Positions 1-44,155 of a stretch of 44,155 bases of DNA are shown here, one piece after another. A program made the translations under genes and the position numbers. Source of the stretch: an uncultured Mycoplasmatota bacterium (GTDB lineage: Bacteria; Bacillota_I; Bacilli_A; RF39; UBA660); assembly GCA_946554325.1 (NCBI GenBank), contig CAMNSB010000004.1, forward strand, positions 1-44,155. Reading direction: 5' to 3'. The notes under the pieces were generated by a model. The model worked only from the letters and a program-made list of their open reading frames with translations. It had not been told where the DNA came from and did not search any database. Each line of letters opens with the position of its first letter. Within the stretch, counting starts at the first letter, position 1.

Positions 1-4
1 ACAT
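1..4 (-). CDS. Possible start of a leftward prophage gene (only first codon in window)
   Basis: On the minus strand an AAAGGAG Shine-Dalgarno sequence at about 12-18 is followed after 8-10 bases by an ATG at 4-2. The rest of the gene is outside the window. By position, downstream of the ArpU/DUF1492-like regulator, a packaging gene such as a terminase small subunit would be usual. That is a guess from typical prophage order. Confidence 0.35.
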
Positions 5-149
5 ATACTGTAAACTCCTTTCTTTTTTATTCCACTTTCATTTTAGAATGGAAGCATTCGTGACAAACTTTATTTTTTTATTGATTTTTTTTATCACTAT
101 GTTAAAATAATAGTAGAGAAAGTTGTTTCGTTAAACTTTCTTGTATCCA

Positions 150-178
150 TTGACTTTTTTTCTAAAAAATGCTATAAT
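150..178 (+). promoter_or_regulatory. Strong sigma-A-type promoter for the antisense RNA
   Basis: TTGACT at 150-155 and TATAAT at 173-178 with a 17-base spacer form a near-consensus promoter pointing right. It faces an intrinsic terminator at 293-331 with no sizeable rightward reading frame between them. It therefore most likely drives a short non-coding RNA that runs antisense to the small toxin-like gene on the other strand. Confidence 0.75.
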
Positions 179-239
179 ATGAAGCATTCTTTATGAAAAA
201 GAAGTATTTTTATTCGAGTTTTGAATAAAAATAAAAATG

Positions 240-265
240 AGATACACTTTTCTGATGGTGTATCT
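240..265 (-). terminator. Terminator of the toxin messenger, also part of a 5'-3' pairing
   Basis: An 8-bp stem (AGATACAC with GTGTATCT) is followed on the minus strand by a U-rich stretch at about 222-238, as expected for an intrinsic terminator. The 3' arm and flanking bases (239-249) are also perfectly complementary over 11 nt to the predicted 5' end of the same messenger (474-484). An alternative closed form of the RNA is therefore possible. Confidence 0.6.
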
Positions 266-292
266 TAGTCCAATAATTTTATTATTGTTTGG

Positions 293-331
293 GAAAACAC
301 CGTTTCAAAGTTGATTCGGTGTTTTCTTTTT
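293..331 (+). terminator. Intrinsic terminator of the antisense RNA
   Basis: GAAAACACCG at 293-302 pairs with CGGTGTTTTC at 317-326, and a T tract follows on the plus strand. On the minus strand the hairpin is not followed by a T tract, so it should end only the rightward RNA. Confidence 0.75.
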
Positions 332-395
332 ATCTGTCTTTTGGGGTTTTGTTTATTAGTACTAGCAATACCACAAGTATTACTAAATACTCCAT
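330..395 (-). CDS. Small hydrophobic peptide, candidate type I toxin (21 aa)
   Basis: The peptide is one hydrophobic stretch of about 12 residues (YLVILVVLLVLI) after a short polar start, ending in a charged tail (NKTPKDR). This is the layout of Fst/Ldr/TxpA-type membrane toxins. A strong Shine-Dalgarno sequence (AAGGAGGTGATG, about 417-428) lies upstream, but its best-spaced ATG (411) opens a different frame, a 48-aa peptide at 265-411. A five-codon frame starting at 416 also ends just before this ATG, so translation could be coupled through a leader. Which frame is used is unproven; hydrophobicity and the antisense RNA favour this one. Confidence 0.5.
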   Translation of the reverse strand: MEYLVILVVLLVLINKTPKDR

Positions 396-453
396 ATAAC
401 TCACTTTCCATTGGACATCACCTCCTTATCTATTAATATATTTCTATAAAAAT

Positions 454-484
454 GGACTAAGAGGAAAAACACCAAGTGTATCTC
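454..484 (-). promoter_or_regulatory. Toxin mRNA 5' leader complementary to its own 3' end
   Basis: The leader carries GAGATACACTT (484-474) and CTTAGTCC (461-454). Their exact complements occur near the 3' end of the same predicted messenger, at 249-239 and 271-264. Pairing of messenger ends is a known way in which type I toxin messengers (hok, txpA, aapA1) are kept untranslated until processed. Confidence 0.5.
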
Positions 485-491
485 GTTATTA

Positions 492-520
492 ATTATAATA
501 TAATTTTATGATTTCAACAA
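492..520 (-). promoter_or_regulatory. Candidate promoter of the toxin messenger
   Basis: On the minus strand TTGTTG (520-515) and TATAAT (497-492) are separated by 17 bases. The predicted start near 485 places the complementary GAGATACACTT at the extreme 5' end of the RNA. Confidence 0.5.
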
Positions 521-936
521 TCTATTTTTTCCAAATATCTGTAATGCTCTTTCTTTATACTATCCTCTGTCGCTTTATTCCCTATTTTCCAAGCGACTTG
601 CTGCCAACTTAGATTATCGATATATTTAAACTCAAATATCATTCTTAATCGTGATGTTGGTAGTTTGCTTATTTCTTCTTCTACTTTCGTTTGTAGTTCT
701 AATAATTTAATATATCTTTCATCTAAAATACATTTTTGCTTTTCTATCTCTTTTGCTTTTTTAAAATCTATATGACTTATCTTTATTTCGTGTAAGCAAA
801 AAGGAGGTTCTAGCGATGAAGCTTGAACCATACTATATTCATTATTCTTTTTTTCTAAATCAGATATTCTTTTTTCTAGATTTCTTATTTCGACTTGCAT
901 ATCGCAATATTGTAATAAACATTCTTTTAAAGTCAT
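514..936 (-). CDS. Phage late-gene regulator-like protein (DUF1492/ArpU-type)
   Basis: This small protein has an N-terminal coiled-coil-prone half and a C-terminal sigma-region-4-like helix-turn-helix (around LPTSRLRMIFEFKYIDNLSW). Proteins of this layout close the early region of many Bacillota prophages just before the terminase genes and are thought to activate late transcription. The ATG at 936 is preceded by AAGGGGAG at good spacing, so it is preferred to the in-frame GTG at 951. It is the last early gene seen before the toxin-antitoxin locus. The family assignment rests on pattern and position, not on a search. Confidence 0.65.
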   Translation of the reverse strand: MTLKECLLQYCDMQVEIRNLEKRISDLEKKNNEYSMVQASSLEPPFCLHEIKISHIDFKKAKEIEKQKCILDERYIKLLELQTKVEEEISKLPTSRLRMIFEFKYIDNLSWQQVAWKIGNKATEDSIKKEHYRYLEKIDC

Positions 937-957
937 AACTCCCCTTTCCACCGAACC

Positions 958-1093
958 CTATTGCTGTTTTTTAATAATATCCTTAAAATGATATTCCCAA
1001 TAACAATTTGATGAGCAATATTTATAATTTTTTGATCTCTTCTTTTTTTCTTACAACAAATGATTTCTTACAGTTTATACATTTTCTTAGCAT
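958..1093 (-). pseudogene. Small zinc-finger-like phage gene split by a +1 shift
   Basis: From the ATG at 1093 the frame encodes MLRKCINCKKSF and then hits a stop about 23 codons in. Skipping one base in an A6 run restores a frame with a second cysteine pair (KYCSSNCYWEYHF) and a stop at 958. The joined product would be a 44-aa treble-clef-like protein with CxxC and CxxxC. The ATG follows the stop of its neighbour without a gap, as in intact gene pairs here. A sequencing or assembly error in the homopolymer, slippage, or true decay are all possible. Confidence 0.5.
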
Positions 1094-1459
1094 TTAATTA
1101 ACCCTATAACTCATTTTCTCAAATTGTTCTTTTGTTACTATTGTTTTGATTTCATCTTCATAAAAGCCATTAATAAAATAACCTTTCTCATCTTCTGAAT
1201 ATACTATACTTTTTTGTTTATTAACTGTCGTTACTTTATATCCATTAACATAATCTCCAACTTCTATTAAATCTATTGGTCTGTAACTAGGTTCTCCAAT
1301 TATATCTTCTTCACATAATGAACCTAAATCAATACTCCCATCTCCATCTTGCTTTTTCAACTTATATAAATATTTCCACTTGGTTTTATTTTCATCTATG
1401 TCATAAATTTTTTTTATTCCTATTTTAGTCCTAACATACATTCCCGCTTTTATTTTCAT
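1094..1459 (-). CDS. Hypothetical phage protein, 121 aa
   Basis: This is a beta-rich small protein with two similar halves. Both start with a pattern suggesting a small SH3-like barrel (KAGMYVRTKIGIKKIYDID and IEVGDYVNGYKVTTV). Proteins opening in this way are common in Bacillota prophage early regions and have no known function. The ATG follows the upstream stop directly and it lies in the leftward early operon. Confidence 0.65.
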   Translation of the reverse strand: MKIKAGMYVRTKIGIKKIYDIDENKTKWKYLYKLKKQDGDGSIDLGSLCEEDIIGEPSYRPIDLIEVGDYVNGYKVTTVNKQKSIVYSEDEKGYFINGFYEDEIKTIVTKEQFEKMSYRVN

Positions 1460-1690
1460 TTAACCATCTACTTTCTCTACTGTTTCATATTTTTTAGTTA
1501 TTTTGTCGTCATACATTACTAATGCACTAAAACTATATACCCGTTCCTGATTTTCGTCTGGAAAATGACTTGTTGAATATTTTATATCAACTATTTCTTT
1601 ATCTTGTTTTGATATTTCTTCTATGAACAAGTTTATCTCGTCTTCTAATCCTCTTTCGTGCTCGCAATCAAATACTTTTATCTTCAACAT
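1460..1690 (-). CDS. Cse60-like (DUF2758) small protein
   Basis: The 76-aa sequence has the family's N-terminal pattern (KIKVFDCEHERGLEDEINLF) and the later VDIKYSTSHF and YSFSALVMY segments of the Cse60 family. Cse60 is named for a Bacillus subtilis sporulation gene, but relatives are widespread in phages and mobile elements, where no role is known. It sits in the early operon between two hypothetical genes. Confidence 0.65.
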   Translation of the reverse strand: MLKIKVFDCEHERGLEDEINLFIEEISKQDKEIVDIKYSTSHFPDENQERVYSFSALVMYDDKITKKYETVEKVDG

Positions 1691-1701
1691 ACTATCAACT
1701 C

Positions 1702-1984
1702 CTATTCTTTTGGCATTTCATATGTACCACAATATGAGAATCCAGTTATATTAGTAGGTTTTATTCCACTATTCGTCGCTAAAAACATTCCTATATTTCC
1801 ACATATTTTATTTTGTATCTCATCTAATACCTCGACTGCTCTTTCTTCTGTATCATATTTTGCTATATGACCTACCATAACGTCGCCTATATAAGCACAT
1901 TCACTTCCTTCTGAATAAACAACATACAAATTAGGTTTAGGTATTAGTCTTTTTTCTATCTTGGCTTCTTATCCATAAATCCAT
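1702..1984 (-). pseudogene. Phage protein of the LWIRSQD type, split by a +1 shift
   Basis: The ATG at 1984 directly follows the upstream stop and opens with MDLWIRSQDRKK, a start I recognise from a common small phage protein. The frame then ends after 15 codons. Skipping one base in an A6 tract continues it as RLIPKPNLYVVYSEGS through ERAVEVLDEIQ to 1702. Without the shift only a TTG-started 75-aa frame (1702-1929) with no ribosome-binding site remains. Together the parts make a full-length family member. Cause of the shift unknown. Confidence 0.6.
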
Positions 1985-2176
1985 CTATTTCACTTCCTCA
2001 TCATTTAATATACAAGTAACTGTACATATATCATTTGAATTTCCATTGCAATATTTAACGATTGCTTTTCCACCATTATTTTTACATTTTTCGATATTTT
2101 GCTTTTGAGTTTCTTGCCAACCATTACAACCAGTTAAAGTAAAAATACATATCATTACTAATACAATCTTTTTCAT
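1985..2176 (-). CDS. Small phage lipoprotein, 63 aa
   Basis: A signal peptide (MKKIVLVMICIFTL) ends in the lipobox LTGC, so the mature protein of about 45 residues should be anchored to the outer face of the membrane. The mature part holds four further cysteines (CKNNGG, YCNG, ICTVTC), which may form disulfides. Small prophage lipoproteins in some phages block superinfecting phage. That role is a guess here. Confidence 0.65.
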   Translation of the reverse strand: MKKIVLVMICIFTLTGCNGWQETQKQNIEKCKNNGGKAIVKYCNGNSNDICTVTCILNDEEVK

Positions 2177-2428
2177 TTATTTCACTTCCCCATCTCTAAT
2201 AAAATGATATCTTTTGTATCTTAAACCAACTAATACAGTAGGCTTATAACATAAGTCTTGTATTGATATAAGTATTTGGTCAGGGCACATATACTTATGT
2301 TTTCTTTTATATTTTAATAATTCCGCTTCATTATCAAATATCAACAATACATTATCACTTTCATAACTAGATACTACACCTAATTGTAACTTGTCTATTG
2401 CTATTTTTAATTCATCTTCTATTTTCAT
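2177..2428 (-). CDS. Hypothetical phage protein, 83 aa
   Basis: This protein is not recognised. It mixes short beta-prone segments (NVLLIFDNE, TVLVGLRYKRYHF) with an N-terminal amphipathic helix and has no clear motif. The start overlaps the end of the upstream zinc-ribbon gene by 17 bases, so the two are likely translationally coupled. Confidence 0.6.
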   Translation of the reverse strand: MKIEDELKIAIDKLQLGVVSSYESDNVLLIFDNEAELLKYKRKHKYMCPDQILISIQDLCYKPTVLVGLRYKRYHFIRDGEVK

Positions 2429-2645
2429 CGCTACCTCCTAAAACTTTATCATCTTTAAGTTCCCAAGTTGTATAAGTTATTTCAACATTTCGCATTACGC
2501 CATATTCTTTGCCACAACTAGGGCATTCTGTAGTAGTTTCTACATCTTCACCTATTCCTAATTCCCAACTGTCATAATCTTCAAATCCACAGTAAGGACA
2601 TTTTGCTTCATTATTATGACATAAATCTAATTTTTCGTCGTCCAT
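2412..2645 (-). CDS. Small zinc-ribbon phage protein, 77 aa
   Basis: Two CxxC knuckles (CPYC near residue 16, CPSC near residue 41) are spaced as in a rubredoxin-like zinc ribbon, followed by a beta-rich tail. Such proteins are frequent in phage early operons and may bind nucleic acid or protein partners. No specific role can be given. Confidence 0.65.
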   Translation of the reverse strand: MDDEKLDLCHNNEAKCPYCGFEDYDSWELGIGEDVETTTECPSCGKEYGVMRNVEITYTTWELKDDKVLGGSDENRR

Positions 2646-2914
2646 TATTTCTCATCTCCTAAACCTTTCTCTATTATTTCTAAAATATCTTCTATAAATT
2701 CATACTCTTCTTTTTTGTATATAAACAGTTTGTAAGTTAGATTTTCTATTGGATTAGAATCAGTATTTTTATTGATATATTCTCTTATCTCATTTAGTGC
2801 TTTTTTTAGTTGCTGATTTTCTTGTTGCAAACTTTCTAAGTATTTGTGAGTATACCTTGATCGATAATATTCATCATCTTCTTCGTTATAAAAATATATT
2901 ATTTCATTATTCAT
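2645..2914 (-). CDS. Hypothetical coiled-coil phage protein, 89 aa
   Basis: The N-terminus is acidic and tyrosine-rich (YFYNEEDDEYYRSRY). A coiled-coil-prone stretch (YLESLQQENQQLKKALNEIR) and an acidic C-terminal helix follow. It overlaps the stop of the upstream 51-aa gene. Function unknown. Confidence 0.6.
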   Translation of the reverse strand: MNNEIIYFYNEEDDEYYRSRYTHKYLESLQQENQQLKKALNEIREYINKNTDSNPIENLTYKLFIYKKEEYEFIEDILEIIEKGLGDEK

Positions 2915-3062
2915 TTCTTTTGCTCTCCTTTATCGTTTTCAATTTTACTTTCGCAACTTCCAACTCTTCTGTATACATCTCTACTTGTTGTTCTAAAAAC
3001 TCTACTAACCATTCTGCCTTTTCTTCAGCTGTTAGAGGTCTTATATTGTTATTTTCGTTCAC
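2907..3062 (-). CDS. Small hypothetical phage protein, 51 aa, GTG start
   Basis: This short reading frame fills a gap between neighbours. The GTG at 3062 lies inside the end of the upstream gene with a GAGGTAATAGA-type ribosome-binding stretch in front. The sequence (LTAEEKAEWLVEFLEQQVEM and a lysine-rich tail) is helical. Overlaps of 14 bases upstream and 8 bases downstream fit the compact operon. Not recognised. Confidence 0.5.
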   Translation of the reverse strand: MNENNNIRPLTAEEKAEWLVEFLEQQVEMYTEELEVAKVKLKTIKESKRNE

Positions 3063-3249
3063 TCTCTATTACCTCTCTATATTTCTTACAGTTATCATCT
3101 TGAAAAAAATCATTGATTGGCATATTGCGACAATCTTCTATCTCTTTATGTTCTTTTAGCATTTCATATGTGGCATAAGCAAAGGCACCTACTATCATTA
3201 ACACTCCTACTGTTGTCAAAACAAATACTATCTTTAATTCTGTACTCAT
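3049..3249 (-). CDS. Small single-pass membrane protein, 66 aa
   Basis: One transmembrane segment (residues about 7-28, IVFVLTTVGVLMIVGAFAYA) is followed by a charged cytoplasmic tail with two cysteines. It overlaps the upstream gene by four bases. No family recognised. Confidence 0.55.
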   Translation of the reverse strand: MSTELKIVFVLTTVGVLMIVGAFAYATYEMLKEHKEIEDCRNMPINDFFQDDNCKKYREVIESERK

Positions 3250-3512
3250 ACTTCTATTTCAACTCCAAATGTGAAATACTTGTCGCCTCTTTTTTTGATT
3301 AGTGATTTATTGTGTTCTAAAATCCTATTGTAGTTGTTATAACTTAGTTTTAATTTATCTGGCATTCTATTTTCTTGTCTTACGTATCCTTCGATATTTC
3401 TAACTATAATATCTAGTAACTTTTCTACTTCTACATCTTCATATTTTGTTACATAAATTATTGTTCCTTTGAATCTCTTTTTATTATTTTCTTTATTTCT
3501 TAAATTAAACAT
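3246..3512 (-). CDS. Hypothetical phage protein, 88 aa
   Basis: This is a lysine- and arginine-rich small protein with alternating beta and helical segments (GTIIYVTKYEDVEVEKLLD, KLSYNNYNRILEHNKS). The last residues overlap the next gene start by four bases. Not recognised. Confidence 0.55.
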   Translation of the reverse strand: MFNLRNKENNKKRFKGTIIYVTKYEDVEVEKLLDIIVRNIEGYVRQENRMPDKLKLSYNNYNRILEHNKSLIKKRGDKYFTFGVEIEV

Positions 3513-3520
3513 ATTTCCTC

Positions 3521-3826
3521 CTACAAATAATTTCTTCCATATCTCTCAATAAAATCATCTGTCGTCTTATCGTAATATTCTAACCAAACTCTTTCTCCTA
3601 TTTTTTTCAAATACAAATCAAACTTTCTATTAAAATGAACACCCTTTTTGCTCATATTGTGCATTTCTGGAATTAGAAATACTATTAAGCCATCATCAAT
3701 ACTTTTCTGCCTGTTTCTAATCCCAAAAAACACTTCGTGGCGATGTGAATATATGCTTGTCCTTTTTGTGCTGTAATATTTATCTTTAGGCATTATACAG
3801 AATTCTTCTTTATTTATGTTTAACAT
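3521..3826 (-). CDS. Hypothetical phage protein, 101 aa
   Basis: A basic, beta-prone sequence with conserved-looking IMPKDKYYSTKRTSIYSHRH and LYLKKIGERVWLEYYDKTTD. Its start overlaps the stop of the nuclease-like gene upstream (seven bases), so the two are probably coupled. No function can be assigned. Confidence 0.55.
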   Translation of the reverse strand: MLNINKEEFCIMPKDKYYSTKRTSIYSHRHEVFFGIRNRQKSIDDGLIVFLIPEMHNMSKKGVHFNRKFDLYLKKIGERVWLEYYDKTTDDFIERYGRNYL

Positions 3827-4296
3827 CTCTTGATTCTATCACGTTGCATACTTCTTAGCATTGATGATAAAATTACTTCTTTATCAGCTTTTAATTCCTG
3901 TCTCCTTGCTTGTCTAATACATAGTAACTGGTCATAAACATCATAAACATAATCTTTTTCACCAAATTTCGGAGTTTGAATAGGCACTAATACCCCAATA
4001 CCTAAAAAATTATCATTTAATTCATTTTTTACTTTTTCATACAACTCATAAGGCATTACAAAATAATTCTTATTGCCAAAAAACGAAAGTTTATTTTTAC
4101 TATGAAAGTCTTGTACTGATTGCTTTATCTCAAAACAATGTACTTCTCTTTGACAATTATACATAATACAATCTACTATCTCTTTTCCGTACCAACCATA
4201 GGTACACTCAAATACAAAGAAATCATTTCTATCGTTAAATCTATTAGCTAGTAATCTTTCTAATTCTTTAGTTCTTTGCGTTTTTATGACTATCAC
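3820..4296 (-). CDS. MmcB-like PD-(D/E)XK nuclease-fold protein
   Basis: The central part has the restriction-endonuclease-like pattern: an acidic residue and VD (KEIVDCIMYN) followed by a strand with ExK (CFEIKQSVQDFHSKNK). A segment typical of MmcB/DUF1064-like proteins then follows (NYFVMPYELYEKVKNEL, GIGVLV). MmcB is linked to DNA repair in Caulobacter; phage relatives are uncharacterised. The GTG at 4296, behind GAGGAATAAGGGA, is favoured, giving 158 aa. An ATG at 4323 without a good ribosome-binding site would give 167 aa. The basic C-terminus may contact DNA. Confidence 0.55.
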   Translation of the reverse strand: MIVIKTQRTKELERLLANRFNDRNDFFVFECTYGWYGKEIVDCIMYNCQREVHCFEIKQSVQDFHSKNKLSFFGNKNYFVMPYELYEKVKNELNDNFLGIGVLVPIQTPKFGEKDYVYDVYDQLLCIRQARRQELKADKEVILSSMLRSMQRDRIKRC

Positions 4297-4300
4297 TCCC

Positions 4301-4609
4301 TTATTCCTCATTAATAAATCCATTCTTATACTCTTCTTTGCCTTGTCGCCAAGTTACCCTCGAAAATTCGTGCATAGTCATAAGTATTCTGTATTTGTGA
4401 TAAGCCCACTTTTCAAATAGTGTTCTACTTGTTTCTACTAAAGTACAATATTTAGCACTATCGAGCATGATTTCATTCCAACGATTAGCAAGTAGAAGAG
4501 ATTGTTTAGCTAAATCATAAGCTAAGTCAATGTCTTCTGTTTCTAACTGTTCGTATGTTTCTAATGTATCATTGAATTGTTTTATATCTTCTTTGAGTTC
4601 TTCTAACAT
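4301..4609 (-). CDS. Hypothetical helical phage protein, 102 aa
   Basis: The predicted all-helical protein has an acidic N-terminal half and a basic, aromatic C-terminal half (WAYHKYRILMTMHEFSRVTW). A GGAGATATT ribosome-binding site supports the ATG. The start overlaps the preceding gene by seven bases. Function unknown. Confidence 0.6.
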   Translation of the reverse strand: MLEELKEDIKQFNDTLETYEQLETEDIDLAYDLAKQSLLLANRWNEIMLDSAKYCTLVETSRTLFEKWAYHKYRILMTMHEFSRVTWRQGKEEYKNGFINEE

Positions 4610-5025
4610 AATATCTCCTCAACTAAATCAATTGGAACTAACCTGCTTTTACCCATAGCATAATAAACCTTGTAACATTCTATATAATTAATCTTTTCTA
4701 CTTTTACCTTATCTAAAAGTCGTTCATCTATATAACCGAACGTAACAGGATCATAAATACTTTCAGTTACTTGACTATAAAAATTTTCAGTAGAAACTGT
4801 TTTCTTCTCAACTGCAACCGCTCTAAACTCTTTATGTATAAGTTCCATTGTTTTCTGCTTATATTCACCATCATCAATATTTTCTAAATAAATTCTTGGT
4901 TCATCTAGCATATAATCATTTATTTTGTTTTCTCTATCAAAATGAATCTTATTAGCATATATATAATCTAATCCTTTTATTTTTTTTAAATAACCACTGC
5001 ATTTAACTTTTTGTCCTAATTTCAT
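4603..5025 (-). CDS. Hypothetical phage protein, 140 aa
   Basis: The sequence begins like a small OB or SH3-type fold (KLGQKVKCSGYLKKIKGLDY) and continues with mixed beta and helix. No catalytic motif is visible. It overlaps the MazG-like gene start by one base (TAATG-type junction). Confidence 0.55.
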   Translation of the reverse strand: MKLGQKVKCSGYLKKIKGLDYIYANKIHFDRENKINDYMLDEPRIYLENIDDGEYKQKTMELIHKEFRAVAVEKKTVSTENFYSQVTESIYDPVTFGYIDERLLDKVKVEKINYIECYKVYYAMGKSRLVPIDLVEEILC

Positions 5026-5315
5026 TAAATAACCTCGATTTCTTTATCAATTCTTTTTAATTGTCTATCTATTTTCTCATTCATTATTTTTAAAATATCA
5101 TTTCCATCAATATGGTAATATTCTTTAAATTGTAATAACATAACAGCAACATCTGCTATCTCTTCTGCTATATGCTCTGTTGAAATGTCATTTGGATATG
5201 CTTCTTCATCATGTCTTACAATTGCTTCACTCAATTCGAATACTTCACTTTGAAAATACTTTAATTGTGGTATAACCCCATAATGGTTAATAATCTTTAA
5301 TAATTTTTCTTCCAT
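5025..5315 (-). CDS. MazG-like nucleotide pyrophosphohydrolase
   Basis: This short all-alpha protein has the metal-binding pattern of the MazG/dUTPase superfamily: EVFELSEAI near residue 25 and EEIADVAVML near residue 50. Family members hydrolyse nucleoside triphosphates to monophosphate and pyrophosphate. Phage versions are thought to tune nucleotide pools or counter the (p)ppGpp alarm response. At 96 aa it is a single-domain form. A GGAGGATTAG ribosome-binding site precedes the ATG. Confidence 0.75.
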   Translation of the reverse strand: MEEKLLKIINHYGVIPQLKYFQSEVFELSEAIVRHDEEAYPNDISTEHIAEEIADVAVMLLQFKEYYHIDGNDILKIMNEKIDRQLKRIDKEIEVI

Positions 5316-5576
5316 CTAATCCTCCAATATTCTCTTTATATCTTCTATTTCAACTGATTTTATATTTTTTATTATGTATTCAATCCTTTGTAACTTGTTT
5401 TCGCGTTCCATTAAAAACTCAAGTTGTTTTTGCTTATCATCATTTTCTGGGTTAGTAATAACTATCTTGTTGTTTATCAGTTCTATTTCAGCAAAATCAT
5501 TAATTCCAAAGTCTAATTCCTCTCTCATTTCTTTTGGTATTACTATTCTACCTGTTTCATCAAAATGTCTTTTCAT
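5316..5576 (-). CDS. AbrB/MazE/SpoVT-type DNA-binding protein
   Basis: The first 45 residues form a swapped-hairpin AbrB domain (RHFDETGRIVIPKEMREELDF, then FAEIELINNKIVITNP), followed by a coiled-coil helix likely used for oligomerisation. Such proteins bind AT-rich operators as dimers or tetramers, or act as antitoxins. No toxin partner is adjacent, so a transcription regulator is more likely. Confidence 0.8.
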   Translation of the reverse strand: MKRHFDETGRIVIPKEMREELDFGINDFAEIELINNKIVITNPENDDKQKQLEFLMERENKLQRIEYIIKNIKSVEIEDIKRILED

Positions 5577-5775
5577 AAAGATTTATCCTATCTAGTTTTA
5601 TTCCTTTTTCTTCTGCTAATCTATAAAGAGATTCTACTCTTTGTTCTCTTGTATCTTTTCTTCTTAAATTAGGCTTATATCCCTTTGTTGCAGTTAGTTT
5701 CTTTGGATAGCCAGGTGTCATATTTTTGTATTGCTTCAACTTATTTTGAAACCATTCTTCACTAAATTTTTTCAT
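5560..5775 (-). CDS. Hypothetical basic phage protein, 71 aa
   Basis: A lysine- and arginine-rich protein (FSEEWFQNKLKQYKN, PNLRRKDTREQRVESLYRL) that could bind nucleic acid. It overlaps the AbrB-like gene by 17 bases. I do not recognise a family. Confidence 0.55.
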   Translation of the reverse strand: MKKFSEEWFQNKLKQYKNMTPGYPKKLTATKGYKPNLRRKDTREQRVESLYRLAEEKGIKLDRINLYEKTF

Positions 5776-6173
5776 TATTCTTCCTCCTGCTCTTTTTGTT
5801 TTTCTTTTTCTAATCTATTTTCGTATTCTGGTTTCATCTTTTCAGAAAATAGATTGATAAATTCATTCTTCGAAACATCATTAAAACCATCTAAATTTAT
5901 TGATTTATCTGACCATTCTTCGAAACTATAAAACTTATCACTACCATAATTTTTCATTGCATAACAAGGTTTAAAACACTCTTTAAATAGAGTCTTTAAA
6001 CCCACATCATAAATTTTTCGTTCCATATTGTTCATGATGTAGATAGTACTATTTTTTTCATCATTTCGTGTTATATTGTCGTAATATTGCTTTTGACATT
6101 CCAATTCATTTCTTAAACTCATATTTTCATCAAATAAATCATTGATGTTTGTAATCATTTCATTTCTATTCAT
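5775..6173 (-). CDS. Hypothetical coiled-coil phage protein, 132 aa
   Basis: An N-terminal coiled-coil-like helix (LFDENMSLRNELECQKQYYD) is followed by a mixed region and a highly charged C-terminus (RLEKEKQKEQEEE). Start and stop share single bases with the neighbouring genes. No function assigned. Confidence 0.6.
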   Translation of the reverse strand: MNRNEMITNINDLFDENMSLRNELECQKQYYDNITRNDEKNSTIYIMNNMERKIYDVGLKTLFKECFKPCYAMKNYGSDKFYSFEEWSDKSINLDGFNDVSKNEFINLFSEKMKPEYENRLEKEKQKEQEEE

Positions 6174-6805
6174 TATTCTTCATCTTTCCTTTCTTTGTGT
6201 TCGTGCATAAATTTATAATCTGAGTCATCTTTCATATTTTCTAGAATCCATTGTGTTGCTTGTTCTTTGCTTAAATGTGTTGTCTTGACTCTGCTTTCAT
6301 AAAAATCATTGTAAGCGCGTTCGTGTAACTCTTCTTCATTTTTATAATTTCCTTCTATCAGGTAATAGTCGTAACCTATTGCCTTGATACCTTCTAATGT
6401 TCTTGTGTCGGTCGCATATATCAACTTTTCATCATTCATAAACAGTCTTAGTCCCATATTTGGCACATCGTGATAAAGTTTTACTGGACTAATCTCAAAT
6501 AATCTATAATCATAAGTTTTTCCTACTTCTATGACGTCAATATTCGACTTATTTACACCTTTTTCTATTAAATCGTTAACTAGGTAGCTACCTACTGCGA
6601 AACGCAGTGTAGGACGGTTCTTTGCTAGTAATTTGACTGTTCGTTTATTGAAATGGTCTGAATGGCAATGACTTATGAAAACTAATTTCAGTTTATCGAC
6701 ATAAGGACCTAATCTTTTATAACTAACTCCACAATCGATAAGAATCATTTCGTTCACAACTACTGCATTGCCATCAGAACCACTGTTTATTATTTTATAA
6801 TTCAT
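6173..6805 (-). CDS. MBL-fold metallo-hydrolase
   Basis: The metal-binding motif HCHSDHF near residue 47 and the following strands fit the metallo-beta-lactamase fold. The N-terminal pattern (INSGSDGNAVVV, ILIDCGVSYKRL) resembles the YycJ/WalJ-like group. In phages such proteins sit with recombination genes and may act as nucleases or phosphodiesterases. Here the gene follows the RecT/Bet gene and overlaps it by 11 bases, which supports a role in DNA processing. A histidine-rich tail (HEHKER) closes the 210-aa protein. Confidence 0.75.
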   Translation of the reverse strand: MNYKIINSGSDGNAVVVNEMILIDCGVSYKRLGPYVDKLKLVFISHCHSDHFNKRTVKLLAKNRPTLRFAVGSYLVNDLIEKGVNKSNIDVIEVGKTYDYRLFEISPVKLYHDVPNMGLRLFMNDEKLIYATDTRTLEGIKAIGYDYYLIEGNYKNEEELHERAYNDFYESRVKTTHLSKEQATQWILENMKDDSDYKFMHEHKERKDEE

Positions 6806-7505
6806 TTATATCAACAGACTTTATATCAGTTTTCTCTACAACTTCTGCTTCTGGAATATCATCTTGTTGGATAATTTTATCTTCCTCTCTTATTTCTGGT
6901 AATTCTACATTCATTTCTTCCGCTTCATACATTCCGCCTAAATCCTCAACAAAAGCACTTCTTAATGCCCTTACCTTAGCGACTTTTTCAATCATTGTTG
7001 CAGGTTGCTTTGCCCAATTCTTATTTGGTGTTCCATCTTTCTTTTTTTGAATTGATTCTTCCAATGTAACACTGCAATAAATAGGGTGTGTCCAGTCTTT
7101 TCGATATACTCTTGCCCAACCACCTACTAAAGTTTCACTTGGTAATTTAAAAGTTCCGTTCCTAATTATTTCTTCTGAATAATTTTCTCTAATAACAATT
7201 ATTCCACTTTCCATACCATCATAGTTTTTATTTTTAACAGCTCTTTTCTCAATTGCATCTTTTCCTACTACTAATTGTGCGGGTTCACTATTTGAATACT
7301 TTATACAATAAGCCTCTTTTAAAAATGGATTTAACTGTCTTACCTTGCACAATTCTGTAAAAAGTTTAAATTCTGGAATTGTTATTTCTGCATTTCCACT
7401 CACTATGTAATCCTGTACGATTTTAGGTGTCAATTTAATCTGTTGCCCGTCAACTTCATAAACTACTGCTAAATTACTTTTTTGTAATTCTTCTTTATTA
7501 TTCAT
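6795..7505 (-). CDS. bet: RecT/Bet-family phage recombinase
   Basis: This is a single-strand annealing protein of the phage Bet/RecT family. The core reads VQDYIVSGNAEITIPEFKLF, CKVRQLNPFLKEAYCIKY, AQLVVGKDAI and GGWARVYRKDW, with KVAKVRALRSAF near the end of the conserved part. It would anneal complementary DNA strands during phage recombination and repair. No Exo/YqaJ nuclease is adjacent; the neighbouring DUF1351 protein and MBL hydrolase are its usual partners in related phages. The ATG at 7505 has better spacing to GGAGG than the ATG at 7511. Confidence 0.85.
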   Translation of the reverse strand: MNNKEELQKSNLAVVYEVDGQQIKLTPKIVQDYIVSGNAEITIPEFKLFTELCKVRQLNPFLKEAYCIKYSNSEPAQLVVGKDAIEKRAVKNKNYDGMESGIIVIRENYSEEIIRNGTFKLPSETLVGGWARVYRKDWTHPIYCSVTLEESIQKKKDGTPNKNWAKQPATMIEKVAKVRALRSAFVEDLGGMYEAEEMNVELPEIREEDKIIQQDDIPEAEVVEKTDIKSVDINEL

Positions 7506-8382
7506 AATCATATCCTCCGTTATCCAAAAATTCTTTTACTAATTTTAATTTGTCTCTTGTTCCTCTAACTTTAAAAGTGAGTTCTAGTATTTCTTGTTGT
7601 CCACTTTCTTGTCCACTGTTGTTGTCCATCACTTTTGGGGCTGATAAACTTTCAATCTTATTTAGCATTTCTTCATCTGTTAGTTTTTGCTCTTTTTTAA
7701 TTTCTTTTTCTTGATGTATATTTTTAAGTTCAATATGTCTGTTTTTAACCTCTGTAATAGCCCTTGATACATTTAAATCTTTCTTATACTCGATCATTAC
7801 TTCATCTACATTATCTTGCGTATTGATTAAATTAATATCGCCTACGACTTTATCAATGAATAGTGCTGCTTCCTCATTTGCTTTCTTATCTGATAAACTT
7901 AAGGTAATATTGATGTTTGCTTGCTCATAAGTTAAGAAATCAATATCCTTACTTTCTGCATACTCATAAAAGAACTTTTTGTTTTTTTCTCTTTTAATTT
8001 CTTTCTGCTCATTTTGATAGTGCGTAACTTGACTATTGATTGAGTTATAAGTATTTTCTAGAATCTTTTCTGTTTCTTTAGCCTCAGAATTGAACTTATC
8101 TAAAGGTTTATTGTATTCTTTGTTAATATCAATTCTAAATCTAGTGACTTTATCTTTAAATTTTTTAACTTCCGCTTTTTCGCTAGACGCTTCTTTCGTT
8201 GTGTCTTCTTCAAATACTATATTTTCGTAATAATTAGCCAGTTTTAAAGCATATTCTTTAACCTCTTGAATATTATCTTCAATTTGTCCTAACGTCTTAA
8301 TTTCGGCTTTTATTTCGCTTTTAAACTCTGGTTTTATTAATGTAGTTTCTTCTACTATTTTTGCTTCTTTAATTTTTTCCAT
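7498..8382 (-). CDS. DUF1351 protein, RecT-associated
   Basis: This long helical protein (294 aa) matches DUF1351 by its coiled-coil regions (KFKDKVTRFRIDINKEYNKP, HYQNEQKEIKREKNKKFFYE) and its place just upstream of the recombinase. The C-terminal segment (ILELTFKVRGTRDKLKLVKE) is a conserved small alpha/beta unit often seen in these proteins. Its function is unknown; the constant pairing with RecT suggests a recombination accessory role. Confidence 0.75.
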   Translation of the reverse strand: MEKIKEAKIVEETTLIKPEFKSEIKAEIKTLGQIEDNIQEVKEYALKLANYYENIVFEEDTTKEASSEKAEVKKFKDKVTRFRIDINKEYNKPLDKFNSEAKETEKILENTYNSINSQVTHYQNEQKEIKREKNKKFFYEYAESKDIDFLTYEQANINITLSLSDKKANEEAALFIDKVVGDINLINTQDNVDEVMIEYKKDLNVSRAITEVKNRHIELKNIHQEKEIKKEQKLTDEEMLNKIESLSAPKVMDNNSGQESGQQEILELTFKVRGTRDKLKLVKEFLDNGGYDYE

Positions 8383-8383
8383 A

Positions 8384-8599
8384 TCAATTCTCCTTTTTCA
8401 AAATATATTTTTTAAAGCTTATCGTTTTTCCATATCTATTCTTTCTGGTCAACCATTCTTCATCAAACTCATATCCTAACAATTTTAGATCTTTGATTCT
8501 TGCTGATAAACGAGTGATTCCATATTCTTCAAAACTTTCCCAAGTTGTAATCGAACCAAAATCTCTTAAATGTTTCTCAATTCTTTCTACTTGTGTCAT
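8384..8599 (-). CDS. Small winged-helix-like phage protein, 71 aa
   Basis: The sequence VERIEKHLRDFGSITTWESF with EYGITRLSARIKDLKLLGY has the form of a phage winged-helix domain that reads DNA (rule of family: short helix, turn, recognition helix, wing). It probably binds DNA; no target is visible. Overlaps its upstream neighbour by 23 bases. Confidence 0.6.
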   Translation of the reverse strand: MTQVERIEKHLRDFGSITTWESFEEYGITRLSARIKDLKLLGYEFDEEWLTRKNRYGKTISFKKYILKKEN

Positions 8600-8753
8600 T
8601 TTGTTTTTTTAAAAGTCTCCTTTCTATTCTCAAATGTTTAATTAATTTCTTACTTTTATTTTTATATCTTTCATAATCCTCTTTTAAGATTTCATAGTCA
8701 TTTAACAATCTGTTATACTTTCTTTTTAACTTGTAATAGTCACATATCCGCAT
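8577..8753 (-). CDS. Small basic coiled-coil phage protein
   Basis: A 58-aa, tyrosine- and lysine-rich helical protein (YYKLKRKYNRLLNDYEILKE). The ATG at 8753 is spaced well from TGAGGAA, whereas the in-frame TTG at 8765 is not. The start lies inside the end of the upstream zinc-ribbon gene. Function unknown. Confidence 0.5.
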   Translation of the reverse strand: MRICDYYKLKRKYNRLLNDYEILKEDYERYKNKSKKLIKHLRIERRLLKKQNDTSRKN

Positions 8754-8994
8754 AACGTTCCTCAAAACAATCAGTGCAGTAATATCTTTTGTCTTTGTTC
8801 TCTGCTTCTTCTAATGTTAGAAAATTACCACAATCATCACACTCAAATACTTCTTCGTAACCACAGGAACATTTTGGGCATCCTTCGTAGCGATTTATAA
8901 AACTTCCACTTTCAAATACACCTCCAGGTGTGCAGTCTTCACTATACGTTGCTGGCTCTTCAAACACATAGCCACAATGTAAGCACTTATACAC
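8740..8994 (-). CDS. Zinc-ribbon phage protein, 84 aa
   Basis: It carries four cysteine pairs: CLHC near residue 4, CPKCSC in the middle, CDDC and CTDC toward the end. At least two zinc-binding units are therefore likely. Similar small metal-binding proteins are common in prophages of gut Bacillota. Role unknown. Confidence 0.65.
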   Translation of the reverse strand: MYKCLHCGYVFEEPATYSEDCTPGGVFESGSFINRYEGCPKCSCGYEEVFECDDCGNFLTLEEAENKDKRYYCTDCFEERYADM

Positions 8995-9193
8995 TTCTCT
9001 TCATCTCCTTTGTTAACTTTTCTTTAAATTCTAATTGTTTATTTCGATATACATAGTAACCACACCAACCACAAATCTGTTTATCTACCCAAACAGGAAT
9101 CACAAGTTTATGACCACATTTACATCTTATTTTTACTTTGTCATACTCATTTGCTTGTCTTTGAAACTGTTCTTTTGTCATAATCCAACCCAT
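8987..9193 (-). CDS. Zinc-ribbon phage protein, 68 aa
   Basis: Cysteine pairs CKCG and CGWC are placed about 19 residues apart, as in a small zinc ribbon, with a basic C-terminal helix. A GGAG about eight bases before the ATG at 9193 supports that start; an inner ATG (9181) is also possible. It overlaps the next gene by eight bases. Confidence 0.6.
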   Translation of the reverse strand: MGWIMTKEQFQRQANEYDKVKIRCKCGHKLVIPVWVDKQICGWCGYYVYRNKQLEFKEKLTKEMKRSV

Positions 9194-9422
9194 TTAATTT
9201 TCTCCAAATAACATATTTTCTATATTTTTTTGTAATCCAAAGTCGTTTTGTGGCGTAATACCATCAATTCTCTTTCAATGTTGAAATTTTATCAATGTAA
9301 TCTGAATACTCATATTCTGTTATTTTTTTGTTTTTAAATTTTGATTTATAATTTTCCATTGCACTTTCTAAAACTCTTACTAAATCATTACGTTCGTAAT
9401 TTGTTAATTTAACTGTAATCAT
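9194..9422 (-). pseudogene. Small phage protein, probably split by a +1 shift
   Basis: The intact frame 9264-9422 encodes 52 aa (MITVKLTNYERNDLVRVLES, helical) behind a good AAAAGGAG site. Skipping one base just before its stop would continue it as RIDGITPQNDFGLQKNIENM and end exactly at the next gene's ATG, giving the stop-start packing seen elsewhere in this operon. The shorter 52-aa product may nevertheless be the real one. Confidence 0.45.
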
Positions 9423-9435
9423 ACTTTTCTCCTTT

Positions 9436-9975
9436 TCATTCTATTACTTCTTCTATCATTCTTCCTTGTAAAAACTGTCCCAATAGTCTTTTTGTTTCCG
9501 GGCACATCATATTTTTTTCTTTTGTTCTTTGTTTAATATTTTCTATTTGTTTCAAAAATTGTCCTTTTACAACCGAATTAATTGTTTCGCTTGGCATTTG
9601 TGCAAGCTCTTGTAATTGTCTTGGTTCTCTTACAAATTCTTTCACTTCATCGGGTAATTTCTCAAACTCTGTCAAATAACCATAAGTTCCATTACGAATT
9701 GCTTTTAGTAACTTGTTCCATAATTCTGTTGGGCTTTCATCTTCATTGCATAAGTCATACATTTTGTTTTTAATATCGGCAATAGTCGGTGGATACTGAA
9801 AAGTATTGATAAGTTCCACAACAGCTAAGTTAACCAGTTTATAATCACAACCCTCAAACATTGTCTGATATAGTTTTATAATATCTTCTGCTTCTTTTTT
9901 GGAAATATTTTTATACAAATTTTGATAATTGGCTTTCAGTATCGTTAGTATCTTTATTGCCTCTTCTCGATTCAA
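9436..9975 (-). CDS. Replicative helicase loader/inhibitor (G39P-like)
   Basis: The N-terminal domain (residues about 1-70, AIKILTILKANYQNLYKNIS through YPPTIADIKNKM) matches the phage SPP1 G39P family, which binds and delivers the DnaB-type helicase to the origin. The rest is a flexible helical tail. The start is a TTG at 9975 with GGAGGG upstream, overlapping the stop of the DUF6291-like gene. No phage helicase is seen in the window, so the host helicase may be the partner. Confidence 0.7.
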   Translation of the reverse strand: MNREEAIKILTILKANYQNLYKNISKKEAEDIIKLYQTMFEGCDYKLVNLAVVELINTFQYPPTIADIKNKMYDLCNEDESPTELWNKLLKAIRNGTYGYLTEFEKLPDEVKEFVREPRQLQELAQMPSETINSVVKGQFLKQIENIKQRTKEKNMMCPETKRLLGQFLQGRMIEEVIE

Positions 9976-10637
9976 ATTATTCCCTCCTCCTCAGCTATTT
10001 CTCTAAAAAGATTGCTGTTTTTCTTTGAACTAGTTTGGTTTTGTTTCAATTTATCGAATATAATTCCTTTGTAATTGCTAGCCATACATTCATCAATCAA
10101 ACAGATAACGGCTTGTTGCCCAAACTGTTTGGTATTATTTTCTACTTGTGTTAGCAAAGACTTAAAACCAGTTTCTAGGTATGGTTCTTTTCTCTCCCAT
10201 TTGTAATCAAGCCACTTCTTCATCTTCTCTCTTAATAATCTCTTATCTTGTAGATAGTAGAAATTAGATAGTAGAAAGTAGAAAGTAGAAATATTATTTG
10301 TTTGTTTTTTGGGTTCCCATTTGGCTTGTTTTGTGGCTTGTTTTGTGGGTTGTTTTTGGCTTGTTTTGTGGGTTGTTTTTTCTGCATTACTATTACCTAC
10401 TGGTGCACCACCTTTTAAACCATTCAAAGCATTTCTTTTACTTGTTTTTAACCCCATTTGTATGTTCGTCCATACTGCATATAATTGACTACTATCATCA
10501 AATTCTGGTTCTATATCTTCAAACATAAATTTTAGTATAGAAAGAACTATCTTTTCTTGGTCGTTTTTAGGTAGCAATTTAATTAGTAAATAGTAGTTAC
10601 TATAAAACATAAATGACTTTATTTTTTTCTCTTCCAT
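9972..10637 (-). CDS. DUF6291-type phage replication protein
   Basis: The N-terminal domain (FMFYSNYYLLIKLLPKNDQE, AVWTNIQMGLKTSKRNALNG) and the GLKGGAPVGN linker are typical of DUF6291 proteins, which stand where replication initiators stand in other phages. Residues about 90-112 are a low-complexity TKQATKQAK-type repeat. The C-terminal part is helical and resembles the helicase-loading side of DnaD-like proteins. The gene lies directly upstream of the G39P-like loader and contains two clusters of short DNA repeats, which suggests an embedded origin. Confidence 0.6.
   Translation of the reverse strand: MEEKKIKSFMFYSNYYLLIKLLPKNDQEKIVLSILKFMFEDIEPEFDDSSQLYAVWTNIQMGLKTSKRNALNGLKGGAPVGNSNAEKTTHKTSQKQPTKQATKQAKWEPKKQTNNISTFYFLLSNFYYLQDKRLLREKMKKWLDYKWERKEPYLETGFKSLLTQVENNTKQFGQQAVICLIDECMASNYKGIIFDKLKQNQTSSKKNSNLFREIAEEEGII
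10251..10291. repeat. Iteron-like repeats inside the replication gene
   Basis: Four to five near-copies of AGTAGAAA or AGATAGTAGAAA lie in tandem with a spacing of about 8-16 bases. They encode the unusual stretch NISTFYFLLSNFYYLQ. Repeats inside initiator genes often serve as phage replication origins; that role is inferred. Confidence 0.5.
10318..10381. repeat. GGCTTGTTTTGTGG-type direct repeats in the replication gene
   Basis: Three to four imperfect copies of TTGGCTTGTTTTGTGGG lie in tandem and encode the TKQATKQ segment. They could be a second block of initiator-binding sites, or simply coding low complexity. Confidence 0.45.
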
Positions 10638-10859
10638 TTACCCTCCTATAATTCTAAACTTCACTACAGGCTTAGTTCCCGTTCTTTTTATCATTTCTTT
10701 TTCTAATGCCTTTTTAACCGTTTTTGTAAGTAACTTGATTCTTCTACAATCACGTTTTGCATTAATAATAATCATATATCCCTTTAGTTCCTCAAAATAG
10801 TCAAACATAGGCTTGCTATCCCATTTTGGAACAGGCACTACAGGTATTTCTATTATCAC
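10638..10859 (-). CDS. Hypothetical phage protein, 73 aa, GTG start
   Basis: A small basic alpha/beta protein (IIEIPVVPVPKWDSKPMFDY, RRIKLLTKTVKKALEKEM). The GTG start overlaps the stop codon of the preceding membrane peptide. Not recognised. Confidence 0.55.
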   Translation of the reverse strand: MIIEIPVVPVPKWDSKPMFDYFEELKGYMIIINAKRDCRRIKLLTKTVKKALEKEMIKRTGTKPVVKFRIIGG

Positions 10860-10981
10860 TAAGCAAACACCCCTAGAATGATAAAAAGCACCGTTATAAT
10901 GGCTAATTTTAATAAATAACCGTATGTCTCTATTAATTCTTTTTCTTCTTCTTCAAAAAAATAATTTATAAATTTATTCAT
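10859..10981 (-). CDS. Small membrane peptide, 40 aa
   Basis: MNKFINYFFEEEEKELIETY is followed by one transmembrane segment (LLKLAIITVLFIILGVFA) at the C-terminus. An AGGGAAAGAGG ribosome-binding stretch precedes the ATG. It is coupled by overlap to the next gene. Function unknown. Confidence 0.55.
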   Translation of the reverse strand: MNKFINYFFEEEEKELIETYGYLLKLAIITVLFIILGVFA

Positions 10982-11004
10982 AATAAAAACCTCTTTCCCT
11001 GTTA

Positions 11005-11096
11005 CCACTAGAAAAAAGGTTGAAAACTTCTTTTATTTTTTATATAATATAAAAGAATTCACTTTTCTAGTGGGTTCATAATCTAGACTGATTATG
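11005..11096. promoter_or_regulatory. Inverted repeat and palindrome upstream of the replication genes
   Basis: CCACTAGAAAA at 11005-11015 is matched by its exact reverse complement at 11063-11073, with an AT-rich 47-base centre. Next to it is a 7-bp palindrome, CATAATC-TAGACT-GATTATG (11077-11096). They lie in the gap between the RHH gene and the replication genes and may be operators or a terminator for the upstream unit. Confidence 0.45.
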
Positions 11097-11138
11097 TGTT
11101 CTTGTCTGTCAAAACTTAAGCACATTTCAGTCTTTTTT

Positions 11139-11291
11139 TTATTTGTCTTTTTTTACTAAATGCAGAATATACTCTGATTTTGTCATATTCTTGTTTTTTG
11201 CTTTTTCTGAGATGTCTTGATATTCTTTTTCCGTTAATCTTATATCAAGATGTTTTGTTTTTCCATTTTCTTTTTTACTTCCTTTTATCAT
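11139..11291 (-). CDS. Ribbon-helix-helix DNA-binding protein, 50 aa
   Basis: The short frame encodes a basic tail, a beta strand (TKHLDIRLTEKEY) and two helices (YQDISEKAKNKNMTKSEYIL). That is the Arc/CopG ribbon-helix-helix plan. An AAAGGGTGAT site precedes the ATG and a promoter is visible at 11323-11351. It probably represses early phage transcription or its own gene. Confidence 0.65.
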   Translation of the reverse strand: MIKGSKKENGKTKHLDIRLTEKEYQDISEKAKNKNMTKSEYILHLVKKDK

Positions 11292-11322
11292 ATCACCCTT
11301 TCTTCTTGTCTGTACATTTTTA

Positions 11323-11351
11323 ATTATACATTATATACCGACAGAATGCAA
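11323..11351 (-). promoter_or_regulatory. Promoter of the ribbon-helix-helix gene
   Basis: TTGCAT (11351-11346) and TATAAT (11328-11323) with a 17-base spacer on the minus strand. This is the first good promoter upstream of the leftward replication genes. Confidence 0.6.
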
Positions 11352-11443
11352 CCCCCTTTCTAATATTTTTTCTATTTCTTAAAATGTGTCTTAGTTTGAC
11401 GTAAAGGTTTTTATTATAAATTTTCAAAGAACTGGTTTATTTG

Positions 11444-11632
11444 TTAAAATCTCATATTTTCAACTGCAGAGATTAATATTAACAATGCCACAAAGAATGC
11501 AATAAAACTAATTGTAGTAAAAATAGCAACTATTGATTTTATTCTGCTATCATTTGTTTTTGTTTGTTTTTTTAACTCAAATTGTTTTCTGTAATTTTGA
11601 TGGATTATATTCATCATTTCTAAATCTTCCAT
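11444..11632 (-). CDS. Small single-pass membrane protein, 62 aa
   Basis: A polar N-terminal half with a basic patch (QFELKKQTKTNDSRIKS) is followed by one transmembrane segment (IVAIFTTISFIAFFVALLIL). A candidate promoter (TTGTAT, 16 bases, TATTAT) lies about 40-70 bases upstream. No family recognised. Confidence 0.55.
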   Translation of the reverse strand: MEDLEMMNIIHQNYRKQFELKKQTKTNDSRIKSIVAIFTTISFIAFFVALLILISAVENMRF

Positions 11633-11723
11633 TTTATCATTTCCTTTCCTGAAAACCTTGCATTTCCTAGAAATTCGTGATATAATAAAGCCGAAATTCT
11701 TAAATACAAGATTTTCATTTTAG

Positions 11724-12020
11724 TTAAAGAGAATGTTCAGAGTTGGTAGCTTCGATATTCTCTTTTTTTATGTCTTTTTCTGTGTACTCAAAGTAGTCAT
11801 CTGTTAATTTTATTCCTGTAAACTCTTGAAACAGTTTAGGACTAATGTAATAAGTATATGTTCCGCCTGGATTTAAAGTCGCACTTCCGATTGGTAAGGC
11901 TTTCTGTTGTAATCCTAATCGTACGAACTGTGGTGTTATCTTTTTTCCGTGTGGATTCATTTTACTCTTCGTACTCATCAGTCTTGCTGCCTCTTCTACA
12001 CCAAGATTCATTTTTATCAT
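11724..12020 (-). CDS. Phage helix-turn-helix protein (excisionase/antirepressor-like)
   Basis: MNLGVEEAARLMSTKSKMNP with ITPQFVRLGLQQKALPIG and TYTYYISPKLFQEFTG resemble the small phage helix-turn-helix proteins that follow Cro in many Bacillota prophages. Such proteins may act as an excisionase or a second regulator. A GGAAAGGAAG site precedes the ATG at 12020; an ATG at 12011 is also possible. It overlaps the Cro-like gene by 59 bases. Confidence 0.6.
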   Translation of the reverse strand: MIKMNLGVEEAARLMSTKSKMNPHGKKITPQFVRLGLQQKALPIGSATLNPGGTYTYYISPKLFQEFTGIKLTDDYFEYTEKDIKKENIEATNSEHSL

Positions 12021-12237
12021 CTTCCTTTCCTAATAATTCATCTTTTGTTGCAAAAAGATATTCAATGCCTAAATTTGGAAAATATGTGGTCTTAATTTTT
12101 TTACATTCTCTTAATTTAAAGTCCGTTTTCCCATTCATTTTGTCACTTGTTGTTGACGTTCTAATATTCAGCACTTCCGATACATTAATCTGTGTAATAT
12201 TATTCCTAGCAAGTTCTGCTTCTAAATTTGGATACAT
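11962..12237 (-). CDS. Cro-like XRE-family regulator
   Basis: This is the first gene of the leftward early operon, directly opposite the repressor. Residues 1-70 form an XRE helix-turn-helix (ELARNNITQINVSEVLNIRT, then GIEYLFATKDELLGK). The last 20 residues are encoded inside the next gene and look unlike the family, so the stop may have been displaced. It probably binds the dyads in the adjacent 12257-12350 region, in competition with the repressor. Confidence 0.75.
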   Translation of the reverse strand: MYPNLEAELARNNITQINVSEVLNIRTSTTSDKMNGKTDFKLRECKKIKTTYFPNLGIEYLFATKDELLGKEDDKNESWCRRGSKTDEYEE

Positions 12238-12256
12238 AATTCACTTCCTTTCTTCT

Positions 12257-12350
12257 GATACGTAATTTCGTATCGACATTCCCAGTATAGAGCGAAGTAT
12301 CGTATTTGTCAATACAATTTTAAAAAAAAATACGGAAATTCGTTTTTTAA
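12257..12350. promoter_or_regulatory. Immunity operators between repressor and Cro-like gene
   Basis: Three related dyads are visible: GATACG-TAATTT-CGTATC at 12257-12274, GTATCGTATTTGTCAATAC around 12297-12315, and ATACGGAAATTCGTTTT around 12331-12347. The second overlaps the -35 box of the leftward promoter. This is the usual layout for a CI/Cro switch. Confidence 0.65.
12284..12312 (-). promoter_or_regulatory. Leftward early promoter (PR-like)
   Basis: TTGACA (12312-12307), a 17-base spacer and TATACT (12289-12284) on the minus strand give a strong promoter for the Cro-like gene and the early operon. It is embedded between the operator dyads. Confidence 0.75.
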
Positions 12351-12353
12351 TTA

Positions 12354-12382
12354 TTTACATAACGAAAAAGAAAATGTATAAT
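12354..12382 (+). promoter_or_regulatory. Rightward repressor promoter
   Basis: TTTACA (12354-12359), a 17-base spacer and TATAAT (12377-12382) lie just ahead of the repressor gene, whose TTGAGGAG ribosome-binding site follows. An operator-like dyad overlaps its upstream side. Confidence 0.75.
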
Positions 12383-12408
12383 ATAAATGAATTGAGGAGA
12401 TTAATACT

Positions 12409-12981
12409 ATGACTTTTAACGATAAAGTAGATAAATTTATGGAAGATAATAATATTCCAGATTTAAAAAAATTGGCAATAAACTCAGATATTCCGTATAC
12501 AACCCTAAGAGATTTTTACAATAAGAAAAGTGCTGATAATTCAAGATTATCCACTATAAGAAAATTAGCTAAGTATATGGATTGTACTATTGACTACCTT
12601 GCTTATGACGATATTTCTAAAAAAAATGAAATTAAGTTTGATGGATTTGATTTGCAGGATGACAACGATTATAAATATAGTGGAGAAATGATTACAACAT
12701 TCACAATTTGTTCTGACTCAGAAGAATCGTATTCTGATGTAATAAAAAAAATGGATGAACTAGGTATAGATTATAAAATTTTGAACAAAGACTCTAAAGA
12801 ATCGTGCATTGATAATTCACAAGAAAATCAAGAGCTATTGAAGAGTATCGCTAATGACTTACAAGACCCAACAATGAAAGCTTTATATAGTAAAGCAAGC
12901 GAATTAAAAAATGACCGTGACAAAAAAATGGTCTTAAATGTCATCAAAGGTTTTATGGATGATGTAGACAACAATCAATAA
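12409..12981 (+). CDS. CI-like phage repressor, XRE family
   Basis: Residues about 5-65 form an XRE helix-turn-helix (LKKLAINSDIPYTTLRDFYN, IRKLAKYMDCTIDYLAY). The 190-aa protein lacks an S24 peptidase domain; its C-terminal part is a helical, acidic region. It should maintain lysogeny by binding the operators upstream. An ImmA/IrrE-type protease gene follows, which fits relief of repression by cleavage of the repressor rather than by RecA. Confidence 0.8.
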   Translation: MTFNDKVDKFMEDNNIPDLKKLAINSDIPYTTLRDFYNKKSADNSRLSTIRKLAKYMDCTIDYLAYDDISKKNEIKFDGFDLQDDNDYKYSGEMITTFTICSDSEESYSDVIKKMDELGIDYKILNKDSKESCIDNSQENQELLKSIANDLQDPTMKALYSKASELKNDRDKKMVLNVIKGFMDDVDNNQ

Positions 12982-12990
12982 AGCACAAGC

Positions 12991-13039
12991 AGTATCAGTG
13001 CTTTGATAAATTAAAAGAATATTAAAGGAGGCTGATACT
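12991..13039 (+). promoter_or_regulatory. Inverted repeat around the ribosome-binding site of the protease gene
   Basis: AGTATCAG (12991-12998) is the exact complement of CTGATACT (13032-13039), which lies between the GGAGG site and the ATG. A stem here would hide the start of the ImmA-like gene. An AAAGCAC/GTGCTTT hairpin (about 12980-13003) overlaps the first arm and could exclude it. Confidence 0.4.
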
Positions 13040-13336
13040 ATGTTTATATCTGTTTTGCAAGGAGAAATGACTCAAGATGAGTATTTATACTACCACAACA
13101 TCGAAATGAGGTTTGTAAGGCTTCCTAGGTATGTATATGGTTTTATTTACAAATACAAAGAGCAGATTCTAATCGCAATTAATCAAAGTCTTTCGGATGA
13201 AAAGAAAAAAAGAACTATTCTTCACGAAATAGCTCATTTCGAATTAAAGCATTTAGATGAAGAATTGTTAGAATTTAAAATTGATGGATTAGAAGATGAA
13301 GCAGACAGATATATTGATTTTATATTAAATAATTAA
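13040..13336 (+). CDS. ImmA/IrrE-type metallopeptidase
   Basis: The zinc-protease motif HEIAHFELKH (residues about 68-77) follows a short N-terminal domain, and the C-terminus has the acidic residue pattern EDEADRY. ImmA of ICEBs1 cleaves its neighbouring repressor to induce excision; the placement right after the repressor supports the same role. At 98 aa it is shorter than ImmA but the catalytic part is present. Confidence 0.8.
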   Translation: MFISVLQGEMTQDEYLYYHNIEMRFVRLPRYVYGFIYKYKEQILIAINQSLSDEKKKRTILHEIAHFELKHLDEELLEFKIDGLEDEADRYIDFILNN

Positions 13337-13383
13337 TTTTGATAAAAGTATGCTAGTAAACAATAAATAGAAAGGAAGCAATT

Positions 13384-14043
13384 GTGATGTTTTTTAAAAC
13401 AATTGATATGCTTAGTTCAGTTAATAAAAATAGCCCAGTAATCAAAGAATGGGAAGAAGAAAAGAAAAAACAACAAGAAATAGCAAATACAATTTCTTCA
13501 ATAGAAAAGAAATATAAGCAATATTTAGATAAACACTTGCATTATGAGCAAACATTGCCATCACTATACCAAGTTGCTAATAATTTAAAAGAATTTGATA
13601 ATAGAAGCATTAAAAATTTTATAGAGAATTGCCTTGATGATATTTCTATAGCAGATAAAATTAGTGATTACAATAATGAAATTAGACAAGTAGATGATAA
13701 ATATCCTATAGTAATTAGTTATAAATCTTTTTATTATACTTGTCTATTATATGATAAGTTTAAAATGTATGATGATGCAATTAAAATATGTAAATATGCA
13801 GTTGACATGGGTTTTAATTGGGATGGTACTGTTGGAGGGATGATGGGAAGACTATCGAGATTAATAAAAAAACGTTTAACGTATACAAAAAAAATAGATA
13901 CATCAATTGTAGATAAAAATAATTTATATCTAAAGTTAACGAATTTAAAAAATAAATTTAATAAAAAAATTATATCACAAAAAGAATTTAACGAACAGAT
14001 CGATTATTTAATAAACAAATATGAACAAGATAGTAAAAATTAA
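13384..14043 (+). CDS. Unknown lysogeny-region protein, 219 aa
   Basis: The gene is expressed with the repressor and integrase, so it should be made in the lysogen. It starts with a coiled-coil helix (VIKEWEEEKKKQQEIANTIS). A central region suggests a tetratricopeptide-like helical pair (FYYTCLLYDKFKMYDDAIKI). The end is a short-helix motif like SHOCT domains (LKNKFNKKIISQKEFNEQID). Genes at this place often protect the host from other phages. No family can be named. Confidence 0.6.
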   Translation: MMFFKTIDMLSSVNKNSPVIKEWEEEKKKQQEIANTISSIEKKYKQYLDKHLHYEQTLPSLYQVANNLKEFDNRSIKNFIENCLDDISIADKISDYNNEIRQVDDKYPIVISYKSFYYTCLLYDKFKMYDDAIKICKYAVDMGFNWDGTVGGMMGRLSRLIKKRLTYTKKIDTSIVDKNNLYLKLTNLKNKFNKKIISQKEFNEQIDYLINKYEQDSKN

Positions 14044-14078
14044 AGAGTAACCTACTCTTTTTTGTTAGGAGGAATACG

Positions 14079-15104
14079 ATGAGAGCGCAAAATTCATATG
14101 GAAGTGTTGAACTAGTATGTGCAAAAAAAGATAAAACTAAGAGAAGAAAACCATACAGAGTAAGATTTGTTGTCGGCTGGGTATTTGACTATGAAACGTT
14201 AACTGCGAAACCAACTAGAAAAACAATCGGATATGCTAGAACACAAGCTGAGGGACGTATGATACGTGATAAATATCATAATAACTTATTTGATACAGAT
14301 ATGAGAAATGTATGCTTTGAATACTTATTTGGAATGTTTTACGAATATAAAAGCAAAAAAATAAAAGCATATGAAAAATATATATCGTATAAAAAATTTT
14401 ATACGGAATTAGACAAAATACCATTTAACAATATAACAACAGAAGATTTACAAAGAATAATTGATGAAAAAATGAACCATCTGAGCCCAGAATATCAAAA
14501 AAAAGTTATTAGTTTATATCACGAAATGTGGGAATTTGCTAAAGCAAAGAATATTGAAGTTGGCGCTGATGTATCAAAATTAGTTATTAAAAAGAAAAAT
14601 ATTCAATCAACTAAGCACAAACCATTTACAGAAGAGGAAATTAAGTTTTTGTGGAATCATAGAGAACCTGTCGTCGATCTAGTTTTGTGTATGATTTACA
14701 CTGGTATTAGACCTGGTGAAGCCCTTGTAATTAGCGAAGTTCACGATGACTATTTTATAACAGGTTCAAAAACAGAGGCTGGTCTAAACCGTGTTATTCC
14801 TCTCCATAATGACATCAAAGAAGTATTTCATAATCTTTATGATAACAGAGTCTTAAATAGCTATGCTTCTTCTGACAATATTTATCAAGCAGTCAAAAAA
14901 CGATTTAAAAAACTTAATTTAGAACATACGCCATACGACTGTCGTCACACCTTTGCTACTCTTGCAAGTCGTTATAAATTAGATGAACATTGTATTAAAT
15001 TAATTATGGGACACAGCATAGAAGACTTAACTAAACGTGTCTATACTCATAAGCTTATTGATGAATTAATCGATGAGGTTAACAAGATTAAGATAGATAT
15101 TTAA
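14079..15104 (+). CDS. int: Phage tyrosine integrase
   Basis: The order is an N-terminal arm-binding domain (residues 1-60), a core-binding SAM-like domain (about 75-175), and a catalytic domain with R in GIRPGEAL, HxxR in DCRHTFATL, H in MGHSIEDLT and the nucleophile Y in RVYTHKL. It would cut and join phage and chromosome at the tRNA-Met 3' end next to it. A GTTAGGAGGAAT site precedes the ATG. Intact by length (341 aa) and motifs. Confidence 0.92.
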   Translation: MRAQNSYGSVELVCAKKDKTKRRKPYRVRFVVGWVFDYETLTAKPTRKTIGYARTQAEGRMIRDKYHNNLFDTDMRNVCFEYLFGMFYEYKSKKIKAYEKYISYKKFYTELDKIPFNNITTEDLQRIIDEKMNHLSPEYQKKVISLYHEMWEFAKAKNIEVGADVSKLVIKKKNIQSTKHKPFTEEEIKFLWNHREPVVDLVLCMIYTGIRPGEALVISEVHDDYFITGSKTEAGLNRVIPLHNDIKEVFHNLYDNRVLNSYASSDNIYQAVKKRFKKLNLEHTPYDCRHTFATLASRYKLDEHCIKLIMGHSIEDLTKRVYTHKLIDELIDEVNKIKIDI

Positions 15105-15122
15105 AATTCTATCTTTTTTATT

Positions 15123-15144
15123 TGTGGGGTACGCTGTGGGGAAC
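15123..15144. repeat. Integrase arm-type repeats
   Basis: Two direct copies, TGTGGGGTAC (15123-15132) and TGTGGGGAAC (15135-15144), lie 12 bp apart just after the integrase gene and before the tRNA. This is the usual position of arm-binding sites for phage tyrosine integrases. Confidence 0.5.
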
Positions 15145-15192
15145 AGAAATTTAGTTAAATTTCAAATTGTTTAAATTCATTGAATTTACAAT

Positions 15193-15217
15193 AAAAAAAG
15201 AACCTATAAAAGGTTCT
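15193..15217 (-). terminator. Terminator of tRNA-Met, supplied by the prophage
   Basis: AGAACCT and AGGTTCT form a 7-bp stem followed by seven Ts on the minus strand, 12-36 bases past the tRNA 3' end. Because it lies inside the attachment point, the prophage seems to replace the tRNA's own terminator. Confidence 0.7.
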
Positions 15218-15228
15218 AAAATTCATAA

Positions 15229-15305
15229 TGGTAGCGACGGAGGGAATCGAACCCCCGACCTTTCGGGTATGAACCGAACGCTCTAGCCAGCTGAGCTACA
15301 TCGCC
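15229..15305 (-). tRNA. tRNA-Met(CAT), elongator type
   Basis: The full cloverleaf is readable: anticodon stem TTCGG/CCGAA with loop TTCATAC (anticodon CAT), T-loop TTCGATT and encoded CCA. The sequence is very close to the elongator tRNA-Met of Bacillus, including the G1-U72 pair. The 3' end faces the prophage and is the likely attB. Confidence 0.92.
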
Positions 15306-15384
15306 ATTTATTTGTTAGATATAACAAACAACATGATTATAACAAATTAAATACCATTTGACAATATATTTTTGGAAATTTTTG

Positions 15385-16167
15385 TTACCTAAAAATTAGC
15401 AAATATAGTTTTGTTCCTACTATTTGCAAAATGGGAGCACGAATTTTAAATTTAGGATTTTCTTTTTCTACTTCTTTTACTATCTTTTTTACAATTGATG
15501 AAAATTTCTTTTTTTCAATTATAGCAAATAGATTTCTTTGCAGTCTTGTGATACTTTGTTCTTCTATCTCTTCTTCCTTCCAAAGTAGTTTTCCTTTTTT
15601 ATCAATCATTACTTGATTAAATCCCGTGTGATAGGCACCTGGTTCTATTAGTGAAACTGAAATATTGGGATTTAGTATCTTTAATTCTTTTCTAATTGTA
15701 AATGTTAGAAGTGAGATAGCTGCTTTTGATGAGGTGTAAAAACCTAGATAAGGAAACGGAAGCATGCTCGCTAGACTAGAAGTAATAAATAGCTTTCCCT
15801 TTTTGTTTTTTAGTGTCATATTATGATAAACTCTTTGTACTAGTTCAAAATTCCCAAAAATATTGGTCTCATATACCTTTCTTAAATCTTTGATATCTGT
15901 ATTTAAAATGCTTCCTCCTATTCCAATTCCAGCATGACTTATCAAACAGTCTATTTCTATATTTTCAACTTTTTCTAAATCTTTCTGATTTGTTACATCT
16001 ATTTTTAAACAAATAGCATCTAGATCTTCCTGGTTTAATTTTTCTTTTAAATAGTCTTTTTCTTTTTCTGTTCTACTTCCTAAATAAAGTGTGTGTCCTC
16101 TTTTTATTAACTGTTTTGCTACATTATAAGCAATTCCACTTGTGGCACCCGTTATTAATATTTTCAT
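15385..16167 (-). CDS. Short-chain dehydrogenase/reductase
   Basis: A classical SDR of 260 aa: nucleotide-binding TGATSGI near residue 7, SHAGIGIGG in place of NNAG, the ETNIFG strand, catalytic Ser in FITSSLAS and YTSSK. The arginine after strand 2 (GSRTEKE) suggests NADP(H) preference. The substrate cannot be told. It stands alone between the tRNA and the two-component system. Confidence 0.85.
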   Translation of the reverse strand: MKILITGATSGIAYNVAKQLIKRGHTLYLGSRTEKEKDYLKEKLNQEDLDAICLKIDVTNQKDLEKVENIEIDCLISHAGIGIGGSILNTDIKDLRKVYETNIFGNFELVQRVYHNMTLKNKKGKLFITSSLASMLPFPYLGFYTSSKAAISLLTFTIRKELKILNPNISVSLIEPGAYHTGFNQVMIDKKGKLLWKEEEIEEQSITRLQRNLFAIIEKKKFSSIVKKIVKEVEKENPKFKIRAPILQIVGTKLYLLIFR

Positions 16168-16204
16168 GCTATCACCATTTTTAGTATAACCAAAAAAAGG
16201 AATT

Positions 16205-17482
16205 CTATTTGGGAATTCCTTTTGTAATTATAAATGATACACCTTTTTTCTCATTTTTTATACTAATATCGTAACCTATCATATTTAAAGTTTTTTTGAC
16301 AATGGATAATCCTAAGCCAAACTCTCCCTTGATTCCTTTACGGAACGGAGTAAAAATTCCATTTAGTAAATCATTATTGATATTGGCTCCATCATTATAT
16401 AAGATAATTTTGTTAAATTTCGCAGTTATTTTTATTGTTGTATCTGCGTATCTCATAAAGTTTCCTAATAGATTGTCTAATATGGTCTCCCAATGTTCTT
16501 CGGTACCATAATATTTTGATCTTTTATCCATTTCTAGAATAAATTTAATATCTTTTCGTTGAAATTTAAATTTTGATACTTCTTCTTCTAGAGTCTTTTT
16601 CATATCTACTAGGACAATATTTAAATCTTTTGAATTTTTGAGATAGTCTAGTTTATTTAAGTAAAGAAGTGAGTGTACTTTTTGTTCTAATTTTCCTGTT
16701 TGCTCTCCAATTACTTTTAGAGCGATTTCTTTTTCTTCTACTCCATCTTGGACAGCTTCCACGTACGATTTTATAACGGTGAGAGGTGTTTTAAAATCAT
16801 GTGATATATTTTGATACATTTGATTGCGATACTCTTCCTGGTTCTTAAGAGTGATTCGCATATCTTCAATAGCAAGTGCTAAAGAACGCATTTCATCATC
16901 CACTTCAAAATCCACTTTATGGTTATAATCATCATTATCAATATTATCAATTTTATTTTTGAGCTTTTCTATTTTTCTTACAATAAATCCACTCCATATA
17001 ATTAATATTAAAGATATTATGAGAAAGGTTGCCAAAATAATTGGTAATATTGCCCCTAAAATTTTGGCTTTGATTCGGTTAATATAGATGTCATTACTAA
17101 TTGCAACTTTTACAACTGCATCTTTTCTAATTGTATAGTAATAATAGGTGTTATGTTGGTAGTCAAATTTTCCATAGTTATTGGTTAGTTTTTTTAAAAG
17201 CACTTTGGGATCTTTGACTTTAATAATATCGTATATGTTTTCACTGGCAATAATAGAGTCATTTACAATGTATAAGTAGCCAACTTCTGTATTCAGCAAG
17301 TCTGTTTTTGTACTGGATTCAATTAATGCTAATGGTTCTCTTAGATAATTATAAATATTTTCTTCTGCAACAGGCATTAAGACTTTGGGAATTATGACCC
17401 CTAGTGCAATAAAGATAATAGCAAATGTTGCGACTATTAAGCATAAGAGTTGTCTTGAAAGTTTTGATGTCATTGATTTCAT
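16205..17482 (-). CDS. Sensor histidine kinase
   Basis: The layout is a transmembrane helix (about 12-33), an extracellular sensor of about 110 residues, a second helix (about 142-168), a HAMP-like linker, the dimerisation/phospho-acceptor box ISHDFKTPLTV, and the ATP-binding N box (DNLLGNFMRYA) and G box (GEFGLGLSIVKK). It overlaps the response-regulator gene by four bases (ATGA), so they form one operon. The signal is unknown; the pair resembles envelope-stress systems of Bacillota. Confidence 0.88.
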   Translation of the reverse strand: MKSMTSKLSRQLLCLIVATFAIIFIALGVIIPKVLMPVAEENIYNYLREPLALIESSTKTDLLNTEVGYLYIVNDSIIASENIYDIIKVKDPKVLLKKLTNNYGKFDYQHNTYYYYTIRKDAVVKVAISNDIYINRIKAKILGAILPIILATFLIISLILIIWSGFIVRKIEKLKNKIDNIDNDDYNHKVDFEVDDEMRSLALAIEDMRITLKNQEEYRNQMYQNISHDFKTPLTVIKSYVEAVQDGVEEKEIALKVIGEQTGKLEQKVHSLLYLNKLDYLKNSKDLNIVLVDMKKTLEEEVSKFKFQRKDIKFILEMDKRSKYYGTEEHWETILDNLLGNFMRYADTTIKITAKFNKIILYNDGANINNDLLNGIFTPFRKGIKGEFGLGLSIVKKTLNMIGYDISIKNEKKGVSFIITKGIPK

Positions 17483-18132
17483 AGTCGGTACCCATATCCA
17501 TAAATTGCAGAGATTTTAAGTTTTGGCATTTTCTTTCGGAGTCTTCTAACCAAATCATCTACGACTCTATCTGAGCCAAAATAGTCATCTCCCCATACAG
17601 AGTTTAGAATCTCCTCTCTTGAAAAGCTCTTTCTTTCGTTTTTTACAAACAGTAATAGTAAATCAAACTCTAGTGTTGTTAAAATAATGTCTTTGTCTTC
17701 TTCTTTTACTATTCGTTCTACTTCATCAATTATATAGTCTTTATAAGTAATCAATGTATTTTTGTTTTTATAAACTCTCTTAATAATATTGTTGACTCTT
17801 AAGACAAGTTCTTTACTAGAATAAGGTTTTGTAATGTAATCATCGCTTCCTAGTTCTAATCCTAAGATTTTATCCAAGTCTTGATCTCTTGCTGATGTAA
17901 ATATGACTGGTACGTGAGAATCTTTTTCTCGGATAGCCTTGATTACATCGTATCCACTGATATCATCTCCTAACATAATATCTAAGATCCATAAGTTGCA
18001 GGGATTACCAATGTAGGCAATTGCCTCCCCTCCTTTTTCAAATATTACCACTTGGTAGCCTGCTTTTTCTAAATATGCTTTAATTAAATTCGATAAATCT
18101 TTTTCATCTTCTGCTAAACAAATTGTATACAT
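17479..18132 (-). CDS. OmpR-family response regulator
   Basis: The receiver domain has the acidic pair (AEDE), phospho-acceptor Asp (LWILDIMLGDD), Thr/Ser (VIFTSARD) and Lys (YITKPY). The winged-helix effector domain (LTTLEFDLLLLF, SREEILNSVWGDD, VVDDLVRRLRKKM) is complete at 217 aa. Direct repeats about 180 bases upstream may be its binding site. Confidence 0.9.
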   Translation of the reverse strand: MYTICLAEDEKDLSNLIKAYLEKAGYQVVIFEKGGEAIAYIGNPCNLWILDIMLGDDISGYDVIKAIREKDSHVPVIFTSARDQDLDKILGLELGSDDYITKPYSSKELVLRVNNIIKRVYKNKNTLITYKDYIIDEVERIVKEEDKDIILTTLEFDLLLLFVKNERKSFSREEILNSVWGDDYFGSDRVVDDLVRRLRKKMPKLKISAIYGYGYRL

Positions 18133-18168
18133 AATACTTCACCTATTTATAGTATATCACTATTTTTT

Positions 18169-18297
18169 TTATTTTTCTATTTTCTTACCACCTTCTCTTC
18201 CTACATTTATATTAATAGTATTATTTGGTATTTCAACATATTTGGTTTGTTTTTGATTTTCTATTTTATTGGCATCATCTCCTTTTGATGTATCCAT
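18169..18297 (-). CDS. Possible small polar peptide ahead of the two-component genes, 42 aa
   Basis: The frame encodes a polar peptide (MDTSKGDDANKIENQKQTKY, then VEIPNNTININVGREGGKK) with a plausible protein composition but no clear ribosome-binding site. It could be the first cistron of the two-component operon or the tail of a lost gene. Confidence 0.3.
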   Translation of the reverse strand: MDTSKGDDANKIENQKQTKYVEIPNNTININVGREGGKKIEK

Positions 18298-18305
18298 CTT
18301 ATCAA

Positions 18306-18353
18306 GCAATTATCAGAGAATTATCAAAGAATTATGGGAAATTATGGGAAATG
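18306..18353. repeat. Tandem AATTATCA/AATTATGGGA repeats, period about 11-12 bp
   Basis: Four AATTATC- or AATTATGGG-type units follow each other at helical spacing. OmpR-family regulators bind direct repeats spaced by one DNA turn, so this may be the autoregulatory site of the regulator at 17479-18132. Confidence 0.4.
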
Positions 18354-18410
18354 ATTTTTTCTGTACTTCAGAGTCCTTTATTTTATAATAGGGAGCGATG
18401 GAGCGATTCT

Positions 18411-19077
18411 ATGGAAAGAATAAAATTTAGTACACTTCATTTAGAGAATTTAAAACGTTATTCAAAACAAGGGACGAATGCCACTTTATATATAGATTCT
18501 GATGGAGTGCGGCTATGAAGGTTTTAGATCGTTATACTATGGAAGAAAAGAAAGAGCTTTTTTATGGATGGGAAATGAAGGATCTTTCTATTGATAGGTT
18601 TTTGTTCCCTCATACTTTATATGTAGAAGAGGATAAGGTAGAAGCTTATGCTATCCATCATTTGAAAAATTCAGAGATATTATATGATTATTATCAAGAC
18701 TACTCTTTTTTTAATTTTGATCAGATGCTTCATTCTTTTAAAGATGCAAGTCTTATTTTGAGGCGTGTTCATGAAAATAAGATTGTGGGAGGAGATATTA
18801 ATTTTGATAATATCTTGATTAATCAAAATGGTTTCTTACAATATATTGATGTTTTTGATAGTTGTCACTTTGATTCTTTTTGTTCTGCTAATTTTGTTTC
18901 TTTAGCATTATATAATTTTATGACTTTATATAGGGGGGGACTTCTTCTTTTGATATCAATGAAAATACAGATAAAATTTCTTTTTTACTTGCTATTCGTC
19001 GTTTGATTGCAAATAAGAGTAATACTATCCGTTATTTTATAGAACTAAAACAAAAAATAAGAAGATGTAAATTATAA
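18411..19077 (+). pseudogene. Protein-kinase-like gene with two frameshifts
   Basis: Three frames joined give one protein of about 220 aa: SKQGTNATLYIDSDGV (glycine-loop-like), then AMKVLDRY, then a catalytic-loop-like GGDINFDNILIN and YIDVFDS, ending in LAIRRLIANKSNTIRYF. This resembles small kinase-like (APH/ePK-type) proteins. The first shift is near 18510 (GTGCGGCTATG). The second is at a run of seven Gs (18933-18939). The G run could switch the gene by slippage, but the first shift suggests decay. HxD is replaced by GGD. Confidence 0.55.
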
Positions 19078-19093
19078 GCTCTTCTTATTTTTA
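19056..19093. terminator. Bidirectional terminator
   Basis: AATAAGAAGA (19056-19065) pairs with TCTTCTTATT (19080-19089), with T-rich flanks on both strands. It separates the convergent kinase-like pseudogene and the CotF-like gene. Confidence 0.65.
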
Positions 19094-19408
19094 TTATCCG
19101 TTTAAATCTGATAGTTCTACTCCTAGCATTTGTGCTTTCTCATCTATTTTCATACTCTCTGCTTTTTCTAGGGAATACCATCCTTTTTGAAACATCAATT
19201 CAAAAACTTCTCGTTGCATAGTGGCAATATTTAAAAACATATCATAGTAACTTTGATATAAATGCTCATTACTTGCCTCTGTCATTGTCACTACATAGTC
19301 TTTTTCTATACATTTTAGAGAGCTAAGCAAATCTCCTAGATGGTCTTTATCATTTAACTTCATTCCTTTAGGCACTTCTACTTTGGGATTGGATATTTTA
19401 TTATTCAT
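19094..19408 (-). CDS. CotF-like spore coat protein
   Basis: A 104-aa helical protein with the coat F pattern: LNDKDHLGDLLSSLKCIEKD, TEASNEHLYQSYYDMFLNIA and MQREVFELMFQKGWYSLEKA. CotF-family proteins are packed in the spore coat. Its start overlaps the partner gene by eight bases, and such pairs are common in spore formers. This is one of the best signs that the host sporulates. Confidence 0.8.
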   Translation of the reverse strand: MNNKISNPKVEVPKGMKLNDKDHLGDLLSSLKCIEKDYVVTMTEASNEHLYQSYYDMFLNIATMQREVFELMFQKGWYSLEKAESMKIDEKAQMLGVELSDLNG

Positions 19409-19628
19409 TAGATCCTCCTTGATTTAAAATATTTAAGATTGTATTTGTATTTTCATGAAACATTTTGCTAGCACGTGTTATGATATCTTTCACATCATTT
19501 TCCTCTACTTGTTGAATACAATTACTTAGCTTTTTATAGATAGAACAATTCCAATTGAACATGTCTGATAGATAATCTAGATCCTTTCCTGTAATAATGT
19601 TAGGTACTACTTCGTAGTTTTCTTGCAT
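19401..19628 (-). CDS. Spore-coat-associated small protein
   Basis: A 75-aa helical protein (NIITGKDLDYLSDMFNWNCS, then CIQQVEENDVKDIITRASKM) of the type that precedes CotF-like genes. The ATG at 19628 has AAGGAG at eight-base spacing, whereas an upstream in-frame ATG at 19679 lacks a site. A role in the coat with its partner is inferred from the pairing. Confidence 0.65.
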   Translation of the reverse strand: MQENYEVVPNIITGKDLDYLSDMFNWNCSIYKKLSNCIQQVEENDVKDIITRASKMFHENTNTILNILNQGGSNE

Positions 19629-19690
19629 AAATTCATCTCCTTCCTTTTTAGTATGAACTGCTCTCTTTTTTTCATACAATGAAATAATTC

Positions 19691-19719
19691 TTGCCTTCTA
19701 TCTTTATTTTCTCTATAAT
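19691..19719 (+). promoter_or_regulatory. Promoter of the 19748 gene
   Basis: TTGCCT (19691-19696) and TATAAT (19714-19719) with a 17-base spacer, 29 bases before the start codon. Confidence 0.55.
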
Positions 19720-19747
19720 AAGCAATGAAAGAAAAGAGGGACTTATT

Positions 19748-20500
19748 ATGCCAAAAAATTATCATAAAGAAATTACAGAAATTATAAAAAGTGGAATCTT
19801 GCAAGAAGATAAGCTTACCATTCAAAAGAAGATGATAGAACTTTCTAAAATTCATGATGTCAACGCTATGAAAACATTATACTTATTAATTCGGATGCAA
19901 CCAACGATTGCTTTCGAAAACACTAAGTATTTAATGGCAAACCTAGATTATCAAGACAAAATCGACCACAGTACCATTATGACAAATTTGGCAAATAACA
20001 CTGTAAAGGCATCTTATCGCTTGTTATATGCACTTATTACCTCATTTTATATCAATCCTAATCTAAAAGATGAGAATAAAAGTACTTTATATGGTTACTT
20101 AATGGCTCATCTTGCTGATATTTATAAAGCAGATAATAACTTTCATGCGAAAGTAGAATTAGAAAAATTAATGTTTGGACTAGTAGAAAAAACAATGCTC
20201 TTATACCCATTTGATCCTAAAAAGAAATGTTATCAAGATAAATTTGGAAGTCAAAAAAATTATTATGAACTACTAGAGAGATACCAAAATGAACATTCTT
20301 ATTATTTTAGTCATCCATCAAAGGAAACACCAAAAATGAAAAAATTATTAAAAAGAATGGAGCAAGAAGAACCTTACACTCCATCCAAAAGTTGCATGAG
20401 TAAAATCAGGGATATAGAAATATTTCAAACAGATGAGAGATTTACAAAAGTAAAGCGTTATAACTATAGTACTTTAGAGTTTACAAAAAAGCATTTTTAA
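19748..20500 (+). CDS. Unknown protein, 250 aa
   Basis: A soluble, mostly helical protein (LTIQKKMIELSKIHDVNAMK, TLYGYLMAHLADIYKADNNF, KLMFGLVEKTMLLYPFDPKK). Two tryptophan-free halves and a basic C-terminus are seen, but no known motif. The ATG at 19748, behind GAGGGA, is preferred to one at 19691 that lies in the promoter. A short GGAC/GTCC hairpin follows the stop. Confidence 0.6.
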   Translation: MPKNYHKEITEIIKSGILQEDKLTIQKKMIELSKIHDVNAMKTLYLLIRMQPTIAFENTKYLMANLDYQDKIDHSTIMTNLANNTVKASYRLLYALITSFYINPNLKDENKSTLYGYLMAHLADIYKADNNFHAKVELEKLMFGLVEKTMLLYPFDPKKKCYQDKFGSQKNYYELLERYQNEHSYYFSHPSKETPKMKKLLKRMEQEEPYTPSKSCMSKIRDIEIFQTDERFTKVKRYNYSTLEFTKKHF

Positions 20501-20586
20501 AAGGACTTGTGTCCTTTCAGGCTGTTGACAAAGTAAATTTTGTTAATAGTCTTTTAATTTATTAACAAATCTGTTATTATAAAAAT

Positions 20587-20637
20587 GCGAGTGATAATCT
20601 ATTCTCAATAAATACATTGTCATAACTCGCTTTTTTG
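20587..20637 (+). terminator. Terminator-like hairpin in the decayed region
   Basis: GCGAGT and ACTCGC arms, about 35 bases apart, are followed by TTTTTT. The stretch around it (20501-20650) holds no gene; the GGCTGTTGACAAAG sequence at 20520 looks like an IS end but is not proven. Confidence 0.4.
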
Positions 20638-20650
20638 ATATAAAACTGAT

Positions 20651-20773
20651 ATGTCTTTATTAAAATGTTTATATTTATCTACTAAAAATATATCTAAAAA
20701 ATGGGATCAGGCTTATAGAAATTGGGGATCTATTTTATCAGAACTATCTATTATGTTTGATAATAGAATATAA
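20651..20773 (+). pseudogene. Fragment of an IS256-family transposase (3' end)
   Basis: Forty codons ending in a stop read LLKCLYLSTKNISKKWDQAY then RNWGSILSELSIMF. The WxxAxRNWG...L motif is the conserved C-terminus of IS256 (mutator-type) transposases. Everything upstream is missing, so this is a remnant. Confidence 0.7.
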
Positions 20774-20876
20774 ATTCTTTGACAATTAAATAATATATGT
20801 TATTATTTAGATAACAAAAAAGGAACTATTAAAGTTCCAAAATATCGTGGTTAGATGTCATTTACACAGATTTTTT

Positions 20877-20948
20877 TACACACTCGCAGGTACTTATACT
20901 CATAAAAATTTAAACGACTTGATAGAGCCTATTAATCTATTTGATTAA
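20877..20948 (+). pseudogene. Fragment of a tyrosine integrase (C-terminus)
   Basis: The frame reads TLAGTYTHKNLNDLIEPINL and stops. TYTH is the active-site tyrosine region of phage and ICE integrases, and the tail fits their ends. Two direct TGTTGTCTAC repeats 11 bp apart and a terminator follow, just as the complete integrase at 14079 is followed by arm repeats and a terminator before a tRNA end. The rest of this element is lost. Confidence 0.6.
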
Positions 20949-20956
20949 TAGTTTTT

Positions 20957-20977
20957 TGTTGTCTACATGTTGTCTAC
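20957..20977. repeat. Arm-type direct repeats of the lost integrase element
   Basis: TGTTGTCTAC occurs at 20957-20966 and 20968-20977, one helical turn apart, directly after the integrase fragment. Repeats of this sequence type are commonly found after integrase genes in Bacillota. Confidence 0.5.
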
Positions 20978-20993
20978 GCTAAATCATAAAAAC

Positions 20994-21034
20994 AATAAGA
21001 AAGCCACTTATAATTGAGTGACTTTCTTATTTAT
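20994..21034. terminator. Terminator hairpin before element 1
   Basis: AATAAGAAAGCCACT pairs with AGTGACTTTCTTATT (21017-21031, one mismatch). It ends the remnant of the tyrosine-integrase element. Confidence 0.65.
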
Positions 21035-21045
21035 CAACAAAATAA

Positions 21046-21117
21046 TGGTGCGAGTAAGAAAGTTATTTCAAACTTTTTTCGCTAAAGTAAGATCAATACA
21101 ATATTTGTATCAATTTC
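21046..21117. other. Left attachment end of element 1
   Basis: Starting with TGGTGCGAGTAAG, this 70-80-bp stretch aligns with the left end of element 2 (32266-32338): shared are GTTAT, AACTTTTT, CGCTAAA, AATACA and TTTGTATCAATTTCT. The last motif recurs inverted at the right end (24896-24906), as expected of the two arms of an attP split by integration. Confidence 0.65.
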
Positions 21118-21165
21118 TAATAATATTTTAACAAATAATGAAATAAGTAGCAATATTTTTGATTC

Positions 21166-22143
21166 TTATTTTTTATTTCTATCGAATAGTGTTTTCTTTA
21201 AAATAGGACCTTGAATTTCATCTAGATTTATATATTCATGTCGTTTGAAACTCAATACTATATCTTCAAGAGTTTCTGTTGTAAATAAACATTCTATTTC
21301 ATCAGATATAGATTTCAATTCAACAGATGGCATTTTTTGTTCATTATTATCTATTAAATATTCCCATTCGTTTATGTAATATAAAACATTACCATATTGA
21401 TTAATAACCATAATATTTTTATTATTTGATTTATTGTATAAAATTGGGCTGACATTTCCAATAATTCTTGAAACATCACACACATCTTGATTACCAACTA
21501 ATGCTATTAATTTCTCATATTGTTCTGGATATACAGAATACACAATAAAATTAGAAACAGAAGAAAACCTTAAATGTTCATATAAATTTCTAGATAGAAC
21601 TTTAATTTTACCTTTATTATTTATTATTAATTTATTTAATTCTTTTACATTAGATTGCTCTAAATCAGATGTATTAATTAAAATTTGTTGTTCCAACATT
21701 TTATAACTAGATAACCTATCGTTAAATTCTTGTTTTTTTTCTAAAATTCTTTCATCTAAATCTTCTGTGTATGGTAAATAAACCCAAGTCTTATCACACA
21801 ATTCTTTATTTTTTTGCGTTGCAAATTCTAGTGCTTCTTCATAATTATCAAATACTTTATCTACTAAATTCGAATTAGTACAGGCATAATTAATAAGATT
21901 AAATTCTGGTATAACTCTTTCCCAACTATAATACTGTCTCTTTTGATATGGAAATACAACCTCATATTCTTTTAAAGATTTGCCATTTTCTTTATATCTA
22001 ATTTTGTCACTTAATAGGTAACATTTAGATACTATATAACAAACTACATCATAGTTTCTTTCTAATTCATTTAACCCATGACACCAACCAATTTGTTCAA
22101 TAATTGGCATAGCAACATATTTAACTGGATAATTACATTTCAT
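21166..22143 (-). CDS. Element 1 cargo protein, 325 aa, unknown
   Basis: This protein is not recognised. The N-terminus reads VKYVAMPIIEQIGWCHGLNE then LERNYDVVCYIVSKCYLL; a central helical part follows and the end is acidic. It has no relation in sequence to the element 2 cargo, yet its upstream region (GGGAGGTTTAC and preceding bases) is nearly identical to that of the element 2 cargo gene. It therefore occupies a cargo slot. Possible defence or host-fitness gene; not established. Confidence 0.6.
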   Translation of the reverse strand: MKCNYPVKYVAMPIIEQIGWCHGLNELERNYDVVCYIVSKCYLLSDKIRYKENGKSLKEYEVVFPYQKRQYYSWERVIPEFNLINYACTNSNLVDKVFDNYEEALEFATQKNKELCDKTWVYLPYTEDLDERILEKKQEFNDRLSSYKMLEQQILINTSDLEQSNVKELNKLIINNKGKIKVLSRNLYEHLRFSSVSNFIVYSVYPEQYEKLIALVGNQDVCDVSRIIGNVSPILYNKSNNKNIMVINQYGNVLYYINEWEYLIDNNEQKMPSVELKSISDEIECLFTTETLEDIVLSFKRHEYINLDEIQGPILKKTLFDRNKK

Positions 22144-22192
22144 TGGTAAACCTCCCTTGATTACTTATTATTTTATCACACTTTTATACTAT
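22144..22192 (-). promoter_or_regulatory. Conserved cargo leader of element 1
   Basis: On the minus strand TGTGATAAAATAATAAGTAA followed by a GGGAGGTTTAC ribosome-binding segment is shared with 34314-34352 of element 2, although the genes behind them are unrelated. Confidence 0.55.
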
Positions 22193-22255
22193 TTTAACAA
22201 TTATTATCATTTTTTCGTTAAATATATTCTTCGTTTCTAAATAGAATCCTACTTT

Positions 22256-22400
22256 TATAGCAGGGTAATTTTGCACTTGACGAAATTTCTAACCCCCTAT
22301 ATATTTTGACATCTCACTATCGTTCATATCAAAATATGGGGGCTAAGGTTTAGGCAACCTTAGAATCCACCTGCCTTATTTCGTATTATTTCAAAACTTC
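22256..22400 (-). other. Conserved hairpin spacer of element 1 (oriT-like)
   Basis: It contains hairpins CTAAGGTT-GCCTA-AACCTTAG (around 22343-22363) and CCCCC...GGGGG enclosing TATTTTGA/TCAAAATA (around 22292-22342). It is nearly the same as 35745-35885 of element 2, which lies just upstream of a MobV relaxase gene. An origin of transfer is the best guess. No relaxase lies behind it here. Confidence 0.5.
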
Positions 22401-22479
22401 GTAATGAAATAAAACTACATAAGACTTAAAAATTATTTGTACCTTTTACAAACAATGTTGAGTAAAAGGTCTCATAATT

Positions 22480-24432
<1,953 letters not shown>

Positions 24433-24450
24433 TTAACCCCACAAAAACAT
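24433..24450 (-). CDS. Possible five-residue leader peptide (MFLWG)
   Basis: ATG TTT TTG TGG GGT TAA is preceded by AAAGGAAG at four-base spacing. Its start region is the same stretch that can pair with the terminator 5' arm, so ribosome binding here would affect which hairpin forms. Confidence 0.45.
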   Translation of the reverse strand: MFLWG

Positions 24451-24473
24451 AAAACTTCCTTTATTGCTTTCCT

Positions 24474-24501
24474 ATTATAGATTCTTTTAATGTAAAGTCA
24501 A
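24474..24501 (-). promoter_or_regulatory. Promoter of the element 1 recombinase
   Basis: TTGACT (24501-24496) and TATAAT (24479-24474) with a 16-base spacer on the minus strand. It lies about 155 bases upstream of the recombinase start, leaving room for the leader. Confidence 0.65.
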
Positions 24502-24541
24502 GACATAATTACCATTTTTTGCCTATTTTAAGACGATTTTA

Positions 24542-24890
24542 AAGGAAGTTGGTACAAATACTTATATTTAGTTTAATTGCTTAATAAAGATTTCTAAATC
24601 TGACAATTTGATTTTATTAGATAAATTCTCAATAAAGATTTCATTAGAATAATTAAATACTAAAAATGTTACACCTTTAATAATAATTCTATGGGGTTCT
24701 ATGTAGTTTAAATTTGTCTTATTAATTTTTCTAATATTGCCATTGATAATAGTAGGTGTAGTATTACAAAAACTACATATAAATTCTATTTTATTCTTTA
24801 ATTCATTATCAATTTCTAATTCTTTCTTTGTAATAGTTACCATTTCATCTGTCCTCCTTTACTTAAACAATTAAAAAGTACCAACTTCTT
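24542..24890. repeat. Inverted repeat flanking the 91-aa gene, element 1
   Basis: AAGGAAGTTGGTAC (24542-24555) is the inverse of GTACCAACTTCTT (24878-24890). Element 2 has the same pair with two compensating base changes (GATAT/ATATC). The copies sit in front of the 91-aa gene and in front of the recombinase promoter, so they could be operators. Confidence 0.5.
24568..24843 (-). CDS. Conserved 91-aa element protein, candidate directionality factor
   Basis: Close homologue of 38216-38491. A CxxC (CSFC, residues about 29-32) precedes a conserved core (YIEPHRIIIKGVTFLVFNYS) and an acidic C-terminal helix. It is the first gene inside the tRNA-side end, before the recombinase. In serine-integrase elements the small conserved partner is often the recombination directionality factor. 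This is inference; a regulator is also possible. AAAGGAGG precedes the ATG. Confidence 0.65.
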   Translation of the reverse strand: MVTITKKELEIDNELKNKIEFICSFCNTTPTIINGNIRKINKTNLNYIEPHRIIIKGVTFLVFNYSNEIFIENLSNKIKLSDLEIFIKQLN

Positions 24891-24895
24891 ATTTG

Positions 24896-24952
24896 AAATT
24901 GATACTTATATATTTAAGTCCTAAACTATAAAAGTTCGGACAGATTGCTTAC
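24896..24952. other. Right attachment end of element 1 with replacement tRNA terminator
   Basis: The stretch from AATTGATAC to the tRNA CCA is shared with the right ends of element 2 and, in part, the third element. It includes a hairpin (GTCC-GAAC/GTTT-AGGAC on the minus strand) that can serve as the terminator of the tRNA transcript, and the half-site GCTTAC next to TGGTG. Confidence 0.55.
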
Positions 24953-25026
24953 TGGTGCCGAATGACATAGTCGAAATGTCCTCTGACCCTTACCAAGGGC
25001 CTGTTTTACCGCTAAACTAAATCGGC
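24953..25026 (-). tRNA. tRNA-Thr(GGT)
   Basis: Complete cloverleaf with anticodon loop TTGGTAA (GGT), short D-loop AGCGGTA, T-loop TTCGACT and encoded CCA. Acceptor position 6-67 is a T-T mismatch, which is unusual. Element 1 is joined at its 3' end. Confidence 0.88.
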
Positions 25027-25216
25027 AGTTTTATCGCTAACCTTTATTTATGATTTCAATACTTTATAGTGATTGAATTTTTCATTTAGGTTCATTTCTT
25101 ACTAAACATTATACTATACTTTTGGTAATTTGAAACATTTTTTTATTATTCTCTGAATTTATTTCTAAATTGGCACAATTCAATATAAAAGAAAAATGCC
25201 TATTTTATCAAATATC

Positions 25217-25292
25217 TGGTGTCCAAAGCGGGAATCGAACCCACATCGCTTCCTTCGGAGGGAAGTATTCTATCCTTTTGAACTATTCGGAC
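25217..25292 (-). tRNA. tRNA-Arg(CCG)
   Basis: Cloverleaf with anticodon stem CTTCC/GGAAG, loop CTCCGAA (anticodon CCG), T-loop TTCGATT and encoded CCA. It is followed on its 5' side by a lipoprotein gene, as is the tRNA-Arg(CCT) at 38590. No element is inserted at this tRNA. The stretch 25030-25216 between the tRNAs holds no gene. Confidence 0.92.
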
Positions 25293-25303
25293 GGCTGGAA
25301 AAA

Positions 25304-25789
25304 TTATTTTTTACATTTTCCTCCATATTTTTCATAAAATGCAATAAACTTTTCTAATGGTACTTTTCCCTCTTCATCCACAACATTATCTTCTTCTCCT
25401 TCTATTTTTAGAAGTTTATCTGTATCAATATGAGCATAATCAATGGTAGTTACACTCGTCATTGAATTTTTTGTTACTGTAATTTTATTACTATAGTGTT
25501 TTAGTCCATCATATGCCGAATATATTTTTTGATAGGCACTTTTATATTCTTCTATTACACTACTATCTGTGCTAGTAACTTTATCTGTTGCTACTAGTTT
25601 TTTTACATAATTATCTTTATAATATACTTTATTTGTGATTTCTATATCTGTATTTTCACTGTTTGTTATTGCATTCTTTGTACAAGTCATTACTTTATAG
25701 TCTTTTTCTTCTTTACTTGTACATGCAGTTAAAAAAACTAATACTACTAGAATGATTAAGCTTGTCACTTTATTTTGCTTTTTTCTCAT
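25304..25789 (-). CDS. YehR/DUF1307-like lipoprotein A
   Basis: A signal peptide ends in lipobox FLTAC (residues about 19-23). The mature part has VMTCTKN, VYYKDNYVKKL, YKSAYQKIYSAYDGLKHYSN and VTTIDYAHIDTDKLLKIEG. A paralogue with the same features is at 38684. Resembles the DUF1307 family of unknown function. It overlaps the DUF1003 gene by 20 bases and stands directly upstream of tRNA-Arg(CCG). Confidence 0.7.
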   Translation of the reverse strand: MRKKQNKVTSLIILVVLVFLTACTSKEEKDYKVMTCTKNAITNSENTDIEITNKVYYKDNYVKKLVATDKVTSTDSSVIEEYKSAYQKIYSAYDGLKHYSNKITVTKNSMTSVTTIDYAHIDTDKLLKIEGEEDNVVDEEGKVPLEKFIAFYEKYGGKCKK

Positions 25790-26324
25790 TTGTCATACTC
25801 CCTTGTTCGTCTTTTTCTTTTAATTCGTTTAATATCTTTTTTTGATTTTTTAAAATCTGTTCCATTTTATCATGTAATTCTTCTAAAATCAATTCACTTT
25901 TTAAGTCTATTCTATAATCATTTTGGTTTCTAAGACTATCTTTCTCAGCTTGCCTATTTTGGCTCATCATAATAATTGGAGCCTGTAATGCAGCAATACA
26001 GGAAAGTAATAAATTTAGTAGTATAAATGGATAAGGGTCAATTTTATTTCCATCACTTAATATTTTGACATTTAAAATTATCCAAAAGGCTAAAAAGGAA
26101 ATAAATAAAAAGATAAAAGTCCAACTACCTGTAATTTCTGATATTTTGTCTGCTAGACGATCTCCTAATGTCATTGTGTTTTCTTCTTGCTTATCTACAT
26201 CAATAGAAATTGGTTGATCCACTAGTAAATCTAATAACTCTTCCTCATCTTTTTCCCCTAAATCCGTATTTAAAAGCATTTTTACAATTTCTTTTTTTGT
26301 CTTTTTTGTTTCCATACACTTCAC
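25770..26324 (-). CDS. DUF1003 membrane protein
   Basis: The central part has the DUF1003 signature: GDRLADKISEITGSWTFIFL, two transmembrane helices (FIFLFISFLAFWIIL, YPFILLNLLLSCIAAL), QAPIIMMSQNRQAEKD and RIDLKSELILEELH. The N-terminal helix is soluble. Function of the family is unknown. Translationally coupled to lipoprotein A. Confidence 0.85.
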   Translation of the reverse strand: MKCMETKKTKKEIVKMLLNTDLGEKDEEELLDLLVDQPISIDVDKQEENTMTLGDRLADKISEITGSWTFIFLFISFLAFWIILNVKILSDGNKIDPYPFILLNLLLSCIAALQAPIIMMSQNRQAEKDSLRNQNDYRIDLKSELILEELHDKMEQILKNQKKILNELKEKDEQGSMTNEKKAK

Positions 26325-26351
26325 CTACTCCATAGTATAACATAGTTTCTT

Positions 26352-27299
26352 TTATTTTTCTATTTCCCCTTCAAATAATTTGTCTACATTTTTATTTGGA
26401 ATCAACATGTTTACTTCTTTATTCACAGAAAATGTAAAGCGATTGGTATTATGTTTTAGTTCTTCACCATCTACACACCATGATTCTTTCGGGATTTTGC
26501 TAAACTCTAAAATTAAATTATCCGTTTTAAAATAAACTACATTTTTTAGTTTTTTATTATTAGTTGCCAAAATTGTTGTTACTAATCTTGCGATTTCTTT
26601 GATACTTTTTGCCTTACATAGCACTACTTCGAATAGTCCATCATCTAGTTTTACATCATCATAAATATTATTTACTCCTGCTACATGGTTCGTATTGGTA
26701 ATAAAAGCAAAGGAAAAATCATCTTCTTCTTCATGATTATCTACTATATATTTAATGTGATACTGTTTTACTTTTCTAATATGATTTTTAATAGCATAGA
26801 TAATATATCCTAATTTACCAAAGTGTTTTTTTAACTGTCTAGGGGTATCAAATGATATATTTACAAAATTACCAAAACAGGCAACATAAACAAATGGTTC
26901 TTTGTTGATAAGACAAGTATCAATATTTCTTTTTGTTCCAGATAGTATTAATTCTAGATCCTTCTCTATATTTTTTGTCATTCCATACATTCTACCCACA
27001 TCATTTACTGTGCCTTGTGGTAGATGATAAATTAATAATTTCTTTTTTCTTCTTAGATTTCCGACCATTGCTTCATGAAGCGTTCCATCTCCTCCTACAG
27101 AAATGGCTAAATCTATATTTTCTGGTAATTTTTCAAATACTTTTATTGCTCCTGTTTTTCTTTTTGTCTTTTCAAAGGAGAGCTGGTAATGATACTTGTT
27201 TGCAATTTGAATTAAATTCTGTTTATTGAGCTTTGTTTTTCTTTTACCACTTTCTGGATTATAAACTAAAACACATTTTTTCAATTTTAATCCCTCCAT
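26352..27299 (-). CDS. Diacylglycerol kinase family lipid kinase
   Basis: A 315-aa DagK/YegS-type protein: N-terminal NPESGKRKTKLNK, ATP-binding SVGGDGTLHEAMVG (residues about 63-76), LPQGTVNDVGRMYG and the later FAFITNTNHVAG and LDDGLFEVVL strands. It phosphorylates diacylglycerol or a related lipid with ATP. The usual GTANDFAR reads GTVNDVGR here. Single gene with its own ribosome-binding site. Confidence 0.85.
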   Translation of the reverse strand: MEGLKLKKCVLVYNPESGKRKTKLNKQNLIQIANKYHYQLSFEKTKRKTGAIKVFEKLPENIDLAISVGGDGTLHEAMVGNLRRKKKLLIYHLPQGTVNDVGRMYGMTKNIEKDLELILSGTKRNIDTCLINKEPFVYVACFGNFVNISFDTPRQLKKHFGKLGYIIYAIKNHIRKVKQYHIKYIVDNHEEEDDFSFAFITNTNHVAGVNNIYDDVKLDDGLFEVVLCKAKSIKEIARLVTTILATNNKKLKNVVYFKTDNLILEFSKIPKESWCVDGEELKHNTNRFTFSVNKEVNMLIPNKNVDKLFEGEIEK

Positions 27300-27437
27300 G
27301 TTATTATTATATCATATCACTACTCTTTTCTTGCAAAATTTCACTTATTTTCCATAATATTTATTTTTTATCTAGGTATCTATTATACTTATATTTTTTT
27401 ATTTTTAATATAATATAGGGAAAGGAGAATTGATAAT

Positions 27438-27593
27438 ATGTACGGATACGGATATCCAATCTATTATAGCTGCCCTGGGAATAATAATGATAACTCAAAC
27501 TCTAGTTGGATATGGATTATTATTATAGTATTCATTTTATTCTTCTTATTTTGGGGAAATGATTCTAGGGGACATAATAATTGCTGTCGCTAA
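27438..27593 (+). CDS. YjcZ-like small spore-type membrane peptide, 51 aa
   Basis: MYGYGYPIYYSCPGNNN is followed by one transmembrane segment (WIWIIIIVFILFFLFWG) and ends NCCR. The glycine/tyrosine-rich start and single membrane helix match the YjcZ family of sporulation-associated peptides. AAAGGAG precedes the ATG. The 138 bases upstream (27300-27437) are AT-rich and otherwise empty. Confidence 0.65.
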   Translation: MYGYGYPIYYSCPGNNNDNSNSSWIWIIIIVFILFFLFWGNDSRGHNNCCR

Positions 27594-27604
27594 TTATTTC
27601 TTTT

Positions 27605-27634
27605 AAAGCACGTTTTCAGTAATGTGCTTTTTTT
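27605..27634. terminator. Bidirectional terminator
   Basis: AAAGCAC pairs with GTGCTTT (27624-27630), with a T tract on the plus strand and an A tract serving the other strand. It ends the YjcZ-like gene. Confidence 0.7.
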
Positions 27635-28134
27635 ATTTTACTATAGTCTTTTTCTAAGGTATTTATAAATTCAGTGGGAATTTTTTCTTTTGCTGATAGA
27701 ATTGAGTTTTTATCAATTCCATATAATGATTCTGCCATAGAACCTACAATACAAGCATTTGTATTGGTATCGCCACCAAGGAATATCACTTTTAAATAAC
27801 CAATAGGAGAAATACACATCATCGCTCCATTTCCTTTACTTTTTCCTTCATTTGGTCCTTTATACCATTTTATTAAATTTGGAGAAAAAGAGGATTTAAA
27901 GTATGGTGTCCACTCTAGTTTATAGTTTTCATATTTTTGAATATATTTTTTTAGGCATTTTTCATAGTTTCCATTATTTAATATGACATCCAGTATGGCT
28001 ATGGTTAGAATTGTATTATCACTATAAAAACTTTTATCTTCTATTATTTTATTCATAGAAACAGGATGTACTTTTTTTATTTAATCAAATTCATAAATAG
28101 AACCTACTAAATCTCCTATGATGGCTCCATACAT
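27616..28134 (-). pseudogene. ADP-ribosylglycohydrolase family pseudogene
   Basis: The ATG at 28134 begins MYGAIIGDLVGSIYEFD, the typical start of DraG-like hydrolases. A TAA stop follows at about 28083. The frame then continues from codon to codon with YSDNTILTIAILDVI, GNGAMMCISPIGYL and LGGDTNTNACIVGSMAESLY. Besides the nonsense codon, about 75 residues that normally lie between SPIGYL and GGDTNT are missing. The gene is dead; only a 146-aa fragment from 28056 could be made. Confidence 0.75.
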
Positions 28135-28159
28135 ATTTTACTATCTTCTTTGTATTTTT

Positions 28160-28501
28160 TTATGATAGATGTTTTACTACCCATTCCAAATATTTTTTGC
28201 GTTTTAAAATAGATAATTTATACTTATCTCCATTTTTCATTTGAATCAAAATACCAAATGGAAAAAATGGTGGTGTTAGACATGTTTTTGCTGTTGCAAT
28301 GTCTTCTATCTTAATTTCCCAACTTACACTTTCTGTTCCAATAAGTCCTGATGCTAAAAAGGTAATTCTTTTATCTGTAAAGTAGTATTTCCCTGAAACT
28401 TGTCTATTGATACTTAAATTAGGCATTTTCCAACAATCCCCTGCTACCTTTTCTGCAAATAATTGTTCCTCTTCTTTTACTTCATATACTTTTTTTACCA
28501 T
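28160..28501 (-). CDS. GRAM/PH-like domain protein, 113 aa
   Basis: A single small beta domain: VSGKYYFTDKRITFLASGLI, SWEIKIEDIATAKTCLTPPF, FGILIQMKNGDKYKLSIL and a final helix KKYLEWVVKHLS. This is the GRAM/PH plan that binds membranes or proteins. AAAGGAG precedes the ATG. It follows the 665-aa gene by 18 bases and may share its transcript. Confidence 0.65.
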   Translation of the reverse strand: MVKKVYEVKEEEQLFAEKVAGDCWKMPNLSINRQVSGKYYFTDKRITFLASGLIGTESVSWEIKIEDIATAKTCLTPPFFPFGILIQMKNGDKYKLSILKRKKYLEWVVKHLS

Positions 28502-28518
28502 ATTTTCTCCTTTTATTA

Positions 28519-30516
28519 CTAACTTATATGTCTATTTGTTAAAACCAATTCTTTGTAAGTTTCACCATTCATAGTAGAAATGGTTCCATTCTCATTTACT
28601 CTATAGGCAACTGATATCGAATAATCTGGATATTTACTCAAAATTTCTTGGACTTTTTCATCCTCTAGTTGTAATTCTTTTTTATGTGCTAAAATATATT
28701 CTACATCTTCTCTATCTTTTTCGAATCTGAATGAATACTTCTCGTCAACAGCACTTTGCTTACTAACTAATGTATACTCTAGTGGAAGTACTTTGAAAGT
28801 AGTATCATATACTTTAACATTTCTAGTAAAATCATCCATATTTGTATTATTTAATATTCTTACTCCAAGTAGACATTTATACATATCACTTATATTAAAA
28901 CTTTTAGCCATCATGTCATTTTTATATTGATACATTGGAAATACTGATATATTGATTCCAAATAACTTCGCTTTAAATCCAAAATCTTGTATTTTATTAT
29001 AATAAGATTTTGTTCTAGTGAAAATTTCTTCTAATGGATTATAAGTATTTCCATTTTGATCGACATCTATAATATCTTCACTTTGTTCTTCTGTTATGGC
29101 ATCTAACATTAAATTTAAAAATTCGTTTGTTTCTGATTGTTTATCCAGTAACTCTGTTGTTTTTTGAATTTTTGAAGTTAAATTGCAGAATTGTGCAAGT
29201 GGTTTAGAGTCACATAGCATTTCAAAACTGTCTTGTTTTATTAATTCTTCTCTTAATTTTTCCATTTGTGATACTGGTATAAAAATATCAATATCGCCAA
29301 AATTTCTACTTTCACCTTCATTATTTAAAATATAAGGGACAGTTCCTCCATAGAAACACATTTCTTTTACTATGTTAGGATTTAATGTTTTTAACTTTTG
29401 ATAAAATTCTTTTATTTGTAATAAGGTATAACTTTGTTTTTCTAGATTTTTACTTTCATTAGCATTATGAACAAAGTAGCCATTCATTCCTGGAAAATAC
29501 GACGGATTATTTTTATTAGATTCATATAATTTTTGTAATTTTCTATTTTCTTTTTCCATCTGTTTTTGAAATTTTTCAAGTTGTTCTTCTTGTTCCTTTT
29601 TATAATCATTAACTACCTTCTTATGGCACTCATATGCTTCATCTACTGATATTCTATCTGCAAATTTTAAAATAAATTGTTCTACCTCTCGATTAGAAGT
29701 ACTAATATCACTAGTATCTGTAAAAAACCATTTGATAAATCCTTTCTCATCACAAACAAAATTCACCCAATATGGTATTTGAGTCCCAACCTTCTTATTT
29801 AATTCATCCCTTGTTTTTACTTTTAAATCACTTTTTATTTTAAAATAATGATATTCATGTAAATCATGGTTCGGATTATCTTTAAAGGTTGAAGCAGTTA
29901 TAGGGTCTTGTGCATATATGGCATTACTAAAATCTTCAGTAAATAAATCTTGCTTTTCCTGATTCGTAATCACTTCAGTCCTTGCAAAAAGTTTTAACCA
30001 TTCCATATCATAAAATAAGGAAATAACGGCTGGATCACTAAAATCTAGGATTTCACCCTCTTCAAAAAATATATATGCATCAAGTTCTTTATAAGGATAC
30101 CCTTCTGTTAATTCAATCAAATTATTACTATTTGTTTTATCAGGTATCACTCTTTTTTGAGCATTTGTAATAGCAGAAATTCCATTATCATCGATATGTT
30201 TATATAGCCAGTCATTAAGATAGAAATAATCTCCAGGCCATAAATATAATTCAGTGCTTCTATCTTTAGAGACAGTGATAGACTTATAAATTTTATGATA
30301 TAAAATATCATTCTCATCACATTCATCATTTTTTTCAAATATCAATTCGTTATTATAATCAAAAACAGAACTAAATTGTCTACCTCTTATCTTTTGTATT
30401 AACCATTCTTTTTTATATCTTAAAATATCTCCTTTTTTAAATTCACTATCATCTTTATCTTTATAATCTTCAGTCATTCTTAAGTATATATAATCTTCTC
30501 TTTTAAAATTCTTCAT
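28519..30516 (-). CDS. Large protein with nucleotidyltransferase-like domain, 665 aa
   Basis: The N-terminal 340 residues are unrecognised, with repeated basic/acidic stretches and a beta-rich start (EFKKGDILRYKKEWLIQKIR). After a coiled coil (about 310-345) comes a nucleotidyltransferase motif GGTVPYILNNEGESRNFGDI then DIFIP (about 390-420). The usual third acidic residue is not evident in the ISVFPMYQY strand, so activity is uncertain. AbiEii-type toxins use this fold; no homology is claimed. AGAGGAAAAAC precedes the ATG. Confidence 0.55.
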   Translation of the reverse strand: MKNFKREDYIYLRMTEDYKDKDDSEFKKGDILRYKKEWLIQKIRGRQFSSVFDYNNELIFEKNDECDENDILYHKIYKSITVSKDRSTELYLWPGDYFYLNDWLYKHIDDNGISAITNAQKRVIPDKTNSNNLIELTEGYPYKELDAYIFFEEGEILDFSDPAVISLFYDMEWLKLFARTEVITNQEKQDLFTEDFSNAIYAQDPITASTFKDNPNHDLHEYHYFKIKSDLKVKTRDELNKKVGTQIPYWVNFVCDEKGFIKWFFTDTSDISTSNREVEQFILKFADRISVDEAYECHKKVVNDYKKEQEEQLEKFQKQMEKENRKLQKLYESNKNNPSYFPGMNGYFVHNANESKNLEKQSYTLLQIKEFYQKLKTLNPNIVKEMCFYGGTVPYILNNEGESRNFGDIDIFIPVSQMEKLREELIKQDSFEMLCDSKPLAQFCNLTSKIQKTTELLDKQSETNEFLNLMLDAITEEQSEDIIDVDQNGNTYNPLEEIFTRTKSYYNKIQDFGFKAKLFGINISVFPMYQYKNDMMAKSFNISDMYKCLLGVRILNNTNMDDFTRNVKVYDTTFKVLPLEYTLVSKQSAVDEKYSFRFEKDREDVEYILAHKKELQLEDEKVQEILSKYPDYSISVAYRVNENGTISTMNGETYKELVLTNRHIS

Positions 30517-30586
30517 ATGTTTTTCCTCTTTTATCTGTTACTTATTATATTACATTTGATTTAAAATTGGAATATAATTAAATCAT

Positions 30587-30727
30587 TTATAAACTCTTCC
30601 AAACTAATAATATAATAATACTATCTTGTTCTAGCTTTGCTTTAATATTATTAAACTTAAGCAAGTTATTAATTTTCTTTTCCAATTTTTCATCAATTGC
30701 TAGTTTTTCTTTTACTATTTGCATCAT
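30587..30727 (-). CDS. Small protein upstream of the 665-aa gene, 46 aa; 91-aa-family remnant?
   Basis: The start (MMQIVKEKLAIDEKLEKKIN) resembles the first 20 residues of the 91-aa element proteins (M-I-KELEID-ELK-KIE). The central CxxC region is missing. After a one-base shift the end would read SLEEFINDLIIF, like their C-terminal helix. AAAGGAG precedes the ATG. It may be a decayed copy of that gene or a short partner of the 665-aa protein. Confidence 0.45.
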   Translation of the reverse strand: MMQIVKEKLAIDEKLEKKINNLLKFNNIKAKLEQDSIIILLVWKSL

Positions 30728-30811
30728 TAATCAAACTCCTTTCAAAACAAACAAAAAAAGATTAACCGAAATGAACTGAAGCCCAAAAGTTGGACAATTT
30801 ATAAATAGTTT

Positions 30812-31621
30812 CTAATTAGAGGATTGTAACCTATAGTTTACAGGTGACAGTCCTTTTAATTTCACTTTAATTCTATCATAATTATAGTAGTTAATATAGT
30901 CATCTATTGCTAAGATTAATTCATTTATATTTTTATATTTATCTTCTTGGTCATAAAACATTTCTGTTTTCAAAAGTCCAAAAAAGTTTTCCATCATTCC
31001 ATTATCCATACTGTTTCCTTTTCTAGACATGCTTTGTTTAATTCCTTTATTCTTTAAGCGTTGTTGATAAGATTGATGTTGATATTGCCAGCCTTGATCT
31101 GAATGCAGGATTAATCCTTCTAGATTTTTACCTTGAAATGCTTTATTAAGCATATCATTTATTTGTTCTAAATTAGGTGATTTAGAAGTATTATAGGATA
31201 TTATTTCTCCATTATATCCATCTAATATTGGTGATAAGTAACATTTTTCTCCTCGAAGATTAAATTCTGTTACATCTGTATACCATTTTTTGTTAGGTTT
31301 ATCTGCATTAAAATCTCTTTCAATTAAATTATCAGCAATATTTCCAATTGTTCCTTTATAAGAAGAATACTTTCTTTTATTTCTTTTTAATGGTTTTAAA
31401 CCTAATTTAACCATTATCCTATAGACTTTCTTATGATTAATATTATAACCTTGATTTCTTAACTCTAATGTGATTCTACGATAACCATATCTTTCTTTAT
31501 TATTAATAAATATTTCTTTAATTTTATTAATAATCTCTTTATTTTTATCATCTTTATCTGTTTTGGATAAAGTATAATAATATACTGATTTAGCTAAACC
31601 AGATACTTTTAGAAGAATCAT
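30812..31621 (-). CDS. IS3-family transposase OrfB
   Basis: The DDE catalytic residues are in WYTDVTEF, LILHSDQGWQY and MENFFGLLK, preceded by the HTH_21-like region (YGYRRITLELRNQGYNINHK). The first ATG is at 31621, but the frame extends upstream without a stop (VNVVSELRLKYPLMILLKVS) to the end of OrfA. The active enzyme is therefore expected as an OrfAB fusion made by a -1 frameshift. Intact by length (269 aa plus the fused part). Confidence 0.9.
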   Translation of the reverse strand: MILLKVSGLAKSVYYYTLSKTDKDDKNKEIINKIKEIFINNKERYGYRRITLELRNQGYNINHKKVYRIMVKLGLKPLKRNKRKYSSYKGTIGNIADNLIERDFNADKPNKKWYTDVTEFNLRGEKCYLSPILDGYNGEIISYNTSKSPNLEQINDMLNKAFQGKNLEGLILHSDQGWQYQHQSYQQRLKNKGIKQSMSRKGNSMDNGMMENFFGLLKTEMFYDQEDKYKNINELILAIDDYINYYNYDRIKVKLKGLSPVNYRLQSSN

Positions 31622-31656
31622 TAATGGATATTTTAGCCGAAGTTCACTTACAACAT

Positions 31657-32169
31657 TTACTTTTTCTTCTGTTGTTGATTCTTCCTTGCTTGAACAACGG
31701 CTCTCAATTTTTTTGAGTATTCTAGCTCCGCAGATAAATACTGTACTTGTTCCTCAAGTCTTTTTATCTTTTCGTCTTTGGTTTCCTCTTTTTTTACTTC
31801 TTTTGGTTTTTTCATAATAGTTGGACTCCTTCCACGTTTTCGTTCAACTATATTATAACCATTTTCTTTATATTTTTTAATCCAATTATGTAACATTCCA
31901 TCACTTAATAGTCCAATGTCTATTGCAACTGTTTGAATTGGTTCATTATCTATTAAAACTCTATTTATTGCTTCTTCTTTAAATTGCTTTGGATATTCTT
32001 TATTTTTGGTTGTTCTAAGAATATCAAATCCATGCTTATCTATTAACCATACTAAATATTGAATATTGTGTTTAGTCATTCCATATTTTGATTGTAGAGT
32101 TTTTAGTGTTTCTCCTTCTTTTCTTTTGTTATATATTTCTATTTTTTCTTCATAACTCAATTTTGTCAT
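31657..32169 (-). CDS. IS3-family OrfA
   Basis: A 170-aa protein with two helix-turn-helix units (EGETLKTLQSKYGMTKHNIQ and IQTVAIDIGLLSDGMLHNWI) and a C-terminal leucine-zipper-like segment (EKIKRLEEQVQYLSAELEYS). It ends at AAGAAAAAGTAA; the A5G run is a plausible -1 slippery site giving OrfAB. A mixed IR-binding role for OrfA is known in the family. Confidence 0.85.
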   Translation of the reverse strand: MTKLSYEEKIEIYNKRKEGETLKTLQSKYGMTKHNIQYLVWLIDKHGFDILRTTKNKEYPKQFKEEAINRVLIDNEPIQTVAIDIGLLSDGMLHNWIKKYKENGYNIVERKRGRSPTIMKKPKEVKKEETKDEKIKRLEEQVQYLSAELEYSKKLRAVVQARKNQQQKKK

Positions 32170-32235
32170 ATAAAAACCTCGTTTCTATTTTGTCCAAGAA
32201 ACGGGGTTCATATCAAAATTAACCTTTATATTTTG

Positions 32236-32290
32236 AAAGTCGAATTAGTTCGACTAATTTCCCTATGGTGCGATAGGGATTGTTATCTAC
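32236..32290. other. Junction of element 3 right end and element 2 left end
   Basis: TCCCTAT-GGTGCG-ATAGGGA (32260-32279) is a perfect dyad. Left of the core is the element 3 tRNA-side end; right of it is the element 2 left end with GTTAT, AACTTTTT and CGCTAAA. The junction therefore looks like a complete attP-type site inside the array. Confidence 0.55.
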
Positions 32291-32360
32291 AACTTTTTCG
32301 CTAAATTAGGAATTAATACATAATTTGTATCAATTTCTTAATTCAATTATAGCATAGATT

Positions 32361-34313
32361 TTAATTTTTTCTTCTTCCTTTTTTAGTTTTTCTTTTTAAA
32401 TTTAATGTTGTTGACTCTTGTTCTTCTTGTTCTAGTTGTTTTTTCCAAGCATCTTCATTTAATGGTCTTAAAGCAACATTGATTTTCTTTTCAATAGATA
32501 TAAGAGCACTTTCTTGTTTTTCATCTGGTCTATTTGGAATACTTTCAAGATTTTCATATTTACTCGTATATACACCAATTGTTTGTGGATTAGATAGTGT
32601 TCCTTTTTTAGATAATGTTTGAATTTCAAACACTCTCAAATTGTCATGCTTATATTCTTTAGGAAAGACAATAGCACACAAAGTTCTACCTTGATAAATA
32701 TTTTCAACTTTAATTCCATCTTTACCTTCAGTAATTTTTAATCCTTCTGGAATTTGATTTGTTAATCCCTTACTTCTATAATTCAAATAGCTTGTAATCG
32801 AATATCTTATATTATCAAATAATCTTATAGGAGCAAGTTCTGCTTCTCTCATTGCCTCTTTATTTTCATAAGCACTTATATAATCTTGATCCAATTCTTC
32901 TGCTGTCTTAAAATCTAAATCACTTATTGCAGGTTTACCATTTTGCAATAAAGCTTGATTATAAAAATTAACTGATGCCTCTATAATACCTCTCATTTGT
33001 GAATATTGACTTTGAGCATATTTTATTCGATATTCATCTTTTTCTTCAACCTCAATTGGTTGTCTTAAAATTCTAATTTCTTTACTGTGATATTCTAAAT
33101 CTGGGGCATAGTTTCCTCCAAACACATATCCTAATTTAATACCATCTGCTAAATCACTATCAATTCCCCAATGAAGGTCATCTTGAGCCACAAAAAGAGT
33201 TAGTTCTTTTCCTGTATCTTTACATTGTTCTGTGCTTTCGTGATTCATACTTAAAATATTACCTGAATATATACGAGTTACAATAATAATATCATATTTT
33301 CCAAGATTACTTTTAACATATCTACCTAAACTACAATTATTATCTTCTTTAAAATCAATATTTAAACCTAATTCACTGGCAATTCTATTAGCATATTCAC
33401 TAACACTTATAGAATCTAAATATAATATTTTTAAATCAGATTTTTTTGTTGGTAAAGGTAATCTATTTGGATTAATATAGTCTTGAATTGGCACAAATTT
33501 CTTATCTTTTAATCCTACTTTTTCTAAGGTTTGATTAATCAGCATATTTTCTACAATTCTATCAAAAATACCTTGATAAGTTAATTCATTTGTATCCCAA
33601 CTTCTACAATTATTCCTATCACTTAAATAGGTAACTAACTCTATATGATCAGGATCATCATATCTATATAGAGATGGTTCAAGAATGTGTTTTTTATCTC
33701 TTAATTTATCAATTGTTCTATCTAGTTCAACATTACCATCAAAACAACAATGCTGAACATTTTGATTCCCTTTTAAAATAATATGGTATTTTTCTAATTC
33801 TTCAGGATGTTGAGAAAAATATTGGTCTGCTCTTATGATAGATCTAAAATAATCTACATTTTTAAATCCATATTTTACAAGTTCATCATAATCATCTTGA
33901 ATATCAGAAATTAATAATACATTTGCTTCATTTAATACTTTATTTTTATTTTCTAATAGTGCATTTTCTTTTTTTTGCTTAAATATTTCAATTTCTAAAC
34001 TATTAAAATAATCATTAACTTTATTTCCTGCTACTTCTAATAATTTTTCTCGTAAAGTACAATTTTCTTCTTCAATAAAATGATCTAATGATATACCATC
34101 TCTTAATTTAATTGTTCCATTACTAAGTGTTTCAATATATTTTCCTAAATTATTGGGTGAATAACTCCAAGACCCTCTAACTTCTATATTCAATTTTTCT
34201 TCTAAATCAGTAATTAATAAACTAAAATCAATATTATCAAGTGTTTCAAATTTTAATAGTGCTCCTGCAATTATTGGCTCATAATTGATTCTCTCTTTTT
34301 TCATTTCTTCCAT
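32361..34313 (-). CDS. Element 2 cargo protein, 650 aa, unknown
   Basis: This protein is not recognised. Two segments look like small Rossmann or receiver-like units: residues about 150-215 (NVLLISDIQDDYDELVKYGF, EKYHIILKGNQN) and about 310-400 (LKILYLDSISVSEYANRIAS, YDIIIVTRIYSGNI). The C-terminal third is helical with a basic tail (LKRKTKKGRRKN). It stands in the same slot as the element 1 cargo behind an almost identical GGGAGGTTTAC leader. Position in a mobile element suggests a defence or conflict role, unproven. Confidence 0.55.
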   Translation of the reverse strand: MEEMKKERINYEPIIAGALLKFETLDNIDFSLLITDLEEKLNIEVRGSWSYSPNNLGKYIETLSNGTIKLRDGISLDHFIEEENCTLREKLLEVAGNKVNDYFNSLEIEIFKQKKENALLENKNKVLNEANVLLISDIQDDYDELVKYGFKNVDYFRSIIRADQYFSQHPEELEKYHIILKGNQNVQHCCFDGNVELDRTIDKLRDKKHILEPSLYRYDDPDHIELVTYLSDRNNCRSWDTNELTYQGIFDRIVENMLINQTLEKVGLKDKKFVPIQDYINPNRLPLPTKKSDLKILYLDSISVSEYANRIASELGLNIDFKEDNNCSLGRYVKSNLGKYDIIIVTRIYSGNILSMNHESTEQCKDTGKELTLFVAQDDLHWGIDSDLADGIKLGYVFGGNYAPDLEYHSKEIRILRQPIEVEEKDEYRIKYAQSQYSQMRGIIEASVNFYNQALLQNGKPAISDLDFKTAEELDQDYISAYENKEAMREAELAPIRLFDNIRYSITSYLNYRSKGLTNQIPEGLKITEGKDGIKVENIYQGRTLCAIVFPKEYKHDNLRVFEIQTLSKKGTLSNPQTIGVYTSKYENLESIPNRPDEKQESALISIEKKINVALRPLNEDAWKKQLEQEEQESTTLNLKRKTKKGRRKN

Positions 34314-34352
34314 AAAGTAAACCTCCCTAATTACTTGTTATTTTACCACATT
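34314..34352 (-). promoter_or_regulatory. Conserved cargo leader of element 2
   Basis: Near-copy of 22144-22192: TGGTAAAATAACAAGTAATTA followed by GGGAGGTTTAC, here overlapping the MobV stop codon. The conserved leader with different genes behind it marks a cargo exchange point. Confidence 0.55.
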
Positions 34353-35695
34353 TATTTTTCAAAATCATCACTTTTATCGTTATTTTTATTATTTTGTATA
34401 ATATCAATATCATTTTCATCAAGTATATCTTCGTTATATAAGTCATTTATGATGTCATCATATCTATCATAAAAAAAGAATTTGTTTTGTAAAAACTCTA
34501 TAAACTTTTTCCACAACTCTTTAAAGTAATCAACTATTTTTTGTAATTCTGATACTTTATCTTCTAACTCATCAATAGTTTCATTTGCATCATTTAAGTC
34601 ATATTCTAATTCTTCAATTCTATTATCACGAGTTTGGATTTTCTTTTTCAGGTTTCTAACTTCGTTAGAGTGCTCTCTTAAATCATCTTCATATTTTTTC
34701 AAGATAACATTTATATCGTTTTCGTCTCTTAAATTAGATGTAGTATCATTAGTTTGTTCTATATATTTTTTGATTTTATCTATATTTTCATTAGAAATAG
34801 TAAAATTATTTTTATTAGTGATAGTAGGTTTTAAACTATCAATAATATCATTAATTTCATTAGATTTATTTTGTAATTCATCTGTTTTACTATTTAATTC
34901 TTTAAGTTGTTTTTTATATTTTTCATGTTCTCTTTTAAACTTTTTATACTCGTTCATGTTAGCAACATTAATATCAACATTTCTTCCTTCTTCTTTTGCT
35001 TTAAGAGTATAGTTTAAATGATAAATTCTATTGAATGAATTAATACAATATTCTCTCATTTTGTCTTGAATATTTATTAAACTTATCTTATTAAACACAT
35101 CAGATTTACCAACTTGTTTTTCCATTCCATTTTTCATTCCATCTTTAAAGGGAACACCAACAATATGCAAATGTGGACTAGATTCATCAAAATGTATGGT
35201 GGCATTTGCTATTTTAAAGTTAGGTACAACTTCTTCTAAATCTATGATTTGTTCTTTAAAAACTTCTACCATTTTATGCTTGAATTTATCATCTTTATCA
35301 GACCAAAAGTCCATACCTCCAAGTTCAATAATAATCTCACAAGCAAGATCTCGTTTGTTATCATTTGAGATATGATTAAAATAGTTTTCTATCTTTCTAT
35401 CATTTCTAGTTTGCTTTTCGTTGTATTTAATTCTAGCATCTTCAAACAATTCCAAATACAATTTTTTAGTATCTTCAACAATAGAAGAAGTTCCTTTAAT
35501 CGTACAAATTAATTCTTTGTCCTCATCATATTTTCTCAAATTATGTTTATCAACTTTTGATAATTGCTGATGGTTTTGGATAGCATTATTATTAAAAGAA
35601 GTAGTATTAGTATCATTCGTTTTTGCTGTTCTTCTCGCTCTTTTTGATTTATTTTTATCATTACCTAAGTGTAATGAATAAGATAATTCTTCCAT
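34352..35695 (-). CDS. MobV-family relaxase (Mob/Pre)
   Basis: The hallmark HFDESSPHLHIVGVPF lies near residue 165, after an N-terminal KHNLRKYD segment that matches the MobV R/N-containing motif. The C-terminal half is a long coiled coil (EHKYKKQLKEL-type and DDINVILKKYEDDL). MobV relaxases nick an oriT just upstream of their gene and lead single-strand transfer using a conjugation machine supplied by another element. None is in this window. 447 aa, apparently intact. Confidence 0.85.
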   Translation of the reverse strand: MEELSYSLHLGNDKNKSKRARRTAKTNDTNTTSFNNNAIQNHQQLSKVDKHNLRKYDEDKELICTIKGTSSIVEDTKKLYLELFEDARIKYNEKQTRNDRKIENYFNHISNDNKRDLACEIIIELGGMDFWSDKDDKFKHKMVEVFKEQIIDLEEVVPNFKIANATIHFDESSPHLHIVGVPFKDGMKNGMEKQVGKSDVFNKISLINIQDKMREYCINSFNRIYHLNYTLKAKEEGRNVDINVANMNEYKKFKREHEKYKKQLKELNSKTDELQNKSNEINDIIDSLKPTITNKNNFTISNENIDKIKKYIEQTNDTTSNLRDENDINVILKKYEDDLREHSNEVRNLKKKIQTRDNRIEELEYDLNDANETIDELEDKVSELQKIVDYFKELWKKFIEFLQNKFFFYDRYDDIINDLYNEDILDENDIDIIQNNKNNDKSDDFEK

Positions 35696-35725
35696 ATTTT
35701 ATAATCCCCTTTGAAATAGAGCCTA

Positions 35726-35885
35726 CTTATACAATGTCTATTGTATAAGTAGGGTAATTTTGCTTTGTCAAAATCTCTAACCCCCTATAGATTTTGACAC
35801 AAGTATCAAAATCTGGGGGCTAAGGTTTAGGCAACCTTAGAATCCACCTGTCTTATTTCGTAATATTTCAAAACTTCGTAATGAA
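35726..35885 (-). other. Conserved hairpin spacer of element 2, candidate oriT
   Basis: Just upstream of mobV lies a perfect 14-bp hairpin (CCTACTTATACAAT with ATTGTATAAGTAGG, about 35723-35754). Next come a CCCCC/GGGGG hairpin around AGATTTTGA/TCAAAATCT and the hairpin CTAAGGTT-GCCTA-AACCTTAG. The last two are conserved in element 1. Position directly before the relaxase gene fits an origin of transfer. Confidence 0.55.
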
Positions 35886-36029
35886 ATAAAACTACATAAA
35901 AATTCTGATAAAATAATAAGCACTGCTTATTATTTTATCTAAACAATCTATCGCCAATTTCATCAGCATAGCTGACAAAACTTGCCACGATTGTTATAAC
36001 TTTTTTTAGAAAAAAGTTAACGAAAAATT

Positions 36030-37961
<1,932 letters not shown>

Positions 37962-37984
37962 TTAATCCTCTATCTTTGAAACCT

Positions 37985-38036
37985 AAAAAGAGGCGACAAA
38001 GACGCATTAAATATTTTTATGTCTTTGACACCTCTT
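37985..38036 (-). terminator. Attenuator terminator upstream of the element 2 recombinase
   Basis: AAGAGGTGTCAAAGAC pairs with GTCTTTGTCGCCTCTT and five Ts follow. The leader segment TTTTATGTTTTTG (38102-38090) can pair along 13 bases, one of them G-U, with CAAAGACATAAAA of the 5' arm. The arrangement matches element 1 while the loop sequences differ. Confidence 0.65.
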
Positions 38037-38099
38037 AAAATCTAAATAAGTTGTATTAATATAATTCAAACTTCGTTTCATATTAACCCCCAAAAACAT
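38007..38099 (-). CDS. Possible 30-aa leader peptide ending in the attenuator loop
   Basis: The ATG matches the MFLWG start of element 1, but one base fewer (TTTTTGGGGG for TTTTTGTGGGG) opens a longer frame (MFLGVNMKRSLNYINTTY) whose stop lies in the terminator loop. Translation through the 5' arm would stop the terminator from forming. The ribosome-binding site is weak. Confidence 0.4.
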   Translation of the reverse strand: MFLGVNMKRSLNYINTTYLDFKRCQRHKNI

Positions 38100-38121
38100 A
38101 AAACTTGTTTCTTGGTTTCCT

Positions 38122-38149
38122 ATTATAGATATTTAAATCTTAAAGTCAA
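38122..38149 (-). promoter_or_regulatory. Promoter of the element 2 recombinase
   Basis: TTGACT (38149-38144), 16-base spacer and TATAAT (38127-38122), the same as in element 1. Confidence 0.65.
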
Positions 38150-38189
38150 GACATATTTACCAAATTTTGTCTATCTTAAGGCAATTGTG

Positions 38190-38536
38190 AAAGAAGTTGA
38201 TATATTTTAATACATTTAATCTATTGATTTAATAAAGTCCTCTAAATCTTTGATTTCAATACTATTTCTTAAATTCCCAATATAAATAGTTTTAGAATAG
38301 TTAAATACTAGAAATGTAATACCTTTAATAATAACCCTATGAGGTTCGATATATGAGAGATTTGTTCTTTTTATATTTTTAATATAACCATTTATTATAG
38401 TAGGTTTCGTATTACAAAAATCACATATAAATTCCATTTTCTTTTTTAGTTCTTCATCAAAGTGTAATTCTTTACTAACTATACTTACCATTTTTATCTG
38501 TCCTTTCTCTAATCACAAAAAAATATCAACTTCTTT
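38190..38536. repeat. Inverted repeat flanking the 91-aa gene, element 2
   Basis: AAAGAAGTTGATAT (38190-38203) and ATATCAACTTCTTT (38523-38536) are perfect 14-bp inverted copies. Relative to element 1 both arms changed together, which supports function. Confidence 0.55.
38216..38491 (-). CDS. Conserved 91-aa element protein of element 2
   Basis: Homologue of 24568-24843, with CDFC, the core YIEPHRVIIKGITFLVFNYS and an acidic C-terminal helix. Same length, same place between the tRNA-side end and the recombinase leader. A candidate directionality factor or regulator of the recombinase. GGACAG precedes the ATG. Confidence 0.65.
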   Translation of the reverse strand: MVSIVSKELHFDEELKKKMEFICDFCNTKPTIINGYIKNIKRTNLSYIEPHRVIIKGITFLVFNYSKTIYIGNLRNSIEIKDLEDFIKSID

Positions 38537-38589
38537 GAAATTGATACTTTTGTATATAAAGTTCTAAAAAGTTAGAACAGATTTCCCAA
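38537..38589. other. Right attachment end of element 2
   Basis: Shared with element 1: AATTGATAC, an AACAGATT block, and a hairpin (GTTCTAAC/GTTAGAAC) that can terminate the tRNA transcript. It ends in TTTCCCAA next to the tRNA CACCA complement. Confidence 0.55.
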
Positions 38590-38666
38590 TGGTGTCCTTG
38601 GGCAGATTCGAACTGCCGACCTATCGCTTAGGAGGCGATTGCTCTATCCTACTGAGCTACAAAGAC
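38590..38666 (-). tRNA. tRNA-Arg(CCT)
   Basis: Cloverleaf with anticodon stem ATCGC/GCGAT, loop CTCCTAA (anticodon CCT), T-loop TTCGAAT and encoded CCA. It is the insertion point of element 2. Confidence 0.92.
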
Positions 38667-38683
38667 AAGAAATAGAAAAACAA

Positions 38684-39145
38684 TTATTTGCTTTTCTCTT
38701 CACATGTGGCATTTAATCCTTCATAGGCTTCTTTTAAGACAGAAACTTTTACTTTTCCATTTTCTATTGCCACTTTGTTATTTTCATCTATCTCTATTAA
38801 TTTATCTGTATCAATATGTTCATAATCTACCTTAGTAGTACTAATTAACTTATTTTTTTCCATTTTAATTTTATTTTCATAGTATTTAATATTATTATAA
38901 GCACTATATATTTTTTCTAAATTTTCTTTATAGGTATTTAATACACTTTCTTCTTCACTGGTAATTGTCTCTACTGTATCTAGTTTTGTTACATAACCAT
39001 TTTTATAATCTACTGTATATACTGATTCTAATTTCGTATTTGCATTAATATCTTGTTCTTTTTTACAAACTAGTTTTCCTTGTTTTTCACTACATCCTGT
39101 TAGTAATACTACTCCCATTATAAAAACCACTACTATTTTTTTCAT
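38684..39145 (-). CDS. YehR/DUF1307-like lipoprotein B
   Basis: Signal peptide with lipobox LLTGC, then a domain parallel to lipoprotein A at 25304: VYTVDYKNGYVTKLDTVE, ENLEKIYSAYNNIKYYENKI and TKVDYEHIDTDKLIEID. The ATG at 39145, behind AAAAGGAGCAAGG, is preferred to 39175. Like its paralogue it lies directly upstream of a tRNA-Arg gene. Confidence 0.7.
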   Translation of the reverse strand: MKKIVVVFIMGVVLLTGCSEKQGKLVCKKEQDINANTKLESVYTVDYKNGYVTKLDTVETITSEEESVLNTYKENLEKIYSAYNNIKYYENKIKMEKNKLISTTKVDYEHIDTDKLIEIDENNKVAIENGKVKVSVLKEAYEGLNATCEEKSK

Positions 39146-39221
39146 ATCCTTGCTCCTTTTCTTTTTACTATACAATACATATTTACTTTTTTCAATGCTA
39201 TTAACAAAAAAGATTTAAAAT

Positions 39222-39728
39222 CTATTTAAATCTCAAATAGTTTAAGAAAAATATCATTAAAAATGTTGTTGCGGCATTCAGTTCTTTTCTAATACTATAT
39301 GTCTTTTCATAAATACCTGCAATATCATCTACTAAGTCTACTACCCAACTTTCCAAATACTTTGGTGGGGTAAAAGTTACTGGAAACATATGTGTTTTTA
39401 TAATATCCTTTTCTAAATCTGTTAAGTCATAATATTTAGAAGCATTTTCTAGGGCATAGCCTGGATGCCTTCTTAAAGCATGTACTTTGTTATCGTCTTT
39501 GGTCTCTTCTAAAAAGAAGTCATGAAGAATAGATGCTCTAGTTGTTTCTTTATAATTTAGTCTTAAAAACTTTGTTATTTTATAGGAATAGAAAGATACT
39601 CTTAGTAAATGTTCATATCTAGTAATTCCATGGTGTGTGATTTGTTTTGTTTTTTGAAACTCTTCATTATTAATAATAGATTCTATTAATGAATAAAATT
39701 CTTTATATGACTCATTTTTATTAATCAT
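39222..39728 (-). CDS. HD-domain hydrolase
   Basis: Metal-binding residues of the HD superfamily are visible: H in RYEHLLRVSFYSYKI, HD in SILHDFFLEE, H in RHPGYALENASKYY, HMFPVTF and the final D in VVDLVDDIAGIYE. Short single-domain proteins of this type act on nucleotides or phosphate esters. The substrate is unknown. 168 aa. Confidence 0.8.
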   Translation of the reverse strand: MINKNESYKEFYSLIESIINNEEFQKTKQITHHGITRYEHLLRVSFYSYKITKFLRLNYKETTRASILHDFFLEETKDDNKVHALRRHPGYALENASKYYDLTDLEKDIIKTHMFPVTFTPPKYLESWVVDLVDDIAGIYEKTYSIRKELNAATTFLMIFFLNYLRFK

Positions 39729-39810
39729 TCATTTCTTCACCCTTTATTTTAATTTATGTATGTCCCTACTTTATAATGATAACACCTTACCTATTAAATT
39801 ACAATTTTTT

Positions 39811-40341
39811 TTAGATTTTTTTATTATTAGACACTATCACTTTGCCATAAAATGATTTTTTATCTAAATCTGTTTCCTTATCTATAAAGTAATTGAGTAA
39901 ATACTTTCTTTGTTCTTGTGGTTGTAAAGTGGTAACTAAGATATCCCCATTCATTGACAGTACTCTTGGTGTCAAATCCTGTTCATCTTTTTGCATTAAA
40001 TAATAATTAATTTGATTATTAGAAAGTATTTTATTCTTTTCTTCTGCTATTTTGTTATAGTCTAGAGTAATTTTTGCTAAGATTTCTTTTTTCTCATTTG
40101 TATTATTTTTCAGTGTAAATTGATACTTTCCACTTCTATTTTCATTGTTAATAGCAATTTTTTCTTGTTCTTCTACACTTACTCCAGTGATGGATATAGC
40201 ATTTTTTCTTAATTTTTCTGTTTGTTTTTGGAATGTTTGATATGGTCCATACCAGATCCAAGTGGATACTAGTAGAAAAAGCATAACTTCTATTATATTT
40301 TTCAGATGATATCTAATCTCCCCTTTTGTATTTTTATTCAT
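39811..40341 (-). CDS. Single-pass membrane protein, 176 aa, unknown
   Basis: One N-terminal transmembrane helix (IIEVMLFLLVSTWIWY, about 16-31) and an extracellular beta-rich domain (GKYQFTLKNNTNEKKEILAK, FYGKVIVSNNKK) reminiscent of an immunoglobulin-like fold. A GGGGGGATAAC site precedes the ATG. It sits next to dnaB where dnaI is found in Bacillus; dnaI is not here. Confidence 0.55.
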   Translation of the reverse strand: MNKNTKGEIRYHLKNIIEVMLFLLVSTWIWYGPYQTFQKQTEKLRKNAISITGVSVEEQEKIAINNENRSGKYQFTLKNNTNEKKEILAKITLDYNKIAEEKNKILSNNQINYYLMQKDEQDLTPRVLSMNGDILVTTLQPQEQRKYLLNYFIDKETDLDKKSFYGKVIVSNNKKI

Positions 40342-40386
40342 GTTATCCCCCCAGAATTGGCTCTTATTATATCAAAAAAACTTCAT

Positions 40387-41694
40387 TTAAGCAAGAGAAT
40401 CTAGTATTTTTTCTAATTCCATTGCATCTTCATCTGTTGTTTCTTCTTTTTCCAGTTCTTTGTTAAACCAAGCGGGCAAATGCTCTTCTTTTTTAGTTTT
40501 AGGGATTGTTTTTTTCTTGTTTTCCATCATTTTCTTCATCTTTTTATGTTCTTTTTCTGTAATCTTCATGGCTTCTTCTACTGTTTCGATATTTAATCTC
40601 TTCCACTGGCCAACAATTGTTTCAATATAGTTTTTATTTAGTTTTTGATTGTTAATTTTTAAAACATAGGATAATAATACATTTACTACTCCTGGTTTTA
40701 ATTTTTGATCAATGAGTAAGTTTTCTATTAATCTTAAATCTCTTGCTGTGGGTTCTGCTCCTTTATACTTACTTTTTAAGTAATCATAGGGAGAGATATT
40801 TTCAAATGTATATACCATCTTGGCCCATTTTGAAGTATCACCCACTTCTTTTTTCAAATATTCTGGCTGTTTGGCATAAACTAGAGTTGGTAATCTTCCT
40901 CCTTGTTCAAATTGATAATAATTCCTACATGATTTTCTAAGTTCTACTCGATCAATTAGTCCTTTCTCATTTAGAGCATTTCTTACTAATCCTTGCATTG
41001 CTAAATCATCGATTTGATAAATAAATGATAAGGAATTAATTAATTCTTTTACATCTGAAGTGAAACATCTTTCACTTATCATATTTTTAGGTATAGAGGC
41101 TATCAATAAATTGAAATCAATTTGTTCTCTTAGTGTTAGACTATTACTCGTTCTTGCTGTTATACCTTCTACTTTTTCCAAATCCGTTATGGAGCTGGTT
41201 TTAAATACGTTACTAAATTCTGCTGTAATATCGGTATACTCTTTTAGATTATAGTGGGGCATTTTATAATAACTTACTAGTTTTTCATATTCTTTTTTGC
41301 CTAAGTTATTATATAGTACGATGTTTAAGATAGGATGAGAAAAAAACTCTTGGGCAGAAAGTGGAGAATAGATTAAATAAACATACTCATTCACATGTCT
41401 TTCTTGTTTCATATATGTTTTTAAAAGACCACATGCTTCTAGTCTTTTTCTAGCATCTATGATATTATCTAGTTTTAACTGCATAGTGGTCATTAAATGG
41501 TGATGTGTTAGTTCAGTACTCATCAATTTACTTTCATTTAAGTCATCTAGTAGGGTAAAATAAAGACTTACTGCTGTATAACCTATAATCGGTTGATATA
41601 GTTTTGATATCAGTTTTCGATCGTTTTCGCTTAGAATGGTTTTATTTAATACGGTATAACTATCTGCTGGTAAAATTGTTACTACTTTTCTCAT
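40387..41694 (-). CDS. dnaB: Replication initiation and membrane attachment protein DnaB
   Basis: A Bacillus-type DnaB (not the helicase): the N-terminal winged-helix part starts ADSYTVLNKTILSENDRKLI then SKLYQPIIGYTAVSLYF, and the DnaD-like C-terminal domain has SPYDYLKSKYKGAEPTARDL and VNVLLSYVLKINNQKLNKNY. In Bacillus it helps load the replicative helicase at oriC together with DnaD and DnaI. 435 aa, near the usual 470. GGGTGATATAG precedes the ATG. Confidence 0.85.
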   Translation of the reverse strand: MRKVVTILPADSYTVLNKTILSENDRKLISKLYQPIIGYTAVSLYFTLLDDLNESKLMSTELTHHHLMTTMQLKLDNIIDARKRLEACGLLKTYMKQERHVNEYVYLIYSPLSAQEFFSHPILNIVLYNNLGKKEYEKLVSYYKMPHYNLKEYTDITAEFSNVFKTSSITDLEKVEGITARTSNSLTLREQIDFNLLIASIPKNMISERCFTSDVKELINSLSFIYQIDDLAMQGLVRNALNEKGLIDRVELRKSCRNYYQFEQGGRLPTLVYAKQPEYLKKEVGDTSKWAKMVYTFENISPYDYLKSKYKGAEPTARDLRLIENLLIDQKLKPGVVNVLLSYVLKINNQKLNKNYIETIVGQWKRLNIETVEEAMKITEKEHKKMKKMMENKKKTIPKTKKEEHLPAWFNKELEKEETTDEDAMELEKILDSLA

Positions 41695-41749
41695 CTATAT
41701 CACCCACTTTAATCATATAATATACAACTAAAAAAAGAAAGATAAAATA

Positions 41750-42514
41750 TTAAATTCCTAGAAATGTTAAAATTGTTTGTGGGGTTATCTTAGAAAAGTA
41801 TAAAAGCATAAAGGCAAGAAGTAAAAAGGGACCAAAAGGAATAATATTTTCTTTATAAGTCATATATAAAATAATAGAAATTGGTAGTGCTATTAGACTT
41901 CCTAGAAAAATAGAAATTGTTCCAAGTAGAGGGTCTAGAACAAGACCAAATAAGAATAATAACTTAATATCTCCTCCTCCTAATGATTCTTTTTTAAACA
42001 TTTTATTGCCTAGACACATGATTAAATACATTAAGACGAATAAAAATGATCCTGTTAGAAGATGAATGAAGGTTTGTTCTAGTCCAACTCTAAAATATTG
42101 AATGAATAAAAAACTAAGAGTAAAAAATAGAAGAATAGAATCTGGAATGATAAAATAGGTAAGATCACTTACTAGGACAATCATAAAAAGAGAGATGATG
42201 AAAAGGGCTAATAGAAAATCTAGGGAAAAGCCAAAACTAAAGAAGGATACTGCAAAAAGAAGTCCTGTCGATAGTTCTACTAGTGGTAGAATTAGGGGAA
42301 TTTTTTCTTTACAATAACGGCATTTTCCTTCTTGTACTATGTAAGATATGACAGGAATCATTTCATAGAACTTTAGTTTATGATTACAACTGTCACATTG
42401 TGAGTGTTCTAGTATAAAACCTCTTTTCTCTGGGATTCTCATTCCTAGTACACAATAAAATGATCCCATTACTAACCCTAAAATAAAAAAGCAAGTAATA
42501 TAGATATAAAGCAT
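41750..42514 (-). CDS. Prepilin peptidase (A24 family)
   Basis: The N-terminal GSFYCVLGMRIPEKRG and the zinc-binding CDSC and CRYC pairs of the cytoplasmic domain are present. Two catalytic aspartates follow, in VSDLTYFIIPD and GGGDIKLL, among about eight membrane helices. It cleaves and methylates type IV prepilin-like proteins, probably those of the competence pilus, since it sits 11 bases after the ComGB-like gene. Confidence 0.88.
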   Translation of the reverse strand: MLYIYITCFFILGLVMGSFYCVLGMRIPEKRGFILEHSQCDSCNHKLKFYEMIPVISYIVQEGKCRYCKEKIPLILPLVELSTGLLFAVSFFSFGFSLDFLLALFIISLFMIVLVSDLTYFIIPDSILLFFTLSFLFIQYFRVGLEQTFIHLLTGSFLFVLMYLIMCLGNKMFKKESLGGGDIKLLFLFGLVLDPLLGTISIFLGSLIALPISIILYMTYKENIIPFGPFLLLAFMLLYFSKITPQTILTFLGI

Positions 42515-42525
42515 AATGACACCTC

Positions 42526-43953
42526 TTAATTTATTTTTCCATAAATATCAAACATTGGCACTACAATTGATAATAGAATGACTCCTACTATTAATGCCAG
42601 AATAGCAATCATAATAGGTTCTATTAAACTTTTTAACTGATCAATGATGGTTTTATGAAGTACTTGAAAGTGTTCTGCTACTTTTTCCATCATTAAGCCT
42701 AATTGACCTGTAGATTCCCCTGTTACAATCATTTCGTAAGCGACGATGGGAAAGGCCCATTCTCCTTTAAAGGCTGTAGAAATAGATTCTCCTTTACCAA
42801 GGTTTCTTATGGTTTTATTAATGATTCTTTTATAGACTTCATTTCCTGTAATTTTAGATAAAATTTCCATACTATCGGTAATAAATACACCATGATTTAA
42901 AAGGGAAGCAAATGTTTTTGTAAAATTTGTTACTTCATTATAGATAACTATTTTTCCAAATACTGGCATACGCATAATGATTGTTTGGATTGTTTTTCTA
43001 AATGCTTTTACATTTTTAAATAAATAGATAAATATTCCTATTATGATGACTAGAGCAATTAAAATCCATAGGATATTATTTTTTATAAAATCACTTGCTC
43101 CCATTACAAATAGAGTAATCCAAGGAAGTGTTGCATCTTGACTTTCAAACATGTTTACAAAACTTGGAACAATATAGATTAACATAAATACTAAAACACA
43201 TAAGGCTAGTACTAAAATAACACTTGGATAAGTTAGGGCACTAATCATTTGTTTTCTTGTTTTGTTCATAGAAGTATAATAGTCTGCCATATCATCTAGG
43301 ATACTAGCTAAGTCTCCTGTCATTTCTGCTGTTTTTACCATGTTGACTAGAAGCTTTGGAAACTTTTTATCTTGATGTTCCATAGCAGTGGATAAGCTTT
43401 CTCCTTTTAGTAGGTCATAGACTAATTTTTCGAAAGCTTTCTTTAGTTCTGGTTTACTAGACTGCTTTGCTAAAATTCTTACAGAATCAATTAAAGGAAT
43501 TCCTGCTTTTAAATAGGTAGAAAGTTGAGTTAGGGAAAAAGATAGATCTGCTACTTTTATTTTGCTATTTGCAAACAGGTCGATATCTAATTTCTGCCTT
43601 GGTTTAATACTGATTAGATTATAGCCTTCATTTGTTAAAAATTCTTTTGCATTTTCAAGTGTCTCTGCTTCAAATGTTCCCTGCTCTTTTTTTCCTTGAC
43701 TATTGATTGCTACATAGCGAAAAGAAAATAGTGGTTCTTGTTTTCTTTGAACTACCTCCTTTTTGATTCCTTTAAAATTATCATCAGCTTCTTCTTTCTC
43801 TACATTCTGTTCTAACTGTTCTTTTTTTAAGTCGTTTTGGTCTTGCAATCCTATAATTGCATCTTCTGTTTTTCCAAATATTTTTTTAGGAAGCATCCAT
43901 ATAGAGTGTACAAGATGATAAATTAAAATAAATGGTCGCATTAATTGATCCAC
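42526..43953 (-). CDS. Type II secretion/competence inner-membrane protein (ComGB/PilC-like)
   Basis: Two copies of the GspF/PilC domain are seen: LSFSLTQLSTYLKAGIPLID with GESLSTAMEHQDKKFPKLLV, and FTKTFASLLNHGVFITDSME with GESISTAFKGEWAFPIVAYE, with three membrane helices. An N-terminal segment (FRYVAINSQGKKEQGTFEAE) is typical of PilC. It would anchor the pilus motor in the membrane. The GTG at 43953, behind GGGAGGCG, is chosen over the TTG at 43998, which lies in the promoter. A comGA-like ATPase is not in the window. Confidence 0.85.
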   Translation of the reverse strand: MDQLMRPFILIYHLVHSIWMLPKKIFGKTEDAIIGLQDQNDLKKEQLEQNVEKEEADDNFKGIKKEVVQRKQEPLFSFRYVAINSQGKKEQGTFEAETLENAKEFLTNEGYNLISIKPRQKLDIDLFANSKIKVADLSFSLTQLSTYLKAGIPLIDSVRILAKQSSKPELKKAFEKLVYDLLKGESLSTAMEHQDKKFPKLLVNMVKTAEMTGDLASILDDMADYYTSMNKTRKQMISALTYPSVILVLALCVLVFMLIYIVPSFVNMFESQDATLPWITLFVMGASDFIKNNILWILIALVIIIGIFIYLFKNVKAFRKTIQTIIMRMPVFGKIVIYNEVTNFTKTFASLLNHGVFITDSMEILSKITGNEVYKRIINKTIRNLGKGESISTAFKGEWAFPIVAYEMIVTGESTGQLGLMMEKVAEHFQVLHKTIIDQLKSLIEPIMIAILALIVGVILLSIVVPMFDIYGKIN

Positions 43954-43986
43954 TCTTATTCGCCTCCCTTTTCCTATTCTATTTTT

Positions 43987-44015
43987 ATTATAGCACAAGT
44001 GAATTTATTTCTAAA
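43987..44015 (-). promoter_or_regulatory. Candidate promoter of the ComGB/PilC-like gene
   Basis: TTTAGA (44015-44010), 17 bases and TATAAT (43992-43987) on the minus strand, about 35 bases before the GTG start. Confidence 0.5.
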
Positions 44016-44149
44016 TATGTTTTTGTAATTTTACACAAATTCATGTGTAGAGTTACAATAGATGTGAAACATTTCTATATAAAAAAAGTGAATCAAGTCA
44101 TATAATATGAGTTGTCAAAAAAACATATACACGAAAGGACTTGAATCAC

Positions 44150-44155
44150 ATGAAT
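44150..44155 (+). CDS. Possible start of a rightward gene at the window edge
   Basis: An ATG at 44150 follows AAAGGAC at nine-base spacing; only two codons are visible. The 130 bases before it hold a small ACAC/GTGT hairpin and AT-rich promoter-like sequence. Confidence 0.35.

Follow-up and report, generated by a model that had tools for sequence, protein, structure and literature searches.

What lies to the left of a mobile element that has inserted at a tRNA gene: ordinary chromosome, or the remains of an element that was there before it? The question is raised by a stretch of 44,155 nucleotides (the window; contig C4 of a fragmented 1.4-Mb assembly, G+C 27.6%) in which element 2 (E2; reverse strand, left end at 32266, right end at 38594) is inserted at an intact tRNA-Arg(CCT) gene (reverse strand, 38590-38666, called with ARAGORN), whose CCA end is the core. 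The original prediction held that the bases to the left of E2 match the tRNA-side ends of such elements and belong to an older third element (E3) lying in tandem with E2. The evidence described below gives a probability of about 0.88 that positions 32216-32265 are the decayed right end of E3, and that the E3-E2 tandem at tRNA-Arg(CCT) arose by accretion of mobilizable elements carrying serine recombinases.

The left flank of E2 can be read against the two intact elements of the window. Just four notable ORFs lie between the two ends of E2: a 650-aa gene (32361-34313), a Mob_Pre relaxase (34352-35695; Pfam), a large serine recombinase (36030-37955) and a 91-aa gene (38216-38491). Element 1 (E1; reverse strand, 21046-24957), at tRNA-Thr(GGT) (reverse strand, 24953-25026; ARAGORN), carries a 325-aa gene, a serine recombinase (22480-24405) and a 91-aa gene of its own (24568-24843). 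Both recombinases have a Resolvase followed by a Recombinase domain (Pfam), the arrangement that defines large serine recombinases, and the R13-V14-S15-T16 block, with the serine of the catalytic region, is unchanged across 10 homologues. Relatives of the window's recombinase come from MAGs of uncultured Bacilli and Clostridia, many of them gut-derived according to the record titles. The two elements have a common left end, TGGTGCGA... (at 21046 and 32266), and each right end terminates exactly at the tRNA 3' end. The attP of E1 is the dyad CTTACT-GGTGCG-AGTAAG; that of E2, TCCCAAT-GGTGCG-ATAGGGA, is a dyad with one mismatch, and joining the right end of E2 onto its own left end yields TTTCCCAATGGTGCGATAGGG. 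Judged by its genes, E2 would qualify as an IME, with its own recombinase, a relaxase and att ends and without a conjugation apparatus.

Two other regions of the window may also be of mobile origin. Immediately left of E1, at 20651-20948, are short ORFs that by eye resemble transposase and integrase fragments and are possibly older insertions at tRNA-Thr. The region 514-15305 is prophage-like, with many short genes on one strand, then an HTH gene of repressor type and, beside tRNA-Met, a tyrosine integrase (14079-15104).

The right (tRNA-side) tip of E3 spans 32216-32270 and contains a hairpin at 32238-32255 (AGTCGAA-TTAG-TTCGACT, after AAAGT), the arm TTTCCCTA and the core TGGTG (32266-32270). 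An IS3-family insertion of 1,444 bp (reverse strand, 30772-32215; rve, HTH_21 and HTH_Tnp_1 domains; orfA at 31657-32169, orfB at 30812-31621) stands between this tip and the remainder of E3. Its boundaries were set from ten related copies, most of which lie where contigs of the same assembly end; a 3-bp duplication, AAA, is present at 30769-30771 and 32216-32218. With the IS removed, the E3 end aligns over about 195 bases (71-74% identity) with right ends from two other genomes, where the elements are intact and carry a recombinase; 139 of 196 bases are identical in one (G130) and 143 of 194 in the other (L184, SVAX01000002.1). The alignment score is 148, against a shuffle maximum of 37, and the alignment is continuous from a 46-aa ORF through 32270, spanning the ribosome-binding region and the start of the 91-aa gene. 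The prediction of an older third element is thus upheld by this homology, as is the claim that the bases to the left of E2 are non-chromosomal and correspond to the tRNA-side end of an element.

In those two other genomes the homologous ends likewise occupy element/element junctions, and an E3-type end is found at junctions in three more (G328, G065 and G007). In G328, which belongs to another genus, the E3-type end is followed by an E2-type left end, like in the window. This recurrence, together with the ends, targets, junctions and decay described here, can be read directly from the sequences. A 95% copy of the E3 tip is also present in contig C39 of the same assembly. With E3 left out of its training, a right-end HMM places 32215-32267 third among its matches to the window, behind the right ends of E1 and E2, with a match that ends at the core (E = 0.017, or 0.14 when the nearest relative is left out as well). 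The HMM score is by itself weak evidence for E3, and it is the homologues in other genomes that make the case.

The interior of E3 is degraded. The 46-aa ORF (reverse strand, 30587-30727) occupies the same position relative to the core as the 91-aa genes and matches the 91-aa protein of E2 by BLASTP (38% over 32 aa). It retains approximately the first 30 residues of the 91-aa gene, followed by an internal deletion and a frameshift, and the C-terminal motif of the 91-aa protein carries on in another frame past the ORF. The original prediction had counted both this small gene and a 665-aa protein among the remains of E3; the former stands, as a decayed 91-aa gene, while nothing ties the latter to E3. 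The 665-aa gene (reverse strand, 28519-30516) has no Pfam or PADLOC match. Of 291 family genomes, 8 have homologues of it, the closest of which has no element end beside it, so the attempt to link the gene to the elements through its homologues failed. A left-end HMM found only the left ends of E1 and E2 in the window, from which that of E3 is missing, and no recombinase or relaxase is present between 25.3 and 30.6 kb. Elsewhere in the window, an ADP-ribosylglycohydrolase fragment at 27616-28110, its N-terminal part severed by a stop, is a probable pseudogene.

The junction of E3 with E2 forms an attP-like perfect dyad at 32260-32279, made of the E3 right arm (TCCCTAT, 32260-32266), GGTGCG (32267-32272) and the E2 left arm (ATAGGGA, 32273-32279). 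The exact dyad that had been predicted here is present in the sequence, and its left half differs from E2's own arm (TCCCAAT, ending at 38590). The junction dyad scores 7 of 9 symmetric positions, the highest of 18 junctions (junction mean 4.0); for the attP sites of the elements themselves the average is 6.0. Where no right end was called, left flanks average 2.9 (n = 15), and the 32260-32279 junction exceeds all of them. The window has just two occurrences of the string TTTCCC.ATGGTG, one at 32258 and one at the tRNA-side end of E2 (38582). The pattern ATTTCCCWATGGTGCGAT is present in 6 of 386 family genomes, compared to none of 386 for a reversed control, and a search of viral contigs for the junction/attP pattern gave 0 matches.

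The chromosomal context agrees with an insertion at this place. A related genome (G018) has an empty site, free of any element, where tRNA-Arg(CCT) follows an HD-domain gene and is itself followed by two genes and then by DUF1003 and DUF1307. The window has these last two at 25.3-26.3 kb and the HD-domain gene at 39.2 kb, and the inserted elements thus lie in the space between. The sequence at 32210-32265 does not turn up as ordinary chromosome at empty tRNA-Arg(CCT) sites: the flanks in G018 and in G001, a genome of the same genus, are both unrelated to it. In G291, where empty-site synteny was sought upstream of DUF1003, the gene order is not conserved. The window has two DUF1307-like lipoprotein genes (25217-25789 and 38590-39175), one immediately upstream of tRNA-Arg(CCG) and the other immediately upstream of tRNA-Arg(CCT), and they look like an old duplication. 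The tRNA-Arg(CCG) copy has the same TGGTGTCC end and no element directly at it.

How common are such arrangements? A recombinase match at E <= 1e-60 is found in 111 of 291 family genomes. The survey was seeded by one recombinase, covered MAG assemblies and used end models trained partly on junctions, so that its frequencies are estimates for this recombinase group rather than for serine recombinases generally. Over all fetched loci, 86 dereplicated elements have a resolved right end, which lies at a tRNA or tmRNA 3' end in 74 and at the left end of another element in 12. There are 16 kinds of target (tRNA-Gly TCC, GCC and CCC; Leu CAA, TAG and GAG; Thr GGT, CGT and TGT; Cys; Tyr; Arg CCT and ACG; His; Phe; and tmRNA), and outside tandems every resolved target is the CCA end of a tRNA or tmRNA. 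Recombinases 96-100% identical to that of E2 (over the N-terminal 300 residues) are found at six different tRNA genes. Of 37 resolved left ends, 16 or more are element/element junctions: 16 adjoin a right end called by HMM, and by eye L184, L182, L191 and L223 resemble further cases. The suggestion that tRNA-Arg(CCT) is a site of tandem accretion is borne out to this extent: the elements there are in tandem, and accretion is common in the family.

The same survey reveals a rule for the core. The fourth core base is the same at both ends in 36 of 37 cases, and L221 is the sole case in which the core bases at the two ends disagree. Cores with A pair with TGGAG targets; L219 fits the rule, its core having A and the tRNA-Thr at which it sits having TGGAG. 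On the side away from the tRNA, left flanks in which no right end was called contain 0.22 bits per position, compared to a random 95% limit of 0.21 (n = 15). This side of the target is nearly unconserved, and a site should therefore still resemble a target once it is occupied. Distal members of arrays are truncated in some cases (L106, L107, L110 and L140) and intact in others (L100, L101, L102 and L108); decay is therefore not always the sign of an outer member.

Other arrays and elements were encountered in the source genome and elsewhere. The source genome has a second tandem array on contig C21 (L041), with junctions at 3405 and 8952 and at least three elements in a row, and an E2-like element at tRNA-Leu(GAG) on contig C77 (L039, 650-3290) whose recombinase is 87% identical. 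On contig C39, downstream of tmRNA (L057, 4202-7510), a toxin-antitoxin-like pair and a SoFic-like gene lie between two repeats that are similar to each other and end in ACCA; the 95% copy of the E3 tip follows. This may be a further cassette array. On comparison, an origin of the repeats by copying of the 3' end of tmRNA was rejected, and they may be left ends of another element subtype. PADLOC, run on the cargo, matched only the C39 Fic gene. Short segments flanked by element ends, with one to three genes each and no recombinase, are found at L105 (3584-4857), L119 (12798-14178) and L107 (3281-6377).

The recombinase-less members at L105 and L119 speak for a different history of the tandem, in which E3 and E2 arrived as one composite, or E3 came later on the far side of E2, as a passenger of E2's recombinase. 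The E3/E2 junction is a complete attP-like site, G328 also has an E3-type end beside an E2-type left end, and composite tandem transfer is known for other elements (PMC5704250). Against this, E3-type ends elsewhere belong to elements with their own recombinase, the window pairs a decayed E3 with an intact E2, and the six E2-type copies whose right end is resolved are all tRNA-proximal and share no partner. A joint or reversed arrival appears rather unlikely. It is very improbable that the junction is an assembly chimera in which element ends from separate places were joined. Fragmentation of the assembly, with related copies of E3's IS at the ends of many contigs, would speak for it, but the IS does not reach the junction, junctions of this type are present in other assemblies, and the IS copy in E3 differs at its ends from the other copies, which accounts for its having been assembled through. 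Hardly credible at all is the remaining alternative, that the flank is the tRNA gene's own 3' flank or terminator displaced by E2 and resembles element ends by coincidence; hairpins resembling terminators are indeed present at that position in single elements, E1 among them, and native flanks vary among relatives, so that synteny alone does not dispose of the idea, but it is refuted in substance by homologues, since the E3-tip sequence ends recombinase-bearing elements elsewhere with the 91-aa gene remnant following inward, the E3-type end recurs at element junctions in the three additional genomes, and 4/9 is the highest score in the dyad test for any flank in which no right end was called.

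The preferred reading remains that E3 is an older resident and E2 a later arrival, and we infer this order of insertion, and any activity of the elements, from sequence comparison. The recombinase would bring together the CCA end of a tRNA gene and a dyad attP whose arms flank GGTGCG or GGAGCG, reading the tRNA half of the target and a matching short core and ignoring the other half. Integration would leave the tRNA whole, with the element providing a new downstream hairpin. Because the tRNA half-site would be intact after integration, a later element could insert there anew, on the tRNA side of the resident, and older elements would be displaced outward and decay. In this way E3 would have taken an IS, its recombinase and left end would have disappeared, and the 91-aa gene would have broken. 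A bolder proposal, which is held only tentatively, is that these serine recombinases form a cassette-capture system that uses any tRNA or tmRNA CCA end as a half-site and gathers both autonomous elements and short recombinase-less members like those at L105 and L119. It is equally speculative that the growing arrays are functionally integron-like, built on universal tRNA ends.

Several known systems invite comparison. Tandem accretion in the general sense is seen here, in that two element ends share one core in the array of a target gene. An integron cassette array depends on the tyrosine integrase IntI and on attC sites, and the present recombinase is of the serine type. In SCC, serine recombinases (the Ccr pair) build composite tandem islands at one gene end, the target being rlmH. 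The present elements are like SCC in having serine recombinases and composite tandem islands at a gene end, and unlike it in having a single recombinase and tRNA targets. The nearest serine-recombinase tandem is that of the Dehalococcoides ssrA islands (PMC3146451, where Ccr is also compared), which likewise integrate at tmRNA, form tandems and include some members without an integration module. Those islands use one target gene, insert in the T-loop and have a 20-bp direct repeat; the present elements show neither such insertion nor such a repeat, and have instead 16 tRNA/tmRNA kinds, a core at the CCA end and about 5 bp of shared core. No description of the present element family was found in open-licence literature.

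IMEs and CIMEs accrete in tandem at gene 3' ends, and newcomers have been proposed to enter the att site that holds the gene end (PMC5704250). The arrays described here resemble this IME/ICE-CIME accretion in that relaxase-bearing mobilizable elements are stacked at a gene 3' end, with decayed residents beside intact newcomers and a chimeric att site between them. In that review, however, the elements found at tRNA ends have tyrosine integrases, and IMEs with a serine recombinase are located within genes, whereas a serine recombinase acts at tRNA ends here. E3 has lost its integration and transfer genes, as a CIME has, but only one of its att ends is recognizable rather than both attL and attR, and it is therefore not a strict CIME. 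Serine-recombinase integration at tRNA genes has been called rare, the examples being mycobacterial AICEs at tRNA-Leu and phage RSM1 at tRNA-Ser (PMC3218068); those groups use one tRNA each, unlike the present case of one recombinase type at six tRNA genes with frequent stacking. Multi-targeting large serine recombinases (PMC10083194) are similar in that one recombinase cluster has several targets with a common core dinucleotide. The worked example in that study has relaxed, AT-rich targeting, and tRNA is absent from the main text, in contrast to the resolved non-tandem targets here, which are exclusively CCA ends.

For this family, the finding is that one group of recombinases uses the CCA end common to tRNAs, with elements stacked there in 16 or more of the 37 cases that could be resolved. 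Should the recombinase indeed read only half of its target, accretion would be simply explained, since an occupied site would still be a target, and the matching of core dinucleotides could be tested on natural sites. These enzymes would then be serine integrases with a type of target that is present in every bacterium.
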